A DNA stretch of 39,454 bases, taken from assembly GCA_002699025.1 (NCBI GenBank), contig PABA01000035.1, forward strand, positions 1 through 39,454. The letters run 5' to 3'. Positions 1 through 39,454 of this stretch are shown here, one piece after another (position 1 is the first letter of the stretch; the number at the start of each line of letters is the position of its first letter). The notes beneath the pieces were generated by a model that was not told the DNA's origin, did no database searches, and saw only the letters and a list, made by a program, of their open reading frames with translations. This DNA is from Sandaracinus sp. Its GTDB lineage: Bacteria; Myxococcota_A; Polyangia; Polyangiales; Houyiibacteriaceae. The position numbers were made by a program, and so were the translations under genes.

Positions 1-92
1 CGCCCAGCACTCACGAGATCGACGAGAGGGGCAGATTCGAACACCCGCGAAGCCGCGAGCTCTCCGCCTCCGGAGTTACTTCAGACGAATCG

Positions 93-117
93 TGCTCGTG
101 CTCGTGCTCGTGCTCGA
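93..117. repeat. Hexanucleotide tandem repeat, about four units
   Basis: The sequence shows about four head-to-tail copies of GTGCTC in the otherwise empty first 197 bases, downstream of the SUKH gene at 198-629. I see no gene in 1-197. A tRNA T-loop-like stretch near position 32 does not fold into a tRNA. Confidence 0.7.
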
Positions 118-197
118 TTTGCCCGAAGCAACTCGACCCTCGTCCGAATCGCGTGCGGCAAGTCGTCGGCTCACAGCTCCGAGCGACTCCTTCGCGC

Positions 198-629
198 CTA
201 TCGCGCCCACCCGTCCCGCCGCGCCTCCTCGAGCAGCTCCTCCACGTCGCCGGCCACCCGCTCGAGCGCGCCCCCGCGAAGCCCCCAGAGCCACACCTCC
301 TCGGCGAGCGCGTCGTCGCGTACCGGCGAGAGCAGCAGGTCCCCGTCCTGGCTCGACGCGATCGCCAGGTGGGCCTCCGGCACCAGCTCCCCGAGCGGGC
401 TCTCTCGCAGGTGCTGGTTCACGCGCGCGAGGTGGTCGCACGTCCGGGCGATCGCCTGTCGCGACGAATCGTCGAACACCGGGTGAAGCACCCACAGTGC
501 GCCCCGGAGCTCCAACTCGAAGCCGTTGTCCCACCGCAGCGTCCGGCGCAGGGCGTCACCCAGACGCACGCCGAGTCGCTCCTCTTCACGGCGCAGCATG
601 GCCTCGGTGGCCTGCCCGCGAGCGACCAC
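198..629 (-). CDS. SMI1/KNR4 (SUKH) family protein
   Basis: This is a 143-residue soluble protein with no signal peptide or membrane helix. The N-terminal pattern of two acidic helices, LGVRLGDALRRTL and then WDNGFEL, followed by LWVLHPVFDD, is typical of the SMI1/KNR4 (SUKH) fold. That fold is found in immunity proteins of contact-dependent and polymorphic toxin systems and also in housekeeping proteins. The start is a GTG at 629, six bases after the glnS stop, so the two genes are probably co-transcribed; an internal ATG at about 598 is an alternative. No toxin gene is adjacent, so an immunity role is not supported here. The family call is good; the function is unknown. Confidence 0.7.
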   Translation of the reverse strand: MVARGQATEAMLRREEERLGVRLGDALRRTLRWDNGFELELRGALWVLHPVFDDSSRQAIARTCDHLARVNQHLRESPLGELVPEAHLAIASSQDGDLLLSPVRDDALAEEVWLWGLRGGALERVAGDVEELLEEARRDGWAR

Positions 630-635
630 CGCTGC

Positions 636-2399
636 TCAGCCCTTCTTACCCAGCTTCTTCGCGATCTTCGCCCAGCTGTCCTTCAGCGTGATCGTCCGGT
701 TGAACACCGGCGCCGCGTCCGTCGAGTCCGCGTCGACCACGAAGTAGCCGAGCCGCTCGAGCTGCACCCGCGTCCCCGGCGCCATGCCGCGCGCCGTCGC
801 CTCGAGCTTGCAGCCCTCGCGCACCTCGAGGCTCTTCGGGTTGAGGTGGTCGAGGAAGCCGCCCTCGCCGGAGCTCGGGTTCTCCGCGGCGAAGAGCCGG
901 TCGTAGAGCCGCACCTCGGCGTCCACGGCGTGCTTCGCGCTCACCCAGTGGATCGTCCCGCGCACCTTCCGCCCATCCGCCGGCGTCCCCCCGCGGCTCT
1001 CCGGATCCCAGGTGCAGCGGAGCTCCACCACGTTCCCCTCGGCGTCCTCGATCACCTCGTCGCAGGTGACCAGCGCCGCGCCGCGCAGGCGCACCTCCTT
1101 GCCGGGGGCGAGGCGCCACCACTTCTTCGGCGCCTCCTTCATGAAGTCGTCCCGCTCCACCCAGAGCACCTTCGAGAAGGGCACCTTCCGCGTCCCGGCC
1201 TCGGGCTGCTTCGGGATGTTCTCGAGCTCGAACCAGTCCTCCTGGTCCTCCGGGTAGTTCGTCAGCACCAGCTTGATCGGGTCGAGCACGCCCATGATCC
1301 GCCGCGAGGTCGCGTTCAGGTGCTCGCGCAGCTCGTGCTCGAGCAGCCCCACGTCCACCACGCCGTCGTTCTTGCTCACCCCGATGCGCTCGCAGAAGCG
1401 CACGATCGCCTCCGGCGTGAAGCCGCGCCGCCGCATGCCGGCGAGCGTCGGCATGCGCGGGTCGTCCCAGCCCGCCACGTGCCCCTCGCTCACCAGCTGC
1501 TGGAGCTTGCGCTTGCTCAGCACGGTGTAGGTCAGGTTCAGGCGCCCGAACTCGATCTGCTTCGGCGGCTCGGGGATCTCGAGCGCCTCGAGGAACCAGT
1601 CGTAGAGCGCGTGGTGGTTGATGAACTCGAGCGTGCAGACCGAGTGCGTCACCCCCTCGATCGCGTCCGACTGGCCGTGGGCCCAGTCGTACATCGGGTA
1701 GATGCACCACTCGTCGCCCGTGCGGTGGTGGGGGACCTTCTTGATCCGGTACATCAGCGGGTCCCGGAGCTTCAGGTCCTTCGACTTCATGTCGATCTTC
1801 GCCCGCAGGACGGCCGCGCCCTCCTCGAGCTCGCCGGCCTTCATGGCCCGGAGGAGCTTCAGGTTCTCCTCGACGCTCCGGTCGCGGTGCGGGCTGTCCT
1901 CGCCGGGCGTGTGGAAGTCCCCGCGGGTCGCGCGGATCGTCTCCTCGTCGCGCGTGTCGACGTAGGCGAGGCCCTTCTCGACGAGCTTCTCGGCCCAGGC
2001 GTAGAGTTGCGGGAAGTAGTCGGAGGCGTAGTAGAGCCGGTCGCCCCAGTCGTAGCCGAGCCAGCGCACGTCCGCCTGGATGGACTCGACGTACTCGGTG
2101 GACTCGGTCTCCGGGTTCGTGTCGTCGAAGCGCAGGTTGCACACGCCCTCGGGCGCGAGCGTGGCGAGGCCGAAGTTCAGGACGATCGACTTCGCATGCC
2201 CGATGTGGAGGTAGCCGTTCGGCTCCGGGGGGAAGCGGGTCATGAGCCGGCCGCCGGTGGCGCCGCGCGCGAGGTCGGCCTCGACGATCTCGGCGACGAA
2301 GTTGCCCGGCTGGCCCTCGTCCTGCCGCGCGTCGCCCTGCTTCGCGGCGCGGGCGTCGGGGCGGGGGCTCTTCTCGGGCGTCTTCTTCGGGTCGCTCAT
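636..2399 (-). CDS. glnS: Glutamine-tRNA ligase
   Basis: Cytosolic class I aminoacyl-tRNA synthetase that charges tRNA-Gln with glutamine using ATP. The protein has 587 residues, close to the usual 550-580 plus an N-terminal extension. After a charged, low-complexity stretch of about 35 residues it shows the Rossmann-fold entry TRFPPEPNGYLHIGHAKS, which contains the HIGH motif, then the GlnRS-typical LRFDDTNPE. The KMSKS equivalent is VLSKRKLQQL. The C-terminal half is the two-barrel anticodon-binding domain, ending near residue 570. The ATG at 2399 starts the family-unusual Lys/Asp/Glu-rich leader; no better start precedes the catalytic domain. It is followed after 6 bp by the SUKH gene. The call is secure. 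Confidence 0.97.
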   Translation of the reverse strand: MSDPKKTPEKSPRPDARAAKQGDARQDEGQPGNFVAEIVEADLARGATGGRLMTRFPPEPNGYLHIGHAKSIVLNFGLATLAPEGVCNLRFDDTNPETESTEYVESIQADVRWLGYDWGDRLYYASDYFPQLYAWAEKLVEKGLAYVDTRDEETIRATRGDFHTPGEDSPHRDRSVEENLKLLRAMKAGELEEGAAVLRAKIDMKSKDLKLRDPLMYRIKKVPHHRTGDEWCIYPMYDWAHGQSDAIEGVTHSVCTLEFINHHALYDWFLEALEIPEPPKQIEFGRLNLTYTVLSKRKLQQLVSEGHVAGWDDPRMPTLAGMRRRGFTPEAIVRFCERIGVSKNDGVVDVGLLEHELREHLNATSRRIMGVLDPIKLVLTNYPEDQEDWFELENIPKQPEAGTRKVPFSKVLWVERDDFMKEAPKKWWRLAPGKEVRLRGAALVTCDEVIEDAEGNVVELRCTWDPESRGGTPADGRKVRGTIHWVSAKHAVDAEVRLYDRLFAAENPSSGEGGFLDHLNPKSLEVREGCKLEATARGMAPGTRVQLERLGYFVVDADSTDAAPVFNRTITLKDSWAKIAKKLGKKG

Positions 2400-2550
2400 C
2401 GGGGTCCTCGGGGTGGGCGCCGGGGGGCGCGTTTCGAGGGCGCCACGCTAACGCAAAGGGCGACGGAAGCAACGGGGAGGCGTGCCGGGGCGGGCCCGAC
2501 GGAGCGCGCGACGGGGGTGTGGTCGGGTCCGGCCGTGGTAACGTCCCTCG

Positions 2551-4056
2551 GTGCCCGCGGGGATGCCACGGCGGCTGGGGAGCTACGAGGTGCTCTCGGA
2601 GGTGCAGAGCGGGGGCATGGCCACGCTCTACCTCGGCCGGCGCTCCGGCCCGGCGGGCTTCCAGCGCGACGTCGCGATCAAGGTGCTGAAGGGGCACCTC
2701 GTCGGGCAGCCCGGCTTCGTGGAGATGTTCCTCGACGAGGCGCGCATCGCCGCCCGCATCGCGCACCCGAACGTCGTCCACATCGAGGAGCTCGGCGAGC
2801 AGGGGGGCCTCTACTTCCTCGTCATGGAGTACGTCCACGGCGCGGCCCTGAGCGAGCTGCTCACGAAGCTCGCGCGCATGGAGCGGCGCCTGAGCCCGGT
2901 CGCGGCCACGGCGATCATCATGGCCGCCGCGGCCGGCCTCCACGCGGCCCACGAGACCAAGGGCGACGATGGGGCGCCGCTGAACGTGGTCCACCGGGAC
3001 GTGAGCCCGCAGAACATCCTCCTCGGCACCAAGGGCGAGGTGAAGCTCATCGACTTCGGCATCGCGAAGGCGCGGGACCGGCTCCACGTCACGGCGGCCG
3101 GCGGCGGGCTGAAGGGCAAGCTCCGCTACATGGCGCCGGAGCAGCTCCAGCGGAGCGAGGTCGACCGGCGCTCGGACATCTACGCGCTCGGGGTGGTGCT
3201 CTGGGAGATGCTCGCCATGCGGCGGCTCTTCCAGGGGGCGGACGATGGGCAGGTGGTCAAGCGCGTGCTCGCCGGTCAGCTCCCGCCGCCGGGGGCCTTC
3301 GCCGACGTGCCCTTCGCGCTCGACGCGGTGGTCATGCGGGCGCTCGCCCGGGACCCGGGCCAGCGGCCGGCGACGGCGCGGGAGCTCCGGCAGCTGCTCA
3401 AGGAGGCCGTGCCCGAGGCGGCGGCCGTGGACGACGTGGAGCTGGCGGCGCTCCTCTGGGCCGTGCTCGGCGAAGAGCTCTCCGAGCGGGCCGAGCGGCT
3501 CCCGGGCGGCGCGGGGGGCATGAGCACGCGCGAGATCGACGTGCTCCCGGCGCAGTCGCTCCAGAAGCTCACGGAGCCGGTGGACGCCGTCGTCCACGAG
3601 CCGCAGACGGTCGTGGCCATGACCCCGCTGGCCGAGACCCGCGCGAGCCAGCCGGCGCCCGCCTTCACGCCCGCGCCGCTGAGCTCGCCGACGCCCTCCG
3701 GCGCGGACTACTCGACGCCGCCGCCCGCCCCCTCGACGCCGCCGGCGGCGTCCCGGTCCACGCCGCCGCCGGCCCGGTCCACGCCTCCGCCGGCAGCCGG
3801 CCGCCCCTCCGCGTCTGCGCCCGAGGCGAGCGCCCCCGGGCCTTCACGCGCGTCGCCGGCGCCCTCGCCGCCCCGCTTCTCGGCGCCCTCCACGCCGCCC
3901 CCGGCGCGCGCCGGCCTCGACGCGCGCACCATCGCCATCGTGGTCGGAGGGGTCCTCGTCGGCGCCCTCCTCGCGGCGGCGCTGATCTTCGCGCTCACGG
4001 GCGACGGCGCCGACGACGAGCCCGCGCGCATCGAGGTGCTCCGCCCGCCGGAGTGA
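2551..4056 (+). CDS. Membrane-anchored Hanks-type Ser/Thr protein kinase
   Basis: A 501-residue kinase predicted to phosphorylate Ser/Thr on protein substrates, with the catalytic domain in the cytoplasm. The kinase domain (about residues 10-285) has a glycine loop VQSGGMATLYLG, the ATP-binding Lys44 in VAIK, the catalytic loop HRDVSPQN with Asp150, and DFG at Asp168, so it looks active. APE appears as MAPEQL. Residues about 365-455 are Pro/Ser/Ala-rich. One membrane helix lies at about 460-482 (IAIVVGGVLVGALLAAALIF), leaving only a short outer tail with no PASTA or other sensor domain. The start is GTG at 2551; ATG at 2563 is equally plausible. The gene stands alone, so the substrate is unknown. 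This architecture is abundant in Myxococcota. Confidence 0.93.
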   Translation: MPAGMPRRLGSYEVLSEVQSGGMATLYLGRRSGPAGFQRDVAIKVLKGHLVGQPGFVEMFLDEARIAARIAHPNVVHIEELGEQGGLYFLVMEYVHGAALSELLTKLARMERRLSPVAATAIIMAAAAGLHAAHETKGDDGAPLNVVHRDVSPQNILLGTKGEVKLIDFGIAKARDRLHVTAAGGGLKGKLRYMAPEQLQRSEVDRRSDIYALGVVLWEMLAMRRLFQGADDGQVVKRVLAGQLPPPGAFADVPFALDAVVMRALARDPGQRPATARELRQLLKEAVPEAAAVDDVELAALLWAVLGEELSERAERLPGGAGGMSTREIDVLPAQSLQKLTEPVDAVVHEPQTVVAMTPLAETRASQPAPAFTPAPLSSPTPSGADYSTPPPAPSTPPAASRSTPPPARSTPPPAAGRPSASAPEASAPGPSRASPAPSPPRFSAPSTPPPARAGLDARTIAIVVGGVLVGALLAAALIFALTGDGADDEPARIEVLRPPE

Positions 4057-4070
4057 ACCCGGAGGTGCCT

Positions 4071-4115
4071 GAGCCGCCGCCGCCCGAGCCGCCGTCGCCC
4101 GAGCCGCCGTCGCTC
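4071..4115. repeat. 15-bp tandem repeat, three units
   Basis: Three copies of GAGCCGCCGYCGCCC begin 14 bp after the kinase stop codon and fill much of the gap to the convergent rtcA gene. Read two bases out of the kinase frame, they encode a Pro-Glu/Pro-Ser run. No clear hairpin-plus-T terminator is visible in this 121-bp gap. Confidence 0.7.
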
Positions 4116-4177
4116 GGAGGCATCGGCCGTCGGATGTTCGCGCGCGGCGACCTCGTCCGGCGCCGCCCGTGGCGCCC

Positions 4178-5209
4178 TCAGCCGACCCGGACCTCCCAGC
4201 GATCCGCCTCCGGCTCGGCCTCCAGCTCGGTGAGGCCGACGCCCACGCCGAGCAGCTCCGGGATCAGCTCGGCCTGCGTCCGCGTGTGGAGGCTCGGTCG
4301 CACGGTCCGGAAGCGCCCGCCCCCGGCGAGCGCCAGCAGCAGCATCAGCTGATCGGCGAGGTGCTCCCCGACGGGCACGCGGGCCTCGCGCCAGCGCAGG
4401 GCCTCCACGAGCGCGTCCCGGGCGACCTTCTCGGCGGGCTTGCCCTTCTTCCCGAAGCCCGTGAAGACCTCGGCGCCCCCGTCCCAGCGCGCGAGGACCT
4501 GCGCCGTGTTCCCGGGCCCCTGCGCGTCGGGTCGGTGCTCGAGCCGGAGCTGCCCGCGGCCGAGGCGGAGCCCCTCCTTCAGCACCTTCAGCTCCCGATG
4601 CCCGATGTGCTCCGGCAGCGCCGCCACCCGCGCCACGGCCTCGAGCCGCGCCTCGCCCCGCTCGAGGAGCTCGAAGGGGCGGAGCGGCCCCGGCGTGATC
4701 TCCGCGACGAAGCGCCCACCGCCGGCCGGGTAGTAGCCGCGGCGCTCGAGGCGGAGCGCGAGGCCGGCGCCGAGGCGACGCACGAGGGGCGCGAAGGCCT
4801 CGGCGAGGAAGTCGAAGGGCGGCGCCGCCTGGTTGTCCGTGCCGCCCTCGAGGACGAGCTCGCTCGGCCCATCCGCGCGCAGCAGCGCCGGGAGCACGGT
4901 CTGGAGCACGAGGGTCGCGCTGCCCGCCGTGCCGACGGCGAAGTGGTGCCGGCCGGGCCGGATCGCCCGCGGGGCGAAGCGGACCTCCCGGGAGCCGAGC
5001 GCGTCCCCCTCCACCGCCGCCTCGCCCACGGCCGCGGCCGCCCGGAGCGCCGTCAGGTGCTGGCGCAGGAGCCCCGGCCGGGAGCGGCGGCCGCGCACGT
5101 TCCGCACGCGGATGGGCGTGCCCGTGACGAGCGCGAGCCCGAGCGCGGTCCGCAGGACCTGCCCCCCGCCCTCGCCGCGGGCGCCGTCGATGGTGTGCTC
5201 GGCCGCCAT
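4178..5209 (-). CDS. rtcA: RNA 3'-terminal phosphate cyclase
   Basis: Converts RNA 3'-phosphate ends to 2',3'-cyclic phosphates through an enzyme-AMP intermediate. The 343-residue length matches the usual 335-345. The family signature GARGEGGGQVLRTALGL is at the N-terminus, and RSRPGLLRQHLTAL and VGEHLADQL follow. The nucleophilic histidine expected near the C-terminus is present as His308 in PSLHTRT. The start is the ATG at 5209. In many bacteria rtcA sits beside the ligase gene rtcB and the sigma-54 activator rtcR. Here it is alone between a convergent kinase gene and the divergent rhamnose operon, so its regulation cannot be read from context. Confidence 0.94.
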   Translation of the reverse strand: MAAEHTIDGARGEGGGQVLRTALGLALVTGTPIRVRNVRGRRSRPGLLRQHLTALRAAAAVGEAAVEGDALGSREVRFAPRAIRPGRHHFAVGTAGSATLVLQTVLPALLRADGPSELVLEGGTDNQAAPPFDFLAEAFAPLVRRLGAGLALRLERRGYYPAGGGRFVAEITPGPLRPFELLERGEARLEAVARVAALPEHIGHRELKVLKEGLRLGRGQLRLEHRPDAQGPGNTAQVLARWDGGAEVFTGFGKKGKPAEKVARDALVEALRWREARVPVGEHLADQLMLLLALAGGGRFRTVRPSLHTRTQAELIPELLGVGVGLTELEAEPEADRWEVRVG

Positions 5210-5261
5210 GACCGTGGAGGAGTAAGTCGCCGGGGCGGGAGGGCAAGCGCCGCGGCGAGCC

Positions 5262-5345
5262 GCCGGTCCGCGCCGCCGGTCCGTGAAGCCGGTCCGTGTC
5301 GAGCTGGTCGGTGCAGCCGGTCCGTGCAGCCGGTCCGTGCAGCCG
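5262..5345. repeat. Interrupted 13-bp tandem repeats upstream of rmlB
   Basis: GCCGGTCCG occurs at 5262, 5275, 5288, 5316 and 5329. The spacing is 13 bp except for one 28-bp step, and the later units read GCCGGTCCGTGCA. They lie in the 217-bp gap between the divergent rtcA and rmlB genes, where the rml promoter is expected. No clear promoter hexamers could be assigned. Confidence 0.75.
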
Positions 5346-5426
5346 CCACGTTTCCCGGCCGCCCGCGTGTGTTATCACCCGCCTGCGCGCCGAACCCCGG
5401 CCGGGCTCGGCGCAACTGGAGGGATC

Positions 5427-6479
5427 ATGCGCGTGCTCGTCACCGGCGGAGCCGGCTTCATCGGTGCCAACTTCCTGAACCTGCTCGTGCCGCGGCACCC
5501 GGAGCACCACTTCGTCAACGTGGACAAGCTCACCTACGCGGCGAACCCCAAGAGCCTCGCGCCCATCGCGGACGCGCCGAACTACGCCTTCGAGCGCGCC
5601 GACATCTGCGACCCGGAGGCCCTCGACAAGGTCTTCGACACGCACCAGCCGGACTGCGTCGTCCACTTCGCCGCCGAGAGCCACGTCGACCGCTCCATCC
5701 TCGGCCCCCAGGAGTTCATCCGCACGAACGTCGAGGGCACCTTCCACCTCCTCGAGCAGTGCCGGAAGCGCTGGAAGGACGGCGACGCGTGGAAGGGCCT
5801 CTTCCACCACGTGAGCACCGACGAGGTCTACGGCTCCCTCGGGGACACGGGCTTCTTCGAGGAGACCACGCGCTACGACCCCTCGAGCCCCTACTCGTCG
5901 AGCAAGGCGGCGAGCGACCACCTCGTGCGCGCCTGGCACCGCACCTACGGGCTGCCGATCAAGATCACGAACTGCAGCAACAACTACGGCCCGCTCCAGT
6001 TCCCCGAGAAGCTCATCCCCGTGATGGTCCTGAAGATGGTCGAGCGGCAGACGCTCCCCATCTACGGCGAGGGCCTGAACGTGCGCGACTGGCTTTACGT
6101 GACCGACCACTGCGAGGCCATCTGGACGGTCATCGAGAAGGGGAAGGTCGGCGAGACCTACAACATCGGCGGCCACAACGAGAAGACGAACATCGAGGTC
6201 GTCGACACGCTCTGCAAGCTCGTCGCCGAGGAGACCGGCGCCGACGTCGAGGAGCTGCTCGCGCTGAAGTCCTTCGTGAAGGACCGGCCCGGCCACGACA
6301 TGCGCTACGCCATCGACGCCTCGAAGATCGAGGCCGAGTGCGGCTGGACGCCGAAGGAGACCTTCGAGACCGGCATGCGCAAGACCGTGCGCTGGTACCT
6401 CGACAACGGCGAGTGGGTCGAGTCGGTGCGCTCGGGCGAGTACAAGCGCTGGATGGAAGAGAACTACGGCGACCGCTGA
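5427..6479 (+). CDS. rmlB: dTDP-glucose 4,6-dehydratase
   Basis: Second step of dTDP-L-rhamnose synthesis: NAD-dependent conversion of dTDP-glucose to dTDP-4-keto-6-deoxyglucose in the cytosol. The protein has 350 residues, the normal length. It is an extended short-chain dehydrogenase with the dinucleotide motif TGGAGFIG at residues 6-13, the RmlB-typical [10 protein letters not shown] and STDEVYG, and the YxxxK pair in SPYSSSKA near residue 156. The ATG at 5427 is preceded by GGAGG at a good distance. The longer open frame upstream runs through repeats and is not coding. It is the first gene of rmlBACD, with rmlA 33 bp downstream. Confidence 0.97.
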
Positions 6480-6512
6480 GCGCGGCGGCCACCGGAGAGG
6501 GAAGCGGAACGC

Positions 6513-7394
6513 ATGATCGAGAAGGGCATCATCCTCGCGGGCGGCTCGGGCACGCGCCTGCACCCGCTGACGAAGGCCGTGAGCAAGCAGCTCATGGCCA
6601 TCTACGACAAGCCGATGATCTACTACCCGCTGAGCACGCTGATGCTCGCGGGGATCAAGGACGTGTTGATCATCAACACGCCGCACGAGTCCCAGCTCTT
6701 CCAGAACCTGCTCGGCGACGGCTCCGAGTGGGGCATGAAGATCACCTACGCCGTGCAGCCGAGCCCGGACGGCCTCGCGCAGGCCTTCCTGATCGGCGAG
6801 GAGTTCATCGGCGACGACCCCTGCGCGCTCGTCCTCGGCGACAACATCTTCTACGGCCACGGCCTCCAGGGCCTGCTCGTGGAGGCGGCCGCCCGCGAGG
6901 AGGGCGCGACCGTCTTCGGCTACTACGTCGCCGATCCGACCGCCTATGGCGTCGCCGAGTTCGACGCGAACGGGAAGGTCATCGGCCTCGAGGAGAAGCC
7001 GAAGGAGCCGAAGTCGAACTACGCCGTGGCCGGCCTCTACTTCTACGACGCGCAGGTCGTCGAGCTGGCGAAGTCGCTGAAGCCCTCGGCCCGCGGCGAG
7101 CTCGAGATCACGGACCTGAACCGGCTCTACCTCGAGAAGGGGCAGCTCCAGCTCGAGCAGTTCGGCCGCGGCACGGCCTGGCTCGATACGGGGACGCCGG
7201 AGGCGTTGCTCCAGGCCGCGCACTTCGTGCAGACGGTCCAGGACCGGCAGGGGCTCCGCGTGAGCTGCCCGGAGGAGATCGCCTACCGCAAGGGGTGGAT
7301 CGACGCGGCGCAGCTGAAGGGCCTCGGCGAGAAGCTCGCGAAGACCGCCTACGGGCGCTACCTGATCGATCTCGCGGAGGGGAAGGGCGCCTGA
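6513..7394 (+). CDS. rmlA: Glucose-1-phosphate thymidylyltransferase
   Basis: First step of the dTDP-rhamnose pathway: glucose-1-phosphate plus dTTP gives dTDP-glucose and pyrophosphate. The 293 residues match the family. The nucleotidyltransferase signature [11 protein letters not shown] is at residues 9-19, followed by the RmlA-typical [16 protein letters not shown], the metal and sugar-nucleotide motif GDNIFYG, and a [14 protein letters not shown] segment. It lies 33 bp after rmlB with a GAGAGGGAAG stretch upstream of the ATG. Its TGA shares one base with the ATG of rmlC (TGATG), indicating translational coupling. Confidence 0.97.
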
Positions 7395-7990
7395 TGGAGG
7401 TGTTGCCCCAAGCCATCGAGGACGTGCTGCTGGTGAAGCCGAAGGCCTTCGGTGATCACCGGGGCTTCTTCCTCGAGACCTTCCAGGCGGCGCGCTACCT
7501 CGAGGCGGGCATCCCGGCGAAGGGCTGCGGACCCTTCGTGCAGGACAACGTCTCGCGCTCGCGCAAGGGCATCCTCCGCGGGCTGCACCTCCAGCACCCG
7601 CACGGGCAGGGGAAGCTGGTGCAGGTGGTGCGCGGGGCGGTCTTCGACGTGGCCGTGGACGTGCGCGTCGGCTCGCCGACCTTCGGCCAGTGGGTCGGGG
7701 CGGAGCTCACGGAGGAGAACCACCACCAGCTCTGGATCCCGCCCGGCTTCGCGCATGGCTTCCTCGTGACGAGCGAGGACGCGCTCTTCGCCTACAAGTG
7801 CACGGACACCTACCACCCGGAGGCGGAGCTGAGCGTGCGCTGGGACGACCCGGCCGTCGGCGTCGCCTGGCCGGACGTGGGCGAGGCGCCGGCGCTGAGC
7901 GAGAAGGACGCGGCGGCGCCGCTCCTGAGCGCGATCCCCGAAGAGAAGCTGCCGACCTGGGAAGGGCGTGAGACGTGCGTGCCCTCCTGA
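7394..7990 (+). CDS. rmlC: dTDP-4-dehydrorhamnose 3,5-epimerase
   Basis: Third step of the pathway: double epimerisation at C3 and C5 of dTDP-4-keto-6-deoxyglucose. It is a cupin-fold enzyme of 198 residues. Visible family motifs are HRGFFLETFQ, FVQDNVSRS, the catalytic-histidine segment KGILRGLHLQ and IPPGFAHGFLV. The frame is open far upstream, but the ATG overlapping the rmlA stop codon begins exactly where the family begins. The 3' end overlaps the GTG start of rmlD by 16 bp. All four Rml enzymes are present and look intact. Confidence 0.96.
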   Translation: MEVLPQAIEDVLLVKPKAFGDHRGFFLETFQAARYLEAGIPAKGCGPFVQDNVSRSRKGILRGLHLQHPHGQGKLVQVVRGAVFDVAVDVRVGSPTFGQWVGAELTEENHHQLWIPPGFAHGFLVTSEDALFAYKCTDTYHPEAELSVRWDDPAVGVAWPDVGEAPALSEKDAAAPLLSAIPEEKLPTWEGRETCVPS

Positions 7991-8817
7991 TCGCCCCGGA
8001 GGGCATGCTCGGGCGGGCGTGGAAGGCGCTCCTCGAGGAGCGCGGGCTCGCGCACGACGTGACGGGGCTGCCGGCCTTCGACCTGCTCGACGACGCGAGC
8101 GTGGCGGCGGGCGTCCGCGCCGAGCACGACGTGGTGATCAACTGCGCGGCGTGGACCGACGTGGACGGCGCCGAGGAGCACGAGGCGAAGGCGACGGCGG
8201 TCAACGGCGAGGCCGTGGGGCGGCTGGCGCGGCGCTGCCTCGAGGTGGGCGCGACGCTCGTGCACTACGGGACCGACTACGTGTTCTCGGGCGACGCGGA
8301 GGCGCCGTACCCGGTGGACGCGCCGATCGACCCGGTGAACGCCTATGGGCGGAGCAAGGCGGCTGGGGAGCGGGCCCTCGAGGAGGTCGGGGCGCCCTAC
8401 CTGCACCTGCGGACGAGCTGGCTCTACGCGCCCTGGGGGAAGAACTTCGTCCTCACGATGGCGCGGCTCGGCCAGGAGCGGGACCGGCTGCAGGTGGTGA
8501 ACGACCAGCGCGGGCGGCCGACCAGCTGCCGGCACCTCGCGGCGACGACGCTCGCGCTCCTCGAGAAGGAGGCGCGGGGGACCTTCCACGTGACCGACGG
8601 CGGCGAGTGCACCTGGTTCGACCTGGCCGCGCACGTGGTGGGGCGGGTGGCGCCCGGGACCGAGGTCGCGCCCTGCACGAGCGACGCCTTCCCGCGGCCG
8701 GCGAAGCGCCCGGCCTACAGCGTGCTCGACCTGAGCGCGACGGAGGCGCTGGTCGGGCCGATGGGGGCCTGGGAGGCGCACGTGGACGCGGCGCTCGAGG
8801 CGGCCGGGCTGATCTGA
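7975..8817 (+). CDS. rmlD: dTDP-4-dehydrorhamnose reductase
   Basis: Last step of the pathway: NAD(P)H-dependent reduction giving dTDP-L-rhamnose for surface polysaccharide or glycolipid synthesis. The 280 residues match the family. Motifs are the N-terminal nucleotide-binding segment with GMLGRAW, the family-typical VINCAAWTDVD, VHYGTDYVFSGD, and the YxxxK pair in NAYGRSKAAGE. The GTG start lies inside the 3' end of rmlC (16-bp overlap). The stop codon falls inside a short direct-repeat run. The glycosyltransferase that uses the product is not in this window. Confidence 0.95.
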   Translation: MRALLIAPEGMLGRAWKALLEERGLAHDVTGLPAFDLLDDASVAAGVRAEHDVVINCAAWTDVDGAEEHEAKATAVNGEAVGRLARRCLEVGATLVHYGTDYVFSGDAEAPYPVDAPIDPVNAYGRSKAAGERALEEVGAPYLHLRTSWLYAPWGKNFVLTMARLGQERDRLQVVNDQRGRPTSCRHLAATTLALLEKEARGTFHVTDGGECTWFDLAAHVVGRVAPGTEVAPCTSDAFPRPAKRPAYSVLDLSATEALVGPMGAWEAHVDAALEAAGLI

Positions 8818-8846
8818 GCGGATGAGCTGAGCGGATGAGCTGAGCG
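8811..8846. repeat. 13-bp direct repeat spanning the rmlD stop codon
   Basis: Two full copies of GATGAGCTGAGCG (8821-8833 and 8834-8846) follow a partial copy, GATCTGAGCG, at 8811-8820 that contains the rmlD TGA. The rest of the 266-bp gap to the next gene (9084) shows no gene or clear regulatory site. Confidence 0.75.
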
Positions 8847-9083
8847 CGCGCGGGACTCGTGGGGGATCCGCGCCCCCCTCGCCGGCGCGCGGCGTGAGCT
8901 CCGTGGACGTGCCGGAGAACCCGCACGGCTTCGTCGGGCGTGGGGAGCGAGGGCGCGTCGGCCTACCCCGGGACCGGCGGGTGGGGGCGAGAGCCGGGGC
9001 GAGGACGAGGGCAGGGCCAGGCGACCCGCTTCGCCGGGCATCGAGGGTTGACCGTCTCCGCCCGAGCGGGGAGTCTCGCCGCC

Positions 9084-10007
9084 ATGCGAGTACTCGTGAC
9101 GGGTGGCGCGGGCTTCATCGGGAGCCACGTGGTGGATGGGCTCGTGGCCGCGGGCCACCAGGTCGCGGTGCTCGACGACCTGAGCACCGGGCGCCGGGAG
9201 AACCTCCGCGACGACGTCGCCTTCCACGAGGTGGACCTGCGCGACCGGGCGGGCGTCCACGGCGTGCTCGCCTCCTTCCAGCCGGAGGTCGTCAGCCACC
9301 AGGCGGCGCAGACGAGCGTCGCCGTGAGCGCGCGGGAGCCGGTGCTGGACGCGGAGATCAACGTCGTCGGGAGCCTCCACCTCCTCGACGGCTGCGTGGA
9401 GCACGGCGTGAAGCGCGTCGTCTTCGCGAGCACGGGCGGCGCGATCTACGGCGAGGTGAAGGCGCCGGCGCGCGCCCAGCTCGACTGGGTGCCCAAGCCC
9501 CTCAGCCCCTACGCCTGCTCGAAGCTGGCCGTCGAGCGCTACCTCGACGTGTACCGCCACGAGCACGGCCTCGGGAGCACCGTGCTCCGCTACGCGAACG
9601 TCTACGGCCCGCGCCAGGACCCGCACGGCGAGGCCGGCGTCGTGGCCATCTTCGCCGAGCGCCTCCTGAAGGGGGAGCCCATCCGCATCAACGCGATGCG
9701 CGAGGAGGGCGACGACGGCTGCGTCCGGGACTACGTCTTCGTGGACGACGTGGTGAAGGCGAACCTGGCCGCCGTCGCGGGAGAGGTGCAGGGCACGCTG
9801 CACGTGGCGACGGGCGTGGAGACGCGCACGAAGGACATCGCGGACGCGCTGATCGCGGCGCTCGGCGTGGAGTGCACGCCGGGGCGCGGGCCGCGGCGGG
9901 CGGGGGATCTCGAGCGCTCGGTGCTCGAGCCGGAGGCGCGCTTCGGGACGCCGCTGGGCCTGGACGAGGGGCTGAAGAAGACGGCGGAGTGGTTCCGGGG
10001 GCGATGA
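9084..10007 (+). CDS. NAD-dependent epimerase/dehydratase (UDP-glucose 4-epimerase-like)
   Basis: A 307-residue extended short-chain dehydrogenase, probably acting on a nucleotide sugar for surface glycan synthesis. The dinucleotide motif [10 protein letters not shown] is at residues 6-15, followed by LDDLSTGRREN, which resembles GalE-type enzymes, FASTGGAIYG, and the YxxxK pair in SPYACSKLAVE. YANVYGPRQDPHGE follows, as in archaeal and bacterial GalE-like enzymes. The ATG at 9084 is where the family begins. The longer open frame upstream is GC-rich noncoding sequence. It follows the rml operon on the same strand after 266 bp, so it may have its own promoter. The exact sugar substrate cannot be set from the sequence. 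Confidence 0.88.
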   Translation: MRVLVTGGAGFIGSHVVDGLVAAGHQVAVLDDLSTGRRENLRDDVAFHEVDLRDRAGVHGVLASFQPEVVSHQAAQTSVAVSAREPVLDAEINVVGSLHLLDGCVEHGVKRVVFASTGGAIYGEVKAPARAQLDWVPKPLSPYACSKLAVERYLDVYRHEHGLGSTVLRYANVYGPRQDPHGEAGVVAIFAERLLKGEPIRINAMREEGDDGCVRDYVFVDDVVKANLAAVAGEVQGTLHVATGVETRTKDIADALIAALGVECTPGRGPRRAGDLERSVLEPEARFGTPLGLDEGLKKTAEWFRGR

Positions 10008-10072
10008 GCTCGGGGTCATGAGCTCGGGGCCATGAGCTCGGGGCGATGAGCTCGGGGTCACGAGCTCGGGGC
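10004..10072. repeat. 14-bp tandem repeat, five units, starting in a stop codon
   Basis: ATGAGCTCGGGG-type units begin at 10004, 10018, 10032, 10046 and 10060, an exact 14-bp period; the last unit has ACG for ATG. The first unit contains the TGA (10005-10007) that ends the epimerase gene. Confidence 0.88.
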
Positions 10073-10087
10073 CGAGTCTTCGGGCTC

Positions 10088-10279
10088 GCGGGGAATCCCT
10101 CCCTTCGGTCGGGATGCGTTCCGCGTTCCGCTATCCGTGCTGTCGCCTGCGTCGGCGGCCCATGCCGCGTTCGCGGAGAAACGGGGCAGTGACCGTCCGC
10201 GCGCTGCCGCTCCGCATGACGAGGCACCGGGGAGGTGAGGAACGCGGAACGCATCCCGACCGAAGGGAGGGATCCCCGC
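10088..10279. repeat. 192-bp element with 42/41-nt inverted-repeat ends (MITE-like)
   Basis: The left arm at 10088-10129 and the right arm at 10239-10279 are reverse complements except for one unpaired A in the left arm. They enclose 109 bp that also look weakly palindromic. The element lies between the convergent epimerase and barrel-protein genes and encodes nothing recognisable. Its form fits a miniature inverted-repeat element or a very stable transcript end. No obvious target-site duplication was found. Confidence 0.85.
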
Positions 10280-10293
10280 GGGCAGGCGTCTCC

Positions 10294-11580
10294 TCAGGGC
10301 GTGTAGATCGCCTGCAGCATCACCCCGCGCATCACGTCCTCGACGTCGCCCTCGCGGCCGCTGAGGCGGGCGTGGGACTCGCGGTAGGCGACGCGCAGCG
10401 CCACCGAGTCGACGAGCTTCACGCGGAGCCGCGCCTCGCCGCCGTAGCCGACGCCGAGGGCGTTCACGCCCTGGCTCCGGAGCCCGTCGCCGACGCTCAC
10501 GATCAGCTGCACGGCCGGCGCCACGGCGATGGCCACCCGATCGTCGAAGAGGGGCAGCTCCAGGCCGAGCGCGAGGCGCGGCCCGCTGAGCCCGTAGTCC
10601 GGCAGCGTCACCGGCGCCTCGCTCCCGAAGTGGCGCAGCATCCAGCCGACCTCCACCAGGAGCCCGAGGGCGGGCGCCTCCGCGCCGAGCCGGACGCGCA
10701 GGTCGAGGCCCGCGTCGAGGCGCTGGGAGCGGCTCGCCGTCTCCCGCTCGCTCCCGTCGACCCGCCGGTCGGTCGTGCGGAGCCCGACGGAGGTCGCGTA
10801 GGTGAGCCGCCCGGCGACGCGCAGCCGCCCGCTCGCCGAGGGCCGCACGCCGAGGGCCAGGTCGACGCGCGCGGCCGGGTAGGGCGTCGTGCCGAGGCGC
10901 ACCTCGCCGGCCCCGGTCGGCAGCGTGAAAGCGCGCGTGCCCATGCCCCCGCCGGCGGCGATGGAGACCTCGACCACGGCGCCGGGCTCGTCCGGATCGT
11001 CCGGCGTCTCCTGCACCGGCATCTCGGCCGGGCCGCCGCGCGGGCGGGTCGTCACGGCGAGCGCCAGCCGCAGCTCGGCGCGGACGCGCTCCCGCTCCCG
11101 GTCGCGGAGCCGCCGCCCGGAGAGCGGGTGCTGCTCCACGAGCAGGACGGCCCCGAGGGCGCCCTCGCGGTAGGTCAGCTGCGCCTGCGGGATGTAGCGG
11201 AAGCGCGTGCGCCGCACCTCGAGGACGAGCGCGACGTTCTCCTCCTCGAGGAGCCGCTCGTAGGCCGTGCTGCTCGTCGGCCTCAGCCCCGCCTGCCGCG
11301 CGCGCCGGACGAAGCCCCGGCCGCTCACGACCTCGGCGATCCCCTCGAGCGTGTCGGCGACCTGCCGCGTGAGGGAGACGGGCGTCCGCGGCCCGCGCAC
11401 GAGCAGGACGCGCGGGAGCTGCCACTCGGCCTCGTCGAAGCCCTCCTCGCCCGCCGCCTCGTCGTCCTCGAGCTCGCCCTCCGCGGCGTCGTCTTCCCCC
11501 TCGGCCTGGGCGGCCGCGAAGCCTCCGGGGGAGCCCGCGAGCAGGAGCGCGAGGAGCATCCAGAGCGCGCGCGTCGTCAT
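10294..11580 (-). CDS. Predicted outer-membrane beta-barrel protein with N-terminal soluble domain
   Basis: A 428-residue protein I do not recognise. A signal peptide covers residues 1-26, ending AAAQA. An acidic linker to about residue 50 follows. Residues about 55-190 look like a mixed alpha/beta periplasmic domain (LPRVLLVRGPRTPVSLTRQV). After the linker QETPDDPDEPGAV, residues about 205-428 alternate short polar and hydrophobic strands (VDLALGV, LRVAGRLTY, ALRVAYRES), as in an outer-membrane barrel. The ATG overlaps the stop of the upstream DUF3570-like gene by 4 bp (ATGA), so it belongs to that operon as its last gene. The function is unknown; a partner of the neighbouring barrel is likely. 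Confidence 0.75.
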   Translation of the reverse strand: MTTRALWMLLALLLAGSPGGFAAAQAEGEDDAAEGELEDDEAAGEEGFDEAEWQLPRVLLVRGPRTPVSLTRQVADTLEGIAEVVSGRGFVRRARQAGLRPTSSTAYERLLEEENVALVLEVRRTRFRYIPQAQLTYREGALGAVLLVEQHPLSGRRLRDRERERVRAELRLALAVTTRPRGGPAEMPVQETPDDPDEPGAVVEVSIAAGGGMGTRAFTLPTGAGEVRLGTTPYPAARVDLALGVRPSASGRLRVAGRLTYATSVGLRTTDRRVDGSERETASRSQRLDAGLDLRVRLGAEAPALGLLVEVGWMLRHFGSEAPVTLPDYGLSGPRLALGLELPLFDDRVAIAVAPAVQLIVSVGDGLRSQGVNALGVGYGGEARLRVKLVDSVALRVAYRESHARLSGREGDVEDVMRGVMLQAIYTP

Positions 11581-13424
11581 AGCAGCACCACCGCGGCGAA
11601 GGTCAGCTCGACGGCCCACACCTGGTCGAGGCCGACGAAGTCCCGGTAGCGGAGGTGGGTCCCGGCGGCGGCCAGCGTGAGCTGGAGCTCGGGGCCCGCG
11701 TCCGTGAGGTCGAGCGTGCGCTCCCAGGCGAGCTGGACGCGCGTCGTGAAGAGCGCGCCGAGCTCCCGGTCGCGCGTGACATAGCGCAGCCGCTCTCCCG
11801 GCCGCTCCTCGTAGCGCGCCCGGTAGAAGCTCGCCGCGTCCTGCCCGTGGAAGCGCGCGCGGAGCGTCACGAGGTCGCGCTCCCCCGGCAGCACGCCGAG
11901 CTGAGCGGTGATCGTGTGGCCGAAGAGGCCCCAGTCGTCGCCGTAGAAGCGGTAGGCGGCGCCGAAGGAGAAGCGTTCGCCGAAGGCCCGCCGGAAGCGC
12001 GCGACGGCCGCGTTGCGCATGCGGAGCCCCGGGTGCGCCTCGGCGACGCAGAGCTGGGCCGTGCCGGCGCAGGATCCGTCGCCGCCGATGCCCACGAAGC
12101 GGTAGGGGCTCGCCTGGTAGCCCTCGCGGCGCGTGAGCTCGTAGGCGAGCTGGAGCAGCGTGAGCCGGTCGACGTTCTGCGTGTAGACCAGGTGCGCGCC
12201 GAGCGTGCCCAGGCGCCGCTCGAAGTCCGGGTCGCCGGCCCGGCCCACCACGTCCTGGGCGGCGAGGAGGCGCGCGCGGACGGTCGCGTTGCCCTCGGCG
12301 AAGCGCCAGGTCGCGTCGAGGGCGCCGCCGTGCGAGTCGTAGTCGCCCTCGTGGGAGAAGCGGTAGCTCGCGCCGAGGGTGACGTCGTCGAGCTCGTGGG
12401 CGAGGTGCGCCGTGAGCTCGTCCCGTTGCTCGCGGATGGGGCGCGTGGCCGCCGTGCGCACGTCGATGCTGGCGCCGGTCCAGATGTCGGCCGCGTAGCC
12501 GGCGCCGACGGTCGTGCGGTCGCCGAGGCGCACGTTCGCGCGCAGCTTCGGCGAGACCACGGTGATGTCGTCCGTGTCGGCGCGGACGTAGAGGCCGGCG
12601 GCGACCTCGTCGGCCCGGGCGACGCGAGGGGAGAAGAGCGCGACGCCGACGAGGGCCAAGAGGGCGGCGATGGTCGGGCGGCGCCGGAGGGCGAGCAGGG
12701 CGAGGAGGAGGAGCGCGAGCGCGCCGGCGCCCTTCGGGTCGGCGTCGGGGTCGGCGTCGCTGCCCGCCGCGCTCACCGCGCAGCCCTCGGCCACGGCGGC
12801 CTCGGCGGCCGGCGCGCCCTCGCGGACCAGGGCCCGGCGGCCCAGGGCGACCCCGTCCCCGCGCGGATCGCCCGAGCGGTTGGCGGCCACGGCGGCGAGC
12901 GCGAGGCGGGCGCTCGCGCTCTCGGGCGCCGTCCAGGCCAGCCGGCTCCGGCGCGCGCCGCAGGGCTCCACCACGGCCACGCTCCGCTCCGGGGCGCCCT
13001 GGAGCGTGGTCGCCGGGAGCTCGCCGCAGCGCTCCTCCGCCTCCGTGGCCAGCACCTCGAGGGTGCCGACGGGGGCGCCGAGCTCGTCGGTGATCTCGAG
13101 CGCCGCCCCGACCGCCGCGTCCTCCGGCCAGCGCAGCGTGAGCTCGTAGCGCTCTCCGGGCCGGTAGACCTCGGGCACGCCCTCGAGCGTGATGGGCGCG
13201 GGGGCCGCGTCGGCGCCGTGGCAGACGGCGCAGGTGAAGCCGTCCGCCGGGCTGCCCGTGAACCAGCGCCCGGCGCCGCCGCCGTAGCTCTCGGCGGCCG
13301 CGTCCTCGATCGGCGCCTCGAAGCGCGCCGGGCTCGAGTAGGCCCGCGCGCCCGTCGGCATGACGAGGGGCGTGGCGAGGAGCGCCAGGAAGAGGACGCC
13401 GCGCCGCGTCGCGCTCAGGGGCAT
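11577..13424 (-). CDS. Fusion: CxxCH protein with MYXO-CTERM-like tail plus DUF3570-like beta-barrel
   Basis: A 615-residue protein made of two apparently complete exported halves. Residues 1-28 are a signal peptide. Residues about 29-210 are a secreted domain with one CAVCH heme-binding motif near residue 65. At about 213-250 there is a Cys (EGCAVSAAG), an acidic spacer, a hydrophobic helix (GALALLLLALLAL) and RRRP, which is the layout of a C-terminal MYXO-CTERM-type sorting tag. A second signal-peptide-like stretch ending ARADE (to about 272) follows, then a barrel (272-615). Its opening (AADIWTGASIDVRTAATRP) resembles DUF3570. The start overlaps the upstream cytochrome-like gene by 10 bp. 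An in-frame TTG at 12659 could allow separate translation of the barrel. The DUF3570 call is from memory of the family. Confidence 0.8.
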   Translation of the reverse strand: MPLSATRRGVLFLALLATPLVMPTGARAYSSPARFEAPIEDAAAESYGGGAGRWFTGSPADGFTCAVCHGADAAPAPITLEGVPEVYRPGERYELTLRWPEDAAVGAALEITDELGAPVGTLEVLATEAEERCGELPATTLQGAPERSVAVVEPCGARRSRLAWTAPESASARLALAAVAANRSGDPRGDGVALGRRALVREGAPAAEAAVAEGCAVSAAGSDADPDADPKGAGALALLLLALLALRRRPTIAALLALVGVALFSPRVARADEVAAGLYVRADTDDITVVSPKLRANVRLGDRTTVGAGYAADIWTGASIDVRTAATRPIREQRDELTAHLAHELDDVTLGASYRFSHEGDYDSHGGALDATWRFAEGNATVRARLLAAQDVVGRAGDPDFERRLGTLGAHLVYTQNVDRLTLLQLAYELTRREGYQASPYRFVGIGGDGSCAGTAQLCVAEAHPGLRMRNAAVARFRRAFGERFSFGAAYRFYGDDWGLFGHTITAQLGVLPGERDLVTLRARFHGQDAASFYRARYEERPGERLRYVTRDRELGALFTTRVQLAWERTLDLTDAGPELQLTLAAAGTHLRYRDFVGLDQVWAVELTFAAVVLL

Positions 13425-13873
13425 GCCGCCCCCTCACCGCGGGCCCAGGTCGCCAGCACCCGCCAGCCCTCCGCCTCCCGATCCGGATAGACGTTCCGCC
13501 CGAGCGCGTCCCGCCCCATGTGCGCGCCCCCACCGGCGCTCCGCGCGAGCGGCTTGCGGAGCAGCGGCGGCTCGGCGTCCCCGGGGCTCGCCAGCATCGA
13601 GCGCGCCCGGTCGTAGCTCCGCGCGCGCTCGGCCTCGGTCGGCGCCGCGAGGATCGCCGTCTCCGGGTCCAGGCGCGCGCGGCCGGGCGCCCAGACCTGG
13701 AAGAAGCGGTCCGCGCTGCCGTGGCAGGAGGGGAAGCCGCAGTCCCGGGCGAGCACGGGATAGACGTCCCGATCGAAGGCGCAGCGGTCCGGCTCCGGCG
13801 GCAGGCCCCCCTCGTTCGGGTCGGCGCAGGCGACGAGCGCGAGGGCGAGCGCGGCGATCAGTTGCAGCCGCAC
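13415..13873 (-). CDS. Cytochrome-c-like lipoprotein with CX4CH motif
   Basis: A 152-residue lipoprotein. The signal peptide ends in the lipobox VAC at about residue 16. The mature part begins with an acidic linker, then FDRDVYPVLARDCGFPSCHG. This resembles the N-terminus of CxxCH domains in secreted myxobacterial proteins, but four residues separate the two cysteines (CX4CH), an unusual heme-attachment spacing. The GTG start at 13873 overlaps the end of the DUF4266-like gene by 16 bp, and the stop overlaps the next gene by 10 bp, so translation is coupled. It may carry a heme for electron transfer together with the CAVCH domain of the next gene. The longer open frame upstream is a shadow of the DUF4266 gene. 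Confidence 0.8.
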   Translation of the reverse strand: MRLQLIAALALALVACADPNEGGLPPEPDRCAFDRDVYPVLARDCGFPSCHGSADRFFQVWAPGRARLDPETAILAAPTEAERARSYDRARSMLASPGDAEPPLLRKPLARSAGGGAHMGRDALGRNVYPDREAEGWRVLATWARGEGAACP

Positions 13874-14064
13874 CCACCACCTCCGCCCCCGAACCCCCCG
13901 CGAACCCCCTCGCGCGTCTCGGTCCCGTGCGCCTCGGAGGCGACGAGGGCCTCGTTCCGGTCCAGGGCCATGTCCCGACGGGAGAGCGTCTCGCGCTCGT
14001 AGGGCGCCACCGTGGCGCAGCCGGCCATCGCGAGCAGCAGGCCGAGACATCCCGCGCGAATCAC
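13858..14064 (-). CDS. DUF4266-type small lipoprotein with Gly/Cys tail
   Basis: A 68-residue lipoprotein. A short signal peptide ends in the lipobox LAMAGC. The mature part reads ATVAPYERETLSRRDMALD and ends in TREGVRGG followed by a Gly-rich CGCN tail (last 13 residues). The YER...L..R.M.LD pattern and the tail match what I remember of DUF4266, a family commonly found beside DUF3570 barrel proteins, as it is here. The start is a GTG at 14064; the longer frame upstream lacks family similarity. It is the first gene of a four-gene overlapping operon. The function is not established. The two tail cysteines could bind metal or be modified. Confidence 0.82.
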   Translation of the reverse strand: MIRAGCLGLLLAMAGCATVAPYERETLSRRDMALDRNEALVASEAHGTETREGVRGGFGGGGGGCGCN

Positions 14065-14096
14065 GGCGTCGAGGATCGCCCGCCGGGCGCCCGTCT

Positions 14097-14118
14097 GTAA
14101 AGGCGCCCTCGGAGCGCC
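14097..14118 (-). promoter_or_regulatory. Leader hairpin followed by a short T run, possible attenuator
   Basis: On the minus strand a hairpin with GGCGC/GCGCC arms and a 7-nt loop is followed by TTTA, 33-54 nt upstream of the DUF4266 start codon. This could be a weak transcription attenuator or a chance GC hairpin. The divergent gap 14065-14308 holds no gene. Confidence 0.3.
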
Positions 14119-14245
14119 GGTGGGGACCGCAGGCACCGCTCCGATCGTCCCCTCGGGAGGACGACTCTCCTCGTGGGGTCTATGGGCACCACCTGAAAAG
14201 GCCGGATTTTCAAGGGTCTTCCGGCTCAGCGGACTTGGCGTACGA

Positions 14246-14294
14246 CGTGCAATCACTGGTGCACGGAGTTTGCACGACTCGTACCGCACGACTC
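14246..14294 (+). promoter_or_regulatory. Cluster of TGCACG repeats in a divergent promoter region
   Basis: CGTGCA at 14246-14251 and TGCACG at 14260-14265 form an inverted repeat with an 8-nt spacer. GCACGACTC then occurs twice (14272-14280 and 14286-14294), just upstream of the ATG at 14309. This is a plausible operator between two divergent cytochrome-type operons. No regulator can be named. Confidence 0.4.
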
Positions 14295-14308
14295 ACTGCA
14301 CCCAGGCC

Positions 14309-15478
14309 ATGCGCACCTCTCTCCTCCTCTCCAGCCTCCTCCTCCTCACCGCCTGCGATGCGGCGCTCATCGAGCTCCGCGGTGCCGACGCGGGCCCCCT
14401 CCCCACCGCCGACGCGGGCCTCCCCATGGGCGACGCCGGCTCGGCCGAAGACGACCTCGAGGCCCGCTACACCTCCGAGGTCCAGCCCCTCCTCGACTCG
14501 CGCTGCGTCGCCTGCCACGAGGCCGACCGCACGGGCCCGGCCTTCCTCGAGGCGCCCGCCTACGAGACGCTCTTCGCCTACCCGAGCCTCGTCGACCTCG
14601 ACGACCCGGCCGGCAGCCGCCTGCTCACGAAGGGCGCCCACGCCGGGCCGGCCTGGACCGCCACCGAGGCCGCCACCGTCCGCGCCTGGCTCGAGGCCGA
14701 GGCCGCCGTCCGCGAGCCCACGGACCCGAGCGAGCCCGAGGACGCCCGCGAGACCGACCCCTTCGCGCCGACCGAGGGCCTGAACGTCGTCGACCTCTCG
14801 GTCGTCGGCGCGGGCATGGACGGCGCCCAGATGACCTTCGTCGCCTCGCGCACGGCCGCGGGCCTCTACCTCTCCGAGGTCCGCGTCTACGCCGGCGCCG
14901 GCGGCGTCCGCCTCGTCCACCCGGTGCTCGTCGTCTGGGAGGAGGGCACCCCCGAGCCCGACCCCGTCGACCGCTTCGGCGAGCTCGAGCTCCGCGTGGC
15001 CCCCTACGGCTCCGAGACCTTCGGCGGCGGCAACGTCTCCCTCGTCGGCTTCCCCGAGGAGGGCGAGCTGAGCTTCCTCTTCGACGAGGTCGGCGGCTGG
15101 GGCGGCGAGGGGGATCCCGGCGACCCCACGGACCCGGGCGACCCCGGCGAGCCCGATGGCTGCCGCGCCGTCTCTGCCTTCACGGAGAACGCCCGCCCGC
15201 AGCTCCAGGCCTTCTGCACGGGCTGCCACGGCGGCGGGAACGAGACCGCCACGGCCGCCCTCGACATGACCCAGGTCGACGACGGCGACGCCACGGCCCA
15301 GCGCGCCGCCTGCGGCCAGATCCTCGGCGTCGTCGACCCCGCCGACCCCACGATGAGCTCGCTCTTCCGCGCGCCCGATCGGGGCTCGGATCTCGACGGC
15401 CACCCCTTCAAGTTCCCCACGTCGGACCAGCTCGACGGTTACCACGGCGCCCTCGGGCGCTGGCTGGAGATGGAGTGA
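14309..15478 (+). CDS. Secreted lipoprotein with two CxxCH heme-c motifs
   Basis: A 389-residue lipoprotein. The signal peptide MRTSLLLSSLLLLTAC ends in a lipobox. An Asp/Ala/Gly linker leads to a cytochrome-like module with CVACH near residue 70 (YTSEVQPLLDSRCVACH). The middle part (about 155-270) is beta-rich and resembles no domain I can name. After a DPGDPTDPGDPGEP linker, a second module with CTGCH near residue 307 ends the protein. Proteins of this kind stand beside DUF1549- and DUF1501-like secreted proteins in Myxococcota and Planctomycetota, where they are thought to form surface complexes of unknown substrate. The ATG at 14309 is set by the signal peptide. It is the first gene of a tight four-gene operon. 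Confidence 0.85.
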   Translation: MRTSLLLSSLLLLTACDAALIELRGADAGPLPTADAGLPMGDAGSAEDDLEARYTSEVQPLLDSRCVACHEADRTGPAFLEAPAYETLFAYPSLVDLDDPAGSRLLTKGAHAGPAWTATEAATVRAWLEAEAAVREPTDPSEPEDARETDPFAPTEGLNVVDLSVVGAGMDGAQMTFVASRTAAGLYLSEVRVYAGAGGVRLVHPVLVVWEEGTPEPDPVDRFGELELRVAPYGSETFGGGNVSLVGFPEEGELSFLFDEVGGWGGEGDPGDPTDPGDPGEPDGCRAVSAFTENARPQLQAFCTGCHGGGNETATAALDMTQVDDGDATAQRAACGQILGVVDPADPTMSSLFRAPDRGSDLDGHPFKFPTSDQLDGYHGALGRWLEME

Positions 15479-15480
15479 CG

Positions 15481-16740
15481 ATGCGCCCGACGCGCCAGAC
15501 GCCCCTCACGCTCGCCCTCGTGGCCCTGGCCGCCTGCCAGGGGCCCGGGCTGGCGGAGCCCGATCGCTTCGCGGAGCCCCGCGGCGACACCCCCGACGAC
15601 GGGGAGGTCTTCCTCGCGCCGGCCGTCCCCCACGAGGCCGCGCCCCTCGAGGGCGGTGAGACGGACCCGGGCGGCGAGTACGTCCCGACGCCGGACGAGG
15701 GGGAGCTCACGGAGGCGTGGCAGGACCGGCTCGACGCCCGCGAGGTCGACTACCGCGCGGCCCTGCGCACGGCCTCGCTCCGCCTCCGCGGCGACCTCCC
15801 GACGCTCGTCGAGCTCGAGTTCCTCGAGTCGGCCCCCGAGCCCCGCGAGGTCTACGAGGCGCTCATCGACGACTTCCTCGCCGACCCCCGCTTCACGCAG
15901 CAGGTGCGCCGCTTCTGGCGGGACAGCTTCAAGATGGGCGGCGGCGGCCTCGACTCGGCGCCGAACTTCGCCGCCTCCCTCGTCGTCGGCGACCAGCCCA
16001 TCACGCGCCTCTTCACGGCCACGAGCGGCAACTGCGTCGACTTCGAGGACGGCAGCTTCGTCGCCGAGGACTGCGACAGCGGCGCCCCGGCCGAGGCCGG
16101 CGTGCTGACGAACCCGGACGTGCACCGGCACTTCTTCTCGAACCTGGGCTTCCGCCGCGCCCGCTGGGTCCAGGAGACCTTCGCCTGCCGCGAGTTCCCG
16201 GCCGAGGTCGGCGACCCGACCGACGTCGGCGGCGAGAACCCCTACACGGCGCCCTGGCCCTTCGAGAGCATCGCCGGCTCGCGCACCACCGGCCGCGTCG
16301 ACTTCCACGACACCGAGTCGGTCATCTGCGCCAACTGCCACGCGACCATGAACCACGTCACGCCGCTCCTCGCGCGCTTCGACGAGGACGGCGACTGGGT
16401 CGAGGGCGGCTACGGCGTGCCGCTCCCGCTCGACGGAGCGCCCATCGCCGAGCGGACCGACTGGCTCCCCGAGGGCGAGGGCACGGCCTGGCGCTACGGC
16501 GTGCCCGCCGCCGACCTCCCGGCCCTCGGCGCCGCCATGGCCGCCGACCCGGAGGTGCACCACTGCCTGACGGCCCGCGCCTGGAACTGGGCCATGGGCC
16601 ACGGCGACGTCGTCGACGCGCTCGCCGTCGTGCCCCGCGCCGTCACCACGCCCCTCGTCGACGAGCTCTCCGCCGAGGGCTTCCGCTTCAAGCCCGTCCT
16701 CCGCGCCATCTTCACCAGCGACGACTTCGTCCGGTACTGA
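15481..16740 (+). CDS. DUF1549-like secreted lipoprotein with one CxxCH motif
   Basis: A 419-residue lipoprotein whose signal peptide ends in AAC at about residue 18. After an acidic linker, residues about 75-150 (ALRTASLRLRGDLPTLVELE, then YEALIDDFLADPRFTQQVRRFW) match the DUF1549-type pattern of planctomycete and myxobacterial secreted cytochrome proteins. One heme motif, CANCH, is near residue 285, and the end (LVDELSAEGFRFKPVLRAIF) resembles DUF1585-type ends. The ATG at 15481 has GGAG five bases upstream. A GTG at 15475, overlapping the previous stop codon, is also possible. The substrate is unknown; this family is often guessed to act in degradation of polymers. Confidence 0.82.
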   Translation: MRPTRQTPLTLALVALAACQGPGLAEPDRFAEPRGDTPDDGEVFLAPAVPHEAAPLEGGETDPGGEYVPTPDEGELTEAWQDRLDAREVDYRAALRTASLRLRGDLPTLVELEFLESAPEPREVYEALIDDFLADPRFTQQVRRFWRDSFKMGGGGLDSAPNFAASLVVGDQPITRLFTATSGNCVDFEDGSFVAEDCDSGAPAEAGVLTNPDVHRHFFSNLGFRRARWVQETFACREFPAEVGDPTDVGGENPYTAPWPFESIAGSRTTGRVDFHDTESVICANCHATMNHVTPLLARFDEDGDWVEGGYGVPLPLDGAPIAERTDWLPEGEGTAWRYGVPAADLPALGAAMAADPEVHHCLTARAWNWAMGHGDVVDALAVVPRAVTTPLVDELSAEGFRFKPVLRAIFTSDDFVRY

Positions 16741-16741
16741 C

Positions 16742-17443
16742 ATGAACCGCCCGACCCCCCTCGCCGCCACCGTCCTCGCCGCGCTCGCCCTCGTCGCCTG
16801 CGGCGACCCCGCCGAGCCCACGCCTTACGAGCCCCCGGAGGACGGCGACTACACGCCCGAGCCCGAGACCGCCGGCGGGACGGAGAGCACCTTCGACCAC
16901 CCGGCCGAGCTCGGCCCACCGAGCGTCAGCCCCCGCGAGGCCCTCGAGCGCATGCAGGAGACCGGGCCCCCCGCCTTCGCCGCGCGCGTCCACGGCTGCC
17001 GCAAGGTCCCCTACCGCACCATCGGCCGCGTGCTCACGTCCCTCGGCGTCGACCTCGCCGCGGACGGAGACAGCGCCGGCGCCCTCTACCGGCGGAGCGA
17101 CCAGGCCCTCGGCGCGCCGAACTACAGCGCCCGCATCCCCGAGACGACCTCCCTCAGCGTCGCCAGCGCGAGCCGCCTCTTCGACATCCTGGTGCAGGCC
17201 GCCCCCGAGGTGATCGCGAACCTCCCGGACCAGGAGCGCTGCATGGTCGGCGAGACCGGTGCCCAGCTCTTCGACGAGGACGGCCGCTGCACCCGCCGGG
17301 GGCTGAGCTGCCTGCTCGGCACCCCCGCCACCGACGCCCACGTCGGCCTCTGCGACGACACCGTCGCGCGGGCCGCCACCCCCGAGGAGGGGCAGCGCAT
17401 CGCCGTCGCCTCCCTCCTCGCCGCCCAGCTGACCTGCGAGTGA
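16742..17443 (+). CDS. Cysteine-rich lipoprotein of unknown function
   Basis: A 233-residue lipoprotein I do not recognise. The signal peptide ends in the lipobox LVAC at about residue 20, followed by an acidic Pro/Glu linker to about residue 60. The mature domain (about 65-233) has six cysteines, in GCRK, RCMV, RCTR, SCLL, LCDD and the C-terminal TCE. These could form three disulfides; there is no CxxCH. It starts one base after the previous gene ends and its TGA shares a base with the next ATG, so it is an integral member of the operon. It is probably the linker or scaffold partner between the DUF1549-like and DUF1501-like proteins. Confidence 0.75.
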   Translation: MNRPTPLAATVLAALALVACGDPAEPTPYEPPEDGDYTPEPETAGGTESTFDHPAELGPPSVSPREALERMQETGPPAFAARVHGCRKVPYRTIGRVLTSLGVDLAADGDSAGALYRRSDQALGAPNYSARIPETTSLSVASASRLFDILVQAAPEVIANLPDQERCMVGETGAQLFDEDGRCTRRGLSCLLGTPATDAHVGLCDDTVARAATPEEGQRIAVASLLAAQLTCE

Positions 17444-18840
17444 TGACCATGCGAAAGACCGAGAAGAAGGAACGCCGCCGTCGCCTGGGCCGCCGGGCGC
17501 TCATGCAGTGGAGCCTCGCCACGGGCGCGGCCCTCGGGCTCCCCCGCTGGAAGGTCTTCGAGGTGCTCGAGGGGACGGCCGGCAAGGCCCTCGCCGACGA
17601 CGCGAGCTGCGCCCCCTCGAACCGCTCCGTGCACATCGTCGCGGGCACGGGGGGCCTCGCCTGGTTCAACCTCCTCTGGCCGCACGTGGACGTGGCCGAG
17701 GCGGGGAACGCGGGCTTCAGCTGGCACGCCATCGGCGAGGAGACGCGCGCCATGGGCACGGCGAAGCCGCTGGTGCTCGGGCCCGAGTCGCCCTGGCAGG
17801 ATCTGCCGGGCGCGCGCCAGGTGACGGCGCTGATGGGCGGCACGAACGAGACGCATACGCGGACGCCCCAGTCGAACCTGAGCGTCGCCATGAACACGGG
17901 GCTCTTCGCCGCCTGCGCCGCCGTGCAGACCGCGAGCCCGACGCTCACGCCGGTCATCGCCGTCGGCGACGTGCCCTACCGGAACGCGCCGGGCGCGCCC
18001 CGGGTCGCGGGCGTCGGGAGCGCGGACGACATCGTCGGCCTCTTCGACAGCGCCGCCTCGCGCGCCGGGGGGCTGCTCTCCACCGAGGAGCATGCGGACC
18101 TCTTCCAGACCCAGTACAGCGCCTGGCTCTCGCTCCGCTCGGCGGCCGGCGTGCCCACCTGGCGGAGCGGCGTGGCGGCCGGTACCACCTCGTCGCGCCT
18201 GCTCGGCACGAACCTCGCGGACGCGCTGCGGGTGACGGACGCGGACCTCGCCCACTACGGCGTGAGCAGCACCTCGCGGAGCCAGAACATCCAGTTCGCG
18301 CGGACGCTCATCGTGACGGCGAAGGCCTTCGCGCACGGGCTGACGAACTCGGTGATCATGCCGGCGATGAACGACGACCCGCACGGCGCCTTCAACGACA
18401 TGGGGCGCCTGAGGCGGACGGCGCGCGAGCTCGGCCGGAGCCTCGACGCCTTCTACGAGGACCTCGCCGGCACGGACGACCCGACCTGCTCGGGGACGCT
18501 CGCCGACAACACCATCCTCTCGATCCATGGCGACACGCCGAAGAACCCGCTCCAGCGCGGCAACTGGCCCGACGGCACGCCGGGGAACTCGAACTGGGTG
18601 TACGTGCTCGGCGCCGGGCACCTCCGGAGCGGCTGGTTCGGCGGCATCGATCGCAACGGCAACGTGCGCGGCTGGGATCCGGCCACGGGCGAGGACCGGG
18701 GCGACATCTCGAGCGCGCAGAACGCGACGTCGGCCGCCGCGTCGATCCTCTACGCCGTGGCGAAGGGCGACATGCGGCGCGTGCAGGACTTCTACCGGGG
18801 CGCCGACCTCGGGGGCGTCATCACCGACGCCACCGTCTGA
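17443..18840 (+). CDS. DUF1501-like exported protein with Tat-type signal
   Basis: A 465-residue protein. The N-terminus has a basic run, then GRRALMQWSLATGAALGLP, which looks like a twin-arginine signal without the strict consensus. The mature part (SNRSVHIVAGTGGLAWFNLLWP, QVTALMGGTNETHT, NTILSIHGDTPKNP, WVYVLGAGHL) resembles the DUF1501 family of secreted proteins related to alkaline phosphatases and sulfatases. The usual metal ligands are not obvious. Possible starts are GTG 17440, ATG 17443 and ATG 17449; I chose the ATG overlapping the previous stop codon. It is the last gene of the 14309-18840 operon. Tat export would suit a folded, metal-bearing partner of the heme lipoproteins; that is inference. 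Confidence 0.8.
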   Translation: MTMRKTEKKERRRRLGRRALMQWSLATGAALGLPRWKVFEVLEGTAGKALADDASCAPSNRSVHIVAGTGGLAWFNLLWPHVDVAEAGNAGFSWHAIGEETRAMGTAKPLVLGPESPWQDLPGARQVTALMGGTNETHTRTPQSNLSVAMNTGLFAACAAVQTASPTLTPVIAVGDVPYRNAPGAPRVAGVGSADDIVGLFDSAASRAGGLLSTEEHADLFQTQYSAWLSLRSAAGVPTWRSGVAAGTTSSRLLGTNLADALRVTDADLAHYGVSSTSRSQNIQFARTLIVTAKAFAHGLTNSVIMPAMNDDPHGAFNDMGRLRRTARELGRSLDAFYEDLAGTDDPTCSGTLADNTILSIHGDTPKNPLQRGNWPDGTPGNSNWVYVLGAGHLRSGWFGGIDRNGNVRGWDPATGEDRGDISSAQNATSAAASILYAVAKGDMRRVQDFYRGADLGGVITDATV

Positions 18841-18849
18841 GCAGCTACC

Positions 18850-19037
18850 CCTCCGGGCCTTCGCTCGATCGCCATCCTCGGCGCCGCGTCCGCGGAGCGG
18901 TCGGGAGGCGGGGCGGCGCGCACGTCCCACCCGAGCGCGTCGTCCGCGGCGGCCGGTTCGCCGGTCCCGCCCATCCGACCCTTCCGCCCGCTCCGCGCGC
19001 GCGGCACGGGGAAGGCGGTCGAGCGAAGGCCCGGAGG
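18850..19037. repeat. 188-bp element with 24-nt inverted-repeat ends (MITE-like)
   Basis: The arms at 18850-18873 and 19014-19037 are reverse complements with one mismatch. Inner segments (CGCGGAGCGG near 18892 and CCGCTCCGCG near 18988) are also complementary, so the whole element can fold. It fills the gap between the convergent DUF1501-like gene and the acidic lipoprotein gene. It resembles the 10088-10279 element in size and position but not obviously in sequence. Confidence 0.75.
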
Positions 19038-19097
19038 AGCTCTACCGCTGGCGCGGGGAGACGCTTTGGCAGGTGCAGTCGGGAGCGACCGCGCGCG

Positions 19098-19883
19098 TCA
19101 GAACGCCGAGCGGGCGCCGGTCAGGCCGAAGCCGAGGAGCTCGAGCGTGTGGCCGCCGCCCTGGTCGACGAACTTCACCATGCCGGTGATGGGCACGCTC
19201 GGGTGGTACCAGACGTCGGCGGTGACCGAGCGGTCCATGAAGCGGAGGGTCTTCTCGCCCTTGAAGGCCTGCTCGAAGTGGCCGGCGCGCACGGTGATGT
19301 CCTCCTGCGGGTCGCTCTCCCAGCTCGGCGGGAAGAGGATGCCGAGCCACTGCTGGAGCATCGGCTGGTAGGTCGCGAGGAGGCGCGCCGGGATGCGCTC
19401 GGCCGTGCCGCGGTTGTTGAAGGTGAGGTCGAGGACCTCGTGCTCGCGGCCGCCTTCGCCGGGGCGGACCTGCATGCGCATGTGCTTGGTGCGGCCGCGG
19501 CGGACGTCCGTGACCTCGATCCACCAGGTGTCGTTCTGGCGGTCGACGATGCGGTACTCGGTGGTGGAGCGGCCGCCCGAGCGCCAGGTGGTGCCGTAGC
19601 GGACCCACTGGCCGATGGCGGGCGCGAGGGGGGTGGCGCTCTCGGGGCGGGCGAAGGTCTCGTCCGAGGCCTCGGCGGCGTCGTCCGCGCCCTCGTCGCC
19701 CTCGCCCGGGTCGGCTTCGTCGTCCGGGCCGTTGTCCGCTCCGTCCTCGGCGCGGGCCTCCGCGGGCTCCGGCGTCACGTCCTCGGTCTGCGCGGGCTCG
19801 TCGGAGGAGGGCGTCTCGTCCGCGGGCTCGGTGGAGGACGAGCAGGCGAGGGCGAGCGCGAGGAGGAGCGGGAGGGAGCGCAT
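19098..19883 (-). CDS. Acidic-linker lipoprotein, unknown function
   Basis: A 261-residue lipoprotein. The signal peptide MRSLPLLLALALAC ends in a lipobox. It is followed by about 70 residues rich in Asp, Glu, Ala and Pro, a flexible tether. Residues about 88-261 form a beta-rich domain (IGQWVRYGTTWRSGG, TTEYRIVD, WWIEVTDV, DVWYHPSVPITGMVKF) ending in a strand-like GHTLELLGFGL. This resembles conserved myxobacterial lipoproteins of unknown role. The ATG at 19883 is fixed by the signal peptide. It is divergent from the heme-uptake operon; the Fur-like promoter at 20031-20059 is about 150 bp upstream and points away. Nothing in the sequence shows its function. Confidence 0.78.
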   Translation of the reverse strand: MRSLPLLLALALACSSSTEPADETPSSDEPAQTEDVTPEPAEARAEDGADNGPDDEADPGEGDEGADDAAEASDETFARPESATPLAPAIGQWVRYGTTWRSGGRSTTEYRIVDRQNDTWWIEVTDVRRGRTKHMRMQVRPGEGGREHEVLDLTFNNRGTAERIPARLLATYQPMLQQWLGILFPPSWESDPQEDITVRAGHFEQAFKGEKTLRFMDRSVTADVWYHPSVPITGMVKFVDQGGGHTLELLGFGLTGARSAF

Positions 19884-20030
19884 GGAGCAGAGGGCTAACA
19901 GGCGCGGCGGGGGTCGCAAGGGGGCGGGCGAGAATCGGCGGGGCCGAGCTCCGGGCGGGGATCGCTTCGGCGGGCCCGGGCGAAGGCGCGAATCGGAGGA
20001 GCGGGGAGTGAGGAGGCTCACGATCGGGCC

Positions 20031-20059
20031 TTGATGATATTGAATACCAATTTCATTAA
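20031..20059 (+). promoter_or_regulatory. Promoter with embedded Fur-like operator, heme-uptake operon
   Basis: In this AT-rich island, TTGATG (20031-20036), a 17-nt spacer and CATTAA (20054-20059) fit -35 and -10 hexamers. TGAATAC-C-AATTTCA (20041-20055) inside it is a partial 7-1-7 dyad like a Fur box. The 12 nt CAATTTCATTAA are identical to those of the promoter at 26284-26312. Confidence 0.65.
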
Positions 20060-20068
20060 TCGTCCGCG

Positions 20069-20272
20069 ATGAGGTCGACGCCTCCCGATGTCGTTCGCCC
20101 CCTCCCGGGGGGAGACCTGCGCTGCCGCTGCCACCGGCTGCTCGCGCGCGTCGTCGACGAGGGCATCGAGATGCGCTGCGCCCGCTGCAAGCAGAGCGCC
20201 GTGCTGCGCTGGGACGTTCTCTCCGAGCTCCGACGAGAGCCAGCCCCCCTCGAGCTTCGCCCCGACGAGTAG
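20069..20272 (+). CDS. Small Com-like zinc-ribbon protein
   Basis: A 67-residue soluble protein. Residues about 18-50 (LRCRCHRLLARVV, then MRCARCKQSAVLRW) resemble the Com family of small zinc-binding proteins, first known as the translational activator Com of phage Mu. The four metal ligands are probably Cys/His of CRCH and the two Cys of CARC. The ATG is only nine bases after the -10 hexamer, so the mRNA may be nearly leaderless. The next gene, a TonB receptor, begins where this one ends. It may regulate translation of that gene or simply be a metal-binding protein. The small size leaves some chance that it is not expressed. Confidence 0.6.
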   Translation: MRSTPPDVVRPLPGGDLRCRCHRLLARVVDEGIEMRCARCKQSAVLRWDVLSELRREPAPLELRPDE

Positions 20273-20391
20273 CTCCCACCGCCGCTCGCGTCCTCGCGCT
20301 CGCCGGTCTCGCTGCGCTCACCCTCCCGGCGCGCGCGCAGGAGGCGGAGCCCATCGACGAGCTCTTCATCCTCACGGAGGAGGAGAGCGCC
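20272..20391 (+). other. Receptor signal peptide in frame, without a standard start codon
   Basis: Read in the frame of the TonB receptor, this stretch gives a near-perfect signal peptide, APTAARVLALAGLAALTLP then ARA, cleaving before QEAEPIDELF. It is preceded by RRV, but no ATG, GTG or TTG lies upstream in this frame. A C6 run at 20244-20249 could be a sequencing or slippage site. Confidence 0.6.
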
Positions 20392-22368
20392 GTGCCGCCG
20401 GCGACTCCTGCGGGGGCCGCCGGGGAGCGCGAGACCGAGGCCTCGAGCGACCCGAGCGCGGACGACGAGACGCTCTTCCTCGACGAGGTCGTCGTCACGG
20501 GCACCCGCCGCCCCGAGCGCGTCGCCGACCAGCCGGTCGCCACGGAGGTCCTCACCCGCGAGGAGATCGAGCGCTCCGGCACCGAGACCCTCGCCGAGCT
20601 CCTCGAGGAGCAGCCGGGCATGGACGTCTTCGACGGGCGCCGCGGCCAGGGCCTCCGCATGCGCGGCCTCGAGCCCGAGCACACGCTCTTCCTCATCGAC
20701 GGCGAGCGCGTCCCCGGTCGCATGGACGGCGTCCTCGACCTGAGCCGCTGGCAGCTCGACGACATCGAGCGCGTCGAGATCGTCCGCGGCGCCGCCTCGG
20801 CCCTCTACGGCAGCGACGCCCTCGGCGGCGTCATCAACATCATCCCCCGCCGCGGCGCCGGCGGCTGGGAGGCCGAGGGGCGCTTCACCTGGGGCGCCCG
20901 CGACTCGCGCCGCGACAACCGGCGCGACCGCTTCGAGGGTGGCCCGCGCCCTGACGGCGCCCCCCGGGACGCCTTCGGGGACACGCTGGACACCACGCTC
21001 CGCCTCGGCTGGGGCGGCGAGCGCGGCGGCGTCAGCCTCTTCGGCGGCCACCACCGCATCGACGGCTGGGACCTCGACCCCTCGAACGCGGCCACGAACG
21101 GCTCCGACACGGAGAGCTGGACCGGCGGCGCCCGCGCCTGGTGGAAGCCCGGCGCCCGCTCGACGCTCCGCCTCCGCGCGGACTGGTCGCGCCTCGACGC
21201 CGCCACCCGCGAGACCCGCGGCCGGGTCGTCGTCATGCGCCGCTCGCGCACCGAGCAGAGCGGCGCCTCCTTCGGCGCCGAGCACCGCACGCGCCGCGGC
21301 ACGCTCACGCTCCGCGCCAGCTACACGCGCTTCCGCGACCAGTTCCTGCGCCAGGTCCAGGGCGGCAGCGCCCTCGCGCCGCAGACCGAGACCCTCGAGC
21401 AGCTCGGCCAGCTCCAGGGCCGCTACCTCCACGTCTTCTCCGACGCCCACATCCTCACCGTCGGCTACGACACCTTCCTCGAGTCCCTCGGCAGCGATCG
21501 GCTCGAGCGCACGGGCCGCCGCGCCCGCCTCGCCCCCTACGTCCAGCACGAGTGGACCCCCAGCGAGGCCCCCGCGGTCACGCTCGTGCCCGGCGTCCGC
21601 GTCGACGCCGACAGCCTCTTCGGCGCGGCGGTCTCCCCGAAGCTCGCCCTCCGCGTCGACCCGACGGACGCGCTCGTGCTCCGCGCTTCCGGCGGCCGCG
21701 GCTTCCGCGCGCCCTCCTTCCGCGAGCTCCTGCTCCAGTTCGATGACAACGCGGCCCTCGGCTACGTGGTCGAGGGCAACCCCGACCTCCGCCCCGAGTC
21801 GAGCTGGAGCGTCGACGGCGGCTTCGAGTGGCGCGCCCATCGCCGCGCCTGGCTGAACGCGACCGCCTTCTACAGCCGCATCGACGACCTCATCGGCACC
21901 GACGTCCTCCGCGAGAACGACGGCGTCGCCACCTTCGGCTACGTGAACGTCGCCGAGGCGCGCACCCGCGGCGTCGAGCTCCAGGCGCGCCTGCGGCCCG
22001 TGCACCAGGGGCCGCACCGCGTGCGCGTCGAGCTCGGCTACTCCTTCCTCGACGCCGACGACCTCGGCCAGGGCCGCGCGCTCCCCGGCCGCGCTCGCCA
22101 CCGCGCGACCTTCCAGGCCCGCTACCGGCAGCGCGAGCTCGGCTTCGACCTCCTCTGGCGCTCCCAGCTCGTCGGCGCGCGCCCCTTCTACGTCGACGGC
22201 GAGCGCATCGAGGCGGAGCCCTACCTCTCTCTCGACCTGCGCCTCGAGCAGGCCATCGGCGACCACCTCCGCGCCTTCCTCGGCGCCGACAACGTGCTCA
22301 ACAACGGCGGCACCTACCTGAACGTGCAGCCGCGGACCTTCTGGTTCGGGCTGGCCGCGCGCCGCTGA
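20392..22368 (+). CDS. TonB-dependent outer-membrane receptor, heme/siderophore type
   Basis: Energy-dependent importer of an iron compound across the outer membrane, using TonB-ExbBD. From the first standard start (GTG 20392, with GGAGGAGGAG upstream) it is 658 residues. The TonB-box region is DEVVVTGTR. The plug domain (about 40-145) shows IERSGTETLAELLEEQPGMDV, LIDGERVPG and VEIVRGAASALYGSDALGGV, typical of BtuB/CirA-like receptors. The 22-strand barrel ends in FWFGLAARR. The signal peptide is encoded just upstream (20272-20340) without a standard start. The HmuY-like lipoprotein gene follows after 22 bp, as in hmuRY operons, so heme is the most likely ligand. Confidence 0.92.
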   Translation: MPPATPAGAAGERETEASSDPSADDETLFLDEVVVTGTRRPERVADQPVATEVLTREEIERSGTETLAELLEEQPGMDVFDGRRGQGLRMRGLEPEHTLFLIDGERVPGRMDGVLDLSRWQLDDIERVEIVRGAASALYGSDALGGVINIIPRRGAGGWEAEGRFTWGARDSRRDNRRDRFEGGPRPDGAPRDAFGDTLDTTLRLGWGGERGGVSLFGGHHRIDGWDLDPSNAATNGSDTESWTGGARAWWKPGARSTLRLRADWSRLDAATRETRGRVVVMRRSRTEQSGASFGAEHRTRRGTLTLRASYTRFRDQFLRQVQGGSALAPQTETLEQLGQLQGRYLHVFSDAHILTVGYDTFLESLGSDRLERTGRRARLAPYVQHEWTPSEAPAVTLVPGVRVDADSLFGAAVSPKLALRVDPTDALVLRASGGRGFRAPSFRELLLQFDDNAALGYVVEGNPDLRPESSWSVDGGFEWRAHRRAWLNATAFYSRIDDLIGTDVLRENDGVATFGYVNVAEARTRGVELQARLRPVHQGPHRVRVELGYSFLDADDLGQGRALPGRARHRATFQARYRQRELGFDLLWRSQLVGARPFYVDGERIEAEPYLSLDLRLEQAIGDHLRAFLGADNVLNNGGTYLNVQPRTFWFGLAARR

Positions 22369-22390
22369 GCCCATTCCCGACGGAGACCCC

Positions 22391-24031
22391 ATGCGAATGC
22401 GAACGACCCGGCTCTCTCGAACCGCGCTCTCCCTGGGCGCTCTCGTCGCGCTCGGAGGCTGCGGCGACGACCTGGACGAAGGCCTCCTCCCCGAGGACGC
22501 CGGCACACCGGTCGTCGACTCGGCGACGCCGCCCGGTGAGGACGCGGCCACCCCGCCGCCCTCGGAGCGGGTGCGCCACACGCCCGTGGAGGGCGGCACC
22601 GAGACCTTCGTGGACGCGAGCTCCATGGAGCGCTGGGTGCTCCTCGACCTCGACGCGGCCGGCGCGGAGGTCGACGCGGCGATCGACGAGGACACGACCT
22701 GGGACCTGGCGCTCCAGCGCTACCACTTCCGCACCAACGGCGGCGCCGGCGGCCCGGCGGGCGTGCGCGTGGCCGTGCTGGACGGCGTGGGCCTCGACGA
22801 GGTGACGCAGGCGCCGTCCGAGGGCTGGCGCCAGGACGCGCCGCCCATGGACTCGGAGATCCCCGGCGAGGTGACGGGCGACGGAGAAGTGCCGAGCACG
22901 GTGATCTCGAACGACGAGGACCCCTGGTACGAGTACGACGGCGCGACCCACTCGCTCACGCCGAAGACGCGCGTGTACGTGATCGAGAGCACGGAGCGCG
23001 CCTACTTCGCCCTCGAGGTCGTCGACTACTACGACCCGGCGACCGCCGAGGCCGGCTACCCGGCCTTCCGCTGGAAGGAGGTCGACGCGCCCGAGGCGCC
23101 GCCGGCGCCGGGCATCGAGGTGGACGCCAGCGACCGGGAGGCCTGGGTCCACCTGACGCTCGCGGGCGAGACCGTCGACGAGGGCGGCGCCTGGGACCTG
23201 GCGCTCCGGCGCACGGCCATCCGCACGCGCTCGGGCGCGAGCGCCGAGGGCTTCGGGGGCGCCAAGGAGCTCGTGGACGCGAGCTGGGAGAGCCTCGAGG
23301 CGACCAGCACGGTCGGCTTCGCCGTCGACACCCTGCTCCCGCTCCCGGGCCCGCCGGGCTCCGGCGAAGCGCCGGGCAACGAGCCCCTCTCGGGCTGGTA
23401 CGACTACGATCCGAGCACGCACGCGGTCTCGCCGCGCGACGCCATCTACGCCATCCGCGGCGGGGACGGGAGCTACGCGAAGCTCCGCATCCATGGCTGG
23501 GAGGACGGCGTCTACCGGCTCGAGCTCGAGCCCATCGCGGGCGTGGTCGATCGGCGCGAGGACGTCGTCGACGCGAGCGCCAGCGGCGAGTGGGCGCACT
23601 TCTCCTTCCGCGCGGGCGCGCTCGTCGAGACCGAGGCCCCCGCCGAGGACGGCGCCTGGGACATCGCCTTCTCGCGCACGCTCGTCCGCACCAACTCGGG
23701 CGCGAGCGGCGCCGGGGAGGGCGGGGCGGCCGAGGCGGAGACGAGCGACCTCGACGCCATCGACGCCGCGGCCGAGAGCTACGCGGCCGACGAGGAGGTC
23801 GCGCTCCCGGGCCCGCCGGGCAGCGGCACCACGCCGGCGAACCCGGTCCTGAACGGCTGGTACGCCTACGACCCGAGCACGCACACGGTGTCGCCGCGCG
23901 ACGCGGCCTACCTCGTGCGCACGGCCGACGGCGGCCACGTGAAGCTGCGCGTCCTCGCCTGGGAGGACGGCGTCTACACCCTCGACTGGGCCTACGCCGG
24001 CGCCGGTCGCGACTCCTTCGGAGGCGAGTGA
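22391..24031 (+). CDS. HmuY-like heme-binding lipoprotein with three tandem domains
   Basis: A 546-residue lipoprotein with lipobox ALGGC at about residue 24 and a Pro/Asp tether. HmuY of Porphyromonas is a surface hemophore that passes heme to a TonB receptor; it is a single domain of about 200 residues. Here the two HmuY hallmarks occur three times. WDLALQRYHFRTN, WDLALRRTAIRTR and WDIAFSRTLVRTN lie near residues 102, 265 and 420. The closing strand pairs (such as DGSYAKLRIHGWEDG and DGGHVKLRVLAWEDG) lie near 195, 353 and 506. Repeats 2 and 3 are closest to each other. Heme-ligand residues cannot be assigned by eye. The Kelch gene is coupled by TGATG at the 3' end. Confidence 0.88.
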   Translation: MRMRTTRLSRTALSLGALVALGGCGDDLDEGLLPEDAGTPVVDSATPPGEDAATPPPSERVRHTPVEGGTETFVDASSMERWVLLDLDAAGAEVDAAIDEDTTWDLALQRYHFRTNGGAGGPAGVRVAVLDGVGLDEVTQAPSEGWRQDAPPMDSEIPGEVTGDGEVPSTVISNDEDPWYEYDGATHSLTPKTRVYVIESTERAYFALEVVDYYDPATAEAGYPAFRWKEVDAPEAPPAPGIEVDASDREAWVHLTLAGETVDEGGAWDLALRRTAIRTRSGASAEGFGGAKELVDASWESLEATSTVGFAVDTLLPLPGPPGSGEAPGNEPLSGWYDYDPSTHAVSPRDAIYAIRGGDGSYAKLRIHGWEDGVYRLELEPIAGVVDRREDVVDASASGEWAHFSFRAGALVETEAPAEDGAWDIAFSRTLVRTNSGASGAGEGGAAEAETSDLDAIDAAAESYAADEEVALPGPPGSGTTPANPVLNGWYAYDPSTHTVSPRDAAYLVRTADGGHVKLRVLAWEDGVYTLDWAYAGAGRDSFGGE

Positions 24032-26079
24032 TGAAGCACGTGCGAAGCGTGGCGCCGACGTGCGCCCTGATCCTGGCCCTGGGCTGCGGAAGCACCCGGC
24101 AGGCCACCCCGACCACCGCGTCGAGCGAGCCGACCGTCGGCGTCTCGGAGACGCGCCCGGCGCCCGAGGAGCCCCTCGGCGTCGAGGTCGCCGTCGAGGG
24201 GCTGCCCCCCGCGCTGCCGCTCGGCATCACCAGCTTCGGCGCGGCCGAGCACGACGGGGACGTCTACCTGCTCGGCGGCTTCTTCGGCACGCCGCACGAG
24301 TACCGGCCCGAGGGCCAGTCGCGCACGCTCTGGGTGCTGCGCGATGGGGCCTCCTCCTGGGAGCGCGCGAGCGCCCTCGAGGCCGGGCTCCAGAGCGTGG
24401 CCCTGGTGCGCGTCGGCGAGCAGCTCCACCGCGTCGGCGGCATGCGCGCGGACGCGGAGGGCGAGCTCCACTCCACCGACGAGCACGCCCGCTTCGACCC
24501 GGCCACCGGCCGCTGGGAGGCGCTGCCCGCGCTGCCCACGCCGCGCTCGAGCCACGACGCCATCGCCCTCGGCGACGCGCTCTACGTGGTCGGCGGCTGG
24601 GCCATGGACGGGGCGCCGGACGACGCGCCCTTCCACGAGGCCATGCTGCGCTTCGCGGACGGCCGCTGGGAGACGCTCCCCGGGCCGACCCCGCGGCGCG
24701 CGCTCGCCCTCGCGGCGACGGACGGGCACCTGGTCGCCGTCGGCGGCATGGCACCGGACGGCTCCGTCGTGAGCACCGTCGAGGTCTTCGATCCGGAGGC
24801 CGGCACCTGGGCGCCCGGGCCCGATCTGCCGAGCCCGCCCGAGGCCGGCCCCGGCGCCGGCTTCGGCGTCGCCGCCGTGGGCGTGGGCGACGCCGTCTAC
24901 GCGAGCGGCCGGGACGGCGCGCTGGTGCGCTGGCGCGTCGGCGAGGAGAGCTGGACGCGCGTCGGCGCGCTCCGCTTCCCGCGCTTCTTCCACCGGCTGG
25001 TCGCGCGGGGCGAGCAGCTCCTGGCGCTCGGCGGCATCGGCGGCATGCACACGCACGGGCGGACGCGCCTCGTCGAGGCCATCGGCACCGACGGCGAGCG
25101 CCCGGGCCGGGTGCTCCTGACGCTCCCCTGGGCCGGCGAGGCGAAGAACCGGCAGGGCATGTTCCTGCTCGGCGATCACCTCTACCTCTTCGGCGGCAAC
25201 GACAGCCTCGGCCAGCACGACTTCGACGCCGAGCACTTCGTCGCCGAGGGCGTCCGCCTGCACATCCCCTCGATGAACGTCGAGGCGCGGGCCGCCTACC
25301 CGGTGCGCCGGCAGACCATGACCACCGTGCCCATCGACGAGGACACGGTCTGGCTCCTCGGCGGCTTCGGCCACGAGGCCGGCGGGGAGAGCGGAGAGAG
25401 CGGGGCGCCGAGCGAAGAGGGCGAGACCGTCGCCCGCACGCACCCGGAGATCTACGCCTACGACGCCGAGGCCGACGCCTGGAGCCTCCGCGCGCGCCTG
25501 CCCGTGGCCCGGAGCCAGGCCGGGGCCGTGCGCCACGGGGGCACGCTCTTCGCCATCGGCGGCCTCGACTACGACCCGCGCCGCCCCGAGGAGGCGCGCT
25601 TCGATCACCTCACGGAGGTCGTCGCCCTCGAGGAGGGCGCCGAGGCCTTCGCGCCGATCGACGCGCCGCTCCCGGGTCCGCGCCGCGCCTTCGGGGGCGC
25701 CGCGCTCGGGGATCGCTACGTGATGGTCGGCGGCATGCGCGAGGGCTTCCAGCTCGTGGAGGACTGCGCCGCCTTCGACCTCGAGCAGCGCGCCTTCGAG
25801 GACTTCCCCTGCCCGGCGCGGCCGCGGCTCAACCCGCAGCTCCTCACGGTCGGCGAGCGCCTCGTGCTCCTCGGTGGCACCATCCGCCTCGACGATGGCG
25901 AGCTCGGCGAGGACCGGTCGATCGAGGTCTTCGAGGACGGCGCCTGGCGCACGCTCGAGGCCGAGCTGCCCTTCACGCCCAAGCACGCGCGCGCCTTCGC
26001 CCACCGCGGCGGCGTGCTCGTCGTCTCCACGCACGTGGAGGAGGACGTGATCCGGCTCGCGTTCCTCGACCTCGAGTAG
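24031..26079 (+). CDS. Kelch-repeat lipoprotein, predicted beta-propeller(s)
   Basis: A 682-residue lipoprotein (lipobox LALGC at about residue 19). From about residue 60 onward it is a series of about 45-55-residue Kelch units with the paired-glycine strand and the W strand: VYLLGGFFG, LHRVGGM, LYVVGGW, LVAVGGM, LLALGGIGG, LYLFGGN, VWLLGGFG, LFAIGGLDY, YVMVGGM, LVLLGGT. About ten units would make a large or double propeller. It is the last gene of the heme-uptake operon, translationally coupled to the HmuY-like gene, so it probably sits on the cell surface with it, as a docking platform or host-protein binder. No catalytic motif is seen. Confidence 0.88.
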   Translation: MKHVRSVAPTCALILALGCGSTRQATPTTASSEPTVGVSETRPAPEEPLGVEVAVEGLPPALPLGITSFGAAEHDGDVYLLGGFFGTPHEYRPEGQSRTLWVLRDGASSWERASALEAGLQSVALVRVGEQLHRVGGMRADAEGELHSTDEHARFDPATGRWEALPALPTPRSSHDAIALGDALYVVGGWAMDGAPDDAPFHEAMLRFADGRWETLPGPTPRRALALAATDGHLVAVGGMAPDGSVVSTVEVFDPEAGTWAPGPDLPSPPEAGPGAGFGVAAVGVGDAVYASGRDGALVRWRVGEESWTRVGALRFPRFFHRLVARGEQLLALGGIGGMHTHGRTRLVEAIGTDGERPGRVLLTLPWAGEAKNRQGMFLLGDHLYLFGGNDSLGQHDFDAEHFVAEGVRLHIPSMNVEARAAYPVRRQTMTTVPIDEDTVWLLGGFGHEAGGESGESGAPSEEGETVARTHPEIYAYDAEADAWSLRARLPVARSQAGAVRHGGTLFAIGGLDYDPRRPEEARFDHLTEVVALEEGAEAFAPIDAPLPGPRRAFGGAALGDRYVMVGGMREGFQLVEDCAAFDLEQRAFEDFPCPARPRLNPQLLTVGERLVLLGGTIRLDDGELGEDRSIEVFEDGAWRTLEAELPFTPKHARAFAHRGGVLVVSTHVEEDVIRLAFLDLE

Positions 26080-26262
26080 CCCGCGCTCCCGCGGTCATGC
26101 GCGCGTGGCCTGCGCTCGTCACCCTCCGCCGCGAGTGGACGGCTGGGTGGGGATGGACCTCGCGAGACCGGCGGTCGGGTCGGGTGGCTCCGCCCGGCCG
26201 CCGGTGCTCGCGGTCTTCGGCCGGCGTGATGACGACGATTCGAGCCGAACGAAGAGCGGCGT

Positions 26263-26280
26263 CGTGTACGCACGTTTTTT
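26263..26280 (+). terminator. Weak hairpin plus T6, possible terminator of the Kelch operon
   Basis: CGTG-TACG-CACG followed by TTTTTT ends the 201-bp stretch after the Kelch gene. The stem is only 4 bp, but a T6 run is rare in this DNA. It lies just upstream of the next promoter. The rest of 26080-26262 shows no gene. Confidence 0.35.
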
Positions 26281-26283
26281 AAA

Positions 26284-26312
26284 TTGAAGAAAGTGAAAAT
26301 CAATTTCATTAA
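26284..26312 (+). promoter_or_regulatory. Promoter with embedded Fur-like operator, imelysin operon
   Basis: TTGAAG (26284-26289), a 17-nt spacer and CATTAA (26307-26312) fit -35 and -10 hexamers. The dyad TGAAAAT-C-AATTTCA (26294-26308) pairs at six of seven positions, close to the Fur 7-1-7 model. The layout is identical to 20031-20059. Confidence 0.7.
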
Positions 26313-26363
26313 CGACGCGTCGGGCCGGACGAGCCCGCGCTCCGGATTCCCAGGAAGGTGAAC

Positions 26364-27527
26364 GTGCTCTCGACCCCGCGCATCTTGTCTCTCGCGCTCC
26401 TCGTGGCCCTCGGCCGCGGCGACGACGGCGGCGGCCTCCCGGCCTCGAGCGAGGCCGCGATCTCCAGCTACGGCGAGATCGTCCACGCCAGCTACGCCGA
26501 CTCCCTCGCCGAGGCTCAGGCCATGGACGCCGCCCTCGACGCCTTCGTCGCCGACCCGAGCGAGACCACCCTCGACGCCGCGAAGCAGGCCTGGCTCGCC
26601 GCTCGCGTCCCCTACCTCCAGACGGAGGTCTACCGCTTCTACGACGGCCCCATCGACGGCATGGACGGCGACCCCGAGGGCCTCATCAACGCCTGGCCCA
26701 TGGACGAGCTCACGGTCGACTACGTCGAGGGCATGCCCGAGGCCGGCCGTATCAACGACCCGTCCTTCGAGATCAGCATGGCGAACCTCGTCTCCGCGAA
26801 CGGCGCGGGAGGCGAGGCCGACGTGGCCACCGGCTGGCACCCGATCGAGTTCCTCCTCTGGGGTCAGGACCTCACGGACCCGAGCATGGCGATGCCCGGC
26901 CAGCGCTCCTTCGAGGACTACACCACCGCGGACAACGCCGACCGGCGCGCCTCCTACCTCACGACCACCAGCGAGCTGCTCCTGAGCCACCTCCAGGAGC
27001 TCGTCGACGCCTGGGCCCCGGACACGCCCGGCAACTACCGGGCCGAGATGGACAGCGTCGATCCGGCGATCGCCCTCCAGCGCATCCTCACGGGCATGAT
27101 CGTCCTGAGCGGTTTCGAGACCGCCGGCGAGCGCCTCCAGGCCGCCCTGGACGCGGGCGATCAGGAGGAGGAGCACAGCTGCTTCTCCGACAACACGCAC
27201 GACGACATGCTCTACGACGTCCTCGGCGTGCAGAACGTCTGGGAGGGCGCCTACGTCCGCACGGACGGCACGAGCGTCACCGGCACGGGGATCGAGGCCG
27301 TCGTCCGCGAGCTCGACGCGAGCCTCGCCGACGAGCTCGAGGCGCGCATTCAGACCAGCGTCGACCTCGCGCGTGCTCTCGAGCCGCCCTTCGACCTCGA
27401 GATCCAGCCGGGCAACGCCGAGGGGAACGCGCGCGTGCAGGCGCTCATCGACTCGCTGCGCACGCAGGAGATGCTCCTCACGCAGGTCTTCGTGGAGCTC
27501 GGCTTCACGGTCCCCGACCCCGAGTGA
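26364..27527 (+). CDS. Imelysin-family (M75-like) protein, lipobox cysteine lost
   Basis: A 387-residue imelysin-like protein. The family covers periplasmic or surface iron-regulated proteins such as IrpA, the ICMP protease and EfeO relatives. The GxHxxE motif is present as GWHPIEF near residue 156, and the conserved CFSDNTHDDM and GVQNVWEG follow. These are the marks of a full, potentially metal-binding imelysin. The signal peptide is hydrophobic and ends LLVALGRGDDGGG. Every sign of a lipoprotein is there except that the expected Cys is Arg (CGC at 26415-26417). GTG 26364 has AGGA at a good distance; GTG 26358 is also open. It is the first gene after the Fur-like promoter. Confidence 0.88.
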   Translation: MLSTPRILSLALLVALGRGDDGGGLPASSEAAISSYGEIVHASYADSLAEAQAMDAALDAFVADPSETTLDAAKQAWLAARVPYLQTEVYRFYDGPIDGMDGDPEGLINAWPMDELTVDYVEGMPEAGRINDPSFEISMANLVSANGAGGEADVATGWHPIEFLLWGQDLTDPSMAMPGQRSFEDYTTADNADRRASYLTTTSELLLSHLQELVDAWAPDTPGNYRAEMDSVDPAIALQRILTGMIVLSGFETAGERLQAALDAGDQEEEHSCFSDNTHDDMLYDVLGVQNVWEGAYVRTDGTSVTGTGIEAVVRELDASLADELEARIQTSVDLARALEPPFDLEIQPGNAEGNARVQALIDSLRTQEMLLTQVFVELGFTVPDPE

Positions 27528-27545
27528 CGCGCCGTGAGGACGGAA

Positions 27546-28913
27546 ATGCGCCGCATCGCTCCCTTCGCCATCGCGCTCCTCGTCGCGTGCTCCTCGGGCC
27601 GCTCGCCCGAGCCGGGCGAGGCGCGCTCGGGGGGCGACGCGACGCACTTCCTCCTCTTCGGCTCCCAGTCCTTCACCTTCCCCGCCCCCAACCTCTCGAG
27701 CGAACGCCGCGCCGCCTTCTTCACGGGCAACGCCTTCTTCAACCAGGGCTGGGTCACGGCGCCGGCCTCCACGACGGCCCGCGACGGGCTCGGCCCGACC
27801 TTCCACGCGGGGAGCTGCTCGGCCTGTCACTTCCGCGACGGCCGGGGGGCCCCGCCCGACGAGGGAGGCACGGTGACCGAGGGCACGATTCCGCTGGCCA
27901 TCGGCCGCGGTCCGGACGGCGCGCCGCTCGGCGACCCCAGCTACGGCACGCAGCTCCAGCCCTTCGCCATCATGGGCGTGGAGGGCGAGGCGCGGCCGGT
28001 CGTGCGCTGGGAGGAGGTGCTCGGTGAGTACGGCGACGGCGAGCCCTACAGCCTGCGCCGGCCCGTGCTCACGCTCGAGGACCCGGCCTTCGGGCCCTTC
28101 CACCCGGACCTCGTCGCCGAGGTGCGCATGGCGCCGGCGATGATCGGCCTCGGGCTCCTCGAGGCGCTCCCCGACGCGACCCTCGAGGCGTTCGCGGACC
28201 CGGAGGACGCGGACGGGGACGGCATCTCCGGGCGCGTGCAGCGGGTCGTCGACGCCATCACCGGCGAGCGCGTCATCGGCCGCTTCGGCTGGAAGGCGGG
28301 TCAGCCCACCGTGCTCCACCAGAGCGCCGCCGCCTTCTCGGGCGACATGGGGCTCACCTCGCGGGTCTTCCCCGACGAGAATTGCCCGCCCGCGCAGGAG
28401 GCTTGCGCCGCCGCGCCCACGGGCGGTGAGCCCGAGGTGCAGGACGACATCCTCGACGACGTGGCCTTCTACTCGCGCACGCTCGCCGTGCCCGCGCGCC
28501 GCGCCGTCGACGATCCGGAGGTGCTGCGGGGGCGCGACGCGATGGTCGAGCTCGGATGCACCGGCTGCCACGCGCCGCGCCTCGAGACCGGCACGCTCGA
28601 GGGCTTCCCCGAGCTCTCCAACCAGACCATCCGCCCCTACACCGACCTGCTGCTCCACGACATGGGCGAGGACCTCGCCGGCCGGCCCGAGTTCGAGGCG
28701 AGCGAGGCCGAGTGGCGCACGCCGCCGCTCTGGGGCGTGGGACTCATCGACACCGTGAACGGCCACACGCACCTGCTCCACGACGGGCGCGCCCGCGGCT
28801 TCGCCGAGGCCATCCTCTGGCACGGCGGCGAGGCCGAGGCCGCCCGCGAGGCCTTCCGCACCGCGCCCCGCCGCGTCCGCGAGGCGTTGCTTCGTTTCCT
28901 GGAGACGCTCTGA
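27546..28913 (+). CDS. Di-heme oxidoreductase-family (DHOR) lipoprotein
   Basis: A 455-residue lipoprotein (lipobox LLVAC at about residue 15) of the family named di-heme oxidoreductive (putative peroxidase, formerly thiol oxidoreductase-like) proteins. Two heme-c motifs are present: CSACH near residue 91 in GPTFHAGSCSACHFRDGRG, and CTGCH near residue 337. The family-typical segments RMAPAMIGLGLLEA, GRFGWKAGQPT and WRTPPLWGVGLIDTVNGH are all intact. The gene lies between two imelysin genes, the same order as in the Fur-regulated PA4370-PA4373 region of Pseudomonas. ATG 27546 follows GAGGACGG; GTG 27534 is the alternative. A redox role in iron release or handling is likely but unproven. Confidence 0.9.
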   Translation: MRRIAPFAIALLVACSSGRSPEPGEARSGGDATHFLLFGSQSFTFPAPNLSSERRAAFFTGNAFFNQGWVTAPASTTARDGLGPTFHAGSCSACHFRDGRGAPPDEGGTVTEGTIPLAIGRGPDGAPLGDPSYGTQLQPFAIMGVEGEARPVVRWEEVLGEYGDGEPYSLRRPVLTLEDPAFGPFHPDLVAEVRMAPAMIGLGLLEALPDATLEAFADPEDADGDGISGRVQRVVDAITGERVIGRFGWKAGQPTVLHQSAAAFSGDMGLTSRVFPDENCPPAQEACAAAPTGGEPEVQDDILDDVAFYSRTLAVPARRAVDDPEVLRGRDAMVELGCTGCHAPRLETGTLEGFPELSNQTIRPYTDLLLHDMGEDLAGRPEFEASEAEWRTPPLWGVGLIDTVNGHTHLLHDGRARGFAEAILWHGGEAEAAREAFRTAPRRVREALLRFLETL

Positions 28914-30019
28914 TGACCACGCGCTTCCTTCGCCTCTCCGCGCTCTTCGCGCTGCCCGCCCTGCTCGCCGTCTCGTGCGGGGACACGGCCGGGGACGACT
29001 TCGACCGGAGCGCCATGCTCCGGTCCATCGGGGAGACCGTGATCCTGCCCACCTACCGGGACTTCGCCGCGGGTGCCCGGGCGCTCGATGCCGCCTCCGC
29101 CGCCTTCTGCGCGAGCCCCTCGGCGGAGACCCTGGACGCGACCCAGCAGGCCTTCTGGGACGCCAAGGGCTTCCTCAAGGAGGCCGAAGCCTCCGCCTAC
29201 GGGCCCCATACGGACAACCCGCTCCGGCTCGGCCCGCGGGTCGACTTCTGGCCCGCGCGCACGGACTCCGTCGACGCGCTCCTCGCGGCCGAGGACGCCG
29301 TCGATGCCGAGGCGCTGGCGAGCCGCGGCGCCGGCGAGGTCGGCCTGCCCGCCATCGGCTACCTGCTCCACGACCCGACCGGCGGCGACGAGGCCGTGCT
29401 CGCCGCCTTCGAGGCGGACGCGCGACGCTGCGCCTACCTCGAGGGGCTCGCGGCCTACCTCGTGGAGAGCGCCGACGCCTACGTGACGGCCTGGGATCCG
29501 AGCGGCGGCGACCACCTCGGCGAGCTGGCCGAGGGGCGGGGCCTCTACGTCGACGTCTTCCGCGCCGCCTCGCACGTCTTCGAGCAGGTGCTCTGGACCA
29601 TCGAGAACGTGCGCGAGCTGAAGCTCGGCAAGCCCTTCGGCAAGCGCGACGGCGGCGTGCTCCAGCCGGGCCAGCTCGAGGCCCCCTACAGTGGCCGCTC
29701 GCTCCAGGACGCCATCGACGCGCTCCGGGGCGCCGAGGCGGTCTACCTCGGGCGCCGGGGCGAGGTGCAGGGCATCGGCCTCCGTGACTGGCTCCTCACG
29801 CGCCGGCCCGCGCTCGACGCGGAGGTGCAGGCGGCCTTCGGGGACGCCTACGCGGCGCTCGAGGCGGTCGAGGGCCCGCTGCGCCAGGCCATCGAGAGCG
29901 ACGCCGCGGGCGTGGAGGACGCCTACCAGGCCGTGAAGGAGCTCCAGCTCGTGCTCAGCGTCGACGTGGCCCAAGCCCTCGCCATCACGGTCACGTTCAA
30001 CCCGACCGACGGCGACTGA
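28913..30019 (+). CDS. Second imelysin-like lipoprotein lacking the GxHxxE motif
   Basis: A 368-residue lipoprotein with a proper lipobox (LLAVSC, about residue 22). The all-helical imelysin fold is suggested by ILPTYRDFAAGARALDAA near the N-terminus, the FWDAKGFLKEAEASAYGP segment and the final LVLSVDVAQALAITVTFN. The place of the GxHxxE metal motif reads GLPAIGYLL, so both the His and the Glu are missing. This places it with the second, non-metal imelysins that accompany DHOR proteins. Its ATG shares one base with the DHOR stop codon (TGATG), so the two are coupled. It may act as a partner or chaperone of the di-heme protein. Confidence 0.88.
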   Translation: MTTRFLRLSALFALPALLAVSCGDTAGDDFDRSAMLRSIGETVILPTYRDFAAGARALDAASAAFCASPSAETLDATQQAFWDAKGFLKEAEASAYGPHTDNPLRLGPRVDFWPARTDSVDALLAAEDAVDAEALASRGAGEVGLPAIGYLLHDPTGGDEAVLAAFEADARRCAYLEGLAAYLVESADAYVTAWDPSGGDHLGELAEGRGLYVDVFRAASHVFEQVLWTIENVRELKLGKPFGKRDGGVLQPGQLEAPYSGRSLQDAIDALRGAEAVYLGRRGEVQGIGLRDWLLTRRPALDAEVQAAFGDAYAALEAVEGPLRQAIESDAAGVEDAYQAVKELQLVLSVDVAQALAITVTFNPTDGD

Positions 30020-30037
30020 CCCCCGAGGAGAGCGAAC

Positions 30038-31486
30038 GTGTCCATGGGCGGGCCTGGCGGGCGAAGCCCGTCCCCGGGGCGGGGCTCCGGAGCGAGCAGA
30101 GCGATGGCGCGCGCCGCCGCGGCGCTGGCCCTCGGCCGCGGCGAGGTCGACGCCGCCTCGCTCGTCCTCTTCCGCATCGCCTTCGGCGCGCTCATGACCG
30201 CCAACGTCGTGCGCTACGAGGCCATGGGCTGGGTGGACGACCTCTTCGTCGCGCCGACCCTCGCCTTCCCCTACTGGGGCTTCGAGTGGGTGCGCCCGCT
30301 GCCGGCGCCCGGGATCCACGCGCTCTTCGCCCTCGTCGCCGTGGCCGCCCTGGGCATCGCCCTCGGCGCCTTCTACCGGCTCAGCTGCGCGGTCTTCTTC
30401 CTCGCCTTCACCTACATCGAGCTGATCGACCGGACGACCTACCTCAACCACTACTACCTGGTGAGCGTGCTCGCGGCGCTCCTCTTCTTCATGCCGCTCC
30501 ATCGGGTGGCGAGCGTCGACGCCTGGCGCCGGCGCCGCCGCACCGGCGAGGCGAAGCCGCTCTTCGTGCTCCCGCGCTGGCCCCTCTCCGTGCTGCGGCT
30601 CCAGATCGGCCTCGTCTACGTCTTCGCCGGCCTCGCCAAGGTCCACGGCGACTGGCTCCTCGCGGCCGAGCCGCTCGCGACCTGGCTCCCCCGCCACACG
30701 GACCTGCCGCTGGTCGGCGGGCTCATGGACGAGCGCTGGCTCGCCTACGCCATGAGCTGGGCGGGCATGCTCTTCGACCTGACGATTCCCTTCTGGCTGA
30801 GCTGGCGCCGGAGCCGCGCGGTGGCCTACGCCGCCGTGCTCGCCTTCCACGCGGTCACGGGCTTCCTCTTTCCCATCGGCATCTTCCCCTGGCTGATGAG
30901 CGCCGCCGCCACGGTCTTCTTCGAGCCGGGCTGGCCGCGCCACTTCGCGCGCCTCGTCGGTCGGCCCCGCACCGCGCCCGCGCTCCCGCCGACGCCGGGG
31001 TGCCCGCTTCGTCCCCTCCGGCCCCGCCAGCTCTTCGCGCGCGTCGTCCTCGGCGTGCACTTCGCCGTGCAGCTCCTGCTTCCGCTCCGCCAGCACCTCT
31101 ACCCGGGCGAGCGCACCTGGCACGAGCAGGGCTTCCGCTTCGCCTGGAACGTCATGCTCGTCGAGAAGACCGCGATGGTGGACTTCCGCGTCGTCGACGC
31201 CGCCGGCGGGGAGACCGTCGTCCACCCGCGGGAGATCCTCACGCCGCTCCAGCGGCGCATGATGACGACGCAGCCGGACATGATCCTGAGCTTCGCCCAC
31301 CACCTCCGGGACCGCTGGGCGGCGGAGGGGCGCGGCGAGGTGGAGGTCTACGTCGACGCCTGGTGTGCGCTCAACGGGCGGCGGCGGCAGCGCTTCATCG
31401 ACCCGGAGGTGGACCTGGCGCGGGTCGAGGCGAGCCTCGCGCCCCGCGATTGGGTGCTCCCCCTCGCGCCGCGCGACGGCCGGTGA
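30038..31486 (+). CDS. HTTM / vitamin-K-dependent gamma-carboxylase-like membrane protein
   Basis: A 482-residue inner-membrane protein with about seven membrane segments followed by a soluble C-terminal domain. It belongs to the HTTM family that includes animal gamma-glutamyl carboxylase, which turns Glu into Gla using reduced vitamin K, CO2 and O2. Two sites fit catalytic residues of the human enzyme: LNHYYL near residue 137 (human His160 region) and AGLAKVHGDW near residue 201 (human Lys218 region). The C-terminal part (GERTWHEQGFRFAWNVML, then FIDPEVDLA) is also carboxylase-like. The GTG at 30038 follows GAGGAGAG; ATG 30044 and ATG 30104 are possible. It lies 18 bp after the imelysin gene. 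A menaquinone could replace vitamin K. Confidence 0.87.
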   Translation: MSMGGPGGRSPSPGRGSGASRAMARAAAALALGRGEVDAASLVLFRIAFGALMTANVVRYEAMGWVDDLFVAPTLAFPYWGFEWVRPLPAPGIHALFALVAVAALGIALGAFYRLSCAVFFLAFTYIELIDRTTYLNHYYLVSVLAALLFFMPLHRVASVDAWRRRRRTGEAKPLFVLPRWPLSVLRLQIGLVYVFAGLAKVHGDWLLAAEPLATWLPRHTDLPLVGGLMDERWLAYAMSWAGMLFDLTIPFWLSWRRSRAVAYAAVLAFHAVTGFLFPIGIFPWLMSAAATVFFEPGWPRHFARLVGRPRTAPALPPTPGCPLRPLRPRQLFARVVLGVHFAVQLLLPLRQHLYPGERTWHEQGFRFAWNVMLVEKTAMVDFRVVDAAGGETVVHPREILTPLQRRMMTTQPDMILSFAHHLRDRWAAEGRGEVEVYVDAWCALNGRRRQRFIDPEVDLARVEASLAPRDWVLPLAPRDGR

Positions 31487-31544
31487 TCCCAGCCCGCGTC
31501 GAGGTTCTTCTCCCGTCGAGCCGGGGCGCGCTACTCTGCGTGTC

Positions 31545-32810
31545 ATGAACGTGACGCGCGTGCGACGGGAACATCTCGCGGGGCTCCTCGCGACGGTGCT
31601 GCTCTTCGGTCTCGGCTGTGGGGACGATGGCGGCGAGCCCTACGAGATGCAGGTGGACACCTTCAACGTGGCGCTCGCCGGCGCCTTCATCCCCTACGAG
31701 GCGGAGCGCCGGCAGCCGATCATCGACGCGCTGGCCGCGAGCGACTCGGACGTGGTCTGCCTGCAGGAGGTCTGGCGTCAGGAGGACAAGGACCTCATCG
31801 AGGCCGGCGTCGCGGGCACCTTCCCGCATGCCGTCTCCTTCACGCACGGCCTCGACACGCCCGTCGACGATCCGACCGACCAGGAGGGCATGGTGCCGCC
31901 CACGCCGACCGCGCCACCCTGCGCGGACGCGACCCTCGCGAGCCAGTTCGAGGCGGCCGTCGCCTGCCTCGAGGAGAACTGCAACTCGGAGCCGGGCAGC
32001 GACGCGGGGCAGACCACCAGCTCGGCCTGCGCGCAGAGCGAGTGCCTCGACGTGGTGACGCCGCTCATCCTCGGCGACGACGCGGCGCTCGCCTGCTACT
32101 CGTGCCTGACGACGAGCCTGCCGACCGAGCCCTTCGCCGACATGCGGGACCTCTGCACGAACGAGGTCGGCGCCGAGCTCGCCTTCCGTGGGCAGAGCGG
32201 CGTGATGATCCTCTCCCGGCACCCGCTCCGGGACGCCGAGGCCTTCGTCATGCCCGGCACCTGGAACCGGCGCATCGTCGCGAGCGCGACCGCCGAGCTG
32301 CCGAACGGGAGCGAGGTCGACGTGCACTGCAACCACCTCACGCCGATCTTCGACTCGATCGCCTTCCCCTACACCGGCGACTACGGCGACGAGATGGACG
32401 GCCCCGACGGCTGGGCCGCCGAGCAGCTCCTCCAGGCCGGCAAGCTCGTCGACTGGGTGGGCGAGCGGAGCGCCACCCGGCCGGCCGTGATCCTCGGCGA
32501 CATGAACGCGGGCCGCGCCGGCGACGGGCTCACGGCCGAGGGCGTGGCCACCATGGACGTCCTCGAGGGGGCCTTCACGCTCGCCGTGGCGTCGGACTTC
32601 ACGCCGAGCTGCACCTTCTGCCCGGACAACCCGAACGCGAGCGAGGGCTCCCCGGCCGTGTGGATCGATCACATCTTCGTCGCGAACGTCGAGGCCGAGG
32701 ACGTGCTCTCGACCGAGGTCGTCTACGACGAGTCGACGGTCTCCGCCGATGGGATGATGGTCCCGCTCTCCGACCACTTCGCGCTGCGGAGCGTGATCGC
32801 CATCGACTGA
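31545..32810 (+). CDS. Endonuclease/exonuclease/phosphatase-fold lipoprotein
   Basis: A 421-residue lipoprotein (lipobox FGLGC at about residue 25) of the DNase I/sphingomyelinase superfamily, which hydrolyses phosphodiester or phosphomonoester bonds with a divalent metal. The motifs are VDTFNVAL, VVCLQEVW (catalytic Glu), GVMILSRHPL, CNHLTP, ILGDMNAG (Asp/Asn), WIDHIF and the terminal SDHFALRS (Asp-His). All are present, so it looks active. An insertion of about 80 residues (about 125-205) with eight cysteines interrupts the core and could form four disulfides or bind metal. It begins 58 bp after the carboxylase-like gene and may belong to the same transcript. The substrate is unknown: nucleic acid, sphingolipid and inositol phosphate all fit. 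Confidence 0.87.
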   Translation: MNVTRVRREHLAGLLATVLLFGLGCGDDGGEPYEMQVDTFNVALAGAFIPYEAERRQPIIDALAASDSDVVCLQEVWRQEDKDLIEAGVAGTFPHAVSFTHGLDTPVDDPTDQEGMVPPTPTAPPCADATLASQFEAAVACLEENCNSEPGSDAGQTTSSACAQSECLDVVTPLILGDDAALACYSCLTTSLPTEPFADMRDLCTNEVGAELAFRGQSGVMILSRHPLRDAEAFVMPGTWNRRIVASATAELPNGSEVDVHCNHLTPIFDSIAFPYTGDYGDEMDGPDGWAAEQLLQAGKLVDWVGERSATRPAVILGDMNAGRAGDGLTAEGVATMDVLEGAFTLAVASDFTPSCTFCPDNPNASEGSPAVWIDHIFVANVEAEDVLSTEVVYDESTVSADGMMVPLSDHFALRSVIAID

Positions 32811-33361
32811 GCCTGCGGCCTTCGGCTGGCGGCCTGCGGCCTTCGGCCTGCGGCCGGGGTTTCGTCGCCTTCGGAGACGAGCGGCCGTAGGCCGCGGGGG
32901 TCGGGGAACTGGGGTGCGTCGGGTGCGTGGGCGGCACGGCGACCGCGTCGGCCGCGTCCGGGGGGACGTCGGGTGCTGCGGCCGTCGGCCTTCGGCCCGG
33001 GGGTCGGGGTTTCGTCGCCTTCGGCGACGAGCGGCCGCTGGCCGCGGGGGTCGGGGAACTGGGGTGCGTCGGGTGCGTGGGCGGCACGGCGATCGCGTCG
33101 GCCGCGTCGGGGGGACGTCGGGTGCTGCGGCCGTCGGCCTTCGGCCTTCGGCCGGGGGGTCGGGGTTTCGTCGCCTTCGGCGACGAGCGGCCGTAGGCCG
33201 CGGGGGTCGGGGAACTCGGGTGCGTCGGGTGCGTGGGCGGCACGGCGACCGCGTCGGCCGCGTCGGCGGGGCGGTCGGCTGCTGCGTTCGGCCTCTGGTC
33301 GGGGGGCGGGGGTTCGTCGCCGTTGGACGACGCGCGGCTCAGCGCGCTGTTACGCTCGGGC
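32811..33361. repeat. About 150-bp tandem repeat, three copies plus a degraded fourth
   Basis: Units anchored on TTTCGTCGCC start at 32860, 33010 and 33166 (periods 150 and 156), with a decayed copy near 33312. Each unit carries hairpins: TCGTCGCC-TTC-GGCGACGA, GCGGCC-NNN-GGCCGC and GGCC-TTC-GGCC. Loops vary while stems hold, for example GTA and GCT in the second hairpin. The 551 bp contain no supported gene. Open frames through them arise because both unit lengths are multiples of three. Confidence 0.88.
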
Positions 33362-33853
33362 GTGTCGTCGCGTCCTCTGGTCCCGTTCGCGTTGGCGCTG
33401 ATCCTGGGGGGCGTGGCCTGCGGCGGCGCCTCGGATTCGGGCGCCGCGGCGCGCGCTCGGGTGGCCCCCGACGGGCGGATCGACTCCCCCCGGCCGCGCG
33501 CGGTCGATGACGAGCCCCGCCCAACGGCCGGCCGGCCGGACCTGCCGGAGGGTCGAGGTGAGGTCGGCTTCGCCCTCGACACCGGCGGCGACCAGATGGG
33601 ATCGGGGCCGCGCGAGGCCGGCCTCGTGGTCTGGGCTCGGTGGCGTGACGGGGGCCTGGCCCAGACCGTGGCCTCGTGTCGGAGCGCCGGCTTCGGCGAG
33701 CCTCCGCCGACCGAGACCGAGCACGTCGCGAGCTGTGACTCGGAGGTCGTCCGGCTCGAGCTCGTGGGGGGCGCGCTGGTGGTGACGCGCGGCGCCGAGA
33801 CCCGGACGATCGCGCTCCCCGACGGAGTCACGTTCCAGATCCGCGACCGCTGA
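33362..33853 (+). CDS. Small lipoprotein of unknown function
   Basis: A 163-residue lipoprotein I do not recognise. The GTG at 33362 starts a signal peptide (SSRPLVPFALALILGGVAC) with a lipobox at about residue 20. A disordered, Arg/Pro/Asp-rich stretch to about residue 65 follows. The folded part (about 66-163) is beta-rich: EVGFALDTGGDQ, GLVVWARWRDGG, VVRLELVGGALVVTRG, TRTIALPDGVTFQI. It holds two more cysteines (ASCRS and ASCDS) that may pair. It stands directly after the long tandem repeats and is convergent with the sensor-kinase gene. The longer open frame upstream runs through the repeat and is not the true start. Confidence 0.68.
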   Translation: MSSRPLVPFALALILGGVACGGASDSGAAARARVAPDGRIDSPRPRAVDDEPRPTAGRPDLPEGRGEVGFALDTGGDQMGSGPREAGLVVWARWRDGGLAQTVASCRSAGFGEPPPTETEHVASCDSEVVRLELVGGALVVTRGAETRTIALPDGVTFQIRDR

Positions 33854-33905
33854 GCGCCGAGCTCGAGCTGCCGAGGCGGCGGCGCGATGGGCGCGCGCGG
33901 GGCGC

Positions 33906-35252
33906 TCAGGCGGGGGTGGCGGGGAGGGTGAGGCGGAAGGTCGCGCCGCGCTCGGTCTCGTCGAGGGCGACGCGGCCGCCGTGGAGCTCGGCCACGTCGC
34001 GCACGAGCGCGAGGCCGAGGCCGGCGCCGGGGCGGTCCTGGCGGCCGCGGTGGAAGGGGACGAAGACGTGCTCCCGCTCCGCCGTCGGCACGCCCGGCCC
34101 CTCGTCGCGCACGACCAACGCCCAGCCTTCGCCGGCCCGCTCGAGGGCGACGCGCACGGTGGAGCCGCGCGGCGCGAACTTCAGCGCGTTGCTCAGGAGG
34201 TTGTCGAGGGCGCGGCGGATGAGGTCGGGCACCACCGTGGCCTCGGCGTCCCGGGCCCCCTCGAGGGCGAGCGCCACCTCGCGGGTGGAGGCGTCCGCTT
34301 CGAAGCGGGCGAGGCTCTCCCGGGCCAGGTCGTGCAGGTCGGTGCGGACGAGCGCGCGCTCCTGGGCGCGGAGCGCGGCGAGGTCGAGGAGCGCCGTCGC
34401 CATGCGGTCGAGCCGGTCCACCTCCTCGCGCACGTCCTCGAGGGTCTCGCGGAGCTCGGCAGCGTCGCGCTCGCGGCGGAGCGCCACGTCGACGGAGGCG
34501 CGCATGGCCGCCAGCGGCGTCCTCAGCTCGTGGGCGGCGCCGGCGACCAGCCGCTCCTGCGCCTCGCGCGCGTCCCGGAGCCGGCGAGTCGCGCGCGCGA
34601 CGGACGCGCGGAGCTCGCCGAGCACGTCGCGCTCCGGATCGGGCGGCGGCTCGGCCTGGAGGTCGCCCGCCTGGAGCCGGCGCATGTGGCGGGCGAGCCC
34701 CTCGACCCGCCGGGCGAGGCCGCGGGCGTGGCGGCGCTGCACGAGCAGGAGCAGGAGCGCGACGAGGGCCAGGCCGGCCAGGCCGAGGCGCGTGAAGAGG
34801 CCCATGGTGGCCTCGACGGGGGCGAGCGGCGTCGCGAGCCAGAGCGCGTAGGGCTCGCCGCCGGGGGAGGGGACGCGGACGACGAGCACGCGCTGGCCGT
34901 CTGCGCTCCGGAGCCGTGGCTCCGTGTCGGGTGGGGGGGCGAGCTGGGGCGGCGCGGCCTCGGCGGTGGAGGAGCGCGCGAGGCGCGCGCCGTCCGGGCC
35001 GTAGGCGGCGATGGCGGCGTCCGGGCTGCCGAGGGCGGCGCGCACGGGCGATTGGATCGCGTGGAAGTGCACCGTGCCGCCGGGCCCGTCGAAGAGGCTG
35101 ACCGACTCGGCGGCGGCCTGGGCGCGGAGCGAGTTGTCGAGGCCGGCGACGAGCTGGGCCCGGAGGAGGAGGCCGACGCCGACGCCGCCGGCGGCCATGA
35201 GCAGGAGCGGGAGCGCGACGCCGTGGAGCATCAGGCGTTGCTGGAGCCTCAT
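33906..35252 (-). CDS. Two-component sensor histidine kinase
   Basis: A 448-residue membrane sensor that autophosphorylates on His and passes the phosphate to the adjacent regulator. One membrane helix lies near residues 10-35, a periplasmic domain of about 120 residues follows, then a second helix near 155-175 (LAGLALVALLLLLV) and a HAMP-like segment. HisKA has the H-box AAHELRTPLAAMRASV. The ATPase part has the N-box DNLLSNALKFA, G1 DEGPGVP and G2 GAGLGLALV, all intact. The ATG overlaps the regulator stop by 4 bp (ATGA). Its position behind a CzcA-type pump gene suggests that it senses a periplasmic metal such as Zn, Cd, Co or Cu. The gap to the convergent lipoprotein gene is only 52 bp. 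Confidence 0.93.
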   Translation of the reverse strand: MRLQQRLMLHGVALPLLLMAAGGVGVGLLLRAQLVAGLDNSLRAQAAAESVSLFDGPGGTVHFHAIQSPVRAALGSPDAAIAAYGPDGARLARSSTAEAAPPQLAPPPDTEPRLRSADGQRVLVVRVPSPGGEPYALWLATPLAPVEATMGLFTRLGLAGLALVALLLLLVQRRHARGLARRVEGLARHMRRLQAGDLQAEPPPDPERDVLGELRASVARATRRLRDAREAQERLVAGAAHELRTPLAAMRASVDVALRRERDAAELRETLEDVREEVDRLDRMATALLDLAALRAQERALVRTDLHDLARESLARFEADASTREVALALEGARDAEATVVPDLIRRALDNLLSNALKFAPRGSTVRVALERAGEGWALVVRDEGPGVPTAEREHVFVPFHRGRQDRPGAGLGLALVRDVAELHGGRVALDETERGATFRLTLPATPA

Positions 35253-35923
35253 CGCGGCACCTCGAGGCGAAAGCCCACGCCGCGCACGGCGGCGATGCGC
35301 GGCGCGCCCTCGCCGAGCTGGGCGAGCTTCTTGCGCACGTAGCCGACGTAGACGTCGAGGACGTTCGGGTCGCCTTCGAAGTCCCAGCCCCAGACCGTCG
35401 TGAGCAGGTGGCTCCGCGTGACGACCTCGCCGGCGTGGTCGAAGAGCTCGGCGGCGAGCTGGAGCTCCCGCGGCGTGAGGGCGACCTCGACCTCGCCGCG
35501 GCGGAGGTGGTGCCGCCGCGCGTCGAGGACGACCCCGCCGACCTCTTCGGTGCCGAGCCCGCCCTCCGCGCGCCGGTGGAGCGCGTCGATGCGCGCGAGG
35601 AGCTCCTCGAAGGCGAAGGGCTTCACCAGGTAGTCGTCGGCGCCGGCCCGCAGCCCGGTGACCCGCTCGCCGACCGTGCCGCGCGCCGTGAGCATGATGA
35701 CGGGCACCCGATGACCCTCGCGGCGCCACTCGCGGAGCAGGCTCACGCCATCGGCGTCCGGGAGCATCCAGTCGAGGATGACGACGTCGTAGGGGATCTG
35801 CGCGAGCTGCTGCCGCGCGTCCTCGCCCATGTGGCAGACGTCGACCTGGTGGCCCTCCTCGCGGAGGCCCCGCGCGACCGTCTTCGCGAAGCGGTGCTCG
35901 TCTTCGACCAGGAGGAGCTTCAT
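35249..35923 (-). CDS. OmpR/PhoB-family response regulator
   Basis: A 224-residue DNA-binding regulator. The receiver domain (about 1-118) has the acidic pocket EDE, the phosphorylated Asp51 in VVILDWMLP, the Thr in MLTARG and the Lys in YLVKPF. The winged-helix domain (about 128-222) shows VVLDARRHHLRRG, VALTPRELQL and the recognition region VDVYVGYVRKKL-like NVLDVYVGYVRKKL. It closely resembles CzcR/CusR-type regulators. The start codon overlaps the pump gene by 4 bp, and its stop overlaps the sensor gene by 4 bp. It probably activates this pump operon in response to metal, through a promoter outside the window. Confidence 0.95.
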   Translation of the reverse strand: MKLLLVEDEHRFAKTVARGLREEGHQVDVCHMGEDARQQLAQIPYDVVILDWMLPDADGVSLLREWRREGHRVPVIMLTARGTVGERVTGLRAGADDYLVKPFAFEELLARIDALHRRAEGGLGTEEVGGVVLDARRHHLRRGEVEVALTPRELQLAAELFDHAGEVVTRSHLLTTVWGWDFEGDPNVLDVYVGYVRKKLAQLGEGAPRIAAVRGVGFRLEVPR

Positions 35924-38900
35924 GGCGAGGGGGGCGGCCCGCTGCGGCCGGCGAGCACAGGATAGACGACCGGCAGCACGAGCAAGGTGAGCAGGGTCGA
36001 GGTGAGGAGGCCGCCGACGACGACCGTGGCGAGCGGGCGCTGGACCTCGGCGCCGACGCCGGTGGCGAGCATCATGGGGACGAAGCCGAGGGCGGCGACG
36101 AGGGCGGTCGTGAGCACGGGGCGCAGGCGGCTCCGCGCGGCTTCGAGGGCCGCCTGGCGCGCGGGGACGCCGGCCTCCTGCTGATCGCGGATGCGCGCGA
36201 CGAGGACGACGCCGTTGAGGACGGCGATGCCGCTCAGCGCGATGAAGCCGACGGCGGCGCTGATGGAGACGGGCATGCCGCGGAGCGTGAGGAGGGCGAT
36301 GCCGCCGAGGGCGGCGAAGGGCACGTGGAGGAGGATGATCAGCGCCGGGCGCCAGGAGCGGAAGAGGATCAGCAGGAGCGCGAGGATGCCCGCGAGGACG
36401 ACCGGGAGCACCACGGCGAGCCGCGCCTGGGCCGCCTGGAGCGTCTCCCACTGACCGCCCCACTCGACCCGGGTGCCGGGCGGGAGCGCGAGGTCGCGGA
36501 CGCGCCGTTGCGCCTCGACGACGACCGTGCCGAGGTCCCGGCCGCGCACGTTGAAGCCGAGGACGACGCGGCGCTGGGCGTCGTCGTGGCTGATCATGGA
36601 GGGCGTGGCCTCGGCGGAGACCGCGGCGACGGCGGACAGGGGGACCGGGCCGTGGTCCGTCGGGATCGCGGCCTCCTCGAGGTCGAAGGCGGAGGGCTCG
36701 GGGAGGCGCACGCGGAGGGGCACGCGGAGCAGGCCGTCCCAGGTGGCGCCGGCCTCGAGGCCGATGCGGAGCGCGCGGACGCCGTCCATGACCTCGGTGG
36801 GGTCGAGGCCGTGGCGGGCTGCGCGGATCGGGTCGGGGCGCACGTCGTGGAGCGGCACGGCGGGCGGGCTGGTGATGCGCACGTCCTCGGCGCCGGGGAG
36901 ATCGCCGAGGGCGCGCTGGGCCTCCTCGGCGGCGGCGCGGAGGGCGTCGAGATCCTCGCCGAAGAAGCTGAGGGAGACGTCGCTCACCTCGCCGCCGAGG
37001 AGCTCGTTGAAGCGCATCTGGATCGGCTGGGTGAAGGCCGGGTCCGAGCCGGGGGCTTCGGCCTCGATGCGGGTCGCGAGCTCGTCGATGAGCGCCTCGC
37101 GCGTGAGGCCCGGGCGCCACTCGGCGCGGGGGGCGAGGCGGACGAAGACGTCGGCCTGCTCGAGGCCCATCACGTCCGTGGCGACGGCCGGGCTGCCGAT
37201 GCGACTGGCGATGGTGCGCACCTCCGGCGTGGCGAGCACGGCGCGCTCGAGGCGGCCGGCCTCCTCGACGGCGGTCTCGAGGGAGACGTCGGCGGCGCGG
37301 GTCGTCTGGATGACGAGGTCGCCCTCGTCGAGCTGGGGGACGAAGGCCGTGCCCGCGCGCCAGAAGAGGAAGGCGCCGACGAGGAGCGCCCCGAGGGCGC
37401 CGCCGGCGACGCCGATCGGGTGGCGCGCGGCGAAGGCCAGGGCGGGGGCGTGGAGGCGGGCGGCGCCGCGGACGAGGAAGGGGGTCTTCTTCGGGACGTG
37501 GCGGCGTCGGAGCCACTGGGCGGCGGCCGCGGGCACGAAGGTGAGCGTGAGGGCGAGGGCGGTCACGAGGGCGAGCACGACCGTCAGCGCCATGGGCTGG
37601 AAGAGCTTCCCGTCGACGCCGGTGAGCGTGAGGATCGGGACGTAGACCAGGACGATGATCGCGACGCTGAAGAAGACCGGGCGCGCCATGGAGACGACGG
37701 CGGCGCGGACGGTGGGTACGGCGGGGCCGTCCTCTTCCTCGAGGCGGTGGAAGACCGCTTCGACGAGCACGACGGCGCCGTCGACGAGCAAGCCGAAGTC
37801 GATGGCCCCGAGGCTCATGAGGTTTCCGGGGACGTCGAGGAGGACCATCCCCACGAGGGCGCCGAGCATGGCGAGGGGGATGGTGGCGGCGACGATGAGG
37901 CCGGCGCGGGCGCTGCCGAGCATCAGGAAGAGCACGACGACGACGAGGAGGCCGCCCTCGGCGAGGTTCTTCGCGACGGTCTTCAGGGTGGCGCCGACGA
38001 GCTCGCCGCGGTCGTAGATCACGTCCAGCGTGACGTCGTCGGGGAGCGCCTCGTCGACGGCGGGCATGCGCGCCTCGAGCCCGTCCAGGACCTCGAGGGC
38101 GTTCGCCTCGCGGAGCATCTGCACCATGACGTAGACGGTCTCGCCGCGGCCATCCGCCGTGGCCGCCCCGAGGCGCGGCGCGGCGCCCTCGCGGACCGTC
38201 GCGACGTCGGCGATGCGCACGAGGCCCCCGTGCTCCTCTTGGTGCACGATGCCCGCGCCCAGGTCCGCGGCGTCGTCGGGCCAGGCGCGGGCGCGGACGA
38301 GCACGCGGCCGGCGCCCGCCTCGAGCGCGTCTCCGGGGGCGTTGCCCGAGGCGCGGGCGACCGCCTGGCGGAGCATCTCGAGGTCGACGTCGTGCGCGGC
38401 CATGGCGACCGGATCGCCGATGACGTCGAGCGTGCGGCGGTGCCCGCCCCAGCTGTTGACCTCGACGACGCCCGGGGCGGCGCGGAGGATGGGCGCGACG
38501 CGGAGATCGACGAGCTCGAGGAGCTCGGCGGGGGTGCGCTCGGGCGAGCGCACGGTGAACTGGAGGATCTCGCCGAGGCCGCCCGTGAGCGGGCCGAGCT
38601 CGGGGGGCGCCACGCCGTTCGGGAGCTGGTCGAGGGTGCCGAGGCGCTCCTGGACGAGCTGGCGCGCGCGGAGGAGGTCGACGTCCTCCTCGAAGACGGC
38701 GGTCACCGACGAGAGGCCGTAGCGGGAGATGCTGCGCTGCGTGTCGAGACCGGGGACGCCGCCGAGCGCGAGCTCGACGGGCCGGGTGACGAGGCGCTCG
38801 ACCTCCTCGGGGGTGTAGCCGGGGGCGCGCGTGAGGATGACGACCTGGTTGCCGGTGACGTCCGGGAGCGCGTCGAGGCGGAGGTGGCGCGCCTGCCAGA

Positions 38901-38982
38901 AGGCGGCGGCCGCGGCGGCGGCGACGAAGGCGAGCACCAGGCGGCGGCGCTCGATGGCGAGGGTGAGCAGGCGGGCGATCAC
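35920..38982 (-). CDS. Heavy-metal RND efflux transporter, CzcA-like
   Basis: Inner-membrane proton-driven pump of 1020 residues that, with a periplasmic adaptor and an outer-membrane channel, exports divalent metals. It has the RND layout: helix 1 at about 12-30, a large periplasmic loop (DALPDVTGNQVVILTRAPGY), helices 2-6, a second loop (FVPQLDEGDLVIQTTRA) and helices 8-12. The helix-4 signature DFGLLVDGAVV has the acidic residues of the CzcA-type (HME1/2) pumps for Zn, Co, Cd or Ni, not the CusA copper/silver form. The start is a GTG overlapping the adaptor gene stop by 4 bp. No czcC-like channel gene is visible; it may lie upstream, beyond the window. Confidence 0.95.
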   Translation of the reverse strand: MIARLLTLAIERRRLVLAFVAAAAAAAFWQARHLRLDALPDVTGNQVVILTRAPGYTPEEVERLVTRPVELALGGVPGLDTQRSISRYGLSSVTAVFEEDVDLLRARQLVQERLGTLDQLPNGVAPPELGPLTGGLGEILQFTVRSPERTPAELLELVDLRVAPILRAAPGVVEVNSWGGHRRTLDVIGDPVAMAAHDVDLEMLRQAVARASGNAPGDALEAGAGRVLVRARAWPDDAADLGAGIVHQEEHGGLVRIADVATVREGAAPRLGAATADGRGETVYVMVQMLREANALEVLDGLEARMPAVDEALPDDVTLDVIYDRGELVGATLKTVAKNLAEGGLLVVVVLFLMLGSARAGLIVAATIPLAMLGALVGMVLLDVPGNLMSLGAIDFGLLVDGAVVLVEAVFHRLEEEDGPAVPTVRAAVVSMARPVFFSVAIIVLVYVPILTLTGVDGKLFQPMALTVVLALVTALALTLTFVPAAAAQWLRRRHVPKKTPFLVRGAARLHAPALAFAARHPIGVAGGALGALLVGAFLFWRAGTAFVPQLDEGDLVIQTTRAADVSLETAVEEAGRLERAVLATPEVRTIASRIGSPAVATDVMGLEQADVFVRLAPRAEWRPGLTREALIDELATRIEAEAPGSDPAFTQPIQMRFNELLGGEVSDVSLSFFGEDLDALRAAAEEAQRALGDLPGAEDVRITSPPAVPLHDVRPDPIRAARHGLDPTEVMDGVRALRIGLEAGATWDGLLRVPLRVRLPEPSAFDLEEAAIPTDHGPVPLSAVAAVSAEATPSMISHDDAQRRVVLGFNVRGRDLGTVVVEAQRRVRDLALPPGTRVEWGGQWETLQAAQARLAVVLPVVLAGILALLLILFRSWRPALIILLHVPFAALGGIALLTLRGMPVSISAAVGFIALSGIAVLNGVVLVARIRDQQEAGVPARQAALEAARSRLRPVLTTALVAALGFVPMMLATGVGAEVQRPLATVVVGGLLTSTLLTLLVLPVVYPVLAGRSGPPPSP

Positions 38983-39454
38983 GACGCGGGCTCCTCGCTC
39001 AGCACGGTGGCCGGGTCGATGGCGACGCGGTCGCCCTCGCGGAGGGCGTCGGCGTCACGGGGGCGGACGAGCGCGCGGGCCCCGTCGACGCGCACGACGT
39101 CGACCTCGACGTCCGCGGGCTCGGCGCCGTCCCGCCGGCGGCGGAGGCGGGCGTCGTGCCCCTGGGCACGGAGCGCGTCGGCGGGGACCTCGAGGAGCCC
39201 CTCCCCGGCGCCGGCCCACTCCACCGGCCAACGCTCGCCGGCGAGGAGCCCAGCCCCCTCGGCGGGCTCGAACCAGCCCACCCAGAGGCCACTCTCGGGC
39301 TCGCGCACGGGCTCGCCGACGGGCGCGAGGGCGAGGGGCGCGCCCTCGCGGAGGAGCGTCGCCGGCCCCGGGGGAAGCGGGCGCGGGAGCTGCACCTCGA
39401 CGCGCACGGGGCCGGGCGCCGCGGCCACGCGCACCAGGGGCAGGCCCGCGTCGA
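38979..39454 (-). CDS. RND membrane-fusion protein (CzcB/CusB-like), C-terminal part
   Basis: Only the C-terminal part of about 158 residues is in the window; the frame stays open through the window edge. Beta-rich segments with AGLLAGERWPVEW, then LLEVPADAL, VDVVRVDGARALVRP and LREGDRVAID are typical of the membrane-proximal domain of RND periplasmic adaptors. The gene overlaps the start of the pump gene by 4 bp (GTGA), which supports the assignment. Sequence similarity alone is modest, since this domain is weakly conserved. The adaptor links the pump to the outer-membrane channel and may bind metal. Confidence 0.82.
   Translation of the reverse strand, partial: DAGLPLVRVAAAPGPVRVEVQLPRPLPPGPATLLREGAPLALAPVGEPVREPESGLWVGWFEPAEGAGLLAGERWPVEWAGAGEGLLEVPADALRAQGHDARLRRRRDGAEPADVEVDVVRVDGARALVRPRDADALREGDRVAIDPATVLSEEPAS

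What the first reader, a model, noticed from the sequence alone, without database searches (positions are those of the whole stretch)
20069..32810. Candidate iron/heme surface system of nine genes in two co-regulated operons
Seven of the nine proteins are surface or outer-membrane types: a receptor, a triple HmuY, a Kelch propeller, two imelysins (one with a lost lipobox), a di-heme lipoprotein and a phosphodiesterase-like lipoprotein. A gamma-carboxylase-like enzyme and a zinc ribbon complete the set. Imelysin-DHOR-imelysin is known from Pseudomonas; I do not know the full combination from the literature.
Basis: partly seen in the sequence, partly recalled or inferred. Interest (0 to 1): 0.72.

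Follow-up and report, generated by a model that had tools for sequence, protein, structure and literature searches.

The report
Iron-uptake operons with vitamin-K carboxylase homologue
A myxobacterium-like microbe carries two neighbouring gene groups, headed by the same iron-type DNA switch, that look built to capture iron at the cell surface, and they include a close relative of the human vitamin-K enzyme that activates clotting factors; that gene sits beside the same iron-protein gene in at least four bacterial phyla, which gives a testable idea of what the bacterial enzyme is for.

Summary
The nine genes are real and correctly named. Both gene groups start behind a Fur-box-like palindrome (TGAWWWTNAWWWTCA); the 9.24-Mb genome has four sites within one mismatch, three of them at these two groups. 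The same box heads the same genes in relatives, where the groups are often neighbours. A co-regulated iron system is therefore supported; a heme ligand is not shown. The phosphodiesterase-like gene has no relative in any related locus and is probably not part of it.

The notable part is the "gamma-carboxylase-like" gene: a vitamin-K-dependent carboxylase homologue (human GGCX, E 1e-47; predicted fold Z 31.6) with GGCX Lys218 and His160 invariant in 93 bacterial sequences. An imelysin gene is adjacent in 77 of 80 loci from four phyla (the other three are cut by contig ends) and lies within 6.5 kb at 98 of 120 places in Myxococcota. In Riemerella the matching genes are iron- and Fur-regulated (published RNA-seq). 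I found no paper discussing the pairing.

Best reading: a Pseudomonas-type imelysin/di-heme iron operon with a dedicated carboxylase, paired with a receptor-HmuY-Kelch operon. The carboxylase's activity and substrate are untested.

The parts
20035..20059 (.). Operator-like site of the first group: two overlapping 15-mers (20035-20049 and 20041-20055), Fur-box-like, plus shared TTAA
   Evidence: TGAATACCAATTTCATTAA
20069..20272 (+). Com-like zinc-ribbon protein, 67 aa, first gene of the group
   Evidence: Pfam PF10122 0.014; relatives in G405, G169, G372, G188, G409; its stop overlaps the restart of the receptor frame
20269..22368 (+). TonB-dependent receptor with signal peptide; mechanical ORF call starts at GTG 20392
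   Evidence: PF00593/PF07715; NCBIfam and PDB matches; signal peptide frame
22391..24031 (+). Lipoprotein with three HmuY domains
   Evidence: PF14064, 3 stretches; lipobox ALGGC; HmuY-type chains 8b6a, 3h8t
24031..26079 (+). Kelch beta-propeller lipoprotein
   Evidence: PF01344/PF24681; lipobox LALGC, ATG overlaps preceding TGA
26294..26312 (.). Operator-like site of the second group, perfect 7-1-7 palindrome plus TTAA
   Evidence: TGAAAATCAATTTCATTAA
26358..27527 (+). Imelysin 1 (ICMP/LruB type, GWHPIE motif kept), lipobox Cys replaced by Arg
   Evidence: PF09375; P. aeruginosa ICMP 7xrx 1.1e-63; LruB model NF047655 5.6e-46, below cut-off
27534..28913 (+). Di-heme DHOR (DUF1111/EfeB-like) lipoprotein
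   Evidence: PF06537 1.1e-92
28913..30019 (+). Imelysin 2 (IPPA/PA4372 type) lipoprotein ending in TDGD; motif acid replaced by Gly
   Evidence: PF09375; family profile matches IPPA 3pf0
30038..31486 (+). Vitamin-K-dependent gamma-carboxylase homologue (HTTM plus lumenal domain)
   Evidence: PF05090, PF22777; GGCX 1.4e-47; model pLDDT 86, Z 31.6 to 9wfc; K201 and H138 invariant
31545..32810 (+). Endonuclease/exonuclease/phosphatase-like lipoprotein; doubtful member
   Evidence: PF03372 1.7e-13; no relative in related loci

Best explanation
Two operons controlled by one Fur-type repressor form a surface iron acquisition system. Group 1 (zinc ribbon, TonB receptor, triple HmuY, Kelch) captures an iron compound, possibly heme, and brings it across the outer membrane. 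Group 2 (imelysin 1, di-heme DHOR, imelysin 2, carboxylase) handles iron at the cell surface or in the periplasm: DHOR changes its redox state, and the imelysins bind it or pass it on. The carboxylase is an active, quinol-using inner-membrane enzyme facing the periplasm, and its most likely target is a secreted partner of the operon, imelysin 2 first, whose Glu it turns into metal-binding gamma-carboxyglutamate. SHOWN by sequence: gene identities, operon layout, shared box, conserved linkage, intact catalytic residues and fold. INFERRED: Fur as the binder, iron as the cargo, DHOR redox role. CONJECTURE: the carboxylation itself and its target.
For: Shared box at both groups, four sites within one mismatch in the whole genome, reversed-pattern control 0. 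In the window and 21 related loci, 7 of 7 perfect and 16 of 18 sites within one mismatch lie at starts of module genes, zones that are 10% of the sequence; 11 sites in seven loci against 0.045 on average for permuted patterns. Fur homologues present. Groups adjacent in other families and classes. Carboxylase adjacent to an imelysin in 77 of 80 loci of four phyla and near one at 98 of 120 places in Myxococcota, about 0.3% expected per place; 94 of 100 carboxylase genomes have an imelysin against 60 of 279 others, Fisher p 1e-39, not corrected for relatedness. Catalytic Lys and His invariant in 93 sequences. Fold equals GGCX. Iron context elsewhere: PepSY/flavodoxin reductase upstream in Winogradskyella, ferritin-like protein and periplasmic binding protein in a Dehalococcoidia locus. 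Experiment: in Riemerella, receptor, carboxylase, imelysin and the next gene rise under iron limitation and were listed as Fur-regulated (PMC5609570). Leptospira LruB-DHOR-imelysin genes are iron- and peroxide-responsive (PMC7567364).
Against: No biochemistry. More distant carboxylase homologues in Paracoccus albus and Bernardetia have no imelysin beside them, as do about 20 Myxococcota places, some at contig ends. Four imelysin-DHOR-imelysin loci have no adjacent carboxylase (L121, L127, L132, L133). No Glu specific to carboxylase-linked imelysins was found; the C-terminal DGD tail also occurs in carboxylase-free IPPA. The protein lacks the C-terminal part of GGCX beyond about residue 513. 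From memory, the Leptospira homologue was reported to lack protein carboxylation. Imelysin 1 lacks its lipobox Cys and imelysin 2 a conserved acid here, so this copy may be altered or carry base errors. Receptor ligand unresolved.
Confidence: 0.6

Rival explanations
1. Same iron system, but the carboxylase homologue does not make carboxyglutamate: it uses menaquinol and oxygen for another oxidation, for example to drive redox chemistry of DHOR or of iron.
For: Linkage to a di-heme oxidoreductase operon. GGCX Lys218 and His160 are kept, but the invariant bacterial loop ExGxRxxW at 363-370 differs from the human loop aligned to it. The human C-terminal third is absent. From memory, the Leptospira enzyme was reported to have altered activity without protein carboxylation.
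Against: Both catalytic residues and the lumenal domain are invariant. Many loci have imelysin plus carboxylase without DHOR (Bacteroidota type), so DHOR cannot be the general partner.
Confidence: 0.3
2. The two groups are separate systems (a heme or siderophore receptor operon and an imelysin operon) that only share Fur control and chance neighbourhood.
For: Separate contigs in G188 (L037 versus L122) and imelysin operons without a receptor group in several genomes. Chloroflexota have the second group with no receptor in the fetched loci.
Against: Neighbours in at least five further genomes of several families with different gene orders (L038, L121, L124, L125, L127), which argues for retained linkage rather than shared descent of one arrangement.
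Confidence: 0.3
3. The system imports something other than iron (vitamin B12, copper or another metal).
For: The receptor's best NCBIfam match by score is the B12 receptor model, well below its cut-off.
Against: Fur-type box, imelysin/DHOR/HmuY families, Riemerella and Leptospira iron responses.
Confidence: 0.08

Closest known systems
P. aeruginosa imelysin operon PA4370-PA4373 (ICMP, EfeB-like DHOR, PA4372, fourth gene)
   Same: Imelysin-DHOR-imelysin order; described as Fur-regulated (PMC3143127); imelysin 1 is close to ICMP
   Different: No carboxylase in that operon description; a Pseudomonas plasmid copy has DHOR-like cytochrome c, imelysin and a hypothetical protein, no carboxylase nearby. 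Here carboxylase is the fourth gene and a receptor-HmuY-Kelch operon is attached
Riemerella anatipestifer RAYM_09779-09794
   Same: Receptor, carboxylase, imelysin neighbours; iron- and Fur-responsive (PMC5609570)
   Different: Bacteroidota type (DUF4856-imelysin-carboxylase-receptor, as in L045), no DHOR; the paper does not discuss the carboxylase
Leptospira LruB operon (LIMLP_14170-14180)
   Same: LruB imelysin, cytochrome/thiol-oxidoreductase, imelysin; iron- and peroxide-responsive (PMC7567364)
   Different: Whether the Leptospira carboxylase homologue lies next to it could not be checked here
Vertebrate vitamin-K-dependent carboxylase GGCX
   Same: Whole-length fold of residues about 41-513, catalytic Lys218 and His160
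   Different: Lacks the human C-terminal ~245 residues; loop at 363-370 differs; activity unknown
HmuY/HmuR heme uptake (Porphyromonas)
   Same: HmuY domain lipoprotein beside a TonB receptor
   Different: Three HmuY domains in one protein, Kelch and zinc ribbon added; heme binding not tested

Membership tests
Imelysin/DHOR Fur-regulated operon (PA4370-4373 type) | Imelysin 1 with GxHxxE | tested here: met
   GWHPIE at imelysin 1; G, H, E 100% in 22 imelysin-1 proteins
Imelysin/DHOR Fur-regulated operon (PA4370-4373 type) | DHOR with two heme-c motifs between the imelysins | tested here: met
   PF06537 1.1e-92, CSACH and CTGCH
Imelysin/DHOR Fur-regulated operon (PA4370-4373 type) | Imelysin 2 with GxxxxE variant motif | tested here: not met
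   GLPAIG in the window; D or E in the other covered sequences. Family membership rests on the rest of the protein
Imelysin/DHOR Fur-regulated operon (PA4370-4373 type) | Fur control | tested here: inconclusive
   Fur-box-like palindrome conserved and Fur genes present; binding not tested
Vitamin-K-dependent carboxylase (GGCX) | HTTM plus lumenal domain, GGCX fold | tested here: met
Vitamin-K-dependent carboxylase (GGCX) | Catalytic Lys218 and His160 | tested here: met
   K201 and H138, 93 of 93
Vitamin-K-dependent carboxylase (GGCX) | Carboxylates protein Glu using reduced vitamin K | not testable with these tools
   needs enzyme assay or mass spectrometry
HmuY/HmuR heme uptake | HmuY domain lipoprotein beside TonB receptor | tested here: met
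HmuY/HmuR heme uptake | Heme-coordinating residues of HmuY | not tested
   PDB alignments did not cover the ligand positions of HmuY
HmuY/HmuR heme uptake | Receptor of heme family | tested here: inconclusive
   TonB-hemin 168 bits against cut-off 317; B12 197 against 600
EfeUOB | Ftr1-type permease EfeU in the operon | tested here: not met
   none among the genes at 20.0-32.8 kb

The most novel reading that the evidence does not exclude
Bacterial vitamin-K-dependent carboxylases are dedicated maturases of surface imelysins: they make carboxyglutamate on secreted iron-binding lipoproteins under iron starvation, so this modification would serve iron capture in bacteria of several phyla.
Probability: 0.35. 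Interest if true: 0.87.

Novelty: new variant of a known kind. Interest (0 to 1): 0.66.

Why it matters
Homologues of the vitamin-K-dependent carboxylase have long been known in bacteria without an accepted job. Here the gene is tied, by adjacency in four phyla and by a shared iron-type switch, to imelysins, whose biochemical role is also poorly understood. That turns two open questions into one experiment: look for carboxyglutamate on secreted proteins of an iron-starved laboratory strain with and without the gene. The case rests on genomic linkage and conserved residues; the chemistry is not shown.

Tried and rejected
(1) C-terminal DxDGD tail of imelysin 2 as a recognition tag for the carboxylase: present in nearly all but also in the carboxylase-free Psychrobacter IPPA 3pf0, so a family hallmark. 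(2) A Glu found only in carboxylase-linked imelysin 2: none; the ESxYS Glu is absent from the Chloroflexota proteins that do have the carboxylase; only four unlinked loci were available for contrast. (3) Phosphodiesterase-like gene as a member: no relative in any fetched locus. (4) A conserved RNA hairpin at the zinc-ribbon/receptor junction, as in phage Mu com-mom: z-scores 1.06, 0.57 and -4.35 in three genomes, not conserved. (5) Checking that the Leptospira carboxylase lies beside LruB: no Leptospira genome was reachable and papers did not say. (6) The third genome site within one mismatch (C19) lies by an ABC-transporter-like ATPase gene and a DNA methylase-like gene and was not followed. 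(7) The paper library holds only openly licensed papers, so absence of a report there is weak evidence of novelty.
Full report
OBSERVATION. The window is contig 46 of a 9.24-Mb, 238-contig genome, 74% G+C. Its relatives by search are Myxococcota records. Boundaries change slightly: Kelch starts at 24031 and imelysin 2 at 28913, each ATG overlapping the preceding TGA; imelysin 1-DHOR, imelysin 2-carboxylase and receptor-HmuY are 7, 19 and 23 bases apart, so each group is a tight operon. A 279-base gap with the second box separates them.

CO-REGULATION. Both groups start behind an A+T-rich island in G+C-rich DNA: TGAATACCAATTTCATTAA (20041) and TGAAAATCAATTTCATTAA (26294). The pattern made from these two finds no other site within two mismatches in the genome, and one with three. 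The second is a perfect 7-1-7 palindrome of the Fur-box kind. A search of the whole genome with TGAWWWTNAWWWTCA finds four sites within one mismatch: two overlapping ones at the first group, one at the second, one on contig 19; the reversed pattern finds none. In the window and 21 related Myxococcota loci, 7 of 7 perfect sites and 16 of 18 sites within one mismatch lie at the start of an imelysin-1, receptor, HmuY or Kelch gene, in zones that are 10% of the sequence. The genome has two Fur-family genes. The pattern was drawn from these sites, so the window's own sites are not independent evidence; the sites in relatives are.

NEIGHBOURHOOD. Imelysin 1-DHOR-imelysin 2-carboxylase occurs in Myxococcota, Acidobacteriota (Sulfidibacter, L039) and Chloroflexota (L043, L051, L059, L061, L070, L071). 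In Bacteroidota the order is DUF4856-imelysin-carboxylase-receptor. Of 80 loci found by similarity to the window's carboxylase, 72 have an imelysin next to it on the same strand and 5 on the other; the remaining three are cut off by contig ends. In a phylum-wide draw of 379 Myxococcota genomes, 100 have the carboxylase domain, 154 an imelysin, 94 both. Of 120 carboxylase places, 65 lie within 6.5 kb of one of the 150 best imelysins and re-searching the others' genomes adds 20 and 13, 98 in all; about 0.3% per place would be expected. Context follows the family tree (7 changes against 25 in shuffles; FastTree, many weak branches). Homologues at 30-37% identity in Bernardetia and Paracoccus have no imelysin near, so the pairing belongs to a subfamily. 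The same genome has a second imelysin-carboxylase-receptor locus on contig 61.

The receptor-HmuY-Kelch group is next to the imelysin group in L038 (rearranged), L121 (same order, no carboxylase), L124, L125 and L127, and partly in L119/L120; it is on another contig in G188 (L122 versus L037).

CARBOXYLASE. The protein aligns with human GGCX over residues 36-476 (1.4e-47). The predicted model (pLDDT 86, pTM 0.86) matches only GGCX entries clearly: Foldseek 1.6e-24 and Z 31.6 over 439 residues. Human Lys218, the base that starts the reaction, and His160 are essential for activity (PMC9146348); they align with K201 and H138, invariant in 93 of 93 sequences. The loop 363-370 (ExGxRxxW) is invariant in bacteria but differs from the human sequence aligned to it. 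The bacterial protein ends where human residue 513 lies.

FUNCTION. Published data fix the iron link for relatives: in Riemerella receptor, carboxylase, imelysin and the next gene rise under iron limitation and are listed as Fur-regulated (PMC5609570); in Leptospira LruB, its DHOR-like neighbour and the second imelysin respond to peroxide, the imelysins also to iron (PMC7567364); the Pseudomonas operon is Fur-regulated (PMC3143127). From this I infer iron acquisition. The carboxylase acts, if like GGCX, on the periplasmic side, so exported lipoproteins are the available targets; imelysin 2 is the most constant neighbour. This last step is conjecture. Heme as the cargo is possible because of HmuY, but unproved: receptor models for B12, heme and siderophores all match below their cut-offs.

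ZINC RIBBON. The 67-aa ribbon is conserved. In six genomes a receptor-type signal peptide restarts across its stop codon: ATGA in L146, TTGA in L147, CTGA in L148 and L149, GTAG in the window and L150. This suggests translational coupling; the window has no ATG, GTG or TTG before the signal peptide. The layout recalls phage Mu com-mom (from memory), but no conserved hairpin was found.

LIMITS. Imelysin 1's Arg for Cys and imelysin 2's Gly for Asp/Glu may be real or base errors. Fisher's p ignores relatedness. Literature search covered openly licensed papers only.

Noticed in passing
20258-20275; L146-L150: The receptor frame restarts across the zinc-ribbon stop codon in six genomes (ATGA, TTGA, CTGA twice, GTAG twice); in the window no ATG, GTG or TTG precedes the signal peptide. 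Possible translational coupling by a Com-like ribbon.
   Followed up: partly
29997-30019; L037-L134: Imelysin 2 proteins end almost exactly in D-x-D-G-D (or a D-N-D variant), also in Psychrobacter IPPA 3pf0; an unexplained acidic tail of the family.
   Followed up: partly
26358-26430 and 29339-29362: Two conserved features lost in this copy, each by a change one base away: lipobox Cys to Arg in imelysin 1, motif Asp to Gly in imelysin 2.
   Followed up: partly
L117 (contig 61, 178000-196000): Second imelysin-carboxylase-receptor locus of the same genome, beside a purD-like gene (Bacteroidota-like order without DUF4856).
   Followed up: partly
32829-33338: Tandem array of a 156-base unit, about 3.4 copies, directly after the phosphodiesterase-like gene.
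   Followed up: no
33909-38982: Histidine kinase, OmpR-type response regulator and an AcrB-type RND pump on the minus strand.
   Followed up: no
14012-18840: Gene row with weak cytochrome-c and PSCyt2/PSCyt3/PSD2 domains, typical of planctomycete-type cytochrome proteins.
   Followed up: no
L118 (contig 99, site near 9354): The only other genome site resembling the 19-base box (three mismatches) lies at the start of a gene with MopE copper-binding motifs.
   Followed up: partly
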